Shown here one piece after another: positions 1 to 64,000 of a stretch of 64,000 nt of DNA; the stretch's first letter is position 1; each line of letters starts with the position of its first letter. The notes under the pieces were generated by a model that ran no database searches, was not told the DNA's origin, and saw nothing but the letters and a program-made list of their open reading frames with translations. Location: the NCBI RefSeq assembly GCF_004339545.1, contig NZ_SMGD01000013.1:186001-250000 (forward strand). Direction: 5' to 3'. Position numbers and translations under genes: made by a program. The DNA is from Celerinatantimonas diazotrophica (GTDB lineage Bacteria > Pseudomonadota > Gammaproteobacteria > Enterobacterales > Celerinatantimonadaceae).

Positions 1-1404
1 TTCACGCGTCATGGTCAGTGTTTCACTGATTCGAGTACTAATTTGCTGCAGAACTTCGCCTACCGATAGCGAAATTGAGACATTTTGCTCAACAATAGGC
101 AATGCCGACGTTAATGCATTAGCCACGGTATCGGTATCTTTTTGAATCAGAGTAATAGTGTTAGTAATTTCAGATGTTGACGCAGCCGTCCGTGAGGCAA
201 GCGTTCTGACCTCATCAGCCACAACCGCAAACCCGCGCCCTTGCTCCCCTGCCCGAGCAGCTTCAATCGCAGCATTAAGTGCCAACAAATTGGTTTGTTC
301 GGCAATATCATTAATCACTTTAACAATATTGCCAATTGTGCTGGTACGCTCTTGGAGTGTCTTAAAATCGGCGACAGATGAAGAAATTTTCTCGGACATC
401 TGCGTCGTCGTCTGATTTGATTCTTCAATTAATTCAACACCTGATTGACTGGTTTCAAATGATTTTTGTGAATTATTTTCAGTTGACTGAGCATTCAGTG
501 AAATATCTTTAATACAATTAGATAACTCTTGAATCGCTGCAGATGTTGAAATCGAAGCGTCAGAAGATTGCTGTGAAGAATGAGTAATGACTTTAAACTC
601 ACTCGCTAGCTGACCTGTGGATTGTGATAGTTTATCAGCAGCCTGCTGAATATTACCGACCATTGAACTTAAGGAATTTTGCATTGAACGAATCGCACCA
701 AGCAAACTATCGGGTGTAAAAGAACCCACAATCACTTCTTCTAGATGGCCGTTAGCAATTTTATTCGTAATATCCACTGCATAATCAGGTTCGCCTCCAA
801 TCTTTCTAAATATAGAGCGAGCGACATACGCTACAACCAAACCAATCACGATGACAACAAAAATAGAAATAAGCATAAAACGTAGCGCAAAATGCCAATA
901 GGTCGAAGACAAGTCGTCCATATAGACACCAATCCCCATGACCCAATTCCACTGGGAAATTTTAGTTACGGCATTCACTTTTACCACTTCCTGGGGTTCA
1001 CCAGGTTTAAAGTTTTCAGCAACATTAATGATAAAATTTTTACCTTGTAACAATCCTATGTCATGAGCATACGAACTCTGAAATGTCCCTATTTTTTGCT
1101 GTTTAACATGGACTCGAGCAATACCGTTATTATCATTAGCCCAAAGGTATGAAGTCCCAGTGCGAAATTTTGACAAGATATCGACAACTTGTTGCTCAGC
1201 CTGTTCTTTTGAAATCTTGCCTTGTTGTTGTGCCTGGACAATTGGATCGACTTGTTTTTGAGCAAACGTTAAGATTGATTTAAGCTCGTGTTCACGAGTA
1301 TCAATCAAACTCGTTCGCAGTGAATGTAGTCCATAACTCCCAAGTGCTACAAATCCAATTATAACAACAATTATCAATAAGATAAGTTGATGTATTAACT
1401 TCAT
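1..1404 (-). CDS. Methyl-accepting chemotaxis protein, Cache type (C-terminus beyond window)
   Basis: Transmembrane chemoreceptor that would signal to CheA/CheW. Translating the minus strand from the ATG at 1404 gives a helix at residues 8-28, a periplasmic single-Cache-like domain (to about 165, with the typical [13 protein letters not shown] end), a second helix at about 172-195, a HAMP region, and a coiled coil leading into the conserved signalling tip ([20 protein letters not shown], near residues 366-385). The reading frame runs off the left edge, so the last part is missing. The start is supported by an AAGGGAG ribosome-binding site six bases upstream. It stands alone after a long AT-rich gap. 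The ligand cannot be told; Cache receptors of this type often sense small organic acids. Confidence 0.93.
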
Positions 1405-1987
1405 CCATTACTCCCTTAAACTTCCTTCAGACAAGAAAATAGCAACATATAAATAAGGGCATTAATGATAGAGAACTAATTCTTTTAGAAAAGAAAAACC
1501 TGAGAATTTCTAGAGAAAGTTTGATATAAACTACTGTTTTAAAAAGTTGAATGAGAAATATATCTAAATTTTTTTCATGGAAAATAACAAAAATAAATAA
1601 AAATAATTTTTTTATTTATTTTTGTTATATCAATCAACTACAAATCTCGGCTCGAAAGTAACTGACAACTAACAATTATTAACTTACTGTAAAAAATACA
1701 TTTTTCTCCATTTTATATTTCAAAATCATATAAAATATACTCTATTAAAATTATTTTAGAACTATTCTTTTCTAAACTAATTATCGATGAACTGGCAGAT
1801 AGATATTGCATCGCACCATTAGCAAACACAGGTTTGTATGAATAAAAATTATCTGTCCACATTTAATCATCATGTTTTTAATTTTAATTAAAAAACAATA
1901 TGTTAGATATTTTTCAAACTAGAAGACATTAGATGCAACAATAACCACAAATAAAAGAAGGTTATAAACAAGAAAAGATAAAAATAA

Positions 1988-2008
1988 ACCCAGTGGAAAC
2001 CACTGGGT
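1988..2008 (-). terminator. Rho-independent terminator, minus strand
   Basis: A perfect 9-bp stem (ACCCAGTGG / CCACTGGGT) with a 3-base loop is followed on the minus strand by TTTATTTTTATC. No annotated gene ends here, which suggests a short minus-strand transcript starting near the Fur-like site. Confidence 0.6.
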
Positions 2009-2123
2009 GTTGTCAAAGCAAGACAAGCAAAAATAGTAACAAGCAAAATCATATTAGTTATTTCCATAGTAAAATAACTCACCCATTTGAGGTAATTTAC
2101 GATTTTTATTATGTTTTTTATTA

Positions 2124-2142
2124 TTTAAGAAGAATCATTCTC
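2124..2142. promoter_or_regulatory. Fur-like box
   Basis: The 19 bases centred on AATCATT match 13 of 19 positions of the classical Fur consensus (GATAATGATAATCATTATC). It lies about 60 bp upstream of a short minus-strand hydrophobic frame and about 360 bp before a plus-strand terminator, so an iron-regulated small transcript on either strand is possible. Confidence 0.4.
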
Positions 2143-2503
2143 ATAAATTGACATTAAGTTAATACTTACCCACAAACATAAAGGTATAGATAAATAACAA
2201 AATACAACTTTTTTATAACTATTTAGCGAGTCATAAAAAACATTATTTGTCAAACTTAAAATTTCAAAACACTAAACCAATTTTAATTTAAAAATTAGTT
2301 TAGATTATATAAAAAAATAACAATGCGATAACATAAAACTAAAACAGTCCAATCTGCTTGACCTCTTCAACAGTAGATCTAAAGCAATTAGAACATCCAA
2401 AGTCATCTCAAGACATTGCCGCATCTAGCCATAAACTAAGCAGTCATACAGGTAGAAATAGTAACAAGCAAACATCTATTACAAATGAAGAATTAACTCA
2501 TTC

Positions 2504-2533
2504 AATGACCTCATCCTCATGAGGTCATTTTTT
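2504..2533 (+). terminator. Rho-independent terminator, plus strand
   Basis: A perfect 11-bp stem (AATGACCTCAT / ATGAGGTCATT) with a 4-base loop is followed by a run of T. No plus-strand gene precedes it, so it may end a small RNA. It lies 48 bp from the end of the convergent MarR gene but lacks a T-run in that direction. Confidence 0.7.
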
Positions 2534-2580
2534 ATGTGATAACAGTTCTAATTAACATCACACCTTTCATTTTACAGGCT

Positions 2581-2997
2581 TTAAAATTCACGGTTCATCT
2601 TTACAAAGCAATTTAACAACACCTCAATTTCATCTGGCTCAATCTCCCGCATCAGAGTTTTAAACAATTCCACATGCAATAAGTTATGTCGCCGATGAAT
2701 CGCTATTCCCGCATCGGTTAACTGAACGACAATCGCGCGTCGATCATTTGGCAATGCACATCGCTCTAGCAAATGAGCATTCACTAATTTTTCAACCTGA
2801 ACGGTTAATGTTCCAGTGGTAATTCCAAGCTTCTCGGCCAATTCTTTCATCTTTAGCGAACCATGCATACCAAGCACTTCTATTGTATGTATTTGCGCCA
2901 ATGAGTGACCTGTCTCTTTGACAACTGACTGTTCCCATGATGACATTTTGTCGTAGAATTCAGTGATAACCTGATTAATTTTCTCAATATTATTCAT
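2581..2997 (-). CDS. MarR-family transcriptional regulator
   Basis: Winged-helix DNA-binding protein of about 138 residues. The recognition region KELAEKLGITTGTLTVQVEK and the wing with the family signature DRRAIVVQLTDAG are both present. Chosen start is the ATG at 2997 (MNNIEKIN...), which gives the usual MarR length; an in-frame upstream ATG at 3054 would add 19 mainly hydrophobic residues and has no better ribosome-binding site. There is no cognate gene beside it: upstream lies only a decayed cation-efflux gene. Ligand and targets are unknown. Confidence 0.85.
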   Translation of the reverse strand: MNNIEKINQVITEFYDKMSSWEQSVVKETGHSLAQIHTIEVLGMHGSLKMKELAEKLGITTGTLTVQVEKLVNAHLLERCALPNDRRAIVVQLTDAGIAIHRRHNLLHVELFKTLMREIEPDEIEVLLNCFVKMNREF

Positions 2998-3142
2998 AAT
3001 GGACTTCAAATGTGAGATGGCGAATCCCATCAAAATTAGATAATAACTGTTCATATTTCTGAACAGATTTTTTTACTAGCTAATAATAATTTTATCGCTA
3101 CACTGCATGCTCAGAACTAGTCTTCCAGATACGCAAATCTCA

Positions 3143-3405
3143 CACCTGTAGATAGGGTGAAAAAAGAAATAGCTCGTCGCCGATGCTCTTGGCTAATCTT
3201 CTCCCCCAACACAATAGGGCTAATTTGTTTCATTAAGCCCAAAGTCCAATTGCAGATCAACACGGTACCAACACCTGCCATCAACGCATCCAACCATAAT
3301 ATTTACCAAAAATAAGCGCAATAATAATAGCCAAAGTGACGGTGAGAATGATGATCGGGTGACAAAAAATCACTCAAGGCATTAACCACCAACCCGGCTA
3401 CCATG
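3143..3405 (-). pseudogene. Remnant of a DmeF-like cation diffusion facilitator
   Basis: Minus-strand frames show pieces of a CDF metal-efflux protein in the right order: GLVVNALSDFLSPDHHSH (a helix followed by the His-rich loop), then in other frames LAIIIALIFGKYYGW and WLDALMAGVGTVLICNW, then LGLMKQISPIVLGE. These correspond to successive parts of DmeF-type transporters (GKYFGW...WLDPLMG...). Frameshifts, stops and a deletion between the His-rich loop and the next helix show it is dead. The neighbouring MarR gene may once have been associated with it. Confidence 0.7.
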
Positions 3406-3616
3406 ACAAATCACAAAAAATAGCTATTATTTTTAGTAAGTTAAACGTTATTTTTGAAGTAAACCTAACTTAGATTAATTCAGTAATGAAAAACTGAAGA
3501 ACACAATCTTTCGACAAACCCAACCATTTTGCTCTCCTAGATGAGAGCTCCATGGTGAAGCGAAGACCATCTGCCTGACTTCAGGCATACAATATAAATG
3601 CTACTTAATACAACAG

Positions 3617-4629
3617 TTTTCGGTGGGTAGGAATCTCTACCACACAGTTGAAATACCAAATGGCACCCACTGTTGTACTTAACTCATTTATTATACGATG
3701 ATAATCCAAATTGGATGTGATATTTGCTTTCTGTTTAACGTACCTTTAACTTGGATAAAACCCATGCCAGTCCAAAATCAGTATGGCCAACCTATTGGTG
3801 AACCATTAACGCATTGGTCAGCTCGCCCACAACCGCAGAGCATTGTTTTGCAGGGGGAGCATTGCCGATTAGAACCATTAAATGCTCAAAAACACGCTCA
3901 AGATTTGTTTGATGCGTACGCAAGCGCTGCAGATGACCGTGATTGGACCTATATGTTTACCGGTCCATTTCATAAAATGCACGAGTTAACTGAACACCTA
4001 CAAAAAGCTGAATCGTGTTTAGATCCAAAACGCTACATCGTAATTGATAATCTATCAAACCAGGCCGTTGGCTCATTAGCGCTGATGCGTATTGATTCAG
4101 CAAATGGCGTCATTGAAGTGGGGGATGTCGCTTTTTCACCACTATTACAAAAAACAATTGCCGCAACTGAGGCGCAGTTCCTGCTGATGCGGTATGTCTT
4201 TGAGCAGCTCAACTATCGCCGCTATGAGTGGAAATGTGACAGCCTTAACGAGCCATCTAAAGCAGCTGCTTTACGGCTTGGCTTTAGCTTCGAAGGCATC
4301 TTTCGCCAAGCCGTCGTCTACAATGGCCGCAGTAGAGATACATCTTGGTATGCGATGATTGATAAAGACTGGCCCATCATACGTGATGCTTTGATAAATT
4401 GGCTAAACCCCAAAAATTTTAATCACCAGGGCCAACAAAAAAGATCGTTATCCTGCATGCGATTGATGCCCCCATCAAATCCATCTTAAACATGCGAGTA
4501 CAATTCGTTAAATCGGTGCTTATGGGGGCCCGCCATGATTGTTCACTGGTGACCATTGTTCAGACAGGCAAAGAACCATCGGGGCTCCCAGTTGACACAA
4601 ACGCCATCAAAGCCCCTCCTGCGTTGCTA
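3617..4629 (+). repeat. Tandem duplication, copy 1 (about 1.0 kb)
   Basis: Begins at TTTTCGGTGGGT and ends in GCGTTGCTAT. It carries the first GNAT gene with its upstream region and downstream tail and is nearly identical to the following copy, which starts exactly where this one ends. Confidence 0.85.
3764..4489 (+). CDS. GNAT-family acetyltransferase (RimJ/RimL type), copy 1
   Basis: N-acetyltransferase of about 241 residues, probably transferring acetyl from acetyl-CoA to an amino group; substrate unknown. RimJ/RimL features are visible: an early RLEPLNAQKHAQDLF segment, the VGDVAFSPLLQKT strand, and the acetyl-CoA-binding end YRRYEWKCDSLNEPSKAAAL...LGFSFEG. The start at 3764 (MPVQNQYG) matches the second copy and follows GGATAAAACCC; the frame is open 22 codons further upstream, but that part is shared promoter region. 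The protein closely resembles its tandem neighbour, with differences concentrated in the middle (residues about 65-110). Confidence 0.85.
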   Translation: MPVQNQYGQPIGEPLTHWSARPQPQSIVLQGEHCRLEPLNAQKHAQDLFDAYASAADDRDWTYMFTGPFHKMHELTEHLQKAESCLDPKRYIVIDNLSNQAVGSLALMRIDSANGVIEVGDVAFSPLLQKTIAATEAQFLLMRYVFEQLNYRRYEWKCDSLNEPSKAAALRLGFSFEGIFRQAVVYNGRSRDTSWYAMIDKDWPIIRDALINWLNPKNFNHQGQQKRSLSCMRLMPPSNPS

Positions 4630-5662
4630 TTTTCGGTGGGTCGAGATTAAAAAACCGCTACCCCACAGTTGAAATACCAAATGGCACCCACTGTTGTACT
4701 TAACTCATTTATTATGCAATAATAATCCAAATTGGATGTGATATTTGCTTTCTGTTTAACGTACCTTTCACTTGGATAAACCCCATGCCAGTCCAAAATC
4801 AGTATGGCCAACCTATTGGTGAATCATTAACACATTGGTCAGCTCGCCCACAACCACAGAGCATTGTTTTGCAGGGAGAACATTGCCGATTAGAACCATT
4901 GAATGCTCAAAAACACGCTCAAGACCTGTTTGATGCGTACGCAAGCGCTGCAGATGACCGTGATTGGACCTACATGCTTATTGGTCCATTTCATACAATA
5001 GAAGAGCTCACTGAACACTTACAACAGGTTGAATCGTGTTTAGATCCCAAACACTATGTTATCGTCGATTCTCAATCGAATAACGCAGTTGGTTTAATAG
5101 CACTCAAGAGTATTGATTCAGCCAATGGCGTCATTGAAGTGGGGAATGTCGCTTTTTCACCACTATTACAAAAAACAATTGCCGCAACTGAGGCGCAGTT
5201 CCTGCTGATGCGGTATGTCTTTGAGCAGCTCAACTACCGCCGCTATGAGTGGAAATGTGACAGCTTCAACGAAGCTTCTAAAAAAGCTGCATTACGACTT
5301 GGTTTTAGCTTCGAAGGCCTTTTCCGACAAGCCATTGTATACAATGGCCGCAGTAGAGATACATCGTGGTATGCGATGATTGATAAAGACTGGCCCATCA
5401 TACGTGATGCTTTCATTAAATGGCTAAGCCCCAAAAATTTTAATCATCAGGGCCAACAAAAAAGATCGTTATCTTGCATGCGATTGATGCCCCGATCAAA
5501 TCCATCTTAAACATGCGAGTACAATTCGTTAAATCGGTGCTTATTGGGGATTAATAGGCCATCATGACTGTTTACTGGTGACCATTATTCAGACAGGCAA
5601 AAAACCATCGGGGCTCCCAATTGACACAAACGCCATCAAAGCCCCCTCCTGCGTTGCTATTT
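4630..5662 (+). repeat. Tandem duplication, copy 2 (about 1.03 kb)
   Basis: Starts with the same TTTTCGGTGGGT and ends with the same GCGTTGCTAT as copy 1. The two copies differ by scattered substitutions and by a short insertion soon after each start and after each gene, so the duplication is not brand new. Confidence 0.85.
4785..5510 (+). CDS. GNAT-family acetyltransferase (RimJ/RimL type), copy 2
   Basis: Second product of the tandem duplication, 241 residues, same fold and probable activity as the upstream copy. The start is the ATG after GGATAAACCCC. The acetyl-CoA region (YEWKCDSFNEASKKAALRLG) is intact and slightly closer to the family consensus than copy 1. Residues about 64-110 are the most diverged part (YMLIGPFHTIEELTEHLQQV, VIVDSQSNNAVGLIALKSI), which is where acceptor specificity may differ. 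Both genes appear functional. Confidence 0.85.
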   Translation: MPVQNQYGQPIGESLTHWSARPQPQSIVLQGEHCRLEPLNAQKHAQDLFDAYASAADDRDWTYMLIGPFHTIEELTEHLQQVESCLDPKHYVIVDSQSNNAVGLIALKSIDSANGVIEVGNVAFSPLLQKTIAATEAQFLLMRYVFEQLNYRRYEWKCDSFNEASKKAALRLGFSFEGLFRQAIVYNGRSRDTSWYAMIDKDWPIIRDAFIKWLSPKNFNHQGQQKRSLSCMRLMPRSNPS

Positions 5663-5812
5663 ATCACTCTGATAACTGTCGGCTCACAAAACGCCTTAGC
5701 TTATAAAGCATTCCTTTTTACTTTGTATAAACAGCACTAAGTCGATGCCAGGCAAGCTAAAACCGCACCAGCTCAGCCCCACAACAAAGTAAAAAGTAAA
5801 CGGGTGAATCAC

Positions 5813-6331
5813 TTATTTCTTTTTACTTTGTCCGGGCAACATTTCTTTAACATATGAACGTCCAGTGATTTTACTCATCACCACAACAGCACAGATATGA
5901 ATACAAACACAACCAAAAGTAATGTTAACTGCTGTGACGTGAATTAATTTAAGCAGATGATGAGAACCAAACAAGTGTGCTTCTAACAAATATCCAGAAG
6001 CCCCAGTGATTAACAACCCGCACCACATACACCAGATCATAATAGCCCCGGCAGGATTATGCCCTTGATGCTCATCAGAGCGTGTAGACGCGACTTCTAA
6101 AACATGCTCAATTGCTTTGGGAATCGAAGGTAAAAATGAAGATAACCGAGCCGGTGGCTTAGCAATACATCCCCATAACAATCGCACGATCACAACGCCC
6201 ACAACCGTATAGCCAATCCATTGATGGATCACGCTTCCAGCTTGGGTGATAAAATAATTGGTTAAAAAAAGTAACGCAACAATCCAATGTGTTAACTTCA
6301 CAACATTATCCCATCGAGTAACTTTATTCAT
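5813..6331 (-). CDS. b-type cytochrome, cytochrome b561/hydrogenase-cytochrome family
   Basis: Integral membrane di-heme electron carrier of 172 residues. Four helices are visible with candidate heme ligands: His in KLTHWIVALLFL (helix 1), HQWIGYTVVGVVIVRLLWG (helix 2), HLLKLIHVTAVN and CVCIHICAVV (helices 3-4). This His pattern matches the YodB/CybB group. Partner enzymes are not in the neighbourhood, so the electron donor is unknown; related proteins pass electrons between quinones and periplasmic or peripheral oxidoreductases. It is a single gene, starting at an ATG with MNKVTRWDNV. Confidence 0.85.
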   Translation of the reverse strand: MNKVTRWDNVVKLTHWIVALLFLTNYFITQAGSVIHQWIGYTVVGVVIVRLLWGCIAKPPARLSSFLPSIPKAIEHVLEVASTRSDEHQGHNPAGAIMIWCMWCGLLITGASGYLLEAHLFGSHHLLKLIHVTAVNITFGCVCIHICAVVVMSKITGRSYVKEMLPGQSKKK

Positions 6332-6684
6332 AAGGCTCTCTTCATTAAATTTAGATGATCAAACTCTGTATATTGAGTTACATAAGGTGCTCTATATCCA
6401 GCGACTAAAGGTATAATCGAAACCTTAAGAAATCTTTAATTTTTTACTATCTTTTATTAAATTTTTGTAAATTTAGCCATTTTATCCACCCGCTAAGCAA
6501 AAAACAGAGGTGAAAATAGATCCACGAGAGCGTAATAAAATATTTTTATTTTAGATGATTCTCTTAAGAAAAACTTCAGGTAGTGCCTTTAACATCCATC
6601 AAATCTTCATATAAGAAACTTAAAATACGCCTAAATAATCACCCTATTCTGATAAAAATGACAACTAACGATATTTAAAAGACT
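6332..6684. other. 353-bp AT-rich divergent promoter region
   Basis: Lies between the divergently transcribed cytochrome and glycosyltransferase genes. No operator, repeat or small gene could be supported. Confidence 0.5.
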
Positions 6685-8280
6685 ATGAGATACCAACCAA
6701 ATTCATTATTTATTGCAATTTCCCTATCTATTATTGTGACAATTATATCAGTTGTCTGGGTTCCTTTATTTCCAATTGATCAAACTCGATACATTTCAGT
6801 AGCCTGGGAAATGTATCTAAACCACAATTATTTAGTCCCTCATTTAAATGGCTCTGCTTATCCAGACAAACCACCAATGTTATTTTGGTTAATTAATCTA
6901 ATCTGGAGTTTTTTTGGTCATTCCAATATTTTGACACGAATGATAATCCCCTTTTTCTCACTATTAAATTTAGGAGTAGTCTGTTTACTTCATAGAGAAA
7001 TCTACCCCAGCAAGAACATTTTGACACCGCTTATTTTGTTTTCTTTTGCCGGCTGGCTCACCTATAGCAGCTTAACGATGTTTGATCTGCTACTTACACT
7101 ATTTATTCAGTTAGCCATGTGGATGAGCTTTCAATATTTTGCAACGCATAAAAAACGCTGGACAATACTCACGGGGATCTGTATCGGACTAGCTCTTTTA
7201 ACCAAAGGGCCAGTCGCCTGGGTATTTATGATCGGTTTCTTTATCTGTTTGAAGCTATTCAAGCTCAAAGAAGAAAAAACCGCCAATGCAATTCGCTTTT
7301 TCCTCATCACAATTCTCATAAGTATTGGCATTATTTTACTCTGGGCAATTCCTGCCGCAATCGTTGGGGGCGAACACTATGCTGATGCGATATTCTGGAA
7401 ACAAAGTGCTGGACGGATTGCCCACTCGTTCGCACATCAACGGCCTTTTTACTGGTACCTACTCGTGCTACCAGGGCTGTTATTTCCCTTTGTATTTTTT
7501 AAGTCCTTCTGGCTGAATAAGCCCTGGAAAATAAAACACCCCAGCGATCTATTTTGTCTAACCCTAATTGGTATCACTGTTTTTGTCTTTAGTTGCTTCA
7601 GTGGTAAACAGATCCATTATTTATTTCCAATTTTTCCAATAATCGCAATTTGGCTTAGTGAACAGCTTGAGGCACCTAAACAAGCCATTGAACCTATTAC
7701 TATCATAACATTTGCGATTACAATCATAGCTATTCTAACTAGCTTTCTCTGGGGAGGATACCTATTACCACAAATTAAATTTAGCATTGGGAATAACTTG
7801 TTAATAGTTATTGTACTATCGTTATTACTTTGGCTATTTATTTTTAATAAACAACCTTTATATACTTACAAGCTTAATTTAGTTTCACTGCCTATATGTT
7901 TCGCTGGTGCATTAATTGCGTTCTCACCGATCCTTTATAAATTTTATGATGTGACACCAGAAGCAAAAATAATAGCTAAACTACAAAGTAGACAAAAAAC
8001 TATTAGTTATGTCGGAAAATATCCAGATACGTTTGCTTTTTTAGGCCGCTTAAAAAAACCGATTGTGGTCAAAAATAACAGTAAAAAAACACTGAACCAC
8101 TATTTACAGTCAAACCCAGGGTACACCGTTTGGATCAGTAATGATGATGTTCCCCATCTTAAAGAGCAGGCTACATATGCCTCACGTTATAGAGGAAAAT
8201 GGCTTTATATTCTACAGAATCAATTACTTTATAAGTATCTGAAACAACAAGATCATGGCCATCATAAGGAGCTATCCTAA
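6685..8280 (+). CDS. ArnT-like polyprenol-phosphate glycosyltransferase (GT39/PMT superfamily)
   Basis: Inner-membrane glycosyltransferase of 531 residues expected to move a sugar from an undecaprenyl-phosphate donor to a cell-surface acceptor such as lipid A. The N-terminal loop has the family signature FPIDQTRYISVAWEMY (the acidic residue after helix 1) and then YPDKPPMLFWLINLIW, typical of ArnT-like enzymes. About ten to twelve helices follow, then a C-terminal periplasmic part from about residue 430. No arn operon genes are present, so it is an orphan and true Ara4N transfer is not shown. Low G+C and rare-codon use are similar to the flanks. Confidence 0.8.
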   Translation: MRYQPNSLFIAISLSIIVTIISVVWVPLFPIDQTRYISVAWEMYLNHNYLVPHLNGSAYPDKPPMLFWLINLIWSFFGHSNILTRMIIPFFSLLNLGVVCLLHREIYPSKNILTPLILFSFAGWLTYSSLTMFDLLLTLFIQLAMWMSFQYFATHKKRWTILTGICIGLALLTKGPVAWVFMIGFFICLKLFKLKEEKTANAIRFFLITILISIGIILLWAIPAAIVGGEHYADAIFWKQSAGRIAHSFAHQRPFYWYLLVLPGLLFPFVFFKSFWLNKPWKIKHPSDLFCLTLIGITVFVFSCFSGKQIHYLFPIFPIIAIWLSEQLEAPKQAIEPITIITFAITIIAILTSFLWGGYLLPQIKFSIGNNLLIVIVLSLLLWLFIFNKQPLYTYKLNLVSLPICFAGALIAFSPILYKFYDVTPEAKIIAKLQSRQKTISYVGKYPDTFAFLGRLKKPIVVKNNSKKTLNHYLQSNPGYTVWISNDDVPHLKEQATYASRYRGKWLYILQNQLLYKYLKQQDHGHHKELS

Positions 8281-8292
8281 ACCACTGCTTAA

Positions 8293-8334
8293 GGGGCACT
8301 GTATAAGATCTCTATTGTGGAAGATAAGTGCCCC
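8293..8334 (+). terminator. Inverted repeat after the glycosyltransferase gene
   Basis: GGGGCACT and AGTGCCCC form a perfect 8-bp stem with a 26-base loop, 12 bp after the stop codon. There is no clean T-run, so termination here is only probable. Confidence 0.4.
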
Positions 8335-8560
8335 GTCTTAATATATATAAAATACTCTGATAACAAGGTAACCAGCTCAGTCAGTCACTGATAATGATTC
8401 AATCAGATTTAAATACAACTTGGGTCATTTTATCGTAGTGATAAGCAATTTCGAGGCAATTGGTTTAGACAGATACATCACGCTATTATATGGAACAACA
8501 GCTCAACCGAACGAGAGTGCCCTTTCAAAATACTCGAAGAGACACTCGTCTAACCGGCTG

Positions 8561-9106
8561 TTATTTTGCGAGAGCGTCATCTAAAGCTCGAGTCAAAATC
8601 GGATGATCGGGGGTCATATCTGGCGCAAAATGACCAATGACTTTGCCATCTTTGCTCACTAGGAATTTTTCAAAGTTCCACAGAATATTACCTTCTTTAA
8701 CTTCAAAACCATAACCTTGCAACAAATCAACAAATTCACTATCAAGTGAAGTTGTGCGCTCTGGCATAGCTGAATATAAAGCTTGATACAGTGGATGACG
8801 CCCGTCTCCATTGACTTCTAGCTTACTGAACATTGGGAAACTCACACCATAATTCTTCGTACAAAATGATTGAATTTCTGAATCTTGTCCTGGCTCCTGA
8901 GCACCAAATTGGTTACATGGGAAACCTAAAATCACTAAACCTTCGTCTTTACGGGCTTGGTAAAGCTTTTCCAACGCTTCATATTGGGGGGTCAAACCGC
9001 ATTCAGATGCAGTATTTACAATTAAAAGAGTTTTACCTTGGTATTCAGAAAGTTTTAATGATTTGCCATCAATTGTGACAACATCAATATCATAAATTGA
9101 GCTCAT
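8561..9106 (-). CDS. btuE: Glutathione/thioredoxin peroxidase, BtuE type
   Basis: Thiol peroxidase of 181 residues reducing hydrogen peroxide and lipid or organic hydroperoxides in the cytoplasm or periplasm. The peroxidatic Cys36 is in TASECGLTPQY, the catalytic Gln70 in FPCNQFGAQEPG, and the Trp/Asn of the tetrad in ILWNFEKFLV. Length and sequence follow E. coli BtuE closely, including the FAPDMTPDHP end. Upstream (9170-9194) is a sequence shared with the promoter of the nearby ohrR gene, so control by the organic-hydroperoxide sensor OhrR is likely. Confidence 0.93.
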   Translation of the reverse strand: MSSIYDIDVVTIDGKSLKLSEYQGKTLLIVNTASECGLTPQYEALEKLYQARKDEGLVILGFPCNQFGAQEPGQDSEIQSFCTKNYGVSFPMFSKLEVNGDGRHPLYQALYSAMPERTTSLDSEFVDLLQGYGFEVKEGNILWNFEKFLVSKDGKVIGHFAPDMTPDHPILTRALDDALAK

Positions 9107-9169
9107 AGCGAGTTCCCCATACCTTTATCATCAAAATATGGTGATTAAACAAACAACCACCAACAAAAT

Positions 9170-9194
9170 ATTGCACTATTTAATTGTACACAAT
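9170..9194 (-). promoter_or_regulatory. Predicted OhrR operator of the peroxidase gene
   Basis: On the minus strand it reads ATTGTGTACAATTAAATAG followed by TGCAAT. It matches the site before ohrR over ATTGTGTRCAATWWAAT and resembles the ACAATT-rich operators known for OhrR in other bacteria. It sits 64-88 bp before the start codon. Confidence 0.6.
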
Positions 9195-9290
9195 CATAAA
9201 GTAACTTTTTTTAAGGAAAAAATCTAGCTGGTAATTTTCATCACCAAAATAAACAAGGATTCTTTCTCTATAAAGTATTCGGGGAAATTC

Positions 9291-9764
9291 TTACGCTAAC
9301 GTTTTAGTTACTTTCTCACACAGACCTTTCAGCATCATTAACTCTTCGGCAGGCAAGTTCATTTTGCAAAACATCGCATCCGGAATAGATAACGCTTTTT
9401 GTTTGACAGCCATACCTTGTTCTGTCAAAAAAAGCTCCTTAACACGTTCGTCCCTCTGGCTGACTCGGCGTTGAACTAGCTTTTTCCCTTCCAAACGTTT
9501 TAATAATGGCGTTAAGGTTCCTGAATCAAGGTGCAGCTTTTCTCCGAGTGTTTTAACATTAATACCATTAGATTGCCAAAGCACCATCATTACCAGGTAC
9601 TGCAGATAGGTTAAATCTAACTCAATAAGCAAAGGACGATAAGCTCTAACAATGGCGTTTGCTGCACTGTACAGTGCAAAACAGACCTGGTTATCGAGCA
9701 GCAACCCCTCATCATCTTCCGCCATATTTACCGCTTCTTTGGAAGGCTCTTTACACGGGTTCAT
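9291..9764 (-). CDS. ohrR: OhrR, organic-hydroperoxide-sensing MarR-family repressor
   Basis: Redox-sensing repressor of 157 residues. The sensing cysteine is Cys28 in the family motif DNQVCFALYSA, followed by RAYRPLLIELDLTYLQYLVM, which is characteristic of OhrR; the winged helix is at about 65-110 (LHLDSGTLTPLLKRLEGK, DERVKELFLT). Oxidation of the Cys releases DNA and de-represses peroxide-defence genes. No ohr peroxiredoxin gene is beside it; the adjacent glutathione peroxidase, which carries the same operator, is the likely target. The start has a GAGG eight bases upstream. Confidence 0.9.
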   Translation of the reverse strand: MNPCKEPSKEAVNMAEDDEGLLLDNQVCFALYSAANAIVRAYRPLLIELDLTYLQYLVMMVLWQSNGINVKTLGEKLHLDSGTLTPLLKRLEGKKLVQRRVSQRDERVKELFLTEQGMAVKQKALSIPDAMFCKMNLPAEELMMLKGLCEKVTKTLA

Positions 9765-9827
9765 TCACCATACCTCAAGTTCAAAACACAATCGTCTGTC
9801 TATCAGAATTGTAAGGTGATATAGCAT

Positions 9828-9852
9828 ATCGAACAATTATATTGCACACAAT
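9828..9852 (-). promoter_or_regulatory. Predicted OhrR autoregulatory operator
   Basis: The minus strand reads ATTGTGTGCAATATAATTG followed by TTCGAT, 64-88 bp before the ohrR start: the same spacing as the copy before the peroxidase gene. Two CAAT-N3-ATTG dyads (9834-9844 and 9850-9860) overlap it. Confidence 0.6.
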
Positions 9853-10053
9853 AAAATTGCAACACCTGATTAAAGGTATCAGCATGTTTAATCCTTTAAA
9901 TCGCTAACACAACGAGCATGAACATTGATTTAATAGTCACTTTTTACTATTATTAAAACTCAGGGTGATGGTGTTCCACCTTTTTCTAACCGTCGTTTTA
10001 CAACGAATAATGACACCTGATTTTATCTTTAGGCAGAGCTATCAGGTATCTTT

Positions 10054-11013
10054 ATGCAACAAAATAATCGCGCTTCCTCAACCCCTTTGGTCAATCCTAA
10101 CGAACCACTTATTCATGTTTTTGGCCATAGAAATCCAGACAGTGACAGTATATGTAGTTCTCTTGTAGTGGCCGACTGGCTCAATCAGCAAGGCCAACGA
10201 GCACAAGCTTTTCGCCAAGGCGAACTCAACTTTGAAACTCGCTATATTATTAAAGCTGCGGGAGCTCAGCAGCCACCACTGATTCAATCCCCGTTAAACA
10301 ACCAAAAAGTCTGGCTCGTTGATTTTACAGATGCCGAACAAGGCCCAAAAACACTACTAGAAAGTGACATTGTTGGAGTGATTGATCATCACCGATTAGG
10401 GACCATCGTCACTAAAAATCCGCCGAACGTCTGGATCCGTCCAGTTGGGTGTAGTGCGACCATTGTCTGGCAAATCATGACTCATGAAAGTGCGATGCAG
10501 TTAACTCGCACCCAAGCAACGTTATTGCTCGGGGCCATATTATCCGATACGGTAGCCCTATCTGGCCCGACAACAACGGAGTTGGATAAAAAAGCAGTGG
10601 CTGATTTAACGAAAACCTCTGAGCAGGATTACCAAAAATTTGTAACCGAGTTACTCAAAGCAAAAACAAATATTGCCGGACAAAGTGCCAAAACACTATT
10701 ACAGCGTGATGCTAAGAATTATCAAATTGCAGACAAAGCTATTTTATTAGCCCAACTTGAAGTTCAAGATTTAGCAGATGTTCAGGCACTATTACCTGAA
10801 CTCTTAGCACAAATGAAACAAGAGCGACTGACCAACAAATTAGATATGGTTGGATTAATACTCACTGATATTTGCGAGCACAACTCAGTTTTATATTTCT
10901 GTGATTCACAAAAAGCCAGTTCGGAACCGATTTCTTTACCTGGTGTTACCAGCCGTAAAAAAGAAGTGCTCCCTTGGCTGACTGATAGACTAAAAACGAT
11001 GACCCTTGGATAG
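10054..11013 (+). CDS. ppaC: Manganese-dependent inorganic pyrophosphatase (family II)
   Basis: Hydrolyses pyrophosphate to two phosphates in the cytoplasm. The 319-residue protein has the DHH-family metal motifs in order: HVFGHRNPDSDSICSS (residues 22-37), LVDFTDAEQ, VIDHHRLG (the DHH motif), SDTVALSGPTT, and the C-terminal SRKKEVLPWL substrate-binding motif of DHHA2. All metal ligands expected for family II are visible. The start ATG follows AGGTATCTTT. It is transcribed divergently from ohrR and ends before a hairpin terminator. Confidence 0.95.
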   Translation: MQQNNRASSTPLVNPNEPLIHVFGHRNPDSDSICSSLVVADWLNQQGQRAQAFRQGELNFETRYIIKAAGAQQPPLIQSPLNNQKVWLVDFTDAEQGPKTLLESDIVGVIDHHRLGTIVTKNPPNVWIRPVGCSATIVWQIMTHESAMQLTRTQATLLLGAILSDTVALSGPTTTELDKKAVADLTKTSEQDYQKFVTELLKAKTNIAGQSAKTLLQRDAKNYQIADKAILLAQLEVQDLADVQALLPELLAQMKQERLTNKLDMVGLILTDICEHNSVLYFCDSQKASSEPISLPGVTSRKKEVLPWLTDRLKTMTLG

Positions 11014-11567
11014 CTTATCTACCGGCCACATCCGCTAAGAGCCGATATAGCCCTAGTTTAAAAGACTAGCGGCTTTTGTCAGTAGCTAAAAAGCCATACA
11101 AACAATGCCTAAAGAAATAGCGCTTGCTCTTCGCATGAAATGTTTCGCCATATTTGACTTGGCCATTGAAAACAGACATTGTGCTATTGATGGAAGGCAT
11201 CTTATAAATGTCAGTCCCCTCGCCCGTTGCACCCCATTGACTCGCAACGATTCAAACGTAAGTAAGGTGAGTAAGGTAACTAAAGCCTTGCCAAAGATTT
11301 AAGCCAGATCAATATCCACTCGGCAACTGACAATTTCCCCCTTTCATCTATTGACCTTCACGATCGTAAGGTCTATGATTCTCCACGTTTTTTATATCTG
11401 ATTGAACAAAACCTTGCTCATAAGATTCGGGACGGTTGCCCCCTTTTGTTCGTCATATACTTAAAGGAATATCGGTTCCTTATGGATAGGGAATGGTGGT
11501 TGAATGAATTCAGCGATTTATCATCCCCAACCTCAATAATACATATTCCTTAAAAACATCTAAGAGT
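11014..11567. other. Gap between ppaC and tRNA-Thr
   Basis: Contains the ppaC terminator. A 65-codon frame at 11105-11302 has no recognisable domain or good ribosome-binding site and is not called as a gene. The remainder shows nothing I can assign. Confidence 0.4.
11040..11077 (+). terminator. Terminator of ppaC
   Basis: AGCCG / CGGCT plus an inner CTAGT / ACTAG stem, interrupted by an 8-base bulge on the left arm, followed by TTTTG. Lies 27 bp after the stop codon. Confidence 0.55.
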
Positions 11568-11643
<76 letters not shown>

Positions 11644-11926
11644 TTTTTCACAGATTTTAAGCGCTCTTTATGTTATTTCTGAATCTTTTTTCGTGAAATT
11701 TCATCGTTATTTGTATGTCACTTTCCTACTCTTAAAAGAACCGACGAATAAGGTCCTCAAAGCTCATAGAGCCCTAGCTGCGATCTAGCATTGAGCTGTT
11801 TGATACACGATGGAAAGAGTTCATAATCGATTTAAACGCTATCACTGCGAATTGTCCCAATGGCGGCTCCTCTAGGGGACATCTAAGTGGTTGATGCCCC
11901 CTCAAACCGAGTTATCACGACTCAAA

Positions 11927-13255
11927 TCAAATATTACTATTATTATTTAGTTGTAAGTTTTCAACCGCACCAGAAACGTCATCTGCGCCTTTATGGATCT
12001 CATTCATAATTGCTGATACCTCAGCAATTTTGCTATTCGTATCAGAAGCCACAGAAGATACGCCTTGAATGGTTTCAACAATTTCATTCGTTAATTTCAG
12101 ATTCTGTTGAACGACTTTGTTAATATTTCCCGTTGATGTCGACGTTCGTGTTGCAAGTTGTCTTACTTCATCCGCAACCACAGCAAACCCTCGGCCTTGC
12201 TCGCCAGCTCGAGCCGCTTCAATGGCAGCGTTCAGAGCTAACAGGTTCGTTTGTTCAGCAATACCACTAATCGTATTCACAATATTAGATACATCATCTG
12301 ACAAAGTTACTAACTGATTCAGTTTTTCAATTGCTGAAATCACAGTATCATTCATGTAGTCCGCTAATTGGACACAACGTTGCAAGTTTTCATTACCTTG
12401 TTCAGCAACTTGGGCAGTTTCAACCGCAGTACTATACGCAATATGTGCCGCATCTTTGACTGTCTGTTCATGCTCCACATCTTCAGTGATATCAACCGCA
12501 AACTTCACTATGCGATAAACTTTACCATCAGCATTTACAATGGGGCAATAAGAAGCCTGAATCCATACCTCTTCGCCATACTTGGTTTTGCGCCGAAAAC
12601 GCCCCGAATAAGCACGAGAATTCGATAACTGCTGCCAAAAATCAGGATGTTGTTGATAAAAGTCATCAAAACAAAATATGCGATGATGCTGCCCTACGAC
12701 TTCTTCTGCCGTATATCCCAGAACATTTAAAAAATTATTATTGGCAAAAGTCACAGTGCCATCATTAGTAAACTCAATCATGGCATAGGTTTTGTTTAAT
12801 GCGGTAAATACATCTGCCATTCGCTGGGATTCAATGTGTTGATTTGTCACATCGGATGCTATTTTAATGAATCCAGTTACTTTACCCTCTTCATATATCG
12901 GGAAATAGGTCGCTTCCAGAATAATCAACGACCCATCTTTTTTATAGCGATAAAACGTTCCGTCTTTTTTGATCCCATTGGCCAAATCCTTCCAATGTTG
13001 TCGATATGCAGCACTCTCAGCATCTTTCTTTGCACAAAATATACGGTGATGTTCCCCTTTTATTTCATCCAGGGTATATCCCATCGCCGACAAGAAGATA
13101 TCATTGGCATCAACTATATAACCTTCAACATCAAACTCTATCATGGCAATGTATTTTCGGATTGAATCCACAATATGAGTATCACGATTGACAACCGCTG
13201 TGGCTGACTTGGCTTTACCTGAACGTCCGCTAAAAAACATGCAGCTTTTCTCCAA
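11927..13255 (-). CDS. Soluble PAS-PAS chemoreceptor (BdlA-like)
   Basis: Cytoplasmic methyl-accepting-type receptor of 442 residues with no membrane helix. PAS domain 1 is at about residues 33-140 and PAS domain 2 at about 150-260 (both with the [16 protein letters not shown] / [16 protein letters not shown] signature), followed by a signalling domain with [20 protein letters not shown] near 330-350. The order and length match Pseudomonas BdlA, which affects biofilm dispersal, but the substrate or cofactor cannot be inferred. The C-terminus after the signalling tip is short ([10 protein letters not shown]). It stands alone, with no che genes nearby. Confidence 0.88.
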
Positions 13256-13777
13256 TGAACAGAGTATTTCTTCTCATAATAGTTCAATGGTTAAAAAACC
13301 ATGTTTTTTTTTAAGAAAAAAGTCAATATAAATGGCAAACAAGGGAATAGTTGTGAATAAAATACCAAACTAGCAGTAATATGCTCAGTTAGGTCGTTCT
13401 TAGAGACAATAAACAATTAAATTAAGGGCTGTTGAAATAACCGAACATAAATACCGAGTGTTCGGCTCAAAGAGATAACGGCTGAAGTAAATAATAACTG
13501 CAAATGGATACGACTAACCTAAAATCTCCCCCAATGTCGGTTCATTCCAATGAATCGCGTTGTTAAATTTGTTGTAATGAATGACCAGCTAAAAAAAGGT
13601 TCACGACAACCTCAGGGCGGCAATTCAAAATGCCAGTGCATAGGAATAGCCAAATTCATGAGTCACGCAAAATTTCGAAAAATAGGATGCAAACCAAATC
13701 ATCCTATTCACACTAATAATAAAACTTACCTCGCGTGGATTTTGAAACAACGCCACACGAGGTAAGGTAAGTGACAA
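13256..13777. other. 522-bp gap, chemoreceptor promoter and ABC-transporter terminator
   Basis: Contains the terminator at 13725-13766. A 71-codon plus-strand frame (13550-13765) ends inside this hairpin, matches nothing I recognise and is not called. Confidence 0.45.
13725..13766 (-). terminator. Terminator of the fused ABC transporter operon
   Basis: CTTACCTCG-c-GTGG pairs with CCAC-a-CGAGGTAAG around a 14-base loop; on the minus strand the hairpin is followed by TTTTATTATTA. It lies 12 bp after the stop codon of the ABC gene. Confidence 0.7.
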
Positions 13778-15850
13778 CTAACGGGTCGTTTCACCACGCC
13801 GACGAACCACCACATCGACGGTAATCGCGGCAAGCAAGACAACGGCGGTTGCCATTAACTGCACTGCGGCAGGCAGCCCCAGCAGAGCCATACCATTGAC
13901 AATTGCAGCGATCACCACACCACCAAGTACCGCATGTAATGGATGACCACGGCCACCAAACAAGCTAGTACCACCGATTACGGCTGTAGCGACCACATAC
14001 AAGACAATGGTCCCGCCATCAAAACTGGTAGAGATGGAACGCAAGCGAGAAGCGTAAATAATCCCACCGATACCGGCTGTGACCGAAGCTAACGTAAAGG
14101 CTAGTAACCTAATCTTCGCCAAATTAATCCCGGCTCGGCGGGCTGCTTCAGCATTGCCTCCGATGGCATATAGATAACGTCCAAACCGCAATTTACCCAG
14201 TAATACAGCCCAAGCGCACAAAACCACAAAGACAATAGGGATAACCCACGGCATACCATTGATTGGAAAACGGACAATGCCACGATTAGCGTTAAAGATC
14301 AGCATTAAAACCAATCCAGCCAAGATAGCCGCAGCAATTTTAAGCCAAGATAGCCCAACTGGAGGAGCCACTAAGCCGCTAGCACGGCGCAATCCATCGC
14401 GGCGCAGGGTAAACACACTAAAGCCGAGGATAACTAAGATAGTAACAATCCACCCCACCGTTGGGGAGAGCGTACCATTAGCAAAATTATTGATGACATT
14501 ACTATTAATTGGAATAGTTCCCCCCGTCCCCAATAACTGGATCATTAACCCTTGAAAGCCCAGTAATCCGGCAAGTGTCACGACAAATGACGGCAGTTTT
14601 AAGCGTGTGATTAAGAGGCCTTGGAACACCCCTAAAGCACCGCTGACACATAATGCCGCAATCACTGCCAGTGGCCAGCTCCACCCAAACGATGGCTGTA
14701 CCAGTACAGTGGCAACTGTGGCACCAATCCCTGCCACAAACCCCAGTGATAAGTCAATCTCCCCTAAAATTAAGATGAATACTTCACCCATCCCAATCAG
14801 CATAAACACTGCACCTTGGACTAATAAATTCACTAAATTGCCTGAAGAGAGGAATTTATCATTTTGGGTTTGGAAGATTGCCGCAATCAGAATCATTCCC
14901 AGTAGCACAGGTAATACACCACTTTGCCCTGCGAGAATTTTCGCCCATACCGATTTAAGGTAACTGCCTAGGGTGCCCACTTCATTACTGACAACCACAG
15001 CGGAACCATGGTTCTGACTAGCTTGCTTTTTGGCATTTTCGACTGCAATCGAGGGGGCTGCAGGTGGCGCTTGATCAGTTGCCACAACATGATCACTTTT
15101 ACCCGTAGTCATTAACTCCACGACGCGCTGCGTGTCAAAACTTTCAGTAGGCCCTTCACCTACCATTTTTCCCAAACGCAACACGGCAACCCGATCAGCG
15201 ACCGCGAAAACATCATTGAGGTTATGTGAGATCATCAGAACGGCCAAGCCTTGATCAGCCAACCGCCGCACCAGTTCAAGAACTTGGCCTGTCTGTGCGA
15301 CGCCCAATGCAGCAGTGGGTTCATCTAAGATTACTAATTTAGAGTTCCACATCACCGCTTTGGCGACCGCAATGGATTGACGTTGCCCACCAGAAAGCGA
15401 GGCTACTGGCTGACGAATGGAACGCAGTGTCGTTACCCGCAGACTCGATAGCGTCTCAGCAGCTTCACGTTCCATCGCATCTTCATTAAGTAGCTTCCCA
15501 CTTAAGCGTTCACGACCCAAGAACATATTTTGCACAACATCTAAGTTGTCACAAAGCGCCAAATCTTGATAAACCACCTCAATGCCAAGTTGCGCAGAAT
15601 CGCGTGGAGAGCGAATTCGCACATGTTCACCTTGCCATCGGATTTCACCGCCATCCGCTTCGTGAATACCTGCTATAGATTTCACTAACACCGATTTACC
15701 GGCACCGTTATCTCCCACTAGGGCAGTCACCTGCCCGAGTGGGACGTCAAGATCAACGCCACTTAATGCCTGTACTGCACCAAAGTGTTTTTCTAACCCT
15801 CTGATTTGCAATAACGCCGGCTCGCTTCGTTGTTGTGTTGTGTTTTGCAT
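13778..15850 (-). CDS. Sugar ABC transporter: fused ATPase and XylH-like permease
   Basis: One 690-residue chain joins two normally separate subunits of a CUT2-type importer. Residues about 14-245 are the ATPase: Walker A GDNGAGKS (46-53), signature LSGGQRQ, Walker B LDEPTAALGVAQT, switch His in MISHN. After a linker of about 60 polar residues, residues about 310-690 form a permease with eight to ten helices and the family segments GEIDLSLGFVAGIG and YAIGGNAEAARRAGI. The binding protein gene is immediately upstream (8-bp gap). Base composition is richer in G+C than neighbouring genes, suggesting acquisition. The substrate is probably a pentose or related sugar, not proven. Confidence 0.88.
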   Translation of the reverse strand: MQNTTQQRSEPALLQIRGLEKHFGAVQALSGVDLDVPLGQVTALVGDNGAGKSVLVKSIAGIHEADGGEIRWQGEHVRIRSPRDSAQLGIEVVYQDLALCDNLDVVQNMFLGRERLSGKLLNEDAMEREAAETLSSLRVTTLRSIRQPVASLSGGQRQSIAVAKAVMWNSKLVILDEPTAALGVAQTGQVLELVRRLADQGLAVLMISHNLNDVFAVADRVAVLRLGKMVGEGPTESFDTQRVVELMTTGKSDHVVATDQAPPAAPSIAVENAKKQASQNHGSAVVVSNEVGTLGSYLKSVWAKILAGQSGVLPVLLGMILIAAIFQTQNDKFLSSGNLVNLLVQGAVFMLIGMGEVFILILGEIDLSLGFVAGIGATVATVLVQPSFGWSWPLAVIAALCVSGALGVFQGLLITRLKLPSFVVTLAGLLGFQGLMIQLLGTGGTIPINSNVINNFANGTLSPTVGWIVTILVILGFSVFTLRRDGLRRASGLVAPPVGLSWLKIAAAILAGLVLMLIFNANRGIVRFPINGMPWVIPIVFVVLCAWAVLLGKLRFGRYLYAIGGNAEAARRAGINLAKIRLLAFTLASVTAGIGGIIYASRLRSISTSFDGGTIVLYVVATAVIGGTSLFGGRGHPLHAVLGGVVIAAIVNGMALLGLPAAVQLMATAVVLLAAITVDVVVRRRGETTR

Positions 15851-15857
15851 AAGATTC

Positions 15858-17087
15858 CTATGGATTTATATGCGCGTCTTTGCACGCTTTAGCCATTCCT
15901 TCGCCACTACACAGTTTTGCAGCTTTCACAAAACCATCTTTTATGACTGTGCTTTTAACGTTTTTGGGAGTTACCCAAATCGGCGAGGCCAAAACTGAAG
16001 GAACTGACTTGCCTGTTTTCGAATCCATCGTTTTACCATTGACTAAACTTTTAGGAGGCTCTACTCCCGCACGCAAATAGATAGCTAGTGCCGCGGCAGC
16101 TTGTGCTTCTAAATAGATAGGTTTGTAGACCGTGCCACATTGATAACCACTAAGAATATTTTGAATCCCAGTTAATGTTGCATCTTGGCCCGTGGTCGGA
16201 AACGTATGAGGCGGTACCTTCAAGGTTTTTAGATAAGCAATCACGGCGTTCGCATTACCATCATTAGGCGTGACGACTGCATTCATATCGGGGTGGGCAG
16301 TAAACTGCTGTTGGAAAGTCGTTTGAGCAACCGCCGGATCCCAACTCCCTGCAGGTTCGCCAACATTCACATAAGCACCAGATTTAAATTTATGTTGCAA
16401 TACACTCATATACCCTTTACGGAACAACGTGGCATTGTTATCGGTTGGGGCACCGCTCATCACTAACACATGAGGTTTTTTGACTTTCCAATCCACAATA
16501 CATTGTTCAAGCCCACGACCAATGAGTTTACCCACTTCGACATTGTTAAAACTCACATAGTAATCGCGACTACCACCTAAGGTGATTCGATCATAATCAA
16601 TAACGGGTACCCCATGGGATTTAGCATATTGTTCAATAGCGGCTCCCCCCCCGGACGAGATGGGGTCAACTAACAAAACACTAGCGCCTTGAGCAATATC
16701 CGACTGGGCGAGAGTGAGCTGAGTGGCCTCACTGCCTTGTGCATTGCTGATCATATATTGATCTGGTTTTAACCCCGCAGCTTTAAATGCTTGCTCCAAA
16801 TAGGGTTGGTCAAATGACGTATAACGAGCCGATGTCGTCGTCGCTGGGAGAATGACTCCAATCTTCCCTGAACCTTTTTTAACAATGTCTTTCAGTTGGC
16901 TCATCGCACTAAAGTTAGGAGAAAAATCGTGCACAGAAATAGCCGCTTGCGCGCAATTGGCAATACCAAGTCCAATCAGGGCAACAAAGGTGCTAATACA
17001 ATGAATACGCCGATGATTAGCACGACGCTTACGATAATTCGCAACCGGTCTTGTTTTGTTTTGCAATGTAGGTGATCTAGATACCAT
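15858..17087 (-). CDS. Sugar ABC transporter substrate-binding protein (XylF-like)
   Basis: Periplasmic binding protein of 409 residues for the fused ABC transporter encoded next. A long basic N-region precedes the signal-peptide core (STFVALIGLGIANCAQA), with cleavage probably after AQA at about residue 49. The mature protein is a two-lobed periplasmic-binding fold with IGVILPATTTSARYTSFDQP, LLVDPISSGGGAAIEQYAK and VIDYDRITLGGSRDYYVSFN, which resemble D-xylose-binding proteins. GGAGCGGAAC precedes the ATG. Two Cys pairs near the C-terminal part may form disulfides. Confidence 0.88.
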   Translation of the reverse strand: MVSRSPTLQNKTRPVANYRKRRANHRRIHCISTFVALIGLGIANCAQAAISVHDFSPNFSAMSQLKDIVKKGSGKIGVILPATTTSARYTSFDQPYLEQAFKAAGLKPDQYMISNAQGSEATQLTLAQSDIAQGASVLLVDPISSGGGAAIEQYAKSHGVPVIDYDRITLGGSRDYYVSFNNVEVGKLIGRGLEQCIVDWKVKKPHVLVMSGAPTDNNATLFRKGYMSVLQHKFKSGAYVNVGEPAGSWDPAVAQTTFQQQFTAHPDMNAVVTPNDGNANAVIAYLKTLKVPPHTFPTTGQDATLTGIQNILSGYQCGTVYKPIYLEAQAAAALAIYLRAGVEPPKSLVNGKTMDSKTGKSVPSVLASPIWVTPKNVKSTVIKDGFVKAAKLCSGEGMAKACKDAHINP

Positions 17088-17284
17088 GTTCCGCTCCGCT
17101 ATATTTTATGAGGGAAATTCGAATTGCTCGAATTGTCCTACCTTTGTTCATCAAAACCATCAAAAGTGACAGAGACTGCGAGCATCAGAACGCAGCCTAA
17201 TGATCTGTAGTATGGTGAAGGGAAGCATGTGAAAATGTGAGTTACTCGATGAATGTTACTATCAGGTTAAAATATAATTAAAAT

Positions 17285-17300
17285 AGTGTAATGAATCACA
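17285..17300. promoter_or_regulatory. Possible CRP site
   Basis: AGTGT-N6-TCACA matches 8 of 10 consensus half-site bases. It is about 200 bp upstream of the binding-protein gene, consistent with, but not proof of, catabolite control. Confidence 0.3.
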
Positions 17301-17466
17301 TTTTTGATGATGGTTATATCAATAGCAATCCACAGTTTGCTGAATTCACTCCAACATCATTGCCATCCTAAAAATGGACGGCCGTTGCTGTGATTGCTGC
17401 AAATGCAAAATCAGTGCATAGGCCAAAAGAAGCACCAATTAGACGTAATATCGTCCTCATCAGATA

Positions 17467-17490
17467 CCTTTGCACATCTACGTGCAAAGG
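17467..17490 (-). terminator. Hairpin downstream of qorB
   Basis: CCTTTGCAC and GTGCAAAGG form a perfect 9-bp stem with a 6-base loop, 8 bp after the qorB stop. No T-run follows. Confidence 0.45.
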
Positions 17491-17498
17491 CAAACAAT

Positions 17499-18350
17499 TT
17501 AAAGGCTGGCTCTTACCATTTCACGAATGGAGCGGGTTGGATGGCCTATTAGCTTGCTTAACTCATGGCTATCATCAAACAATCCTCCTTGCGAAGCACC
17601 TTTATCTGAATTAGCCAAAACACTTGCAAGAGGTTTAGGGATGCCGGCCCCTTCAAGGGCTTTAGCAAAATCACTTACAGCCATATCGATATATGGAATT
17701 TGTTGGCCAGATTCCTCACTGATTATTTCGCATAACTGTGTCAGTGTATAACTTTCATCACCGGCTAATTCATAAACTTCCCCGCTTTGAACATGCTGAC
17801 TGGTAAGTACTGCCACAGCAGCTTCCGCATAGTCTTCGCGAGCAGCCGAACTAATCTTGCCATTTTTCGCACAGCCAATAAATCCACCGTTTGCCAACGA
17901 AGGCGCAATACTAGCCAGATAGTTTTCGCTATACCACCCATTACGCAGCAGCACGTGGGGAATATTAGCTTGTTTTAAATAGGCCTCCGTTGCAACGTGC
18001 TCTTCGGCAAGCATTAATTCAGAAGTATCAGCATGCAATAGACTGGTATAGGCAATTAATTCAACGCCCGAGCGTTTAGCCGCATCGATCACATTCTTAT
18101 GCTGTACGCTGCGCTGACCGACTTCGCTTGAAGAGATCAGTAGCAATTTAGTAACCCCTTTTAACGCGCCATCCAATGTCTCTGGTTTTGAATAATCAGC
18201 TTGACGAACTTCAACTCCTAACTCTTTTAAAGTATTCGCTTTTTCCGGACTACGGGCTAATGCAATAACACTCTCACCCGCAATGTTCTGTAGTAAATGC
18301 TTAATGACTAATTGGCCTAGCTGGCCTGTTGCACCAGTGATTGCAATCAT
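17499..18350 (-). CDS. qorB: NAD(P)H:quinone oxidoreductase, QorB/NmrA family
   Basis: Cytoplasmic quinone reductase of 283 residues with an atypical short-chain-dehydrogenase fold. The Rossmann motif ITGATGQLGQLV is at residues 4-15, followed by VIALARSPEKA (NADP-binding Arg), VTKLLLISSSEVGQR, and LLRNGWYSENY, all typical of E. coli QorB (YtfG). It would detoxify quinones with NAD(P)H. It is transcribed divergently from an HxlR-type regulator, the standard ytfG/ytfH arrangement; paired TACT-N7/8-AGTA sites lie between them. Confidence 0.92.
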   Translation of the reverse strand: MIAITGATGQLGQLVIKHLLQNIAGESVIALARSPEKANTLKELGVEVRQADYSKPETLDGALKGVTKLLLISSSEVGQRSVQHKNVIDAAKRSGVELIAYTSLLHADTSELMLAEEHVATEAYLKQANIPHVLLRNGWYSENYLASIAPSLANGGFIGCAKNGKISSAAREDYAEAAVAVLTSQHVQSGEVYELAGDESYTLTQLCEIISEESGQQIPYIDMAVSDFAKALEGAGIPKPLASVLANSDKGASQGGLFDDSHELSKLIGHPTRSIREMVRASL

Positions 18351-18409
18351 ATTTTCCTCCGCGATTGGCTTTCAATAAGCTCGATTTTGTTTAGCCTGCC
18401 ATATATACT

Positions 18410-18442
18410 TACTATTTGTTAGTACGTACTTTTAGGTAAGTA
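18410..18442. promoter_or_regulatory. Predicted HxlR/YodB-type operator pair
   Basis: Two direct copies of a TACT-spacer-AGTA dyad: TACTATTTGTTAGTA at 18410-18424 and TACT-N8-AGTA at 18427-18442. This is the form of operator known for quinone-sensing HxlR regulators such as YodB. It lies between divergent qorB and qorR and could control both. Confidence 0.6.
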
Positions 18443-18466
18443 TGGATCTCAGACTAGGAAATCATC

Positions 18467-18895
18467 ATGAGCAGCGATATAAGAGCGTCATTAACCGATA
18501 AATTTAGTCGTGGCAATGTGCTCGTCAAAGAATGTCCATCACGCGGTGTACTGCAAGATATCACTAGCCGGTGGGCTGTACTGATTCTCTTCTCGTTACT
18601 GGATGGCACACATCGATTTAGTGAATTAAGAAAAAGAATTACGGGAGTCAGTGAAAAAATGTTGTCTCAAACATTACAGTCACTAGAGGCGGATGGATTT
18701 ATACTACGAATTGCCCACCCAGTGATCCCACCTCATGTCGAATATCAACTGACTGAACATGGCATCGAAGTTGGCAAACGAGTGGCAGAGCTAGTGGACT
18801 GGATCGAAGTCAATATTGAAGACATATTACAATCCAAAAACCGGTATACTCTTGCGAAATCAAATAAAATGAATGATTCCGAACGCAGCGCTTAG
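18467..18895 (+). CDS. HxlR-family redox/quinone-sensing regulator (QorR/YtfH-like)
   Basis: Winged-helix regulator of 142 residues. The family N-terminus with a single conserved Cys (KECPSRGVLQDITSRW, Cys24) is present; in QorR/YodB the equivalent Cys senses quinones and diamide. The DNA-binding part is FSELRKRITGVSEKMLSQTL, with the wing near PPHVEYQLTEHG. Divergent placement from qorB and the intergenic operator pair support local repression of qorB. The tail (NRYTLAKSNKMNDSERSA) is variable. Confidence 0.9.
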   Translation: MSSDIRASLTDKFSRGNVLVKECPSRGVLQDITSRWAVLILFSLLDGTHRFSELRKRITGVSEKMLSQTLQSLEADGFILRIAHPVIPPHVEYQLTEHGIEVGKRVAELVDWIEVNIEDILQSKNRYTLAKSNKMNDSERSA

Positions 18896-19365
18896 TTGTC
18901 CATTGTCTATCCTCTCAAAGGCGCCTCGCATTAGCGAATGATAGCCGCAATTGTGTTAGACAGCGCTCTCAGCTTCAGCTACAAAATTAAAACACGCTAC
19001 GCCATATCTTCTTTGTGTAAGCCTGCGTTACATCGGGAATTTTAACTCTTTCGTGCAAATGAAGTTTATCAATCACTTCCCTGTCTGGTTCACCCTATGA
19101 GTCCCAACTTATAGCCGTATGATTTTACAGATGATGACTCATGATATGATGACAACTTTGAGTGATGCTGGGCGTTTGATTTTAAAATTTCCCGCTTTGC
19201 AACAAGAAGATCAGCAAAAAACTAGCAGCACTGAAGCGGTGTTGCACTTCGCGGGAGGCGTTTCTTATAAACCTAACAAGGTTCGTCTTGCGCTATCGCT
19301 CGCTGACCAGATCTATTTGTCGGAAGCTGCTATTTAGTAACATACTAAATAGCAGCGGTCGTATT
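18896..19365. other. 470-bp gap with possible gene remnants
   Basis: A minus-strand stretch (about 18983-19095) reads EVIDKLHLHERVKIPDVTQ...TKKIWRSVF before a stop and a 72-codon plus-strand frame (19119-19337) ends in the dps hairpin. I recognise neither; they may be decayed gene ends. Confidence 0.35.
19326..19356 (-). terminator. Strong hairpin downstream of dps
   Basis: A perfect 13-bp stem (GCTGCTATTTAGT / ACTAAATAGCAGC) with a 5-base loop begins 10 bp after the dps stop codon. No T-run follows on either strand, so it may protect or terminate the transcript. Confidence 0.5.
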
Positions 19366-19842
19366 TTATTCTAATAAACTACGCAACATCCACGCGGTTT
19401 TTTCATGCAATTGAATACGTTGAGTCAAAAGATCAGCGGTTGCTTCATCATTAGCTTTGTTGACCGCATCATAAAGCGAACGAGCAGTTCTAACAACAGC
19501 TTCTTGACCAATCACTAAATTTTGAATCATTTCTTCGGCTTTTGGTACTGACTTATCTTCTTCAATCACGGTTAAACTTGCAAATTCATGATAAGTCCCC
19601 GGTGCAAAAACCCCTAATGCGCGGATACGTTCAGCAATCAAATCAACCGCTAATGCCAGTTCATTGTATTGGGTTTCAAACATAAGATGTAATGTATTAA
19701 ACATCGGTCCAGTAACATTCCAGTGATAATAGTGCGTTTTTACATAAAGCGTATAAGAATCAGCTAGAAGACGAGACAATCCTGAAGCAATTTCAACACG
19801 ATCTTTTTCATCAATACCAATATTTATCTGTGGTGAGTTCAT
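19366..19842 (-). CDS. dps: Dps-family ferritin-like DNA-protecting protein
   Basis: Dodecameric iron-storing, DNA-protecting protein, 158 residues from the chosen ATG. The intersubunit ferroxidase ligands are visible: His residues in [11 protein letters not shown] and the acidic residues of [26 protein letters not shown], the Dps signature. The start at 19842 (MNSPQINIG) is preceded by GGAGAAAGTGCT; an upstream in-frame ATG at 19926 would add 28 basic residues of no recognised function. It would oxidise Fe(II) with hydrogen peroxide, lowering Fenton damage. Confidence 0.93.
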
Positions 19843-20414
19843 AGCACTTTCTCCTTCAATAGAAATACAAACCTGTATCCTTTTATAAATGAATTCTTTT
19901 TTAAAATCAGATCTTTTCCTTAGCATTCATTGATATTGGTCAGAGATACAGTATTTAATTTTAATGGTATCACTTTTTTCACTCATTTATTGATATTTAA
20001 CACATAGTTAGGTTCTACACTAAAAGCGCCTATAAAACTGTGCTGCCTTGAATGTTTATGAGTTAATTTATAGAAAATCAAATCCACCATTGGATGCTCC
20101 CAACAATAGGGTAATGTGCTCGATTGGAGCTATGGACACATCCCTGTTGTGAAGCATATCCTAGATATGCCAAATAGATTAGGCAATAACCGGACCTTCC
20201 GATAAGAGCTATACAAAAAATCAAGTCGTGATCAGACTATCATTTTTAAGTCAATGAACCATCAAAAGTGATAAACAGCCCATAAAAACATAATGTTCAC
20301 AACAAACAACATATGAAATAAAAATTCCATTTGGTATGTTAAAGTCATCCCCCCAAAACATCATGCTCGGGGTTATGATTCATGTCGGTAAGAGAAACCG
20401 AAATAGGAGCCTTT
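19843..20414. other. 572-bp gap between dps and iolG
   Basis: Divergent promoter region for dps and the inositol locus. Only the IolR-like site at 20314-20329 can be pointed to. Confidence 0.45.
20314..20329. promoter_or_regulatory. IolR-like operator upstream of iolG
   Basis: TGAAATAAAAATTCCA fits TGAAA-N6-TTCCA, close to the GGAA-N6-TTCC pattern described for an RpiR-type IolR in rhizobia. Similar sites precede iolA and iolT. It lies 85 bp before the iolG start. Confidence 0.45.
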
Positions 20415-21404
20415 ATGTATAACATTGCACTATTTGGCGCTGGCCGAATTGGCCAGGTTCATGCTGTCAATATTGCTAATCACCCACAAAGCAGCCTTTA
20501 CTCAGTCATCGACCCTTACCAAAAGGGAGCACAAGCCCTTGCGACGCAATATGGCGCAAAAATCCAAACAACTGAAGAAGCAATGGCTGATCCGGATGTT
20601 CACGCTGTTTTAATCGCCTCGGCAACCGATACGCATGCTGATTTAATCGAACAGGCTGCTCTTGCTAAAAAAACAATCTTCTGTGAAAAACCAATTCATT
20701 TAGATATTTCACGAGTCCAGCAATGTATGACCGTCGTCAAAGAAAATAATGTGCCATTACTGGTTGGTTTCAATCGCCGTTACGATCCACAATTTCGCCT
20801 GATACGGGAGCGACTCAGTGCCGGAGCTATAGGTAAAGCTGAATCATTGGTCATTACCTCAAGGGACCCTTCCCCACCCCCCGCTGAATATATCAAAGTG
20901 TCCGGCGGAATGTTCCGGGATATGACCATTCATGATTTCGATATGGCACGGTTTATCATTGGTGAAGACCCAGTTTCTATCTATGCGCAAGGCAGCAATC
21001 TTGTGGATCCGGCCATTGGTCAGGCAGGTGACATCGACACCGCCTTTATCGTGATGAAGTTCCCATCCGGGGCCATGGCGACCATCACAAATAGCCGCCG
21101 ATCAGGTTATGGATATGACCAGCGATTAGAGCTTCACGGCGAAAAAGGCCTACTCAAAGCAGATAATATCCATGAAAACACAGTTGAACTGTGGAGTGAA
21201 GAATCAGGTTGTGTAGGGGCCAAACCAGAGCACTTCTTTCTAGAACGTTATGCTCAAGCGTATCGTTCAGAATGGGACCACTTTATCGATGTCTTGGCAG
21301 GCCACTGCGAGCCCGAATGCAGTGGGTATGATGGCGAATTCGCGCTAAAAATAGCAGACTGCGCACTTGAATCACTAAAAACCGGTCAGGAAGTGACACT
21401 CTAA
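20415..21404 (+). CDS. iolG: myo-Inositol 2-dehydrogenase
   Basis: First step of inositol catabolism: NAD-dependent oxidation of myo-inositol to scyllo-inosose in the cytoplasm. The protein, 329 residues from the chosen ATG, is of the GFO/IDH/MocA family: Rossmann motif ALFGAGRIGQVHA at residues 5-17, the EKP motif (CEKPIHLD), and the catalytic Asp-His region MTIHDFDMARF. The start at 20415 has GGAGCCTTT just upstream; the longer frame from 20382 has none. It is the first gene of the inositol locus and ends at its own terminator. Confidence 0.93.
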   Translation: MYNIALFGAGRIGQVHAVNIANHPQSSLYSVIDPYQKGAQALATQYGAKIQTTEEAMADPDVHAVLIASATDTHADLIEQAALAKKTIFCEKPIHLDISRVQQCMTVVKENNVPLLVGFNRRYDPQFRLIRERLSAGAIGKAESLVITSRDPSPPPAEYIKVSGGMFRDMTIHDFDMARFIIGEDPVSIYAQGSNLVDPAIGQAGDIDTAFIVMKFPSGAMATITNSRRSGYGYDQRLELHGEKGLLKADNIHENTVELWSEESGCVGAKPEHFFLERYAQAYRSEWDHFIDVLAGHCEPECSGYDGEFALKIADCALESLKTGQEVTL

Positions 21405-21424
21405 TCCAGCCCTTCATTTGATAC

Positions 21425-21461
21425 CGATAGGGGATGCTTAGTCATCTCCTATCGCCTCTCT
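21425..21461 (+). terminator. Terminator of iolG
   Basis: CGATAGGGGATG / CATCTCCTATCG form a 12-bp stem with one mismatch and a 6-base loop, followed by CCTCTCTTTTA, 20 bp after the stop. Confidence 0.75.
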
Positions 21462-22436
21462 TTTATGCATTCCCCAAACTGTTAAATGAACAGAACTGCC
21501 GCTTTGAACTGTGTTAAATAGGGGCGGATTCTGCATCGTCTAAATCATAAGCAAAAATGTTTGCGGCATAAAATTTCGAACAGATCACAAAATAGAATTT
21601 TATAATCATATTAGGTTGATAATGAAATAAATATTCCGTATAAATAAAATACAGTTGTTACATCATACACATCACATTTAAGTAGGCACGACAGATAGAT
21701 TTTGAGGTGGCGGACAATGATACGAACAATGCATCACCAAGTTCATATTTCAAAGCAGAAATCCGAATCAATCAGGGGTCTATTAATCCATTATGTGGAC
21801 TCATTTACTAACCATCAAAATTCAGAGTAAATTGATAAGAAGCATTTTTAATATCTATTTAAAAGTTAAGAACTAATAAATAATTTGGAAAACGACTAAA
21901 AAAATTGGAGTAAGCAATGAATAAATAAACAATATTCCATTAACATTGATTAAATATAAAAAACCCACTAAATATCTTATTTATGATATTTACTCTTACT
22001 TGTAAATAAAATAAATAGCTCTATAAAAAAGTTTTAACCAATAAACAAAAATCCATTATTTATCATATAGATATAAAAACCACCCTCCCTGAATTTTATC
22101 AAAAAAAGCTATCTAACCATTTAAAAAATAAATTAAAACCCACTAAAAATTACCTCACAAAGAGTAATATGACCGCCTTCACAGATCCATCTAATAATGT
22201 AATATTCATATTGATCAACCCAATTATTTTACATTAAATTAACAACCAGCTGAATATTAATCCATAATTTTAACCAGCCCGTTAAATAATAAATTTACGA
22301 TTAACATCAGCGAATATGAATAAGATGTTCAATGAAGCCAGTCTCTCATTAAAGACATTAATTTAGTCCATAACAGAGACATGACATAAAAATAATAGCG
22401 AAGACATAAACGTCTTTTCAGGCGGGAGAACAGAAA
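21462..22436. other. 975-bp AT-rich gap before the inositol ABC genes
   Basis: No open frame, RNA or clear operator is visible. The ABC operon promoter must lie near its right end; a loose TGAAT/GTTCA dyad at about 22318 is the only candidate motif. Confidence 0.4.
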
Positions 22437-23390
22437 ATGAAAGGATTAGTGAAGATCATAGCGTTCATCATGACCACCCTAAGCCTCACCGGCTTTCTCT
22501 GGTCTAATGCCCAGGCCACAACAAAAACCCCGACCATTATCATGGTCACCCATGGACAAGCCTCCGATCCGTTCTGGTCCATTGTAAAAAATGGTGCCGT
22601 TCAGGCCGGTAAAGATATGCATGTTAAAGTTCAATACCGGGCTCCAGAGACATTCGATATGGTAGAAATGAGCCATTTAATCGAGTCTGCAATTAATCAA
22701 AATCCGGCGGGAATTATCGTCTCAGACCCAGACCCAGAAGCGTTAGGGCCAGCCATTCGTAAAGCTGTCGCAGCCGGCATTCCTGTCATTTCAATCAACT
22801 CAGGGATGAAAGCTGCTAAGAAATTAGGTATCCGCCTCCATGTCGGACAAGACCCATTCATAGCCGGGAAAGCCGTCGGTGAAAGACTGAAAAAACTTGG
22901 CCGAAAAGATGTCATCTGCGTCAACCAGGAAGTCGGTAACGTTTCACTTGACCAACGTTGTCATGGTGTTGCTGTTGGATTTGGCAAAAAAGTAGAAGTG
23001 CTGCCCACCAACACCGATCCATCTGAAACCGAGTCAAAAATTCGCGCGGTCCTTTCCAGCAAACCAGCAATTGACACGATTGTCGGCCTGAATGCTTCAC
23101 TAGGTGGTGAACCCGCTGTGGCAGCGGTTGATAGCATGGGACTGCAAAATAAAGTGGAAGTCGTCAGTTTTGACCTCTCAGCCGGTTTCTTAAAAGACAT
23201 TGTACAGGGCAAAGCACTCTTTGCCGTCGACCAACAACCGTTTTTACAGGGATATCTGCCAGTCAGTTTTCTGGCTCTAAACTATCGCTATAAAACCTTA
23301 CCAGCTGGCAATGTATTAACAGGCCCGAGTTTCATTACCAAAAAAGATGCAGCACGAGTCATTCAGCTATCCGCTCGAGGTATTCGCTAG
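22437..23390 (+). CDS. Inositol/sugar ABC transporter substrate-binding protein
   Basis: Periplasmic binding protein of 317 residues. Signal peptide at residues 1-27 (IIAFIMTTLSLTGFLWSNAQA, cleavage after AQA). The mature part is a Peripla_BP_4 ribose-type fold: PTIIMVTHGQASDPFWSIV, AGIIVSDPDPEALGPAI, GIPVISINSG, VGQDPFIAGKAVGERL. The last motif resembles IbpA/InoE-type inositol-binding proteins. GGCGGGAGAAC precedes the start. It heads a three-gene importer operon with permease and ATPase downstream, between iolG and iolT, so myo-inositol or a related cyclitol is the probable substrate. Confidence 0.85.
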   Translation: MKGLVKIIAFIMTTLSLTGFLWSNAQATTKTPTIIMVTHGQASDPFWSIVKNGAVQAGKDMHVKVQYRAPETFDMVEMSHLIESAINQNPAGIIVSDPDPEALGPAIRKAVAAGIPVISINSGMKAAKKLGIRLHVGQDPFIAGKAVGERLKKLGRKDVICVNQEVGNVSLDQRCHGVAVGFGKKVEVLPTNTDPSETESKIRAVLSSKPAIDTIVGLNASLGGEPAVAAVDSMGLQNKVEVVSFDLSAGFLKDIVQGKALFAVDQQPFLQGYLPVSFLALNYRYKTLPAGNVLTGPSFITKKDAARVIQLSARGIR

Positions 23391-23460
23391 TCGCATCGTG
23401 TGACTGCTTCTAAAGAAGCAGTCACCATTTGCGAGTTCAGTTGATTGTGGAGTAAACAAC

Positions 23461-24627
23461 ATGAATTCATCAACATCGACCAAGATAGAAAATAAAACTG
23501 AGCCCAATACTCAGGTCAAACAGCGTCCTCCTCAACAACCAGAATCGGATGAACGTTTGAAAAAAGTCTCCTTAATGACCACTCTGATTCGCCGTCCTGA
23601 ACTGGGGGCCATCGCCGGACTCGTTTTAGTTGTCATATTTTTTATCATTTTTGCAAACCCAGCTATGTTCACACTTTCGGGAATCATGAATGTCATGGCC
23701 CCCGCAGCACAACTGGGAATATTAGCCATTGGGGCGGCATTACTGATGATTGGGGGTGAGTTTGACCTATCGCTTGGCTCCATGGTGGCATTTGCTGGGC
23801 TGATCTTCGGCACGGCGCTAGTGGTCCTTCATCTTCCATTAAGTTTAGCGCTATTGGTTACCTTTGCTTGTGCCATTGCCTTTGGCACACTTAACGCACA
23901 AATTGTTCTGCGCACCGGACTCCCTTCTTTTATTGTCACGCTGGCTTTTTTGTTTATCCTGCGTGGACTGACATTAGTCGGTCTTAAAATTGCCAGTGGC
24001 GGCTCAACCCAACTCCGCGGAATCAGAGGAGCAGCCGGCGACAGCTTCCTCACGCACATTTTTTCAGGCAATGCATTTACCGGACTATTTTCATGGGCAG
24101 CCCGTCACGGATGGATCGCAAAGTTCCCGAACGGAACACCGACCGTAACAGGAGTGCCCGTTGAAATACTTTGGTTTATCGGATTGGCCATTGTGGCGAC
24201 GTGGATCTTGCTTCGAACCCAATTTGGTAACTGGATCTTCGCCGCCGGGGGCGATCCCAAAGCCGCCCGAAACTCTGGCGTTCCAGTCAACCGAGTCAAA
24301 ACAATTCTATTTATCACAGTTGCGCTCTGCGCCACCTTAGTCGCCGTCCTCACCGTGATGGATGTCGGGTCAACCGATGCCCGTCGTGGCTTTCAAAAGG
24401 AATTTGAAGCCATTATTGCGGCTGTCATCGGTGGATGTCTGCTAACCGGTGGGTATGGTTCTGCCATCGGAGCTTTCTTCGGCTCCATTATTTTTGGCAT
24501 GGTGATGATCGGGCTCAGTTACACCAATATCGATCAAGACTGGTATCTGGTCTTCTTGGGGGGCATGCTCCTGTTGGCCGTGATCTTCAATAATGTCGTT
24601 CGTAAACGTGTCACAGGAGAACGCTAA
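23461..24627 (+). CDS. Inositol/sugar ABC transporter permease
   Basis: Inner-membrane channel of the importer, 388 residues, of the RbsC/XylH (BPD_transp_2) family. A polar N-terminal tail of about 45 residues ([20 protein letters not shown]) precedes eight to ten helices. Family signatures are [36 protein letters not shown] and [17 protein letters not shown] (the ATPase-contact loop). It follows the binding protein by 70 bp and precedes the ATPase by 1 bp. Strong ribosome-binding site (GTGGAGTAAACAAC) before ATG. Confidence 0.88.
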
Positions 24628-24628
24628 T

Positions 24629-25432
24629 ATGGCCTCTGCAATTTTTAATGATCCTAAAACACCGTTAGTCGAGATACGTAATCTCATCAAACATTTTGGT
24701 CATGTCATCGCTTTGAACGGCATTGATATAAAAGTCCATGCAGGTGAAGTACTCTGCCTGCTGGGCGATAATGGTGCCGGTAAATCCACCTTAATTAAAA
24801 CACTGTCAGGCGTCCACCAGCCAACCAGCGGTGAATTGTTAGTCCGTGGCAAACCAGTTTCATTTAACAGTCCACGAGATGCGCTTGATGCAGGCATTGC
24901 AACTGTCTATCAAGACTTAGCCATGATTCCACTCATGTCGATCACCCGAAACTTCTTTATGGGCAGAGAGCCGGTCAAAAGCAAATTGGGCTTTAAATAT
25001 ATCGATATAAAACATGCCAATGAAGTCACTCACGATGAAATGAAAAAAATCGGTATCGATATTCGAGATCCTGAACAAGCGGTAGGAACTCTCTCAGGGG
25101 GAGAAAGACAGTGTGTAGCCATCGCCCGTGCAGTCTATTTCGGTGCTCAGGTGCTGATTTTGGATGAACCCACATCGGCTCTCGGCGTTGCTCAAACATC
25201 AATGGTCCTGAAATACATTAATTTGGTTCGAGGTAAAGGATTAGGGGTGATATTTATTACCCATAACGTGCGTCACGCCTATGCAGTGGGGGATCAATTT
25301 ACTATTCTCAATCGGGGCAAAACACTCGGGACTTTTCAGAAATCGGAAATCACAACAGAAGAATTACAAAACCTCATGGCTGGCGGTAAAGAATTACAAG
25401 CCTTGTCAGATGAGCTACAAGGTACCGTCTAA
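24629..25432 (+). CDS. Inositol/sugar ABC transporter ATPase (single NBD)
   Basis: ATP-binding subunit of 267 residues. Walker [10 protein letters not shown] (46-54), Q-loop in YQDLA, signature LSGGERQ, Walker [15 protein letters not shown]-loop TITHN-like FITHN. Unlike RbsA/IatA-type proteins (two NBDs, about 500 residues), this has one NBD, as in FrcA-type systems, and shares the ALGVAQT segment with the fused transporter at 13.8 kb. The start at 24629 has AGGAGAACGCTAAT upstream; the longer frame from 24593 overlaps the permease and is rejected. Confidence 0.88.
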
Positions 25433-25480
25433 AAACACCAGAATACGCAAGCAGACAAATAACACTTGGATAAAACACAG

Positions 25481-25500
25481 AGGCCGCATCTAAGCGGCCT
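25481..25500 (+). terminator. Hairpin after the inositol ABC operon
   Basis: AGGCCGC / GCGGCCT, a perfect 7-bp GC-rich stem with a 6-base loop, 48 bp after the ATPase stop. It also lies 26 bp from the end of convergent iolT and may serve both strands. Confidence 0.55.
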
Positions 25501-25526
25501 TATAAACGCCTTGACCGAAGTTGCGC

Positions 25527-27026
25527 TTATTTTAACTTATTATTCATCATAGGTGATGTTTGTCCTGCAGCTAAAGGGCTTGGCGCCTGTTGGTCTAACC
25601 GTCCCCGCAGATAATGTTCTATCTGTTCTAAGCTTCTAGAGCGTGTTTCTGGAACACAGCGAATCACAAAAATAGCCCCTAAAATACCCACTAAACCAAA
25701 AATGAAGAATGAGTTAGATAATCCGACCGAAGCCAGCATAATCGGGAACAAAAATGAAATAAGGAAATTTACAATCCACATGGCAAAAACAGCAGCCCCC
25801 ATCATAATGCCACGCATCCGGGTTGGGAAAATTTCAGAGAGCAGCAACCAGGTCACCGGAGATAATGCCCCCTGCTGAAACGACAGGAACATCAACATGC
25901 CCAGCAACACCATATAACTGCGCAACACATCAGGCTGACCGTTCACGAATTCAGGCATTACAAAGCTAACGAAGCCAATAAAGAACAGACAACAGGTACA
26001 CCCAATTTGCCCAATCAGGGTCATTGACCGACGCCCGATACGGCCTAACATCCAGATCCCAACAAAAGTCATTAAGACTGAAATCACACCATTAGCAATT
26101 GTTGCAATCAATGCCGCATTGGTACTCATTCCGACACTTTTCAGCATGGTCGGCGCATAATACATAATGGTATTCACGCCCGTAAGCTGCTGGATCATAG
26201 CAACCCCTATGCCGATTCCAAATAGCTTCAATAACCAAGGTGTTACTAAAATATCACGAAAATTAACTTTATTTTCCGCCGACTCTTCCTGCAGCGTTTC
26301 TTCAATTTCTATTAATTCCCATTCAATATCATCTTTGGCCCGCGTTTTTTCCAGCACCTTGCGAGCTTCAGCCATACGTCCTTTCATGGCATACCAACGC
26401 GGGGTATCCGGCATAAACAACATACCAAACCATAAAAGAACAGCCGGAACCGTCGCAACAGCCAACATCCAGCGCCATGTATACTCCCCTCCCCACACTT
26501 CGTTAAACGCAGCATTCGACATATATGCAAGCATCTGTCCTGAAACAATCATCAGCTCTTGTATCGTCACCAGTTGTCCACGCTTATTGGCTGGAGAAAT
26601 TTCCGCAATATAAACAGGAACAGTGGCAGAAGCACCACCAACCGCAACTCCGAGAATCGTTCTGAAGATCACCATCCAGTGAACGTTAGGAGAAAGCGAC
26701 GTTCCGATAGCACCAACGGCAAAAATCACAGCCAGTATAATAATAATCCGCCGTCGCCCCATAGCAGTTGCACAACGCCCCGCAAAAACAGCGCCAAATG
26801 CCGCCCCAAATAATAAAGAACTCGTCACCAGTCCTGTTGTAAACGGAGTAAGGTGGAGATCATTTTGCATAAACAAAAGAGCACCAGATATGACGCCTGT
26901 GTCATATCCAAACAGCAAACCGCCTAAAGTTGCAACGAGTGCAATCACCTTCACAAAAGGTTCAACCTTCGCATCACTGTTTGGACCCGATGCCTTGTTC
27001 ATCGTGATATAGGTTTCGTGACTCAT
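25527..27026 (-). CDS. iolT: MFS sugar/proton symporter, IolT (myo-inositol) type
   Basis: Twelve-helix transporter of 499 residues of the sugar-porter family. Signatures: GGLLFGYDTGVISGALLFM (helix 1), GRRRIIIILAV-type loop 2-3, PVYIAEISPANKRGQLVT (the PESPR-like motif after helix 4), MPDTPRWYAMKGR (helix 6 end), QQLTGVNTIMYYAPTM (helix 7), and VPETRSRSLEQIE at the end. It is a second, proton-driven uptake route beside the ABC importer. An AGGAGTCATC site supports the ATG at 27026. IolR-like and CRP-like sites lie in its upstream region. Confidence 0.9.
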   Translation of the reverse strand: MSHETYITMNKASGPNSDAKVEPFVKVIALVATLGGLLFGYDTGVISGALLFMQNDLHLTPFTTGLVTSSLLFGAAFGAVFAGRCATAMGRRRIIIILAVIFAVGAIGTSLSPNVHWMVIFRTILGVAVGGASATVPVYIAEISPANKRGQLVTIQELMIVSGQMLAYMSNAAFNEVWGGEYTWRWMLAVATVPAVLLWFGMLFMPDTPRWYAMKGRMAEARKVLEKTRAKDDIEWELIEIEETLQEESAENKVNFRDILVTPWLLKLFGIGIGVAMIQQLTGVNTIMYYAPTMLKSVGMSTNAALIATIANGVISVLMTFVGIWMLGRIGRRSMTLIGQIGCTCCLFFIGFVSFVMPEFVNGQPDVLRSYMVLLGMLMFLSFQQGALSPVTWLLLSEIFPTRMRGIMMGAAVFAMWIVNFLISFLFPIMLASVGLSNSFFIFGLVGILGAIFVIRCVPETRSRSLEQIEHYLRGRLDQQAPSPLAAGQTSPMMNNKLK

Positions 27027-27166
27027 GATGACTCCTGAGTGTTATATGAATGACTTACCGATATTGCTATCGCAAATAAACCGCCATCTTTTGCATGACG
27101 GCCAATGCTCATAACTGTAAAATTTGTCAATACAATTTAGACTTAAATTTTCATTTAAATTACAAT

Positions 27167-27182
27167 TGAAATTAAATTTTGA
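27167..27182. promoter_or_regulatory. IolR-like operator upstream of iolT
   Basis: TGAAATTAAATTTTGA fits TGAAA-N6-TTTGA, one base off the dyad found before iolA. It lies 141 bp before the iolT start. Confidence 0.35.
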
Positions 27183-27210
27183 GTTATCGGTCATGCACAC
27201 CCTATAAAAA

Positions 27211-27226
27211 TGAGATTTACATCACG
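27211..27226. promoter_or_regulatory. CRP-like site upstream of iolT
   Basis: TGAGA-N6-TCACG matches 8 of 10 CRP half-site bases, 185 bp before the iolT start. Confidence 0.4.
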
Positions 27227-27484
27227 TTAACTTCGAATTAAAGGGGCAGTAAATGAAATAATTTTGATTATTTCGGAAAATTAATTTCATACATTTTTTA
27301 AACAATTTGTTTACTAACTGGTAAAGAAGCACTCCTGATTACGACTCTCAACACCGTTCGATCGTCGATTTCACACCAACGCAGTTTACCCGCCATCTCC
27401 CTCGCAACCATCGGGGCCATTCACGATAATTGTTTAGGTCATGTAACACGTGTATATGCGTTGCATAAAAATAGAAGCAAAAAG

Positions 27485-27500
27485 CATGAATCAGATCACA
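27485..27500. promoter_or_regulatory. CRP-like site upstream of iolA
   Basis: CATGA-N6-TCACA matches 8 of 10 CRP half-site bases and directly precedes the palindromic IolR-like cluster. Confidence 0.4.
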
Positions 27501-27507
27501 GCGAAAT

Positions 27508-27544
27508 AATATTTCAAATACAAATATTTGAAATATTTTTTTCA
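27508..27544. promoter_or_regulatory. Palindromic IolR-like operator upstream of iolA
   Basis: A perfect 13-bp inverted repeat (AATATTTCAAATA at 27508-27520 and its complement at 27525-27537, spacer CAAA) overlaps a TGAAA-N6-TTTCA dyad at 27529-27544. About 180 bp before iolA. Confidence 0.55.
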
Positions 27545-27723
27545 TTTGGATACATTGATTATCAATCAATATCCGATAACGGACTTGCAGCCTGACCGCA
27601 TAAAAACGAAAAGTAAGTCCCTGCAGATGTTGGTAGAAGGCGATTGCATTTCATCCAGATGAAAAACATCTCCAGCATCAACGTCTCTAGATACTCAGCC
27701 CTGTTATAAAAGAGGAATGAATC

Positions 27724-29232
27724 ATGATCACAGTCGGTAATTTTATTGGCGGAAAATCGCACATCAGTGCCAGTGGACAGACACAACCTATCTATAATCC
27801 GGCAACCGGCGAAATAGAAAGTTACGTCACACAAAGTACAACAGCAGAAGTGTCGCAAGCCATCGAATCAGCTCATCAGGCATTCCCGGCTTGGTCAGCG
27901 ATGACCCCACTGCGACGGGCTCGAATCCTATTTAAATTTAAAGCACTGATGGAAGAACATCGCAATGAGCTCGCCGAACTGATCGTAAAAGAACACGGCA
28001 AAGTTTTCTCTGATGCCCAGGGTGAATTAACACGGGGGATCGAAGTGGTTGAATTTGCATGTGGGATCCCGCACACCGTCAAAGGTGAACATTCAGCCAA
28101 TGTCGGGAAAGGCGTCGATAGTTATTCAGTGATGCAACCGCTGGGAGTTGTGGCCGGCATAACCCCATTTAACTTCCCCGCTATGGTACCGATGTGGATG
28201 TTCCCAATTGCACTGGCCTGTGGCAATACATTCGTACTTAAACCACCAGCAGCCGATCCATCCGTTTCAATCCGTATCGCGGAACTATTACAAGAAGCAG
28301 GCCTACCAGATGGCGTATTCAACGTCATTCACTGTGCTAACGAAGAGGCCGAGATCCTAACAAAAGATCCAAGAATTCAGGCTGTTAGCTTCGTTGGCTC
28401 ATCAGCTGTCGCCGAACAGGTTTATAGTAATGCCAGTGCCCATGGGAAACGTGTTCAGGCATTTGGAGCCGCTAAAAATCACGCGATTGTCATGCCTGAT
28501 GCCGATTTGGAAGCATCCGTTCAGGCCATTATGGGCGGAGCATTCGGCTCTGCGGGTGAACGTTGCATGGCTCTGCCCTTAGTTGTTGCTGTAGGGAACG
28601 ACACAGCCGATAAGTTAATCGCCGAATTAATCCCACAGATTAAAGCACTTCGCGTCGGCCCAGGAATGGCTGAACAAGGCCACCCAGAAAATGAAATGGG
28701 CCCCGTAATCTCAAAAGCCCATCAAGAAAAAGTTCTTGGTTACATTAATATTGGTGAACAAGAAGGCGCTAAACTGGTTGTGGATGGTCGCAATTATCAG
28801 GTTAAAGGCTATCCAAATGGCTATTATGTGGGAGGAACTCTGTTTGATGATGTCAAGCCAGGTATGCGGATCTACCAAGAAGAAATTTTTGGGCCAGTAC
28901 TGGGGATTATCCGTGCCCCCGATTACGAAACAGCCTTGAGCATTGTCAATGGCCATGAATTTGGTAACGGCAGTGCCATTTTTACAACCAATGGCCATTA
29001 TGCCCGCGACTTCTCAATGCGAGTGCAAGCCGGAATGGTCGGCGTCAATATTCCGGTTCCAGTTCCGATGGCCTTCCATTCGTTTGGAGGCTGGAAACGC
29101 TCTATTTTTGGTGCACTGAACGTACATGGACCAGATGGGGTTCGCTTTTACACCCGAATGAAAACCATCACAACACGCTGGCCTGACGGACAACAGACCA
29201 TTGCCGAATTCAACATGCCAACTTTAGGTTAA
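27724..29232 (+). CDS. iolA: Methylmalonate/malonate-semialdehyde dehydrogenase (acylating)
   Basis: Last step of inositol breakdown: CoA- and NAD-dependent conversion of malonate semialdehyde to acetyl-CoA and CO2. The 502-residue aldehyde-dehydrogenase has the NAD-binding VAGITPFNFPAMVPMWMFPI region, the FVGSS loop, and the catalytic Cys281 in GSAGERCMALPLVV, the form specific to MMSDH (not the usual GQxC). Length is normal for the family. It is followed after 18 bp by iolB with a GGGGGGAACC-type ribosome-binding site, so the two form an operon. Confidence 0.94.
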   Translation: MITVGNFIGGKSHISASGQTQPIYNPATGEIESYVTQSTTAEVSQAIESAHQAFPAWSAMTPLRRARILFKFKALMEEHRNELAELIVKEHGKVFSDAQGELTRGIEVVEFACGIPHTVKGEHSANVGKGVDSYSVMQPLGVVAGITPFNFPAMVPMWMFPIALACGNTFVLKPPAADPSVSIRIAELLQEAGLPDGVFNVIHCANEEAEILTKDPRIQAVSFVGSSAVAEQVYSNASAHGKRVQAFGAAKNHAIVMPDADLEASVQAIMGGAFGSAGERCMALPLVVAVGNDTADKLIAELIPQIKALRVGPGMAEQGHPENEMGPVISKAHQEKVLGYINIGEQEGAKLVVDGRNYQVKGYPNGYYVGGTLFDDVKPGMRIYQEEIFGPVLGIIRAPDYETALSIVNGHEFGNGSAIFTTNGHYARDFSMRVQAGMVGVNIPVPVPMAFHSFGGWKRSIFGALNVHGPDGVRFYTRMKTITTRWPDGQQTIAEFNMPTLG

Positions 29233-29250
29233 CCGCCGGGGGGAACCAAC

Positions 29251-30072
29251 ATGAGTCAACCACTTTTATCCAAATGCCAACCGCCCGATAAAACCGGGCG
29301 GATACAGAACATAACGCCTGAAAATGCCAATTGGGATTACGTCGGATTTGAAGTGTATCAACTTACCTCAGGACAGACTCTATCGCTCGCTAGCCAGGAT
29401 AAAGAATTGTGTCTGGTGCTGATTTCAGGGCTTGCAAATATTGAAACACAAGAACAGTATTTTGGAACCATCGGGCAGCGCATGAGCCCATTTGAAAAAA
29501 CACCGCCCTACTCGGTTTATCTGCCACAAAATGACACCGCCACAATCGTTGCACAAACGGAGCTGGAATTAGCCGTTTGTCAGGCACCAGGCTGTAATGG
29601 CGGATTACAGGCCCGATTGATTGCACCAACTGATGTGGGCATCGAACACCGTGGCAAAGGGCGCAATCAGCGGCTGGTTCATAATATTCTACCGGAAACC
29701 GAACCGGCAGATAGCCTGCTGGTCGTTGAAGTCTATACAAAGGAAGGAGATACCAGTTCATATCCCAGCCATAAACACGATACCTCATCCGCCACAGAAA
29801 CCTATCTGGAAGAGACCTATTACCATCGTCTCAATCCAGAACAAGGATTTTGTATGCAGCGGGTCTATACCGATGACAGAAGCTTAGATGAAGCGATGGC
29901 TGTCTATAACCGTGATGTCGTCAAAGTTCCCCGGGGTTATCACCCGGTCGCGATGTTAGCTGGTTATGACGGGTATTATCTCAACGTGATGGCAGGTCCA
30001 ATCCGTCAGTGGAAATTTACCTGGGAAGCTGACCATCAATGGATAAACAGCGATCAATATCCGCAAAATTAA
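29251..30072 (+). CDS. iolB: 5-Deoxy-glucuronate isomerase
   Basis: Converts 5-deoxy-D-glucuronate to 2-deoxy-5-keto-D-gluconate in the inositol pathway. The 273-residue protein is a double cupin: SLASQDKELCLVLISGLANI is in cupin 1, and cupin 2 carries the metal-binding SYPSHKHDTSSATETYLEETYYHRL (split here for clarity: SHKH with the following Glu) and VPRGYHPVAMLAGYDGYYLN. Normal length. It is cotranscribed with iolA and ends at a terminator. Confidence 0.93.
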   Translation: MSQPLLSKCQPPDKTGRIQNITPENANWDYVGFEVYQLTSGQTLSLASQDKELCLVLISGLANIETQEQYFGTIGQRMSPFEKTPPYSVYLPQNDTATIVAQTELELAVCQAPGCNGGLQARLIAPTDVGIEHRGKGRNQRLVHNILPETEPADSLLVVEVYTKEGDTSSYPSHKHDTSSATETYLEETYYHRLNPEQGFCMQRVYTDDRSLDEAMAVYNRDVVKVPRGYHPVAMLAGYDGYYLNVMAGPIRQWKFTWEADHQWINSDQYPQN

Positions 30073-30081
30073 ATCACTGCC

Positions 30082-30106
30082 CCTCCCCGAGTCAGGGGAG
30101 GTTTTG
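30082..30106 (+). terminator. Terminator of iolA-iolB
   Basis: CCTCCCC / GGGGAGG stem with a 6-base loop followed by TTTTG, 9 bp after the iolB stop. Confidence 0.8.
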
Positions 30107-30233
30107 CTCCATTGCACCTCTAAGATGCAAAACCCCTCGAGTTGCATTTACATGCCGATTGCATGTACAACAACACATAATACAAGCCGCATTGTTGGCA
30201 GGAGATGAGGAATCACATGACGAATGAAAAACG

Positions 30234-31061
30234 TTATTTCGTCCCCATGACCGCTAAAGACAACATCAGTGTTTGCGCTAAACACATTGATGAAATCTGA
30301 GAGCGAAAACCATCCATCTGTGCTTCACGAATCACAAAACACAGATCGCTAAAAGCCGCCAGAGGACTGACCATACTATCGGTAATCGCGATTTGTTTCG
30401 CTCCATTTTTCGCCCCCAGAGACACTAAATCCAGGACTTCTTGCGAGTAAGGTGAATAACTAATCGCAATCACAACATCTGTCGGTTGAATCATTCCCAG
30501 TTGTTCTTTAAACATCCCCCCGAGGCCATCAATCAGAAATGCCCGACGCTCCAAATGACGTAATGCATAAGTCAGATAGGATGCAATGCTAAAAGAACGG
30601 CGCAGACCAATCACATAAATATTGGTCGATTCATCCAACAGCTTCACCGCCTCATTGAGCTGCTCAGGATCGATTTGCCCCGGCAACTGCTGCAAAGCCT
30701 TCGCATTGACCATACCAAAAGTATTAAGGATCTCCATGGGGGTTTCATGGACTTTGCTATCACCAGCCATCTGACGATACAAACGTGCTCGCTCGGTATA
30801 GCTAACCGTATCTTCCATAAGGTTCTGACGAAATACTTGTTTCATTTCATTAAATCCATCAAAACCAAATGCATTGGCAAAACGAATTAATGTCGAAGGT
30901 GGGACACTTGCCTTGTCAGCAATCGAGGCAATCGTATCAAAAGGAATACTATTGCTATTATCCAGAATATACTGGGCAACCTGTTTTAAACGTTTACTCA
31001 AGCTGTCATAACGAGTACGAATATCTTCTTGCAATTCTGCCAGTTGTGATGATGTTGTCAT
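30234..31061 (-). CDS. iolR: RpiR-family regulator of the inositol locus (IolR-like)
   Basis: Regulator of 275 residues with an N-terminal RpiR helix-turn-helix (TIASIADKASVPPSTLIRFA, residues about 42-61) and a C-terminal SIS sugar-isomerase domain (about 125-255; YVIGLRRSFSIASYLTYAL, VVIAISYSPYSQEVLDL) that binds a phosphosugar-like effector, expected to be an inositol-pathway intermediate. Its place inside the locus and the TGAAA-N6-TTYCA dyads before iolG, iolA and iolT support local control. It converges on iolB and is divergent from nothing; iolC follows upstream on the same strand after 387 bp. Confidence 0.88.
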   Translation of the reverse strand: MTTSSQLAELQEDIRTRYDSLSKRLKQVAQYILDNSNSIPFDTIASIADKASVPPSTLIRFANAFGFDGFNEMKQVFRQNLMEDTVSYTERARLYRQMAGDSKVHETPMEILNTFGMVNAKALQQLPGQIDPEQLNEAVKLLDESTNIYVIGLRRSFSIASYLTYALRHLERRAFLIDGLGGMFKEQLGMIQPTDVVIAISYSPYSQEVLDLVSLGAKNGAKQIAITDSMVSPLAAFSDLCFVIREAQMDGFRSQISSMCLAQTLMLSLAVMGTK

Positions 31062-31448
31062 AAAACCTACTGATACAATTCGACGACTAGAATTTAATTA
31101 TATAAATGCTATCTTCGTTCATTAGTATTGATTTAAATTCTGGGTATAGTGATATTTTTGAGGCTCTTGTTAACCGAGCATGAGGCAGCAGTTACGGCAA
31201 AAACCCGTCAAAGATAAAGAGTCATTATCATAATATGATTAAAAATTTTCGATCAAGTTCATTATAAAACATTTTTTCGATTTTTGATTAAAATCACTGT
31301 CTACTGCTTCACTTCTCCTGAGTAAAACCTTGTCAGGTATAAATATATCTTATTGATTTTTAATCATTTATGTTATGGGTTTTTGATGAAAATAATAGGA
31401 ATAAAAAATGATAAAGGTCTATCACAAACCTTTATCATTTAGAGTCAA
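31062..31448. other. 387-bp gap between iolC and iolR
   Basis: AT-rich upstream region of iolR. No clear terminator or operator; a TAGAATTTAA / TTTAAATTCTGG pair flanks 31091-31142 and might be a loose dyad. Confidence 0.35.
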
Positions 31449-33362
31449 TTAAGCACGGGACTCACGCCAGTAACGGATTAACTTCCGGTAGTTATTCTGT
31501 ACCTGTTCAATTAATTGTGCATCGGTTAGTTCGCCGTGCAGCCAACGCCCTGAAGGCTCACCAAAAATAGTCCGCCCCACAGCAAATCCTTTCACCCAAG
31601 GCACTTTTGATGCCTGCAAGAAACCGGCTTTCAACTCAGCCTCTGGCGCATCGAGTCCCAGAATCACAATGCCTCGGCACCAGGGATCATACTCCTCAAT
31701 CAAATGACCAATTTCAATCCAACTTTGATGCGATAATGGGGGCAATTTCCACCAATCTGGTTTGATTCCCAGCTGATAAAAGCGCTGAACAATCGTGACA
31801 TAATGCGCCTCATCTTTATCACTTTGACCATCGGGCAAAATTACCTCTAAGAGCAACTCATGCCCTGACTGGCAACAGGCCTGATACACTTCATTAATTG
31901 ATGACTCCTGCTCTTCTTTAAGAATCGCACTGTCATCAGGATGATAAAATAACAAACATTTCACCACATGTTCCTGAGGCCAACTTACTAACTGCGAGCC
32001 GATACTGCCATGTTCCAGTACTAGAGGGCGAGAACCTGGTAACTCAATAGGACGACCGATCCACCATCCCCGCCCAGTAATTTCATTTAACGTGTCCTGA
32101 CCAAACGTGGTATCCGCTAAAATACCGCTCGTATGATCCAATCCCTCTGACTGAGCCGTCTCAATCGCAGCCTGAAGTAATAACCGTTTCAATTCAGGAA
32201 TGCGACTGTAATCCTGTCCGGCTGCTTCAGCCATTTCAACTAGCTGGCGACGATGGTCAAAAGCAAAGACACATAACTCTGGCCACTGCACCTTACGGGT
32301 GGTCACCCGGTGCAAATGGTTCAACCGTTCATCTTGATCAGGCCGTAGAACCAATTGCTCGCGCAGCAGATAATCATCTAATTCCTCTTTGGTTGGCATC
32401 GCGGGCGCACAACCATGACGAGACACCACCAGAGCACCACATGCATTCGCGTATCGACAACATTGCTCCCAACTTTCATCATGCAGATAGCCCCGTAATA
32501 GCCCCGACATGAAGGCATCCCCTGCACCCAATACATTCAACACCTTCACCACCACACCACTATACAGATGAGTTTGCTCCCAGCTATCCGGAATTTTCCC
32601 CTCAAAAACCGAACATCCCTGAGCACCACGCTTACATACCAAGGTCGCATCACTCACCTGACGGACCGCCTTCAGCGCCGCCAAGGTGTCAGTCGTTCCC
32701 CCTGCAATATGGAATTCTTCTTCCGTGCCCACAATTAAATCGAAATGGTGCAAAACATTCTGAAGAGAAGAGGTAACCGATGAAGACTCAACATACCGGG
32801 TTTCACCATCCCCGAGTGATGTCAGCCCCCATAGAACTGGGCGGTAATCGATATCCAGTGCACGTTTCAGTCCATGCTTGCCAGCATATTCCAGCGCTTT
32901 CAACACGGCGGCACGCGTATTAGGATGCGACAAATGGGTGCCAGTAATGGCTACAGCACGAGATGAAGCAATGTAAGACTCATCAATATCAGCCTCGCTT
33001 AAAGCCATATCAGCACAATTATCACGATAAAAAATCAGTGGAAACGTGTCCTGATCTTTAATCCCGAGAATCACCATTGCCGTTAACCGCTCTTTATCCG
33101 TTATCAGATATTGAGTATCACAACCGACACGCTCGAGCTCTTCACGTAAAAACCGCCCCATATGTTCATCACCAACCCGAGCAAGCATCCCAGATTTAAG
33201 CCCCTGAATAGCCGTTCCAAAAGCCACATTCCCAGAAGATCCTCCTAGGTATTTGGCAAATGAACTCATGTCTTCTAGACGTGCTCCAATTTGTTGACCA
33301 TATAAATCGAGCGCAATACGGCCAATACAGATCACATCAAGCTTTTTCTGCACCTTATCCAT
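31449..33362 (-). CDS. iolC: 5-Dehydro-2-deoxygluconokinase fused to a DUF2090 aldolase-like domain
   Basis: Bifunctional inositol-pathway protein of 637 residues from the chosen ATG. Residues about 8-325 are a PfkB sugar kinase (YLGGSSGNVAFGTA; the catalytic VLNVLGAGDAFMSGLLRGY with the GAGD motif) that phosphorylates 2-deoxy-5-keto-gluconate. Residues about 345-635 are a DUF2090 domain (CVFAFDHRRQLVEMAEAAGQ... WKLPPL... GFAVGRTIFGEP), related to the LacD/IolJ-type aldolases and thought to cleave the phosphorylated product. This fusion is common in proteobacteria, which then lack a separate iolJ; none is seen here. Start at 33362 has AGGATAATCGA. Confidence 0.92.
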   Translation of the reverse strand: MDKVQKKLDVICIGRIALDLYGQQIGARLEDMSSFAKYLGGSSGNVAFGTAIQGLKSGMLARVGDEHMGRFLREELERVGCDTQYLITDKERLTAMVILGIKDQDTFPLIFYRDNCADMALSEADIDESYIASSRAVAITGTHLSHPNTRAAVLKALEYAGKHGLKRALDIDYRPVLWGLTSLGDGETRYVESSSVTSSLQNVLHHFDLIVGTEEEFHIAGGTTDTLAALKAVRQVSDATLVCKRGAQGCSVFEGKIPDSWEQTHLYSGVVVKVLNVLGAGDAFMSGLLRGYLHDESWEQCCRYANACGALVVSRHGCAPAMPTKEELDDYLLREQLVLRPDQDERLNHLHRVTTRKVQWPELCVFAFDHRRQLVEMAEAAGQDYSRIPELKRLLLQAAIETAQSEGLDHTSGILADTTFGQDTLNEITGRGWWIGRPIELPGSRPLVLEHGSIGSQLVSWPQEHVVKCLLFYHPDDSAILKEEQESSINEVYQACCQSGHELLLEVILPDGQSDKDEAHYVTIVQRFYQLGIKPDWWKLPPLSHQSWIEIGHLIEEYDPWCRGIVILGLDAPEAELKAGFLQASKVPWVKGFAVGRTIFGEPSGRWLHGELTDAQLIEQVQNNYRKLIRYWRESRA

Positions 33363-33807
33363 TCGATTATCCTCGTGCCTCATGATGGAAATTTACCCGC
33401 ATTATGCAAACTAAAAATTTCATTTTCAATAAAAATAGAATAAACGGAGATTTTTTTAGTTCCGTTATACTACAAAAATCATACCCATGTCACATTCTCA
33501 CTGGTATTAATAACCACAGAAAAAAGTCTTACCAAAGTAAAGTGTTCAATTAATAAATCTTTTAAAAACAGGTCATTAAGATTTAATTAGCTTTGATTAA
33601 ATAGCACATTTAAAACCAACCAGTCTGCGTTTATTTGATCTACATCCCAGTATGAAATATATATTTTGTTTTTTATTGGAATGAAAAACAGCTTACTTAT
33701 AATTCTAATTAAATAAGCGGATTGAACGCAGCTAAAGTGAACATCAGAAAATGACTTTAGCAAACAGCAAGCAAATCCAGTCGTCAAGCCAGACTTTAGG
33801 AATATAG
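33363..33807. other. Divergent promoter region of iolC and iolD
   Basis: 445 bp. A TTTCATTTTCAATAAAAAT patch at about 33419 resembles a weak IolR-like half-site. The 83-codon minus frame here is not a credible gene. Confidence 0.4.
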
Positions 33808-35751
33808 ATGATGAAGACAACAAAACAGACAGTGGCACAAGCCTTGGTTCGCTTCCTTGATAATCAATATCTGGAAGTGGATGGACAGGAAATCAAATTC
33901 ATCAAAGGGATCTTTGCTATTTTTGGCCACGGTAATGTCTTAGGACTGGGTCAGGCACTGGAACAAAATAGTGGCGATCTCCGGATACATCAGGGACGTA
34001 ACGAACAGGGGATGGCCCATGCAGCGATCGGTTTTGCGAAACAATCACTGCGCCAACAAATTTTTGCGTGTACGTCATCGGTCGGCCCCGGTGCGGCTAA
34101 CATGATTACGGCAGCTGCAACCGCAACTGCAAACCATATCCCCCTTCTACTACTCCCAGGAGATACCTATGCAACCCGCCAACCTGACCCAGTCTTACAA
34201 CAGGTAGAACAACCGCATAACCTAACTATCAGTACCAATGATGCATTTCAGGCTGTTAGTAAATATTGGGACCGAATTTCGCGCCCCGAACAATTGATGA
34301 CTGCCTGTATTAATGCCATCAGAGTATTAACCGACCCAGCCCAAACCGGAGCCGTGACACTGGCTCTTCCACAAGATGTACAAGGGGAAGCCTATGACTA
34401 TCCAGATTACTTCTTCAGCAAAAGAGTGCATCGCCTAGAACGACAGCCGCCGACTGACGCTATGCTCAGCGATGCTAAAAAGCTACTGACAAGCAAAAAA
34501 AGGCCAATCATCATATTTGGTGGAGGAGCTAAATATTCACTGGCAACCGCTGCTATTTTACAATTTGCCGAGCAATTTGATATCCCGATTGCAGAAACAC
34601 AAGCGGGCAAAGGCGCCATTTTGTCTGAGCACCCACTTAATGTTGGCGGAATTGGCGAAACCGGCTGTATTGCCGCCAATCAACTCGCCCCCAAAGCCGA
34701 TCTGGTGATCGGGATAGGCACCCGCTACACCGACTTCACCACTGCCTCTAAATGGATATTCCAAGACCCGGATGTCGATTACCTGAATATCAATATCAAC
34801 CGTTTTGATGCATTCAAACTAGATGGTGTGCAAATCATCGCTGATGCAAAAACCGCGGTTGAGTCGTTGCTCTCAGTACTTGCTAAAACAAGCTATAGCA
34901 CGAGCTGGGGCTCACAAATTCAGCAGGCAAAAGAGGACCTAGATGCAGAACGCGAACGGGTCTATCAAATCGAATTTACCGGAGACAATTTTATACCGGA
35001 AATCGATGACCATCTCCCCCGCGATCAGGTATACCGAGAATTCAAACAATTAACAGGCTCTGTGTTAACTCAAAGCCAAGTGCTGGGATTCGTCAACAAC
35101 AATATCGAGGAAGATGCAGTGATTGTCGGCGCATCGGGCAGCCTTCCAGGTGACTTACAGCGGATTTGGAAAACGCGCTCTTACAACAGTTACCATATGG
35201 AATACGGCTATTCCTGCATGGGCTATGAAGTCAACGCTGCACTGGGGGCAAAACTCGCCAACCCACAACGTGAGGTCTACTCGCTAGTCGGTGATGGCTC
35301 GTTTATGATGCTGCACTCAGAACTGGTTTCATCTATACAGGAAAACCAGAAAATCAACATCATACTTTTTGACAACATCGCTCATGGGTGTATCAATAAT
35401 TTACAGATTGGCAATGGCATGAATAGTTTTTTCACAGAATTCAGATTCCGTGATTCCAAAAACAACCAACTCGATGGCAAACTGATTCCGGTTGACTATG
35501 CCAAGATTGCCGAAGGATATGGCTGTAAAGCGTATCGAGTAACAAACATCGATGAACTAAAGCACGCATTAGCCGATGCCCAAATGCAAACGGTATCCAC
35601 ACTCATTGATATTAAAATTCTTCCTAAAACCATGCTCCACGGTTATCTAAATTGGTGGCGGGTCGGTTTAGCCGAACAATCTGACAAACCAGAAATAAGA
35701 GCCGCTTCACAACGCCTCAAAGCAACTATCAGCAAAGCTCGGCAGTATTGA
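33808..35751 (+). CDS. iolD: 3D-(3,5/4)-trihydroxycyclohexane-1,2-dione acylhydrolase
   Basis: Thiamin-diphosphate enzyme that opens the inositol-derived ring to 5-deoxyglucuronate. The 647-residue protein has the three ThDP-enzyme domains: N-terminal pyrimidine-binding domain ([13 protein letters not shown], with the catalytic Glu in [12 protein letters not shown]), central domain ([14 protein letters not shown]), and C-terminal PP domain ([34 protein letters not shown] followed by the Mg-binding Asn). Normal length. AGGAATATAG precedes the ATG. It ends at a strong terminator before the quorum-sensing block. Confidence 0.94.
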
Positions 35752-35762
35752 CAGACAAAGCA

Positions 35763-35789
35763 GGGGGCAATACGAGAATGCCCCCTTTT
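35763..35789 (+). terminator. Terminator of iolD
   Basis: GGGGGCA / TGCCCCC stem with a 9-base loop followed by TTTT, 12 bp after the stop codon. It should insulate the quorum-sensing genes from iolD transcription. Confidence 0.8.
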
Positions 35790-36134
35790 GTGTCTCATAA
35801 TACGGCTCTAAATGCTAAAAAATAGCGCCTATTTGCCAATTAACACAAACAGAATTGAATGTTTATTCATAACAAGAAGCACTAACTCCACTCAAACAGA
35901 TCTCTTTAGAGATAGCATGTAACCTTGCTCTTGAGAAAGGAAAGATCAAACTCGAGCTATAACTCTCAGCCAACCACTTCAACTGAGCGTATTGAATATG
36001 ACTCAAATTACTATCCATCCCCCTATGTCAGACAATAATCGTCAAAAATTACTTAGGATATATTTTGACAAACAAAATTGATAAATAGCTCACATATTCT
36101 GCATTTATAGTCATCTGTAACAATGTAAATGTTA

Positions 36135-36163
36135 TTGATTATTTCAAAACTAGAGATTAATAT
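36135..36163 (+). promoter_or_regulatory. Predicted sigma-70 promoter of the quorum-sensing genes
   Basis: TTGATT - 17 bp - TAATAT. Predicted transcription start near 36170, leaving a leader of about 200 bases before the ATG at 36371. Confidence 0.45.
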
Positions 36164-36370
36164 AGGACACGAAATATTGATAAAATAATCATTATAATAA
36201 TAACTAGCACACAATTTAGTCTAAATGTTAAAACGTTGATTCGAATAAACTGAGACAATCCAAATTTTGATTTACGACAGGATTCTATAACCCTATTGCA
36301 CAGTGGAAATCGTCAAAAAAATATGATAATAATATTATTAATATCATATTTCGCTGTGGAACAACGCAAA

Positions 36371-37522
36371 ATGTCAGCTATTTCTGTCGAATGCCCTATT
36401 GAAAACTCGAACACAAACCATAACCAATTTTTTCAGGATGTTCAGAAAAAATTTGAAGTAGATAACATCATTCATAGCTTTCAAGAGCTAGTCACCCTCA
36501 GGAAAAATGAACTGCTTCAGATTTACCCAGATTTAAGCAATGGCAATTTAGCAGCTATATTTGAGTCTTCTCGTTCGATCGCTCATATTCAGTCTCATGC
36601 AATAATTAGTATTAATTCCTATTGGCATCAGTTAGAAAAAACGGCTATTGAACTATTTGGTAATCTATTGGCTTGTTGGGGATATTATGAACGATTTCTT
36701 ATTTTAGATAAATACCAAGCATTACCTGTTTCATTATTTAATAATTTACCAAGAGATGAATTTGAATATAAATCAGAAATTGTAGAACATATTGAAAACG
36801 ATCCTCGTTATTTTTATACATTACACTGTAACACTCCATTATTGCTATCTGATGCTATTAAGTTAATTAACATTGAACTATTTATTATTGAATATAAATG
36901 GTATGAAATACTTTCTTTATTACAACTTTCACAAAGAGGTAACCATTTTCTACTCTATAATAAGAAGAGGACAATTCTAGTATCAACAAGCTTGATTCAA
37001 AATTGGAATGACAGAAAAAACTGGCTAAGTTTTGATCCTTTCTTTCAAGGAAAACAATGGATATCATGTCATCCTCTTGATGCTGGAAAATATTTATATG
37101 AAACAGGAATTTTTAATAAGAATATTATTTCTGAACAGAACTGTGAGAATGAAACATCTTTTTCAAATTATTTAGATGATTATGATGCAATTTGTGAGGT
37201 ATTAAGACTAACTGTTAGTGGACCTAAATCATTTCGATACTTTCTCTTGTATTTATGTCAGAAACATTTAATGAAACAACTTGTAGATTATGGAAAGCTA
37301 TTATCTTTCACTATCATTGAACAACCTGTTATGCTCAATTTATATAAAAAGTTATCTAGCACATGTTATCTAAGTAGATGTTATAATTATATAAACGGCT
37401 CTAATAATGCCACTTATAAGGGATTTTGGTTTACTCAAAAGTTACGAGATGAATTATCCAATATTGATTGGAAAAAATATAAATCACTCATCATTCAAAA
37501 ATCTAGGATAAATTTTGTATAG
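36371..37522 (+). CDS. luxM: LuxM/AinS-family acyl-homoserine-lactone synthase (probable)
   Basis: Predicted autoinducer synthase, 383 residues from the chosen ATG (MSAISVECP). LuxM/AinS enzymes make acyl-homoserine lactones from S-adenosylmethionine and acyl donors and are unrelated to LuxI. Support: length in the LuxM/AinS range, a C-terminal part with SGPKSFRYFLLYLCQKHL and SFTIIEQPVMLNLYKK that I associate with this family, and direct 8-bp overlap with a LuxN-like receptor kinase, the arrangement of luxM-luxN and ainS-ainR. Two further in-frame starts (36296 TTG, 36323 ATG) are possible. No LuxI-type motifs are present. A+T-rich compared with the flanking iol genes. Family assignment rests partly on context. 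Confidence 0.7.
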   Translation: MSAISVECPIENSNTNHNQFFQDVQKKFEVDNIIHSFQELVTLRKNELLQIYPDLSNGNLAAIFESSRSIAHIQSHAIISINSYWHQLEKTAIELFGNLLACWGYYERFLILDKYQALPVSLFNNLPRDEFEYKSEIVEHIENDPRYFYTLHCNTPLLLSDAIKLINIELFIIEYKWYEILSLLQLSQRGNHFLLYNKKRTILVSTSLIQNWNDRKNWLSFDPFFQGKQWISCHPLDAGKYLYETGIFNKNIISEQNCENETSFSNYLDDYDAICEVLRLTVSGPKSFRYFLLYLCQKHLMKQLVDYGKLLSFTIIEQPVMLNLYKKLSSTCYLSRCYNYINGSNNATYKGFWFTQKLRDELSNIDWKKYKSLIIQKSRINFV

Positions 37523-39980
37523 CAATTTTTTTGAAAACATTCTATACACTAAAGCAATACTATTGCTTAGTGTATCTATTTTTATTTGCATATGGTTAAT
37601 ATATTTTATATACCAGTTAAAAAATCAAAAATGGGAACAATTCTCTATAATATATATCCCATATATTGTATATACGTTATCTATTATCTTATGGATTGTT
37701 AGTAATTCTTATTTTCACACTAGGTTTCTTGTAATATATCCCAAACAACTAGCAATTAATTTAGATAAGGCTGCTAATATTTTTTCCTTTCTAGCCTTCA
37801 TTTCTATATACATATTCTCTTGCACATTTTTGTCCATTAGAAAGAAAATAAAGATAAAATCTTATCAAATATTATTAATTATATCTACCACAATATTTTC
37901 TATCTACGCTAATATATTCTCAAATTTAACAATTAGCGATATTAATATTATATCCCCTAGTGATTTTACTATCGATTTTGGTTCCGCGACACTTATATTT
38001 TATTCTATCCTAATAATTATCACTTTTTTATCTCTAATAAATTTATTTCTATCATCTTTCTCACCTAATAAAATAGAAAAAATAAAATCAATTTACATGA
38101 TAATAGGGATGATTACTTTCATGGTATCCACTAGTATTTTTCATATTATTATACCTTTAGCATTTAATGTATTCAAATACACTTGGCTACCTCCAGCTTT
38201 ATCAGTAATAGAATTAGTATTCATGGGATATGCTATTATTTGCCATAGATTTTATAGCTGGCGATATATACTATTTCTAATGATAAATTCTTCTATAATA
38301 TTATCTGTCTTTGTTATACCAATCCTTTTTATAAAAAAATATATCTTTTACGAGCCTAACATAGTTATTTCACTAATTTGGGCATTAATTTTTGGACTAT
38401 CTTGGAGGACAATTTGGAGATATACCGGGAAATATATTAGCTTGATTATATATGGACGGGAAAAAACACCAGTTTCAGAAATAAACACTCTCACTCATGA
38501 TTTTCAAATTTCACTTTCACAAGCAACTAAGAAACTATCTAAATTACTTCAAATAGACTCTAATTATATTTCCATATCCGATGCAAATACGTATCAATTA
38601 TATTCTTCTTATTTAACAAAAAATGACTCGGCATTATTAAAAGAAGAAGTTGAATATTATGCAGAAAATACACAAGATTTTAGTTTAAAGATGATTTGTG
38701 AACAAATGTCGCAACATGATTCTGCTATGGTTTTACCATTGTATGATAATGATCACATTTTAACACGTTTATTTATTACTCCACATAAAAAAAATGGATC
38801 AGTTTACTCTACTGAAGAAGTATCTGCCTTACAGCATTTACTTAAAAATGTTGAAAGCTATATTTATAGTGAATATCATATCAAAAAATCTCAAGCTATT
38901 GCACATTCTATTGCCCATGAGATGCGTAATCCATTGGCAAAAATACAAATACATCTCGAGAAAATAATTCAGTTAACAACAAGTGAGGATAAATATGTAG
39001 ACAAGATCACTAGTGAAATTGAGTATGCAAAAAAAGCGATTTATAATGGTAATCAGATAATTGATACAATTCTACAAGAGGTTCATCAACCTAGCATAGA
39101 TCCAAATTTAGTGAAACCTTATTCAATCCGACAATTAACCAAACAATCTATTCTAAATTATCCTTTTGAATCTGATAGTATTGCTGAACGTGTTCTCATT
39201 AATGAGAGCAATGATTTTTCAATAAATGTTCATAAAGTTCTCTTTGAATTCATAATTTTTAACTTATTACGTAATGCAATATATTATTTTCATGAATATC
39301 CTAATAGTTATATAGAAATTTATTTTGAGTCGACGGACAATTATTATTGTCAACTTAATTTTAAAGACTACGGACCAGGAATAAATTCAGTAACAAAGAA
39401 ACGTATATTTGATGATTTTTTCACCTTTGAAAAACGAGGAGGAACAGGGCTAGGTCTTGGGTATTGCCAAAAAGTAATGAAACTGTTTAAAGGTTATATA
39501 GAGTGTCATTCAAACTATGGGATGTATACATTATTTACCTTGTATTTCCCAAAATCCTCTATCCCTTTAAGCAGGTTAACTCAGTATGCTGATATTAATA
39601 AAGAAAAAAAACCAAATATATTTGGAACACATATAATGGTTGTCGATGATAATAAATCCCAAAGACTCCTTATTATTCTCTATCTAAAGAAAATGGGAGT
39701 TAAAATTATTGAGGCACAGAATGGTCAAGAAGCCCTTGAAAAAATTCATCAACATAAGTTAGATATCATCTTTATGGACATACAAATGCCTTTATTGAAT
39801 GGGTTTGATGCTAGCCATAAAATAAAAGAAATTTATCCTAAATTACCTATAATTGCTTTGTCTGGTGAATCGGATAAAGATGAAATACAAAAAATCAATA
39901 ACATTATGGATGATAGGTTAGAAAAGCCGGTAAGAAAGAATGACTTAATAAAAATTATTGATAAGTGGTTAAATCATTGA
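37515..39980 (+). CDS. luxN: LuxN-like hybrid histidine kinase 1 (autoinducer receptor)
   Basis: Membrane receptor kinase of 821 residues. About nine helices occupy residues 10-310, as in LuxN, with the segment TWLPPALSVIELVFMGYA near 223-240. The kinase has His468 in SIAHEMRNPLAKIQ, an N-box (NLLRNAIYYF), KDYGPGI, and GGTGLGLGYCQ. A receiver follows with phospho-acceptor Asp755 in IIFMDIQMP and a Lys in LEKP. It would pass phosphate through a LuxU-type protein to LuxO, neither in this window. The start is TTG at 37515, eight bases before the synthase stop, with AGGA six to seven bases upstream: translational coupling. A+T-rich. Confidence 0.88.
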   Translation: MYSNFFENILYTKAILLLSVSIFICIWLIYFIYQLKNQKWEQFSIIYIPYIVYTLSIILWIVSNSYFHTRFLVIYPKQLAINLDKAANIFSFLAFISIYIFSCTFLSIRKKIKIKSYQILLIISTTIFSIYANIFSNLTISDINIISPSDFTIDFGSATLIFYSILIIITFLSLINLFLSSFSPNKIEKIKSIYMIIGMITFMVSTSIFHIIIPLAFNVFKYTWLPPALSVIELVFMGYAIICHRFYSWRYILFLMINSSIILSVFVIPILFIKKYIFYEPNIVISLIWALIFGLSWRTIWRYTGKYISLIIYGREKTPVSEINTLTHDFQISLSQATKKLSKLLQIDSNYISISDANTYQLYSSYLTKNDSALLKEEVEYYAENTQDFSLKMICEQMSQHDSAMVLPLYDNDHILTRLFITPHKKNGSVYSTEEVSALQHLLKNVESYIYSEYHIKKSQAIAHSIAHEMRNPLAKIQIHLEKIIQLTTSEDKYVDKITSEIEYAKKAIYNGNQIIDTILQEVHQPSIDPNLVKPYSIRQLTKQSILNYPFESDSIAERVLINESNDFSINVHKVLFEFIIFNLLRNAIYYFHEYPNSYIEIYFESTDNYYCQLNFKDYGPGINSVTKKRIFDDFFTFEKRGGTGLGLGYCQKVMKLFKGYIECHSNYGMYTLFTLYFPKSSIPLSRLTQYADINKEKKPNIFGTHIMVVDDNKSQRLLIILYLKKMGVKIIEAQNGQEALEKIHQHKLDIIFMDIQMPLLNGFDASHKIKEIYPKLPIIALSGESDKDEIQKINNIMDDRLEKPVRKNDLIKIIDKWLNH

Positions 39981-39998
39981 CATAAATTATTTTATTAA

Positions 39999-40023
39999 TT
40001 AGAATAAATTATATATATTCTAA
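39999..40023. promoter_or_regulatory. Perfect inverted repeat between the two receptor-kinase genes
   Basis: TTAGAATA and TATTCTAA form an 8-bp perfect dyad with a 9-base spacer. It could be a weak hairpin or an operator for separate expression of the second kinase; no T-run is attached. Confidence 0.3.
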
Positions 40024-40076
40024 CAAGTTAGTTCATATGTTTACACTTATAATAAACACTTTCATATATTAAACAA

Positions 40077-42566
40077 ATGTCTTTTATTAATGATTTTAAT
40101 TTTAGATCTGTTTTACTAGTAATATCTTTGATTATTACTTTAAACTTTTTTATTTTTTTTATTTTTTTCATTAAAAATCGTGGGCTATATTTATTCCGAA
40201 CATTATATTACCCATGCATTATGTATGCCATATTTATAATTCTTTGGATATTAAGCAATATCTACTTTCATACAAGCTGGTTGGTTTCTAATGGAGAACA
40301 TGATGCTATCATATTAGCTAGGTTAGCTAATATATTCTCTTCTTTTTTAATTATTTCTGCTTTTACATATTCGTGTCACCTTAGTTCAAATAAAAAGGAC
40401 CGAAAAATTTCAAGATGGCAAAAATTAATTATCATTATTTTTTCAGCATTTTTTTTAATAATAAATCTCATACCTAATCTGACTATTACCAATATTAAAA
40501 TAGTAAAGGCTAGTTTTTTTATAATTAATTTCGGACCATACACAGTATTATTCTTTTTTACATTTGTATTAGTTTCATTATTAACAGCAATTAACCTTCT
40601 AAGTAACAAAAATAAAACAAAAATAAAAAGAATTGAATCTATATATATCGCGATTGGCTTCATTATCACCTCAACAACGACAATATTAACTAGCGTCATT
40701 GTTACATATGCTTGTCATGACTTTGCATTAACATGGCTTCCTCCAGCTCTATCTGTAGTTGAATTAATGATAGTCGGATACACAATGATTTATCATCGCT
40801 TCTATAGTTTTAAGTACCTATCTTATATTTTCTTAAATATTTTTTTAATATCTCTTTTATACTTATCTATTCTTTTTATAATTCTCTGGAAATTCCCCGA
40901 AAGCTTAAAGAACATAAGTGCTATCATTTGGACAATCAGTTATAGCGCTAACTGGAAATTAATCTGGAAATTCACTAGTATTTATATTAGTTTATGGCTT
41001 TACCATCAAAAAGAGCCTCCAGTTAAACAAATAAAAAAAATGTCTAAAGAATTTAAATCATCGACATTTAATGCAATTAAAAAGATTTCTGATTTGCTTT
41101 ATCTTGACCAAGAAACAATTCTTTTTTCAGATACTATAACCAACGATTTATATTATTCCTATTTATCAAAAAACAACTCTGCATTACTAATTGATGAACT
41201 TGAATATTATGTTGATCGCACTGATGATATACAATTAGTTAAGATCCGAGATCAAATGTCGTTAGATAATTCAGCAATTATACTTCCTTTATATGACCTC
41301 AATCATGTACTAAGTCGTCTATTTATTGCTTCACATAAAAAGAATGGGGCTCTATTTACTATTGAGGAAATATCTGCTCTTAAGCAATTACTAAAAAATA
41401 TTCAAACCTATATTTTTAGCGAATATCACATCAAACAGTCGCAAGCCATCGCACAATCCATTGCCCATGAAATGCGCAATCCACTTTCTCAAATTCAGCT
41501 TCGGCTGGAAAAAATTGACAGTGAATCCACTAATATGGATTGCTATTTAGAATTACATCATGAAATTACGCAAGCTAAAAACGCCATTTATCATGGAAAT
41601 CAAATTATCGATTTAATGCTTCAAGAAGCAAATCAACCCACTATTGATCCACAATCTATTCATCCTTATTCAATCAGTCAGCTTGGACAAGCGGTCATCA
41701 GCGACTATGCTTTTGATAGCGAAATCACTCAAAAACGGGTCACATTCAATCATCAGAGTGATTTTACGATTGCAGTAAATGATGTTTTATTTAGCTTTAT
41801 TTTATTTAACCTCCTTCGCAATGCCATCTATTACTTCAATGAATATCCTGAAAGTACTATTGAGATCACGCTAGAGATCGCAGAACAAGAAAATTTATTA
41901 CATTTCAAAGATTATGGCCCAGGCATTGAAAAACATATACAACAACGCATTTTTGATGACTTCTTTACCTACCAAAAAAGTGGCGGGACAGGCCTTGGAT
42001 TAAGTTATTGTCAACGGGTAATGAATTTATTCAATGGCTATATTTCGTGTGATTCAGTTTTTGGTCAATACACAGTTTTCACGCTTCATTTTCCAAAAGT
42101 AGATCAAGCCCCCATGGCATTGCCGGAAATGCAAGAATCATCGTTGGCGACTTCTCCCCCAAAGGCTAAATCGGGTTCTGACTCTGTGATTTATGCACTG
42201 GTTACTGATGACAATCGGTCACAGCGTCAACTGCTTAGATTTTATCTTGAAAAATTGGGAATCAACGTTGAAGAGGCTGAAAATGGCAGACAAGCAATCG
42301 AAAAGGTGCAACGCTGCCCTCTTAACCTAGTTTTTATGGATATTCGAATGCCTGTCATGGATGGCTTCCAAGCCTGTAAATCGATTAAAGCACTCTACCC
42401 AACACTCCCCGTTATTGCGTTTTCAGGCGAAACCGAAGATGAAACTATGTTGCAAATCAACCAGCACATGGATGACCGTTTAGCCAAACCGACGACTAAA
42501 GAGCACTTAGAAACTATTTTAACAAAATGGGTTCCCCACTTTACCTCCATCTCAAAAATAGAATAA
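40077..42566 (+). CDS. luxN: LuxN-like hybrid histidine kinase 2 (tandem paralogue)
   Basis: Second receptor kinase, 829 residues, same layout as the preceding gene: about nine helices (10-310), TWLPPALSVVELMIVGYT near 219-236, His464 in SIAHEMRNPLSQIQ, NLLRNAIYYFNEYP, KDYGPGI, GGTGLGLSYCQ, and a receiver with Asp755 in VFMDIRMP. All catalytic residues are intact. The C-terminal half is less A+T-rich than the N-terminal half and uses different codons, and a polar linker (about 675-700, ending SPPKAKSGSDS) precedes the receiver. The gap of 96 bp to the first kinase holds an inverted repeat. A tandem duplication with later divergence of the sensor part is the simplest history. Confidence 0.88.
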   Translation: MSFINDFNFRSVLLVISLIITLNFFIFFIFFIKNRGLYLFRTLYYPCIMYAIFIILWILSNIYFHTSWLVSNGEHDAIILARLANIFSSFLIISAFTYSCHLSSNKKDRKISRWQKLIIIIFSAFFLIINLIPNLTITNIKIVKASFFIINFGPYTVLFFFTFVLVSLLTAINLLSNKNKTKIKRIESIYIAIGFIITSTTTILTSVIVTYACHDFALTWLPPALSVVELMIVGYTMIYHRFYSFKYLSYIFLNIFLISLLYLSILFIILWKFPESLKNISAIIWTISYSANWKLIWKFTSIYISLWLYHQKEPPVKQIKKMSKEFKSSTFNAIKKISDLLYLDQETILFSDTITNDLYYSYLSKNNSALLIDELEYYVDRTDDIQLVKIRDQMSLDNSAIILPLYDLNHVLSRLFIASHKKNGALFTIEEISALKQLLKNIQTYIFSEYHIKQSQAIAQSIAHEMRNPLSQIQLRLEKIDSESTNMDCYLELHHEITQAKNAIYHGNQIIDLMLQEANQPTIDPQSIHPYSISQLGQAVISDYAFDSEITQKRVTFNHQSDFTIAVNDVLFSFILFNLLRNAIYYFNEYPESTIEITLEIAEQENLLHFKDYGPGIEKHIQQRIFDDFFTYQKSGGTGLGLSYCQRVMNLFNGYISCDSVFGQYTVFTLHFPKVDQAPMALPEMQESSLATSPPKAKSGSDSVIYALVTDDNRSQRQLLRFYLEKLGINVEEAENGRQAIEKVQRCPLNLVFMDIRMPVMDGFQACKSIKALYPTLPVIAFSGETEDETMLQINQHMDDRLAKPTTKEHLETILTKWVPHFTSISKIE

Positions 42567-42879
42567 ACAGTCCATTGATCAATTTAAATCAGCCGATTGA
42601 ATCAACATGAATCATAGGGTAATAGAACCATCCAACTCTGTATACTATTTCTATGTGGCAATAGATTGATGAGCTGTTTTTCAACAAGAGGTTCCCTGCA
42701 AACCAATCGTTCTCATACATTTTCTACTTCCCCACTCATAGCCAACAAGAGCCCAATACTAAAAATATCTAAGATCTCAAAAGTGTGATTCATTTCATCG
42801 AATTTTATTTCAAATTAAATAAAAATTAGAAAAAATATTTCATTTTCTATTCAATAGCTACGTCTATACGGAGACGAAC
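42567..42879. other. Gap between the second LuxN-like gene and iolE
   Basis: 313 bp. No terminator for the kinase gene is visible. TAGAA-N6-TTTCA at about 42829-42844 is a weak IolR-like dyad before iolE. Confidence 0.4.
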
Positions 42880-43776
42880 ATGAACACTGATAAAGTAAAA
42901 CTCGCTATTGCCCCAATCGCCTGGACTAACGATGATCTCCCAAGTCTGGGGGCGGAAAATACCTTTGAACAATGTGTCAGTGAAATGGCTCTGGCTGGTT
43001 TTACCGGTTGTGAAGTTGGCAATAAATACCCTAAAGATCCGGTCGTTTTGAAAAAGCAATTATCGATGCGAGGACTACAAATTTGTAATGCCTGGTTTAG
43101 TACGTTTTTCGCGGATGGCAAATTAGATGAAACAATCGCTGGCTTTATGGACCATATGAATTTTCTTCATACGATGGGTGCAAAAGTCATCGGTTGCTCT
43201 GAGCAAAGTGGCAGTATTCAGGGAACCGATCGTCCAATCTTTGATGATAAACCCACATTTAATGATGAGCAGTGGCATCTAGTTGCCAAAGGCTATAACA
43301 AACTTTCGGAAATGGCCGCTGAAAAAGGCATGTCAGTCTGCCTTCATCATCATATGGGCACTGCCATTCAGACGCCAGCTGAAATCGACCGTTTTATGGC
43401 TGAAGTCGAGCCATCGGTGGGGTTGTTATTAGATACAGGCCATATCTATTACTCTGAAGGCAATCAGACTGTCATTATGGATATTCTCAATCGCTATATG
43501 AATAGAATTCCACATGTCCATTTAAAAGATATTCGAGAGGAAAAACGTCAACAAGTCATCAATGAACACCGCTGTTTCTTAGATGGTGTCCGCCTTGGCG
43601 CGTTCACGGTTCCAGGAGATGGCGTCATCGATTTTAAGCCGATTTTTGACGCTTTGGATAAAGCAGGTTATGAAGGGTGGATGGTTGTTGAAGCCGAGCA
43701 AGACCCCAGTGTCGCAAACCCGCTCGAATATGCCTTCAAAGCTCGTCAATATATTCGTGAAATCGCTCATATCTAA
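42880..43776 (+). CDS. iolE: myo-Inosose-2 dehydratase
   Basis: Second step of inositol catabolism: dehydration of scyllo-inosose to the trihydroxycyclohexane-dione used by IolD. The 298-residue protein is a xylose-isomerase-like TIM barrel: [18 protein letters not shown] at the start, [52 protein letters not shown], and [11 protein letters not shown]...[12 protein letters not shown] with metal ligands (Glu, Asp, His, Glu). Normal length. It is the only iol gene separated from the rest by the quorum-sensing block. Confidence 0.94.
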
Positions 43777-43942
43777 TAACTGCAACTCAGGAGAAGGAGC
43801 CCTTTTCAAATAGTAATTCATTATAACTTTGTATCATGAGTAAAATTGACTAAACGCTTTGTGAAAAAGCAGAATATAGCAAGGCGTTGCGTCTTTTGGG
43901 ATGCAGGAATTAGCACTAAACAGCACACTGTAAGTGGCATAG

Positions 43943-44116
43943 TGAATTTGGCCACCTGATTAGAGGTGATAAACTGACCTCAGAGACGATACAGGTGAAC
44001 CAATGACTAAACCAAGAAGACCTAACTTTAGCCCCGAATTCTGTCTGGAAGCGGCGCAGCTCGTTGTCGACCAAAATTACAGCGTTCGAGATGCCGCTGA
44101 AGCCATGAAGGGGTAA
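43943..44116 (+). mobile_element. IS3-family insertion sequence remnant (left end and start of orfA)
   Basis: A 37-residue frame at 44003-44116 reads [20 protein letters not shown] then [17 protein letters not shown] and stops; this is the beginning of an IS3-family OrfA helix-turn-helix. The preceding TGAATTTGGCCACCTGA resembles the left terminal end of such elements. The rest of orfA, orfB and the right end are absent, so the element is dead. Confidence 0.75.
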
Positions 44117-44214
44117 TCTCGATACATCCAAATGGATTTCTAATTTCATGAAATATCTAGTTGAGCGATTAACCAGATATCGATACATGGGAGGGACAGC
44201 AAAGGGTAGAAACT

Positions 44215-44385
44215 AAAGATATTTTAAATATCATAATTATAGTGTCATGTGACACGTCACGCTCCCCTACCTCAATCCCTATTTTGGCTATACTGTTGGT
44301 GGTGACTAGGGCTAATTTTTTATCTCGCGATGTGGCTGCGTATGTAGTATTTAGGCGCAAGAAAGGACTTATTCGACGATAATCA
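44215..44385 (+). repeat. Island repeat, copy R1
   Basis: About 150 bp similar to 51074-51222. Shared blocks include TGACACGTCACGCTCCC, GTTGGTGGTGA, ATTTTTTATC and ATTTAGGCGCAAGAAAGG. It lies directly after the stop codon of the small membrane-protein gene on the minus strand. Confidence 0.7.
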
Positions 44386-44390
44386 CGATC

Positions 44391-44681
44391 CTACCGAGAC
44401 GACTTGTTTTTTTCCGATTCCAACTCATCAACGAATTTCTTAAACTGCTTCACTCCGTAAAAGAAAAACCAAGAGAAAAATATAAATAGTGGCACATAAA
44501 ATACAAAGGGATGTTTTAAAAAGAATGGCATTATATTCAAATAAATAAGTGCAAAGAAAAATACAAAACCAAACAGAACAGTAACTACGGTAGTAATCAG
44601 AGTTACAGCACTAAATCTCCAAGATTCAGGCTCTCGTTTTGAAAAGACATAACGAGATAGATTAAATAGTACTCGCCACAT
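44391..44681 (-). CDS. Small membrane protein, probable orphan immunity protein
   Basis: 96 residues from the chosen ATG (MWRVLFNLSRYVFSKR). Two membrane helices (about 25-50 and 60-80) end in a charged tail (KQFKKFVDELESEKNKSSR). The N-terminus MW-R/K-V/I and FNL, and the FFALI/V segment, match the 95-residue protein at 52430 that overlaps a candidate effector gene; hence it is probably a spare immunity protein without its toxin. A frameshifted second copy lies just upstream. A+T-rich. Not in any family I can name with certainty. Confidence 0.65.
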   Translation of the reverse strand: MWRVLFNLSRYVFSKREPESWRFSAVTLITTVVTVLFGFVFFFALIYLNIMPFFLKHPFVFYVPLFIFFSWFFFYGVKQFKKFVDELESEKNKSSR

Positions 44682-44705
44682 TATTTTTCCCTTCTCTAAT
44701 ACCAA

Positions 44706-44758
44706 CCATTTGTGGACGCAGATGTAGCATTTAAACGCAAGAAAAGATCCGTTCGATG
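44706..44758 (+). repeat. Island repeat, partial copy R3
   Basis: TGTGGACGCAGATGTAGCAT followed by TTAAACGCAAGAAAAGATCC; the same right-hand part of R1 and R2 (TGTGGCTGCGTATGTAGTAT / ATTTAGGCGCAAGAAAGG). Like R1 it follows a small immunity-like gene. Confidence 0.55.
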
Positions 44759-44770
44759 CATAATTGCATA

Positions 44771-45025
44771 CTATCGATACGGCTTTTGGTCATTTTCTGA
44801 TTTCTGCTCGTCAACAAATCGCTTAAACTGCTTCACTCCGTAGAAGAAAAACCAAGATAAAAATATAATAAATGGGGAACATATAGGAAAAGTGGATGAG
44901 CGAGAAAATCATCTACTAAATTAAAATAAATAATACCGAAAAATATTAATATACTCACTATCATTGCAAATAATATCGAAATAAAGGTCACTGAAGTAAT
45001 TCGCCACAATTCAGTAAAGAGGATA
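44771..45025 (-). pseudogene. Frameshifted copy of the small immunity-like membrane protein
   Basis: Minus-strand reading gives ELWRITSVTFISILFAMIV, then FFGIIYFNL and HPLFLYVP, then in a shifted frame FIIFLSWFFFYGVKQFKRF and VDEQKSEND, which parallels the intact gene at 44391 almost residue for residue. A one-base change at the VP junction (about 44885) breaks the frame, and the first 16 residues are missing, replaced by the terminator of the ImmA/IrrE gene. Confidence 0.7.
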
Positions 45026-45039
45026 AAATCCTCTTTACT
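45013..45039 (-). terminator. Hairpin after the ImmA/IrrE gene
   Basis: AGTAAAGAGGAT / ATCCTCTTTACT, a perfect 12-bp stem with a 3-base loop, 5 bp after the stop. No T-run, but position and strength suggest a transcript end. Confidence 0.5.
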
Positions 45040-45043
45040 AACC

Positions 45044-46150
45044 TTACTTCACTAATCGCAAATACGGACGGGTATTCGCTGTTTTTGCTTGATTCATATC
45101 TGTGTTACCGGAGTTAACCAGCCCAATACTAAACAGCAAACCACTCAACTCATCTAAGGGGATGTGTAAAAGTTGAGCTAATTTCGACATCGATATTCCA
45201 TCTTCTCGTAACGAAAGCAGAATTTTCTCAATTACTAACGAGCGTTCTCGATCGATACCATCGATTTCTCTTGTTCTAAGCCCCATCTTCCCAGCGTCAA
45301 TTATTAGCGTTTTATACTGCCATTCAGATAGCACACCTACATTCTTCATTTGAACAATGAGAGCCATCGCTGACACTTTCCAGTTGTGCTTTAACTTCAA
45401 GACAGAACTGAGATTAATGAGCTTGTTTTTATAAGGTAAAACAGTTTCTTTAGGCATTAACAAATTAGCTGCGAAAGAATCTGCTTCAGCCTCGATATCT
45501 TTACCTTGAGGAACACCATGTGCATGTAGCAATAAATGACCAAGTTCATGGGCAGCATCGAATCGACTACGTTCCCCTGATTTTTGAGTATTCAAAAAAA
45601 CATATGGGACATTATCTTTCCAAAATGAAAAAGCATCTACGTCTTGAGTATTTTCTGACAACGAAAAAACTCTAACTCCATTTTTTTCCAACAAATGGAT
45701 CATGTTGCTGATACTTCTATGCCCTAAGTCCCATTCCGAACGAATAGCACTAGCCGCTGATGATGGTTCAATGCCTCGGTAATCAGGAACATTTGTTTTA
45801 GGCAAAGAAAACTTATTGTCAAAAAAATTATTAATTAGTACGCCTATTTCACCAGCAGCAACCGCGGCATGCATCTGAGATGCTTTCATGCGTTTTAACG
45901 CTCTGAAAGAGACTGTATCTCTGTCCACTGGTTCCAAATTATCCGTATCCATAAAAAACTCTTTAGGATAATTTAAGGCAACAGCAAAGGCTGATAATGT
46001 TTCCTCGGGTGGGTTATAGCGACAAGGCTCTTTCTCATACTCAGAAACCATTTTGGTACTCAGACCAACTTTTTCAGCTAGCAGCTTGAGTGTATATTGT
46101 CTTCTTAATCTTGCTAACCGCAATCTAGCAGGATTGAACTGTTCAAACAT
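45044..46150 (-). CDS. HTH domain plus ImmA/IrrE metallopeptidase
   Basis: 368 residues. An N-terminal Xre-type helix-turn-helix (about 8-65; KLLAEKVGLSTKMVSEYEKE) is joined to an ImmA/IrrE zinc peptidase (about 130-260) with the active site HELGHLLLH (His201-Glu-...-His205) and the third-ligand region EAEADSFAANLLMP. Such proteins cut or inactivate a partner repressor or toxin in mobile elements and stress responses. It lies 2 bp after a 229-residue gene on the same strand, forming an operon. The target is unknown. Confidence 0.88.
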   Translation of the reverse strand: MFEQFNPARLRLARLRRQYTLKLLAEKVGLSTKMVSEYEKEPCRYNPPEETLSAFAVALNYPKEFFMDTDNLEPVDRDTVSFRALKRMKASQMHAAVAAGEIGVLINNFFDNKFSLPKTNVPDYRGIEPSSAASAIRSEWDLGHRSISNMIHLLEKNGVRVFSLSENTQDVDAFSFWKDNVPYVFLNTQKSGERSRFDAAHELGHLLLHAHGVPQGKDIEAEADSFAANLLMPKETVLPYKNKLINLSSVLKLKHNWKVSAMALIVQMKNVGVLSEWQYKTLIIDAGKMGLRTREIDGIDRERSLVIEKILLSLREDGISMSKLAQLLHIPLDELSGLLFSIGLVNSGNTDMNQAKTANTRPYLRLVK

Positions 46151-46152
46151 GT

Positions 46153-46842
46153 CTATATTTTCTCTGCGTTAAAAAATTCCGAATCATCCGTGAATTCAGG
46201 GGTGGAAATGTCATCAAATCCGCCATCAAATGGGATCGCTGGCAGTATTCTTCGTTCTTGCCAGTCAGAAACCTTGACTTTCCCTTCTCGAAAAAACTCA
46301 GTAACGTCGATGCTTGGGAGCGATAATTCAGCACGGATCTCTTGTTTTTCTTTATCAAGATAAAATAGAAACACCCATGTCTGGTGGGAATCAACAGGAA
46401 CTGGCGAACTGGGTTCTTCATCTATAGATTGGAACAGACTAAGATTTGTACCATGCAATAGCCGCTGGGACTGATGGCCTTTAGAATTTTTTGTGCTTGG
46501 CTGAATACCATCTTCACGTTCCAACCCCGTATTATTATCGCCCCCCATGATAACTATAGTCATCCCTCTTTCCGAATTGATTAGTACCGGGTTTCCTTTC
46601 AATTGATCTTTCTCCCAGCCTTGTCCATGCTCTACGGCTAACTGTCTGAACACCCCGACAATTTCTTGCCATGCTCTAGCTCCAGCAGTAGTAACTGGAT
46701 GAAACTCTGTGGCCTCATCATGCTTTTGCTTACCTGCGAGTAACGCATCTTTAAATGATTCGGCCGGAATACCGAATAACTCAAGGAGTCTATCCACATT
46801 AGTTACATCTAAATTCTGGACCCGAGTACTGAAATTATTCAT
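46153..46842 (-). CDS. Unknown protein, operon partner of the ImmA/IrrE peptidase
   Basis: 229 residues, acidic, no signal peptide or membrane helix, no family I recognise. The N-terminal part (LLELFGIPAESFKDALLAGKQK, AGARAWQEIVGVFRQLAVEH) is helical; the C-terminal half (QTWVFLFYLDKEKQEIRAEL, LSLPSIDVTEFFREGKVKVS) looks like a beta-rich domain. It ends 2 bp before the ImmA/IrrE gene, so the two are almost certainly cotranscribed and may act together, for example as a regulated target or adaptor of the peptidase. Confidence 0.75.
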   Translation of the reverse strand: MNNFSTRVQNLDVTNVDRLLELFGIPAESFKDALLAGKQKHDEATEFHPVTTAGARAWQEIVGVFRQLAVEHGQGWEKDQLKGNPVLINSERGMTIVIMGGDNNTGLEREDGIQPSTKNSKGHQSQRLLHGTNLSLFQSIDEEPSSPVPVDSHQTWVFLFYLDKEKQEIRAELSLPSIDVTEFFREGKVKVSDWQERRILPAIPFDGGFDDISTPEFTDDSEFFNAEKI

Positions 46843-47091
46843 AACAAGAAACCTTAAATTAGAGATTTTATCGCCACTTCCGATTTTACCCTACTTTCGG
46901 AGGATAAAACAAGAACCAAGGCTCCAGTTATTAATTTTTCTAAACATATTTTATTGGCTTACTAGGTAACGCAAGGATCGCCCATTAGAAGTTTCCAAAT
47001 TACAAAATAAAATATTTTCGCTTGCTTACCGTCCAGGCTAGAGCAAACATAGGAGTACACTAATGTTTTTTATGTCAGGTTGGAGAAAAGT

Positions 47092-47403
47092 ATGGGAATT
47101 GGTTCAGACCTAATGGTTAAACAAGCTGAAGAAGAACACGAAGAGGCGCTATATAACGAGATAATTCTTGACGCAGCTATCAGAATTGTGGTTAACGAGG
47201 ATAGTAGGAAAGCGGCTATGGATGCCGCAAGGGAGTTCGTCCAAGCGCAACATGATGCTATCAGGCAGAGTGAATATGACGATGTTTCTAATACAATTCA
47301 TTTCTGGAATAAATCTTTAAACGGTATTCCTATGCCTAAAGGAAAACAAGAATCACAAGTAAAAGCTATCGCACGGGAACTTAAAGAGCAATTTCCCCGA
47401 TAA
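47092..47403 (+). CDS. Small helical protein of unknown function
   Basis: 103 residues from the ATG at 47092, which has GGAG six bases upstream; the frame is open four codons further back to a TTG. Predicted mostly helical and charged (KQAEEEHEEALYNEIILDAA, DAAREFVQAQHDAIRQSEYD). No domain recognised. It is divergent from the ImmA/IrrE operon and converges on the antirepressor remnant; a hairpin follows. Confidence 0.6.
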   Translation: MGIGSDLMVKQAEEEHEEALYNEIILDAAIRIVVNEDSRKAAMDAAREFVQAQHDAIRQSEYDDVSNTIHFWNKSLNGIPMPKGKQESQVKAIARELKEQFPR

Positions 47404-47431
47404 TTTCTCGACTAGAAAAACTTGTGTCCTA

Positions 47432-47451
47432 TCCCCTCCTTTAGGAGGGGA
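47432..47451. terminator. Bidirectional hairpin
   Basis: TCCCCTCC / GGAGGGGA stem with a 4-base loop, between the ends of two convergent genes (28 bp and 13 bp away). A-rich on the plus side, so on the minus strand the hairpin is preceded by TTTT rather than followed. Confidence 0.4.
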
Positions 47452-47464
47452 AAAGCGGAAGTGG

Positions 47465-48388
47465 TTAGTGGCGGCCTAGGTAGTGCTGGGCTTGGCGGGC
47501 GCAATCTCGGGTGAGTTTGGCTAAGTTTTCTAACTTCTGCTCTTTCATTTCTAGGTGATGGCGATGCGCCTGCAATTCGAAACGGGCAGCTTGGACGTTG
47601 AAGCCGGCTTTTTCGAGTTCGAAGAGTAATTCTGAGATTGCAGAGGGTGAATCGGAGGCATCGCCGTAGAGAAATTTAGCAGGAAAGTTCCACGGTTTGT
47701 CGAGGTCTACATGATCGAGCCCCCTCGCCTGGAATATTTTCTGGTATTGCTGCCACCAACTCATCGGGAAGTTCAGGTTGAGTTTGGGCGCGGCCAGCTC
47801 GGCTTGTTTGCCGATAAAATCCCCTTCTATGGCATCGAGATAATCGATGGCTTCACTCACTTGTTCTGGCAATAGCTGGTTGATATGTTGGACATCGAAG
47901 CGTTGATGAACGAGTTTCCAGATATCTGGATAGATATTGGCCACGCCAGTGGTAATGAGCCGTTCGACGGTTTGGCGCAGTGGGGTTAATTGTTCGGCTG
48001 TGCATTGGCGTGTTTGAACACTGACATCTGATTTAGCTTGCCGACTAAAGTAATAATCTTCTAACTTTTCGAACACATCCCATGCCTGTTCGGTTTCAAG
48101 CATTTTTGCATGCCTAGCCGCACCGCGTTCAGTCCATAGGATCACTCTACGAGCATGTTTTTTAACTAACCCGATAGAATCGGGTCTGTTCTTAAAACTT
48201 CTTAATTCAGAATGAGTTAATTTAAAGTAATACTTACCAGCGATAAAACGATTCTGATTATTCAGTTAATTATCTGAAATATTTTTCGATTCAATCGCAT
48301 ACAACTGCGCAAGCTGTTCTGAAGTTAAAACAGGAATGAATTTATAGGAGACAATTGATAGGTTTTCTACACTAATTTCATTAGTCAT
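47465..48388 (-). pseudogene. Phage antirepressor (ORF6N/ORF6C type) with in-frame stop
   Basis: Reading from the ATG at 48388 (GGGGGTTATC upstream) gives an ORF6N-type DNA-binding domain (TSEQLAQLYAIESKNISDN), a TAA at codon 41 (48266-48268), then in the same frame LNNQNRFIAGKYYFKLTHSE, the domain's continuation, ILWTERGAARHAKMLETEQA, and from about residue 145 an ORF6C-like C-terminal domain (IYPDIWKLVHQRFDVQHINQ). The single stop sits inside the conserved domain; the remainder is intact to the end. A GTG at 48145 could restart a C-terminal product of 226 residues. Preceded by a C4-type antisense RNA. Confidence 0.75.
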
Positions 48389-48442
48389 GATAACCCCCAA
48401 GGTAGTATCGGGCTTTAATCACCACCAACGGGACCAATCACT

Positions 48443-48519
48443 GGCGGTGAACTGAACGAGGTTGGTCCTACCGTTACCTTGGAAACAACCAGCCAATGAA
48501 GGCTGCCTCATCCCGCCCA
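48443..48519 (-). ncRNA. C4-type antisense RNA controlling the antirepressor
   Basis: The minus strand carries the hallmarks of phage P1 C4-type RNAs upstream of an antirepressor gene: a closing stem GGCGG / CCGCC, an internal hairpin CAGCC-TTCATT-GGCTG, then GTTTCCAAGGTAACGGTAGG followed by ACCAACC. CCAAGGTA inside the motif is exactly complementary to TACCTTGG, which directly precedes the GGGGGTTATC-ATG translation start of the antirepressor, as expected for the C4 mechanism (RNA pairing blocks ribosome binding). Boundaries are approximate. Confidence 0.65.
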
Positions 48520-48792
48520 CCATAATGACGTGCTGAACTTGAATAAAAAAACCAGCAAAAAGCTGGCATTGCATGCCAAGGAAAATAAACGGGGGACCAA
48601 TCCCGACACTGGGATTTTGCCAGTGAGTCTTGAAGCTCATGAAAGTTCGGGAGAAGAATAAAGAATATTTGTATAAATATAATACTTAGTTAGCATTCCC
48701 AAAGATGAATAAATAATCTTATATAAATAAACAATGCGTTAAAACAAAAGGATCGTTATCTACCATATCAAACAAAATAAGTCAAATTTTTA

Positions 48793-48820
48793 TTGACAAA
48801 TATGCTGTTCTATGTAATAA
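48793..48820 (+). promoter_or_regulatory. Strong sigma-70-like promoter
   Basis: TTGACA - 16 bp - TAATAA (with an overlapping TAATAT). It points toward the 71-residue membrane protein 340 bp downstream, leaving a long leader or a small RNA. Confidence 0.45.
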
Positions 48821-49164
48821 TATAAATGTGGGTTTTTCCCTCAAAATAAAGATCATAACCAGACAGAATCATTCTCACCAGAACGAAACCATACCACCGA
48901 ATAGGTGCTTAGTTTCTATTTGATGTATATAACTAGTACAGGAGAAATAAATATGAATAAATAAAGATAATCAATATTTAATATACGGTGATATATAATA
49001 TCACTTATATTATGGAAAACCATCAACAATAGTGAATTTAATTTGCTATCAGTTCAGATTTCTAGCTCTAAAAAACCGGCTTTGATTAATTGACCAACCT
49101 ATTCCTAATAAATATGTGTGCTTTTAGTTATCTTAGCCATTAAATTTGAAAGACCGGAGTACAA

Positions 49165-49380
49165 ATGTCATGTAGAAAAATAAATGAATTTTTAAAAAAA
49201 GTAAAAAAAAACTTATCAACCTTGGAATTTAAAGATATATTGAGTTTATCAATGAATATGATACCATTCTTTCTCAATACATCTTCAATAACTCTAACAC
49301 TTATATTTATAATTATTTTATTATTATTGATAATAATGTATCTTTATCCACAATGGATATATTTAATGTTTAGAAAATAA
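49165..49380 (+). CDS. Small single-helix membrane protein
   Basis: 71 residues: a lysine-rich N-terminus (KINEFLKKVKKNLS), an amphipathic stretch, and one long helix (about 40-60, LTLIFIIILLLLIIMYLYP). CGGAGTACAA before the ATG is a good ribosome-binding site. Very A+T-rich. No family recognised; location in an island with toxin and immunity genes fits a small toxin, immunity or phage-derived membrane protein, but nothing shows which. Confidence 0.5.
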   Translation: MSCRKINEFLKKVKKNLSTLEFKDILSLSMNMIPFFLNTSSITLTLIFIIILLLLIIMYLYPQWIYLMFRK

Positions 49381-49931
49381 CTTATTTTAATAAATTATCC
49401 ACTAAACGGTCAAAACTAATTTTTTCATTTTCGTTATGTTAGATAATAAATCCAAGCTCTTAAATCAGTCGCATTAAGTTGCGTATGTCCGTTTATTTGC
49501 CGAAAGTGTGGTTCTACCAAAGTGTTATTTAAAAATTCCCCGAGCTACAGGGTATACTATATTTTTAAGCTTCATTCTCTGAGATGGTACTGAAAGGTTT
49601 AGCAAACAGCGGATTTATTCCCTAAAAAGGCGTTTTATTCGTCGCCCTCCCGACATAAATCGGGCGTGATCACACAGCCGACCACAAAAATCAGGCATAA
49701 AAAAGCCAACACTAACGGGGTTGGAGCATTCGCTTGTAAAGAGGTTCTGACGCCTCACATCGAAAAGATAGCTGATTGATCTGGAGTCAACTTATTATAT
49801 TAAAATTCCAAACTGTGGGCCGAAATAATTAATATCATCTAATATCGAAATACTATAAAACATGCTAAATATAGAAACTAAATGAAAAAAGACTATAATA
49901 TTTTAAATATTCAATATCATATGAGTCAGAT
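49381..49931. other. 551-bp gap in the island
   Basis: Includes a small CCCGA-N6-TCGGG hairpin near 49653. No gene or recombination site recognised; no integron attC structure was found. Confidence 0.4.
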
Positions 49932-51083
49932 ATGAAGATAACAGAACAAACAAATATAACCAATAATAAGGATTCAGATTTATTTTTACGATGTCTCTGG
50001 AGTCAATTTAGAGCATCATTTTCTAATTATGGATGGTGCTACTCAGGCTTAAAATATCAAACCAATTATATGCTAGGTTGGTTGGACTTAGGTCTAATAT
50101 CTCCAATAGAAATTTCTTTTGACTATAAAAGGAAAGGCATAATAAATAATATTTATATCTCTATTGATGAGGTAGACGCCACTGACGAAAATATAAAAAA
50201 AATAAAAAAATGCATTTCAAATTCAAGAAAAACAAAAAAAATCATGACTAAATTAGCTGCCAAAGGTCCTATATTTAGTCACTATATCCTACCTTCTTAC
50301 TCTGGGGAAAATTTTTCAATAAAGCCAAATGAATCATATAATGAATTTACTTTTTCTGTTACTAGTTTTGATACTATTGACTGGCAACAAGAAGCCGATA
50401 TGCGATCTTACGAAATAATTAACTTAGTATCCATGGCTCTGGCCACCCCATTATTTAGAAAAGAAGAGTTGAATGTAGAGGGTAAATATCATTTAGACAA
50501 AGAAGATCTGGACTTTTGTTTAGAAAACCTTGAAGTAATCGATAATTTTTTATCTAAGTATAGCTATCATGATAAATTTTATGAAAATATAATAGAAGCA
50601 TCTTCATTATTTAAAGATTCATTAAAAATAGTATTAACCAATAAAGACTCAGAACTACTCTATTTTCATAGATTAGATGGTAATAGAGTAAATATTGGTT
50701 TAGAGATATCTATAGCCACAATAATAAGCTGCCTTGAAATAATTTCAGATATTGAATCTGAACCTATTAAAAATTGTAAAAACTGTGGGCAACCACAATA
50801 CAAGATTTCGAAAAGAGTTAAAGACTTCTCATTAAAACACGGTTCTGAGCTAATAATGTCCACCATAAGAGAGGGGTACAAACTCAGATCCAAAGTTCTA
50901 CACGCAGGACTTTTTTTAGGAAGAAATGGCTTTCTAAAATCTCCTTTTAACCCTAGATTTGACTATCCTTCAAAAGGAGGACTAGTCAAAAGTATGAATT
51001 CAATCCCAGAAGTATTACTGATTAATACTCGAATTATCTTTATGAATTATTTAAAAGAGCTCAATGCTCGGAATGATCTGTGA
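49932..51083 (+). CDS. HEPN-like protein, candidate defence or abortive-infection gene
   Basis: 383 residues, very A+T-rich. Near the C-terminus a CxxC (Cys282, Cys285 in NCKNCGQPQYKISKRVKDF) is followed by REGYKLRSKVLHAG, where Arg319 and His324 form the R-X4-H catalytic motif of HEPN ribonucleases; this Cys-plus-HEPN ending recalls ApeA-type proteins. The N-terminal 250 residues contain no domain I know. No obvious partner gene is adjacent. The start ATG at 49932 has a weak upstream site; position between phage and toxin genes supports a defence role, which remains inference. Confidence 0.65.
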   Translation: MKITEQTNITNNKDSDLFLRCLWSQFRASFSNYGWCYSGLKYQTNYMLGWLDLGLISPIEISFDYKRKGIINNIYISIDEVDATDENIKKIKKCISNSRKTKKIMTKLAAKGPIFSHYILPSYSGENFSIKPNESYNEFTFSVTSFDTIDWQQEADMRSYEIINLVSMALATPLFRKEELNVEGKYHLDKEDLDFCLENLEVIDNFLSKYSYHDKFYENIIEASSLFKDSLKIVLTNKDSELLYFHRLDGNRVNIGLEISIATIISCLEIISDIESEPIKNCKNCGQPQYKISKRVKDFSLKHGSELIMSTIREGYKLRSKVLHAGLFLGRNGFLKSPFNPRFDYPSKGGLVKSMNSIPEVLLINTRIIFMNYLKELNARNDL

Positions 51084-51222
51084 CACGTCACGCTCCCTTA
51101 CCTCTACCACCATTTTCCCTCTGCTGTTGGTGGTGAATTATGGGACTAAAAATTTTTTATCCCGTGGTGTAGACGCATATGAAGCATTTAGGCGCAAGAA
51201 AGGCCCCGTTCGCAACACGTTT
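51074..51222 (+). repeat. Island repeat, copy R2
   Basis: Direct-orientation copy of R1 (44215-44385), beginning TGTGACACGTCACGCTCCC and ending ATTTAGGCGCAAGAAAGG. It lies between the HEPN-like gene, whose stop it overlaps, and yoeB. Confidence 0.7.
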
Positions 51223-51284
51223 GTGTAGATGTAAAAACGACTCAAAAACGCTGAGTGTTAAAACGGGCTTTGATTGAATGCTTC

Positions 51285-51539
51285 TTAGTAGTGATACCGA
51301 CATTGAGCAATCAAAACTTCGTTTTCTTTAGCTTTATAAACAAGCCGATGTTCTCTATTAATCCGTCGAGACCAATAGCCTGTCCATTGATGTTTTAATG
51401 GCTCAGGATCACCAATGCCTTCAAATGGTTCTCGACTAATTTCTTTAATGAGCTGATTGATACGTTTTAATATCTTTTTATCGGTTTGCTGCCAATATAA
51501 ATAATCTTCCCAGGCACTGGATGCCCACACTAACATCAT
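51285..51539 (-). CDS. yoeB: YoeB toxin (ribosome-dependent mRNA endonuclease)
   Basis: 84 residues, the normal length. The RelE/ParE-superfamily fold is evident, with WASSAWEDYLYWQQTDKKIL at the start, the catalytic region LKHQWTGYWSRRINREHRLV, and the C-terminal CRYHY whose His83 and Tyr84 correspond to the catalytic end of E. coli YoeB. It overlaps the yefM stop by four bases (ATGA). The pair is complete and looks functional. Confidence 0.95.
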   Translation of the reverse strand: MMLVWASSAWEDYLYWQQTDKKILKRINQLIKEISREPFEGIGDPEPLKHQWTGYWSRRINREHRLVYKAKENEVLIAQCRYHY

Positions 51540-51790
51540 TCTTCAATCAGCCCCTTTTCACTGCCATGACCACCTTCTAGTTCTGAAATGGCCGCGTTCA
51601 GCCGCTGTGCGTTCTTAGGGCTCGCCATAAGATAGGCAGTCTCTTCATACGCTTTGAAATCTTCAACGCTCATGACAATCGCAGGCTTACCATTTTGTCG
51701 AGTGATCATCACCGGCTTGTGGTCATCGTTCACATCATCAAGCGTTTTAGCTAACTGCGCTCGAAATTGTGAATAGCTCATTACATCCAT
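51536..51790 (-). CDS. yefM: YefM antitoxin
   Basis: 84 residues from the chosen ATG (51790). The N-terminal DNA-binding Phd/YefM domain (MSYSQFRAQLAKTLDDVNDD) is followed by PVMITRQNGKPAIVMSVEDF and the toxin-binding tail (EETAYLMASPKNAQRLNAAI). It neutralises YoeB and represses the operon. Several in-frame ATGs lie close together; GAGG is six bases before the one chosen. Confidence 0.95.
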   Translation of the reverse strand: MDVMSYSQFRAQLAKTLDDVNDDHKPVMITRQNGKPAIVMSVEDFKAYEETAYLMASPKNAQRLNAAISELEGGHGSEKGLIEE

Positions 51791-51805
51791 CATACACCTC
51801 ATTAT

Positions 51806-51843
51806 AAGTACGGATTTTTGTACTTGTACGTATTATGGTACGG
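51806..51843. promoter_or_regulatory. Predicted YefM-YoeB operator
   Basis: AAGTAC at 51806-51811 is inverted as GTACTT at 51820-51825, and two further GTAC cores follow. YefM operators in E. coli are built on palindromes with a TGTACA core. Confidence 0.5.
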
Positions 51844-51864
51844 ATATGAGGTTATCACAAGTCT

Positions 51865-52362
51865 TCAATTAAAAATTGATAGCGCTATTCCATTCCCCCC
51901 ATCGAACTGCTTCGCCAACCGATTAAGAAATGCCTGTGCACTCTCATCGGCGTAATCACAGTGCTCGATTTGAATTTTTTGTAATCAAGGATGCACAAAA
52001 ATATCGTAGCCAAACGGAGTGACTACATCAGAGACGATTTGCGCCAATGTGGTGTTGTCCCTGCTGGCCGATTGGCGCTTTAAAAACTCGCTGGAATCAG
52101 CCATAAAAGGCGCAACAGTCAGCTCGATTTGCACCGCTCGTGGCTGCATAGCGGCCATGCGTTGGGTGATTTGAAAGACATCGCGCTTGATATCATCAAG
52201 GTACACGGTGTACTGCTCGCCTTTCAGTGGAATGCCGTCTATATTCGATGAGTTAATAGTAAGTGAGAGCGAATCGCCCTTAGTACTGTTACCATCTTTC
52301 AGGTGCCACGATTTTAAACGTGCAAGCAGCAGCTCGGTATTCTTGGCGGTTAGTTTAAACAT
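51865..52362 (-). pseudogene. Phage late-control protein D (gpD-like) fragment with internal stop
   Basis: From the ATG at 52362 the frame gives MFKLTAKNTELLLARLKSWH, SLSLTINSSNIDGIPLKGEQ, RAVQIELTVAPF and NTTLAQIVSDVVTPFGYDIF, the pattern of a P2-type gpD/VgrG-N-like tail protein. A TGA follows at residue 127; the same frame then continues LQKIQIEHCDYADESAQAFL NRLAKQFD-like sequence, exactly what gpD has next, before a final stop at 51865. About half of a full gpD is missing. It lies downstream of the effector-immunity pair, in the same direction. Confidence 0.75.
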
Positions 52363-52429
52363 AGGGAGCTCACACATAAAAAGGCCAATAGGAAGTGGCC
52401 TTGGGGGGAATGAATGATAAAGAGAAGAA

Positions 52430-52714
52430 CTAAAATTTACCCATTTTTTGGTGATAAAAATATCGGCATCTTTTTTGTCCATATAATATAGAAATTAGTC
52501 CCATAACAGCATATATCCCGAGCGTAAAATATTTGTGATTAATCATCAAATCACCAAGATAACTCAAATTAAAAGTAACTAATGCAAAAAAAATAAACAC
52601 AGTAACTATGGCTGCATAAAAGGCAGCTGCTATAATCGCACACGTTTCAGCACCTTGGACGGTAATATTTCCTCGTTTAAGAAAATAATAAAGATTAAAG
52701 AAGATCTTCCACAT
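52430..52714 (-). CDS. Small membrane protein, probable immunity protein
   Basis: 94 residues with two hydrophobic helices (about 25-50 and 62-82). It starts inside the end of the 305-residue gene (20-bp overlap), implying translational coupling, as is usual for toxin-immunity pairs. Its N-terminus (MWKIFFNL) and first helix (FFALVTFNL) match the orphan proteins near 44.4-45 kb, so the island has at least three members of this family. The role is inferred from organisation, not from a known family. Confidence 0.65.
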   Translation of the reverse strand: MWKIFFNLYYFLKRGNITVQGAETCAIIAAAFYAAIVTVFIFFALVTFNLSYLGDLMINHKYFTLGIYAVMGLISILYGQKRCRYFYHQKMGKF

Positions 52715-53612
52715 ACTCTAGGACACCTTTAAGTTCATGTTCATACAGATAGATCAATGGGTTTTGATTTATCCCCTCATGCGCCATTCCCATCTCAACA
52801 CCATAATAAATCAACGTACCTGCAAATCCCCATCCACTTGCAAGTCCAATAACTGCAGCCATAAAATCCAATATACCTCCGAGGGCTCGGATTTCTATCT
52901 CCTGTGTTGAAGCACCATCTTTCCACATACTATATTCATCAAAAAGTGTTGAACCTAAAACGATAAAAATCCCTACACCACCAGTAATTTTTCCCCATTT
53001 GGTACTGAATCTAACAACCGTTCTATAAAACATTAACTCGTCAGTAAACATTAATTGTTCTGTTGCCAATTTATTTGCAGCTTTTATTTGAGCAGCACTG
53101 ACAATAAAACCAACGGGACTATTTACTTTGTTATTAAAATTATTTAATTTTTGCTCCAATGAACTTGTATCTTTTTCCCAAGGTTTTAAGTCGGGTTGAT
53201 CTATCTCATTATTAATATCGGGAATGTGAGTCTTTTGAGAGGTATTCATTGGGTCATCTTTTACCCATTGAATGGATGGTGTCTTTTGCAAGCTATCCTT
53301 GCGCTCACTCTGCTGACTATGAACCGCATGATCCGCCGTATTTTTTATAGCAGATAATTGCCCGCCAGCTATCGAGAGCTGTGTCGTTTTATGCTGAAAA
53401 TGCGCAATAATTGCGGCCTTATTGGCCTGAGGTGAACGCTGATATCGTTCAATTATTTGAGAACACCAAATCTGAGTACCATAGAGTATCTTCTCTCTTA
53501 ATAGTGGCTCATCAATACATTGAGCCCCATAGGTCATCATTTGCGACACTAATGCATCACTGTGCATCTTTAACTCTTGAACATCTTCTATGCGAGGATG
53601 ATTAACAGACAT
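52695..53612 (-). CDS. Candidate membrane-active effector/toxin
   Basis: 305 residues, no signal peptide. The N-terminal half is helical and polar (HSDALVSQMMTYGAQCIDEP; a serine/asparagine-rich linker at about 110-155). The C-terminal half has two glycine-rich hydrophobic segments, ITGGVGIFIVLGSTLF (about 210-226) and GGILDFMAAVIGLASGWGFA (about 245-264), then LIYYGVEMGMAHEGINQNPL. Such paired Gly-rich helices at the end resemble pore-forming or membrane-inserting effectors. It overlaps the next gene, a probable immunity protein, and sits beside a phage tail gene remnant, suggesting delivery by a contractile system. No known family was recognised. Confidence 0.6.
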   Translation of the reverse strand: MSVNHPRIEDVQELKMHSDALVSQMMTYGAQCIDEPLLREKILYGTQIWCSQIIERYQRSPQANKAAIIAHFQHKTTQLSIAGGQLSAIKNTADHAVHSQQSERKDSLQKTPSIQWVKDDPMNTSQKTHIPDINNEIDQPDLKPWEKDTSSLEQKLNNFNNKVNSPVGFIVSAAQIKAANKLATEQLMFTDELMFYRTVVRFSTKWGKITGGVGIFIVLGSTLFDEYSMWKDGASTQEIEIRALGGILDFMAAVIGLASGWGFAGTLIYYGVEMGMAHEGINQNPLIYLYEHELKGVLEYVEDLL

Positions 53613-54259
53613 ATTAAAAACCTATTTGCTTAGGTCACTTGATAATAACAAACACATTAATAAAAATACATCTAGCGGTTCTCTAATAGAATCAATCCCA
53701 ATTTTTCGTCACGGTTGTTTGTTTCTGCATACTCGCCGCATCCGCCAAAGTGCTAGCCATCACTTTGGCGATACCGTCGTTGATCTTGTAATTGATCAGT
53801 TGCCTCATATCGTCAAAAAATACGGGCTGGTTCTACCAAAGATTCTCGTGTACAGCCGTTTTGCTATGCTTCAAGCACGTTTTGACCAAATCAGAATTGG
53901 TATGGAGTCGTCTCAGAATCATTCAAGCAATCTGTAAAAAAGAAGTCGCTTCATATTTCTCTCATCGTCTTTGACCTGTATGATCTAAGTTAAGGGTTAT
54001 TGCTCTTTTGAGGTTGAGTTTTGTTCAAATTAAACGCATTTTGCATACAGACGTAGTCTGTGTTGCCTAAAAGAGTTAGGCAAACAGGTTCAACAACAGC
54101 CAACAGCCTCTAATTTTTACCACTGTGCCCAATACTTAGGGTGTAGTATGCAATGATTTAACCAAGCATGAATTTGATTGACTAAGGAATAACAAAAGTA
54201 ATCAAAAGAAATTTGATAATTTATTGAATTTTATAGGTTATTTGAGATAAACACTTGAT
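53613..54259. other. 647-bp gap at the right edge of the island
   Basis: A minus-strand tail at 53692-53835 reads MRQLINYKINDGIAKVMAST and LADAASMQKQTTVTKNWD before its stop, with stops and shifts upstream: probably the end of a decayed gene. A TTGCCTAA / TTAGGCAA hairpin lies at about 54062-54083. No complete gene. Confidence 0.4.
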
Positions 54260-54526
54260 ATGGCACTACTTATTAAAGACAACTGCATTGACTGCGACAT
54301 GTGTGAACCAGAATGTCCTAATCAGGCAATCTCATACGATGGGGATAAAACAAAAATTGATCCTAACCGTTGTACTGAATGCCAAGGACATTATCCTGAA
54401 CCAACATGTATGAAGGTTTGCCCTATCGATTGTATTATCGTTGATCCTGAGCATCAGGAAACGCAAGAACAACTTCTGGATAAGTTTGTTCAGCTGCATG
54501 CTGATACTCTGCTAGAGAAAAAGTAA
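54260..54526 (+). CDS. yfhL: YfhL-family 2[4Fe-4S] ferredoxin
   Basis: Electron carrier of 88 residues with two [4Fe-4S] motifs: CIDCDMCEPECP (residues 9-20) and CTECQGHYPEPTCMKVCP, the second having the insertion typical of the Alvin/YfhL type, followed by IDCIIVDP. Normal length. First core gene after the accessory island, directly upstream of a DUF945 gene. Confidence 0.94.
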   Translation: MALLIKDNCIDCDMCEPECPNQAISYDGDKTKIDPNRCTECQGHYPEPTCMKVCPIDCIIVDPEHQETQEQLLDKFVQLHADTLLEKK

Positions 54527-54552
54527 ACGACCACTGTAGGGAAACAAGGTCT

Positions 54553-55701
54553 ATGTCGCGACGTATTATACTGCTATTAGCAATCTTCATTTTGCTTATC
54601 GCAGGCATTCCATTGCTCAATGGTTGGGCCGCTTATAAAATCACAAACACCTTGATGCAAAATTCAGGATTAAAGATAAAAACGCATCAATATGATTGGG
54701 GATACTTATCAGGGCAGGAAACATTCACGGTTGCAACGCAAAATAAGCCAACCACAATCACCGTGAATAGTCACTACTTCGGATTAGGTCCAACGGCGAC
54801 AGTTTTATTCAATGGTAAGCCAACGTTCACCAGTCACTGGTCTTGGCACCCTTCTAAACTCTCCATCAGTGGTGAGCATCATTATATTGGCGAAACTCAG
54901 CTCTTTCGCCATTTACAATTAACCACCATCTTATCGAACACTCAGCTGATCAATACAGCCAAACTCAGTTCTTTTCACGAAAATACCGCAACATCCTCTA
55001 TTCTGGTCAAAGGCTTCGAACTGATTTCAAAAACACGCTACTCCCATTTAAAGTCTAGTCATAGGGCTCATGCTAAATGGCAATTCAAATTACATATCGA
55101 CCAATTTAACTTACAAAACACGTACTACCAATGGCGTTTAAACACGCTAAACTGGCAGACGGATATCACGCCCCAACAACCTTTGAGCGATTATCAAACA
55201 GATTTTACGCTGCATCAATTACACTATCGAGGTAAAGCGCTCGCCACAAACTTAGATTATATGAAGGCCCATATCAGCATGCAGGCTTCTCGTGAAGCCA
55301 TTCATCTTCTAAGTTCGGCACCATCTGGCCAATGGCATAACTGGCAGCAGCAGCTAACCCCATTAATCGCCAATGGTTTACATATTCAAATTCACCCATT
55401 ACAAATAAACGATGGCAAACAGCAATTAAACCTTCATTCATCGCTAAGTATTGCGCCAACCAGTTTTAGTGATTCTTCACTAGATACCATGCTACTGTTA
55501 CAAAACATCACCATGGAGTTACATGCAAACGCCGACAGCCAACTTCTTGATAAACTTTTACCTGACCCTATGTTGGCTTGGATAGAGCATGGGATTCAAT
55601 CTGGACTTATCATTCAGCAGGGACAGACTCTAAAAACTAATTTGCTCTATCAACGCGGTGAACTTAAAGCGGATACAACGCCCCCAGATGAGGATGTTTA
55701 A
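54553..55701 (+). CDS. DUF945 (YdgA-like) membrane-anchored protein
   Basis: 382 residues. An N-terminal helix (RRIILLLAIFILLIAGIPLL) anchors a large periplasmic beta-rich domain with the DUF945 features YDWGYLSGQETFTV near residue 48-61 and LNTLNWQTDI. It is shorter than E. coli YdgA (about 500 residues) and has diverged. Function unknown. It converges on ubiT, overlapping by four bases at the 3' ends. Confidence 0.75.
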   Translation: MSRRIILLLAIFILLIAGIPLLNGWAAYKITNTLMQNSGLKIKTHQYDWGYLSGQETFTVATQNKPTTITVNSHYFGLGPTATVLFNGKPTFTSHWSWHPSKLSISGEHHYIGETQLFRHLQLTTILSNTQLINTAKLSSFHENTATSSILVKGFELISKTRYSHLKSSHRAHAKWQFKLHIDQFNLQNTYYQWRLNTLNWQTDITPQQPLSDYQTDFTLHQLHYRGKALATNLDYMKAHISMQASREAIHLLSSAPSGQWHNWQQQLTPLIANGLHIQIHPLQINDGKQQLNLHSSLSIAPTSFSDSSLDTMLLLQNITMELHANADSQLLDKLLPDPMLAWIEHGIQSGLIIQQGQTLKTNLLYQRGELKADTTPPDEDV

Positions 55702-56219
55702 ACTGAATGCGCTAACTCGATATTCTGTTCTACAACCCAGCCCGAAAGCACTGTTAATAGGTGATGTACGGGCTGAGGCAATTCATCATAATCGATGTTA
55801 TCGAGCAAATTTTTAACCTCAAGCCCAAGCTGAGTATCCCCTTCAATGCTTAATCGACGCTGAAAAAACAATGTATCAGGATCTTCCCGACGCCCTACCA
55901 TCACTAAAAAGTCGTTTAAATTACCGCTAAAGCTAACATCGGCACCTTGTGCTCGAGGAAATACTTTTAACTTGCCATCAGCAAAAGTTAACATCCAGCA
56001 TCCTTTAATATCGCGAACTTTGAGAGCGACCCAACGATCGGTCAAAAAATCCAATTCTCCTTCACTTGCAGACTCTTTCAGTAGCTGATTAAGCGCCAGT
56101 TCCATTACTGAACGTTGAACAGGAAACGGCACCCACTTCACGGGCAAACGGGCAAGTGTTGGTCCTTTCTGGACAAGCTGCTGCTTGAAACTTTGAAAAA
56201 GAGGCACAAATTTCTCCAT
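55698..56219 (-). CDS. ubiT: UbiT, SCP2-domain lipid-binding factor
   Basis: 173 residues. An SCP2/sterol-carrier-like domain: LALNQLLKESASEGELDFL, WMLTFADGKLKVFP, and DVSFSGNLNDFLVMVGRREDPDTLFFQRRLSIEGDTQLGL in three parts. This matches YhbT, required for oxygen-independent ubiquinone synthesis with UbiU and UbiV, which are transcribed divergently next to it. It probably binds isoprenoid intermediates. Confidence 0.9.
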   Translation of the reverse strand: MEKFVPLFQSFKQQLVQKGPTLARLPVKWVPFPVQRSVMELALNQLLKESASEGELDFLTDRWVALKVRDIKGCWMLTFADGKLKVFPRAQGADVSFSGNLNDFLVMVGRREDPDTLFFQRRLSIEGDTQLGLEVKNLLDNIDYDELPQPVHHLLTVLSGWVVEQNIELAHSV

Positions 56220-56337
56220 TAGTATGCATTACTCCAAAGTCTAGCTATAAACACTCTCTAAAAAACTGTGCGAGGTCAAAACTGGTCACATTATCCTTCA
56301 GTAAACTTTAACGATTGGTTTGATAAACACATATATT

Positions 56338-57330
56338 ATGGAATTACTTTGCCCTGCAGGCAGTTTGCCCGCCGTAAAAGCAGCCGTAAACGAAGGGGCT
56401 GATGCCGTTTATATCGGCTTTAAAGATGCAACAAATGCCCGACATTTTGCGGGTCTAAATTTTACTGGAAAGCGCCTCGAGCAAGCTGTTCAATACATTA
56501 AGGATCATGGGCGAAAGCTAAATGTCGCCATTAATACCTTCATTCATCCCGGACAACAGCAGCTATGGAGAAACGCCGTTGATAAGGCGGTTAACCTCGG
56601 TGCCGATGCTCTGATTATGGCTGATATTGGCCTTTTGGAATATACTGCAAAAACATACCCTGATATCGCAATACATCTGTCGGTTCAAGCATCTGCGACG
56701 AATACGGCAGCCATTCACTTTTATCGAAATTTGTTTAATATTAAACGTGTCGTATTGCCCCGAGTATTATCCATCCATCAGGTTCGCCAGTTAGCGCAAT
56801 TATGTCCAGAAGTCGAGTTTGAAGTCTTTGCCTTTGGCAGCTTATGTATTATGGCTGAAGGACGCTGTTATTTATCTTCTTATCTCACTGGAGAATCTCC
56901 AAATACGGTTGGCGCATGTTCACCCGCGAGTTTTGTTCGCTGGCAGGAAACGGATAACGGGCTTGAGTCGCGCCTTAATAACATACTAATTGACCGTTAT
57001 CAGCGCGATGAATCCGCCGGCTACCCAACATTATGTAAAGGTCGCTTTAATGTCGATGGTAAGTGCTTTCATGTTCTTGAAGAACCCACGAGCCTGAATA
57101 CTCTAGATGTTTTGCCCAAATTATTTGCTGCAAATGTCGCATCCGTCAAAATTGAAGGACGCCAGCGAAGCCCCGCTTATGTCGAGCAAGTCACTCGAGT
57201 GTGGCGTCAAGCTATTGATCGCTATTTAGCTGACCCAGAGCACTATCAACCTCACGGAAGTGACGTTTTGGGACAATTAAGTGAGGGTCGACAAACCACT
57301 TTAGGTGCTTATCACCGAGCCTGGCAATAA
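56338..57330 (+). CDS. ubiU: UbiU, [4Fe-4S] U32-family hydroxylase component
   Basis: With UbiV forms the oxygen-independent hydroxylase of ubiquinone synthesis. 330 residues from the ATG at 56338 (MELLCPAGSLPAVKAAVNEG), the family's standard start; the longer frame from a TTG at 56320 is not favoured. Cluster cysteines are in GSLCIMAEGRCYLSSYLTGE, VGACSPASF and LCKGRFN. Normal length. UbiV follows after 9 bp, and ubiT is divergent. Confidence 0.94.
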   Translation: MELLCPAGSLPAVKAAVNEGADAVYIGFKDATNARHFAGLNFTGKRLEQAVQYIKDHGRKLNVAINTFIHPGQQQLWRNAVDKAVNLGADALIMADIGLLEYTAKTYPDIAIHLSVQASATNTAAIHFYRNLFNIKRVVLPRVLSIHQVRQLAQLCPEVEFEVFAFGSLCIMAEGRCYLSSYLTGESPNTVGACSPASFVRWQETDNGLESRLNNILIDRYQRDESAGYPTLCKGRFNVDGKCFHVLEEPTSLNTLDVLPKLFAANVASVKIEGRQRSPAYVEQVTRVWRQAIDRYLADPEHYQPHGSDVLGQLSEGRQTTLGAYHRAWQ

Positions 57331-57339
57331 GGGAAAAAT

Positions 57340-58206
57340 ATGCAATACGCAATTGGACCGGTTTTATATTTTTGGCCCAAAGAGGAGTTAGCCGATTTTT
57401 ATAATACGGTGAAACACAGTGACATCAATATCGTCTATATAGGTGAAACGGTCTGTAATAAACGCCGTGAGATGAAGGTCAATGATTGGCTGGATTTGGC
57501 AAAAGAATTAGCCCAAGCCGGCAAGCAGGTCATACTTTCGACTCAGGCACTACTTCAGGCACCTTCTGAGATTAAAGAGCTTGAAAAGTACTGTGATAAT
57601 GGCGAATTTATGGTCGAAGCCAATGACTTGGGGGCCGTGGAACTATTACATCAGCACGGGTTGCCGTTTGTTTGTGGTAGTGCCATTAATATCTATAACA
57701 AAGATGCACTGGCTATCATGCTGTCACAAGGTATGAAACGCTGGGTGATGCCCGTTGAACTTTCGCGTCAGTGGCTAAGTGAGTTATTAGCTGAGCTACC
57801 AGAGCAAATGCGAGCACAATTTGAAGTTGAAGTCTTTGCCTATGGACATCTGCCACTTGCTTATTCAGCACGCTGCTTTACGGCTCGGTCACTGAACCGT
57901 AGTAAAGATGATTGCCAACTATGTTGCAAAGATTACCCCAGTGGTCGACAAGTGCTGAGCCAAGAAGGGCAACCTGTTTTTGTCCTCAATGGCATCCAAA
58001 CTCAGTCGGGGCAATGTTATAACCTCTGTAATGATCAATCAGGAATGCAAGGGTTAGTCGATATCTTGCGTATTAGCCCTGAATACCATCATACCGAACA
58101 GGTAATTGAACAGTTTAAGCAAGCGGCTTTAGGGAAAAAACAACCGCTACATCATGAGGTGAATGGCTACTGGCACCAAGTGCCAGGGCTAGAATACGTC
58201 TCATAA
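57340..58206 (+). CDS. ubiV: UbiV, [4Fe-4S] U32-family hydroxylase component
   Basis: Partner of UbiU, 288 residues. The four cluster cysteines expected in UbiV are visible: Cys39 in IGETVCNKRREM and three in SARCFTARSLNRSKDDCQLCC. GPVLYFWPKEELADFY is the typical N-terminus. It is cotranscribed with ubiU (AAGGGAAAAAT ribosome-binding site) and converges on nlpI. Confidence 0.94.
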   Translation: MQYAIGPVLYFWPKEELADFYNTVKHSDINIVYIGETVCNKRREMKVNDWLDLAKELAQAGKQVILSTQALLQAPSEIKELEKYCDNGEFMVEANDLGAVELLHQHGLPFVCGSAINIYNKDALAIMLSQGMKRWVMPVELSRQWLSELLAELPEQMRAQFEVEVFAYGHLPLAYSARCFTARSLNRSKDDCQLCCKDYPSGRQVLSQEGQPVFVLNGIQTQSGQCYNLCNDQSGMQGLVDILRISPEYHHTEQVIEQFKQAALGKKQPLHHEVNGYWHQVPGLEYVS

Positions 58207-58221
58207 TAATTCACCGGGAGC

Positions 58222-59109
58222 TTATAGCTCCCAAGTCATCTGCGTGTGGGCTTCGTCATAACGTTTTATTTCTAGTAACGCCAACGAATGTTCAATGTAC
58301 TCGTAAATATTGCTAGATAACGAAAGTTTAAATTCCTGCTGAGCCAAAAACGCATCACCATATTGCTGAGAATATTTGCCCAGATAAAAATACGCTTCAC
58401 ACAGTTGCTGTGCTCTTTGCGCAGGATTTTTAGTTAACTTAGCCTCTTCAAGCAGTTGCGTAGGCGTAATTCTATTGGTAAATAATGCGATTAGCTGCCA
58501 GCCCCATTGATGACTATTCTGATGCCCTTTATAAGCATTATTTAAGCTTGTAGCGGCTGAAAGTTCATCGATTTTACTATCAATTAAATAACGCCATAAC
58601 ACCCGATACGGATCATTCGGTGTTTGCACTTCATAACGACGAATATCTTTCTGCGCCAACTTATATTTTTGCCCATAGTAAAGAGCTACCGAACGAGCAA
58701 AATACGCATAGCTAAACCGAGGATCAAGCTCAATGGATGAATCAAAAGCTTCATAGGCATTCTCGAGTTCGTCATCTTGCAGATAATATAATCCTAAGAA
58801 GTTATAAGGCTGAGGAAAATCTGGTTGAATATGGATAGCTCGGCTGAAATCGAGACGGGCCATAGCCCCTAAGCCCATTTTACTTAATACCATGCCTCGC
58901 TGGTAATAAAGTTGCGCTAGCTTATCGTCCTGAAAACGCCCGGACTGGATCAGCTGTCCTAAACGAATAAAGTTTGCTTGTGACTCATAATCCGTTTGCT
59001 GCGGAGTTGCCAACACCAACTGCTTCGGAGAGTAGTCAACAGGCTTATTCGTTGCACAGCCAGTTAACATAGAGGCTACAACAGTTAACGCCCACAATGT
59101 TTTAATCAT
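58222..59109 (-). CDS. nlpI: NlpI, TPR lipoprotein
   Basis: Outer-membrane lipoprotein of 295 residues that in E. coli scaffolds peptidoglycan hydrolases with the protease Prc. The lipobox LTGCAT gives a lipidated Cys18. TPR-like repeats run from about residue 62 to 165 (YYQRGMVLSKMGLGAMARLD, YNFLGLYYLQDDELENAYEA, AYFARSVALYYGQKYKLAQK). Length equals E. coli NlpI (294). The usual neighbour pnp is not here. Confidence 0.92.
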   Translation of the reverse strand: MIKTLWALTVVASMLTGCATNKPVDYSPKQLVLATPQQTDYESQANFIRLGQLIQSGRFQDDKLAQLYYQRGMVLSKMGLGAMARLDFSRAIHIQPDFPQPYNFLGLYYLQDDELENAYEAFDSSIELDPRFSYAYFARSVALYYGQKYKLAQKDIRRYEVQTPNDPYRVLWRYLIDSKIDELSAATSLNNAYKGHQNSHQWGWQLIALFTNRITPTQLLEEAKLTKNPAQRAQQLCEAYFYLGKYSQQYGDAFLAQQEFKLSLSSNIYEYIEHSLALLEIKRYDEAHTQMTWEL

Positions 59110-59161
59110 ATAAATCCTTTTATAGTCTGTTTGAGCAGCTCAATAAGCTAGCTCTGGCCGT

Positions 59162-60031
<870 letters not shown>

Positions 60032-60070
60032 TTATAAACTAACGGCCAATCACCACTATTACGAATTTTA

Positions 60071-60832
60071 TTAGTGAATCGTCGCCGAATCTTGTTCTAA
60101 ACTGCGGATCTGAATTTTCAAAAGGTCCGCTACCGGATCTTTAGGACATTTTTCAATAAAGTATTCATAATCATGAATTGCCACACTGGCACAATCAAGC
60201 TGCTGGAATAAAAATCCCCGGTCTCGCATTTCGTGAGGATCATCCGGGTTAAAGCGCAATAACGCCTCAGACACGCGTAATGCTGGCTCAAACTTATCTT
60301 CACGAATCAATGAACTCTTAAGTGCCGATAACCAGCGAATCATTACCTCGTTATGTTTAAGTGGGCGCAAATGCTCAGCGCTCAAACGCGCTAAATCACC
60401 TTTATAACCGCGCAATTTCAGCTCCACTTCATGCAATGAAAGAATTTCTGCACTAAATGGGTCAAAATAAACATCACGCTCAAAGACAAAACGCAGAACA
60501 AAACATCCAGGTAAATTGATAAACTCATAATTGAGCTCAAACTTATCAGCAAAATAGCTCACCAGCAATGCCAGTGATGCCGAGGTCCCAAAGCGATGTT
60601 CAATCACCTTATCAAGAAAGATATTTTGGCTATTAAAAAAGTCTTTCCAGTTGCCAGAAAATCCCAGCTCACCATACACTAGCTCAATCAGCTGCTGTAA
60701 ACGAGCATCATCACCTACCGCCAACGCATGGTTCTCAGTCCACTCACGCCACCAGCTAAATAATTGATGACGACTACTCTGAGACTCGCGACCCGATAAC
60801 TCTTCATTTAATGCAAGGGCTTCAATTAACAA
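60071..60832 (-). CDS. sirB1: SirB1, transglutaminase-like TPR protein
   Basis: 253 residues, slightly shorter than the usual 269. A transglutaminase-like region (LQQLIELVYGELGFSGNW; SLALLVSYFADKFEL; INLPGCFVLRFV) without a clear catalytic triad is followed by TPR-like repeats (ALRVSEALLRFNPDDPHEMR, DRGFLFQQLDCASVAIHDYE). Conserved neighbour of prmC and kdsA in gammaproteobacteria; its function is not firmly known. Confidence 0.9.
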   Translation of the reverse strand: MLIEALALNEELSGRESQSSRHQLFSWWREWTENHALAVGDDARLQQLIELVYGELGFSGNWKDFFNSQNIFLDKVIEHRFGTSASLALLVSYFADKFELNYEFINLPGCFVLRFVFERDVYFDPFSAEILSLHEVELKLRGYKGDLARLSAEHLRPLKHNEVMIRWLSALKSSLIREDKFEPALRVSEALLRFNPDDPHEMRDRGFLFQQLDCASVAIHDYEYFIEKCPKDPVADLLKIQIRSLEQDSATIH

Positions 60833-60848
60833 CGTGATACACTCCTAA

Positions 60849-61214
60849 CTAAAACCAAATAGGTTGATGGTGAATACCCGCCTTGGCGGCCATCGCCAAC
60901 CAACCGCATATTCCCAAACCAATCACGATTCGCATCAGCAATTTGCGGTAATAACGCAGACAGATCCGCATTAAAAATGCGCCTATCATCACTGAAGCAA
61001 TCTGTTCAGCATACCAGATTTCAAACCAAGGGGATTGCTGTTTTAACAATGCTCCCCAAGTGCTAAACACAATAATGCCAAGCAAAGCGCCCGCTTCAAG
61101 CTTTTGCCAATTGGAAAAGGGCGCTTCATACGCAGGCCGCAAAATTCTAATCCACCACATGAGCATCAACAGGACCAGAAACAGAACTTGCACAATATTG
61201 CTTAACGCGAACAT
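60849..61214 (-). CDS. sirB2: SirB2, small membrane protein
   Basis: 121 residues with four helices, of the SirB/YchQ family; recognised mainly from length, topology and position between prmC and sirB1. The C-terminus GICGWLAMAAKAGIHHQPIW fits the family. It starts 10 bp after prmC ends, with AAGGAGAAAG before ATG. Function unknown. Confidence 0.88.
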   Translation of the reverse strand: MFALSNIVQVLFLVLLMLMWWIRILRPAYEAPFSNWQKLEAGALLGIIVFSTWGALLKQQSPWFEIWYAEQIASVMIGAFLMRICLRYYRKLLMRIVIGLGICGWLAMAAKAGIHHQPIWF

Positions 61215-61223
61215 TCTTTCTCC

Positions 61224-62057
61224 TTAAACCCACTGACCTTTGGTTACCCGTGGTTGTCCAGCATAATCATGGACCGTTTCGATGTGGTTGAAACCAGCAT
61301 TTGCAAAAATCTGCTGCACACCAGGGCTTTGATCATAACCATGCTCTATCAGTAACCAACCTTTCTCTTGAAGATGCAGTGTTGCGCCAGAAACAATTTG
61401 TTCAATATCGGCAAATCCGTGGTGAGCAGCAACCAGTGCAGAACGTGGTTCAAAACGGACATCACCTGAGGATAAATGCGGATCATCCGGGTCAATATAG
61501 GGTGGATTACTGACAATCAATGAGTATTGATTCTTTCCCACAGCATCAAACCAACGCGACTGAAGCCAACGAACGTTCACGTTATTACGCTCACCATTAC
61601 CCTTTGCCAATGCAACCGCTTGCTCAACAAGATCAACGCCGGTTACATTAACACTTGGGCACTCATGCGCAATTGCAACAGCAATAGCACCGGTTCCAGT
61701 CCCTAAATCAAGTACACTATCGCCTGATTTTAGATGTATTAATGCTTGTTCAACCAGAACTTCCGTATCAGGGCGCGGGATCAACGTGTATTCGTTCACT
61801 TTAAAAGGGAGCGACCAAAACTCTCGCTCCCCAATCAAATACGCAACGGGCTCACCGCTGGCTCGACGCTCAATCAAAGCATTATAAGCATGCCACTGAG
61901 ACTCACTAAGTTCCCGTTCAGGCCAAGTCATTAGATAAGTTGTCGATTGCTCTAACACGAATGCAAGTAATACCCTCGCATCCAATTTAGCAGAGTCACT
62001 CGTACTGAGTTGGCATTGCCCTTTTTCAAGAGCTGAAGCAATCGATACGTTAGTCAT
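61224..62057 (-). CDS. prmC: PrmC, release-factor glutamine methyltransferase
   Basis: Methylates the Gln of the GGQ motif in RF1 and RF2. 277 residues. N-terminal helical substrate domain, then a class I SAM-dependent methyltransferase: [16 protein letters not shown] (SAM loop, about 113-128), GVDLVEQAV, and the catalytic NPPY ([17 protein letters not shown]). It overlaps the prfA stop by eight bases, so modifier and target are coupled. Confidence 0.96.
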
Positions 62058-63138
62058 TCTCAGCCAAAGCAGCCAACTGATCGGCTTGATACTCTTGCAT
62101 AATAGGTTGCAATAATGAGTCTAAGTCGCCAGCTATGACATCATTTAATTTATACAAAGTCAGGTTAATACGATGGTCACTCACCCGGCCTTGCGGATAG
62201 TTATAGGTGCGAATGCGTTCGCTGCGATCACCACTCGCTACTAGGTTACGGCGCATGGTCGTTTCTTCAGCATTGCGTTTTTCATCTTCAGCTGCTTGCA
62301 AACGTGACGCCAATACTGCCATCGCTTTGGCCCGGTTTTTATGCTGCGAACGTTCATCTTGACATTCAACCACCAACCCCGATGGAATATGGGTTATACG
62401 CACCGCCGAATCAGTTTTGTTAATGTGCTGACCACCAGCACCAGAGGCACGAAAAGTATCGACGCGGAGATCGGCAGGGTTGATTTCGACCGCCTCAGCT
62501 TCAGGCACTTCCGGCATAATCACTACGGTTACCGCTGAGGTATGAATACGTCCCTGAGATTCAGTTTCTGGCACTCGCTGTACTCGATGTCCGCCAGATT
62601 CAAACTTCATCACACCATAAACATGGTCACCACTGATTTTCGCAATCAGCTCTTTGTAGCCACCATGTTCGCCTTCATTGCTCGATACAATTTCAATCTT
62701 CCACCCACGATGCTCAGCATAGCGGCTGTACATACGAAACAGATCGCCGGCAAAGATAGCTGCTTCGTCGCCCCCTGCTCCAGCTCGAATTTCCAAAAAG
62801 ATATTGCGTTCATCATTGGGATCTTTAGGTAATAACAAGATCTGTAGCTGATCTTCTAATTGTTCCAGCATCTGTTTGACCGTATTAATTTCTTCACCGG
62901 CCATCTCCCGCATCATCGGATCGTCATCTTCTTGCATTTCCTGAGCAGCCTGCAAATCAGCTTCGGCTTGTTGGTACTGTTCAAAGCAATTCACAACCCC
63001 TTCTAGCTGCGAATATTCTTTGGTCAGGGCTCGAAAACGATCTTGATCACTAATGATTTCAGATTCAGCCAATAATGCCTGAACCTCTTCATAACGCTCT
63101 TTAAGGGTCTCTAATTTCGATAAAATCGATGCTTTCAT
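62050..63138 (-). CDS. prfA: Peptide chain release factor 1
   Basis: Terminates translation at UAA/UAG. 362 residues. The peptidyl-hydrolysis loop GGQ is in [20 protein letters not shown], and the stop-codon-reading P-x-T is in [16 protein letters not shown]. Lies 42 bp after hemA and overlaps prmC: the conserved hemA-prfA-prmC order. Confidence 0.97.
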
Positions 63139-63180
63139 GTTGTTCTCTGTGAATTGGTCAATCTATGGCTGTCAATACCG

Positions 63181-64000
63181 CTAAAAGCGACTCTTCGCCG
63201 GACATCCTAGTGCCTGACGAATGACTTCCAGATGATCAAAACGCCCTTCTCGACCAGCTTTATTAAGTGCCTGGGTCGGGGCATGAATTAATTTGTTGGT
63301 TAGTTTAAATGCAAGCTCTTGAATCACTTCTTCGGGAGGATGTCCATTGGAGAGAGATTCCAATGCTTTATCGACTTGCTCATCACGCATTTCAAAACAA
63401 TGTACGCGAAAATGACGGATACTATCGACGGTTTCCAGCGAACGAAACCATGCCATAAACTCATCGACCTGGCGGCTAATTAATGCCTCAGCTTGGTCTG
63501 CCTCTTCACGCCGATGAGCTAGGTTTTGCTCAATAATACCTTTAAGATCATCAACTGTGTATAAGTAGATATCTCGCAGATCACCCACTTGAGATTCAAT
63601 ATCACGCGGCACGGCGATATCAACCATAAACACCGGTTGATGGCGGCGAGTTTTCATCACCTGCTCCATCATCCCCTTGCCGATAATTGGCAAAGGACTT
63701 GCCGTCGAGCCGATCACAATATCGGCTTGCGGTAGATAGTCTGGCAACTCATTTAGAGCTATCGCGTGCCCATTAAACTGTTTGGCTAATTCTTGAGCTC
63801 GAGTCACGGTGCGGTTGGCCACTGTGATTTCAGTAACCCCCTGCTCAAGCAGATGCTTCGCTACCAACTCAATGGTCTCTCCGGCACCAATTAACATGAC
63901 TTTGGCCTGACTAATGTCAGCAAAAATCTGTTTAGCCAAACTCACCGCAGCATAAGCCACTGAAACAGCGCTTTCACCAATACCTGTCTGCGTTCTAACT
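63181..64000 (-). CDS. hemA: Glutamyl-tRNA reductase (N-terminus beyond window)
   Basis: First committed enzyme of C5 tetrapyrrole synthesis, reducing glutamyl-tRNA to glutamate-1-semialdehyde with NADPH. The visible part begins [20 protein letters not shown] at the right edge, then the NADPH-binding [20 protein letters not shown], the conserved [18 protein letters not shown] and [20 protein letters not shown], and the C-terminal dimerisation helices. The catalytic Cys domain lies outside. Any start within the window (63960) is internal to the gene. Confidence 0.96.

Follow-up and report, generated by a model that had tools for sequence, protein, structure and literature searches.

The Celerinatantimonas diazotrophica window, the whole 64,000-nucleotide stretch of DNA analysed here, contains one acyl-homoserine lactone (AHL) synthase gene followed by two different, apparently intact receptor genes. 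The locus is a case of LuxM/LuxN quorum sensing outside the Vibrionaceae, in a genome that also has LuxU, LuxO and a HapR-type regulator. The host belongs to a different family from Vibrio, its genome has nifH, and it is probably a nitrogen-fixing marine bacterium. Its genus is that of Ca. Celerinatantimonas neptuna, a nitrogen-fixing symbiont of seagrass whose high luxR transcription has been read as a sign of cell-to-cell communication (passages of PMC8636270); passages of PMC8636270, PMC2475663 and PMC13220807 yielded nothing on LuxM outside the Vibrionaceae. Two receptors of single origin beside one synthase would make ligand change in membrane AHL receptors directly testable.

The synthase gene, luxM/ainS (36371..37522, + strand), encodes 383 amino acids from an ATG start; the mechanically called ORF begins at TTG 36296. 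The first receptor gene, luxN1 (37515..39980, + strand, 821 amino acids), starts at a TTG that lies 8 bp inside luxM and is preceded by AGGA. After a gap of 96 bp comes luxN2 (40077..42566, + strand, 829 amino acids, ATG start). The positions of the three ORFs, the 383-residue length of the synthase and the 8-bp overlap with luxN1 are as the initial annotation had given them. Outside the system, ORFs that we name by eye as iolD-like (33808..35751, + strand) and iolE-like (42880..43776, + strand) form the left and right neighbours. Their proteins are 84.5% (over the last 484 amino acids) and 87.9% identical to their counterparts in the sole congener compared, where all three genes of the system sit at the same site beside the iolD-like gene.

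The product of 36371–37522 is a LuxM/AinS-type synthase by profile and is predicted to make an AHL. It matches the Pfam family AHL_synthase (PF17327) over profile positions 6–376 of 381 with 299.9 bits (E 4e-89, cut-off 25), and this is the only AHL_synthase match in the genome. Its gene adjoins that of a LuxN/AinR-type kinase, on the upstream side. In an AlphaFold2 model (pLDDT 88.7), residues 126–370 are closest to LuxI-type AHL synthases. A Pfam scan of the protein returned AHL_synthase and one sub-cut-off DUF, with no match to Autoind_synth (LuxI); a LuxI search of the genome likewise gave no match, though no control gave signal either. The protein is 50% identical to the LuxM of the congener and 25–31% identical to 11 aligned Vibrionaceae rows, which, like the 11 in the LuxN alignment, come from species other than V. 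harveyi/campbellii and V. fischeri. Sequence searches for solved structures of LuxM and of the LuxN sensor found no significant match.

Both receptors have LuxN (NF041945) as their best NCBIfam model, matching it nearly full length through sensor, kinase and receiver (LuxN1, 784 bits, E 1.6e-235; LuxN2, 761 bits, E 1.4e-228). Together with the Pfam match of the synthase, this bears out the earlier reading of one LuxM/AinS synthase and two LuxN-like receptors. Both scores fall below the curated cut-off of 1550 bits, and on profile evidence the two proteins are classed as LuxN-like rather than as equivalogs of Vibrio LuxN. The catalytic residues (His468 and Asp755 in LuxN1, His464 and Asp755 in LuxN2) are exactly those originally assigned, and the N, G1 and G2 boxes are present in both. 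The nine-helix topology claimed for both kinases is supported for LuxN2 by an AlphaFold2 model of its residues 1–336 with nine long helices (mean pLDDT 86); simple hydropathy gives eight peaks for LuxN1 and LuxN2 alike. The matches of the LuxN2 sensor in a Foldseek search were all weak (E 1.2e-3 or worse) and all to seven-helix receptors, and they were not used. LuxN1 is 32–39% identical to the 11 aligned Vibrionaceae rows. The two receptors are 47% identical to each other overall, with about 40% identity in the sensor and 55–59% in the kinase, and both carry the residues that are invariant across 15 aligned LuxN.

The genome also encodes LuxU, LuxO, a HapR/LuxR-type regulator, CqsA and LuxS. 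All the luxU, luxO and luxR/hapR homologues to which the initial annotation pointed are therefore present, and neither a synthase dissimilar to LuxM/AinS nor a missing LuxU/LuxO relay, either of which it took as fatal to its proposal, was found. The luxU and luxO genes lie side by side. Their products score below the Vibrio equivalog cut-offs (LuxO, 669 bits to NF041946, cut-off 800; LuxU, 61 bits to NF041948, cut-off 140). The best PDB match of LuxU is LuxU (E 7e-8), and the regulator matches PDB HapR at 5.9e-45. Six Hpt matches occur in the genome, LuxU alone being in a short frame (118 amino acids) and the others in frames of 688–948 amino acids. A search for Qrr with a 23-mer, allowing up to 3 mismatches and liable to miss a diverged Qrr, gave 4 matches in a Vibrio genome and none in either the host or the congener. 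No Qrr was matched when the stretches surrounding luxO were searched against Rfam.

The initial annotation held that known luxM–luxN loci have one receptor, but Vibrio coralliilyticus OCN008 and BAA-450 have been published with two (passages of PMC11837519). The luxM-luxN-luxN layout is thus already known, and the host locus is another real case of it. Of 153 Vibrionaceae genomes with a LuxN, at least 5, including V. coralliilyticus, have this layout; together with the congener they rule out that it is unique to the host. The locus of the coral-associated V. coralliilyticus was published in 2025 and its ligands were not found; passages of PMC11837519 report that no AHL was detected, that the authors were unable to tell whether one is produced, and that luxN deletion raised reporter light, as expected on losing a pathway kinase. 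As in the host, a LuxM-like synthase gene is followed on one strand by those of two full LuxN kinases, reported there to be about 46% identical (47% in the host). Unlike the host pair, the V. coralliilyticus receptors are not sister copies: the sensor of LuxN2 falls with the LuxN of V. atypicus and V. sinaloensis, and that of LuxN1 with the V. tubiashii group. The gap between its receptor genes is 481 bp rather than 96 bp. V. harveyi/campbellii LuxM–LuxN and V. fischeri AinS–AinR share with the host the synthase and hybrid-kinase families and the LuxU–LuxO relay, but have one receptor.

The closest named LuxM to that of the host (52% identity) is found in Vibrio sp. MEBiC08052, which with two relatives (G611 and G667) contains the nearest kin of the host LuxM and, along with others, of the host LuxN. 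This group has the same gene order and 8-bp overlap. The MEBiC08052 locus lies elsewhere, adjoining rpsA- and cytidylate-kinase-like genes (identified by eye). In the full-length tree the receptor pair of this group and that of the host are not orthologous copy by copy; the sensor data do not decide.

Sequence comparison places the LuxN1/LuxN2 duplication before the split of the two congeneric species. The four LuxN of the host genus are united in the full-length tree (100/99) and in the kinase tree (100/98) and are split up in sensor-only trees; an AU test, run post hoc once the trees had been seen, does not reject their grouping by sensor (p 0.16). Both copies keep all domains in both genomes. 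LuxM, LuxN1 and the LuxN2 sensor are 45–51% identical between the species, against 81–88% for the relay and flanking genes and 65% for LuxU. The kinase is 51–53% identical for LuxN1 and 77–80% for LuxN2, and luxN1 is AT-rich over its full length. This comparison covers two genomes, with proteins 50% identical, and positive selection and relaxed constraint look alike in it. An empty iolD–iolE site was sought in relatives, but none of 10 other family members has a close iolD, so insertion at this site could not be demonstrated.

In LuxN, H210 reads the C3 hydroxyl of the AHL and L166 its chain length (passages of PMC5007282). LuxN1 carries L166 and H210, as does V. harveyi LuxN, and LuxN2 has F163 and S206 at the equivalent positions. 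The congener has I and S in LuxN1 and F and H in LuxN2, and the H/S split at 210 is thus swapped between the receptors across the two species. Among 12 receptor pairs tabulated, 3 differ at 210 and 8 at 166. With the host sensors only 40% identical, background divergence alone would account for a difference at these two positions.

On balance we favour a model in which both receptors feed LuxU–LuxO but differ in the AHLs, or the AHL levels, to which they respond. The LuxM/AinS-type enzyme would make an AHL, and two LuxN-type membrane hybrid kinases, born of tandem duplication, would both sense AHLs. At low density each kinase would autophosphorylate, and the phosphate would move from its His to its Asp and then via LuxU to LuxO. 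Ligand would convert each kinase to a phosphatase, leaving the HapR/LuxR-type regulator free to act. Divergence of the sensors would have given the two receptors different AHL preferences, or made them respond at different levels of a single AHL. We infer the kinase/phosphatase switching and the flow through LuxU by analogy with studied Vibrio systems (passages of PMC11837519); what the ligands are and how LuxN1 and LuxN2 share the work is inference only. LuxN1, whose gene overlaps luxM by 8 bp and which keeps L166 and H210, more likely responds to the signal made by the cell itself, and LuxN2 is more likely the differently tuned one. Several observations weigh against this model: the failure to detect an AHL in V. 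coralliilyticus, the background-level differences and swapped H/S split at the two specificity positions, the lack of Qrr matches to link LuxO with the regulator, and the LuxU and LuxO scores below the Vibrio cut-offs.

Both receptors might instead bind the same self-made AHL and, by differing in affinity or abundance, widen or sharpen the response. The single AHL_synthase match and the invariant residues kept in both copies would fit this, and a possible separate luxN2 promoter could give different amounts, but the divergence of the sensors relative to the kinases exceeds what a change of affinity alone seems to need, and we consider it rather unlikely. It is less probable still that LuxN1 and LuxN2 form a mixed pair, through heterodimerization or cross-phosphorylation, with a ligand response of its own. 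Five Vibrionaceae genomes have a receiver-less LuxN beside luxM and a full LuxN, and such a protein would need its partner's receiver; however, it could also reach LuxU via another kinase, and both host copies have receivers and could work singly. We give similarly little credence to decay of luxN1 with its role taken over by luxN2: the fast divergence and AT-richness along the whole of luxN1 would be expected, but frames are open and catalytic residues intact in both species, and the adjoining luxM diverges equally fast (50%), in line with joint divergence of signal and receptor. Least credible is that LuxN2, or both receptors, report to a phosphotransfer protein other than LuxU. The six Hpt matches and the modest identity of the two kinase domains leave room for this, but LuxN is the best model for both kinases and LuxU alone sits in a short Hpt frame.

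The sequence evidence favours different tuning, and makes no choice among the two-threshold response, heterodimer and self/foreign sensing raised by the initial annotation. A bolder form of differential tuning, which we offer tentatively, treats the locus as a fast-diversifying 'pherotype' module in which synthase and receptor 1 would change together by species and receptor 2, combining a conserved output domain with a free sensor, would read a foreign or ancestral AHL. A single operon would then serve to read both the bacterium's own population and others, in a lineage that fixes nitrogen and is possibly plant-associated. If so, receptor duplication would be a recurrent route to new ligands in LuxM/LuxN systems.

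A possible sigma-70 promoter for luxN2 lies at 39977..40005 (+ strand; TTGACA-17-TAGAAT, 11/12 match). On this strand, 100 shuffles put the expectation at about 0.005 such sites per 100 nt; the whole region has 37 promoter-like sites against 45.8 expected, no excess. The best such site in the congener's luxN1–luxN2 gap matches at only 10/12. Upstream of luxM, the best-matching stretch between the two congeners, chosen by eye from the aligned regions rather than by a statistic, is a conserved block at 36132..36165 (+ strand) that may be a regulator site; it contains TTATTGAT, which we take to resemble a LuxR/HapR half-site.

Three consecutive genes, flanked in the ORF map by iolD-like (33808–35751) and iolE-like (42880–43776) genes named by eye, all on the forward strand, encode a 383-residue LuxM/AinS-type synthase (36371–37522) and two hybrid kinases, LuxN1 (821 residues; 37515–39980) and LuxN2 (829 residues; 40077–42566). 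The synthase matches Pfam AHL_synthase at 299.9 bits over profile positions 6–376 of 381. LuxN is the best NCBIfam model for both kinases over nearly their full length (784 bits for LuxN1, 761 for LuxN2); because these scores lie below the 1,550-bit cut-off of the Vibrio LuxN equivalog, we describe the kinases as LuxN-like and not as Vibrio LuxN equivalogs. The family matches show that the synthase and two LuxN-like receptors described in the initial annotation are real and were, in outline, correctly read, and a sequence check places the phospho-accepting residues exactly where it put them (His468/Asp755 and His464/Asp755). The ATP-binding boxes are intact in both proteins. The LuxN2 sensor, as modelled by AlphaFold2, contains nine long helices, and hydropathy gives eight peaks for each receptor. 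The 8-bp luxM–luxN overlap is shared with the congener, the second genome of the genus, and occurs at 11 of 20 measured junctions.

The top solved-structure matches to the predicted fold of LuxM residues 126–370 are LuxI-type AHL synthases: RpaI, BjaI, MesI, LasI and TofI align with Z 13.3–13.8 (rmsd 3.0–3.3 over 165–181 residues), EsaI with Z 12.0, and other GNAT enzymes with Z 12.0 and below. Foldseek alone returned nothing better than E 2e-3 for this fold. Excerpts from reviews treat LuxM and LuxI as separate families, and no title or abstract among the literature matches listed concerns a LuxM/LuxI-type fold likeness.

The host genome (3.97 Mb, 19 contigs; window at G000:C3:186001–250000) belongs to a different family from Vibrio. 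Excerpts from PMC8636270 assign Celerinatantimonas to the Celerinatantimonadaceae together with Agarivorans, Aliagarivorans and Alginatibacterium, and call nitrogen fixation prevalent in that family; nifH scores 437.8 bits in the host and 435.6 bits in the congener. The genome search for luxU, luxO and luxR/hapR suggested by the initial annotation recovers all three through profile and structure matches. LuxO scores 669 bits to NF041946, the product of the adjoining luxU (112 residues) scores 61 bits to NF041948 and has LuxU as its best solved structure (7e-8), and a TetR-type protein matches HapR at 5.9e-45. The analysis thereby adds a two-receptor LuxM/LuxN locus outside the Vibrionaceae, in a genome that also encodes LuxU, LuxO and a regulator of HapR type, and the retention of this layout in both genomes of the genus. 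The host also encodes LuxS and CqsA (543 bits, above the curated cut-off of 428); tail to tail with cqsA lies a 658-residue hybrid kinase, whose best NCBIfam model is LuxN (180 bits) and which by position is CqsS. A LuxI search of the host genome gave neither a match nor a control match, and no Qrr RNAs were found in the host by Rfam on luxO-flanking stretches or by a genome-wide search with a 23-mer (up to three mismatches). Directly 3′ of luxO–luxU (5916–9241 of stretch L144) lie two genes that are possibly a further input to LuxU: one for a 407-residue protein that by eye is FIST-like, the other for a hybrid kinase best matched by general hybrid kinase models.

Across the order, luxM exceeds the cut-off in 20 of 394 genomes, 18 in the Vibrio family and 2 in the host genus (host family sample: 12 genomes, 4 genera); none of those 18 Vibrio-family loci has two LuxN. 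Among 53 named luxM loci, two full LuxN stand next to luxM in two, those of Vibrio sp. MEBiC08052 and of V. coralliilyticus ATCC BAA-450. In three others (L089, L094 and L101) LuxN is split into two frames, and one (L102) ends at a contig end. A sensor-only profile detects LuxN in 153 of 329 Vibrionaceae genomes, with at least two matches in 21 of the 153. Layouts read from stretches of 17 of these 21 comprise luxM–luxN–luxN in five (MEBiC08052, G632; V. coralliilyticus, G526; G611; G667; G527), the same order but with the second LuxN lacking a receiver in three, luxM–luxN preceded by a receiver-less LuxN in two, luxM–luxN–luxM–luxN in three (second luxM product 302–382 residues) and paired LuxN with no luxM in one; in three the second LuxN is absent from the stretch. 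LuxN from the luxM–luxN–luxM–luxN loci (L194–L196) group with Aliivibrio, and a receiver-less LuxN accompanies luxM and a full LuxN in five genomes (L190, L191, L193, L197 and L198).

The two-receptor layout is already published for one Vibrio and recurs in our census; PMC11837519 is the sole paper on a second or duplicated LuxN found in a search of an open-access library. Excerpts from it report two V. coralliilyticus LuxN about 46% identical and a rise in reporter light on luxN deletion; AHL was not detected, and its authors were unable to conclude whether any is made. At locus L082 these two receptors share 31% identity over the sensor, against 62% over the kinase and 77% over the receiver, as if the outputs had been homogenised or a sensor swapped.

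In a tree of 52 LuxN sequences, the four from the host genus form one clade (100/99), within which LuxN1 of host and congener group together (100/99), as do their LuxN2 (100/100), indicating that the duplication predates the split of the two species. These four fall inside a wider clade of 15 rows (100/100) that also takes in the MEBiC08052 group and further Vibrio-family genomes, and the LuxM tree agrees, joining MEBiC08052 to window and congener (100/100). A sensor-only AU test (p 0.16) is compatible both with a duplication shared with the MEBiC08052 group and with one that is not.

Fast divergence of the synthase and sensors is a further addition. Host and congener share 50.4% identity in LuxM, 51.1% in LuxN1 and 60.7% in LuxN2, against 87.9% in iolE, 84.5% in iolD (part of the protein), 81% in LuxO, 88% in LuxR, 85% in LuxS and 65% in LuxU. 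Identity is 45% in the LuxN1 sensor and 51–55% in its kinase and receiver, and 50% in the LuxN2 sensor and 72–80% in its kinase and receiver. In both species, G+C is 25–31% for luxM, for luxN1 and for the sensor part of luxN2, but 37–43% for the kinase and receiver part of luxN2. These contrasts show a fast-changing signalling face of the locus and a conserved luxN2 output half; from this two-genome comparison, the fast change may reflect selection or relaxed constraint. According to excerpts from PMC5007282, V. harveyi LuxN reads chain length through L166 and the C3 hydroxyl through H210. The corresponding residues are L/H in host LuxN1, F/S in host LuxN2, I/S in congener LuxN1 and F/H in congener LuxN2; Ser at 210 occurs in 2 of 34 LuxN tabulated, one each in host and congener. 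Tabulated receptor pairs differ at 210 in 3 of 12 cases and at 166 in 8 of 12. Such differences fit different receptor tuning, yet are no more than background divergence would yield.

Elsewhere in the window, 45044–52482 is probably a prophage remnant, because three of six scanned proteins match phage families (regulator, anti-repressor and tail protein) and 48440–48626 contains matches to C4 antisense and isrK RNA. A fluoride riboswitch match (9955–10026; 39.5 bits) lies closely 5′ of an ORF at 10054 that by eye resembles a DHH-type pyrophosphatase, and two much-alike GNAT-like acetyltransferase genes, again named by eye, stand in tandem at 3698–4489 and 4785–5510.
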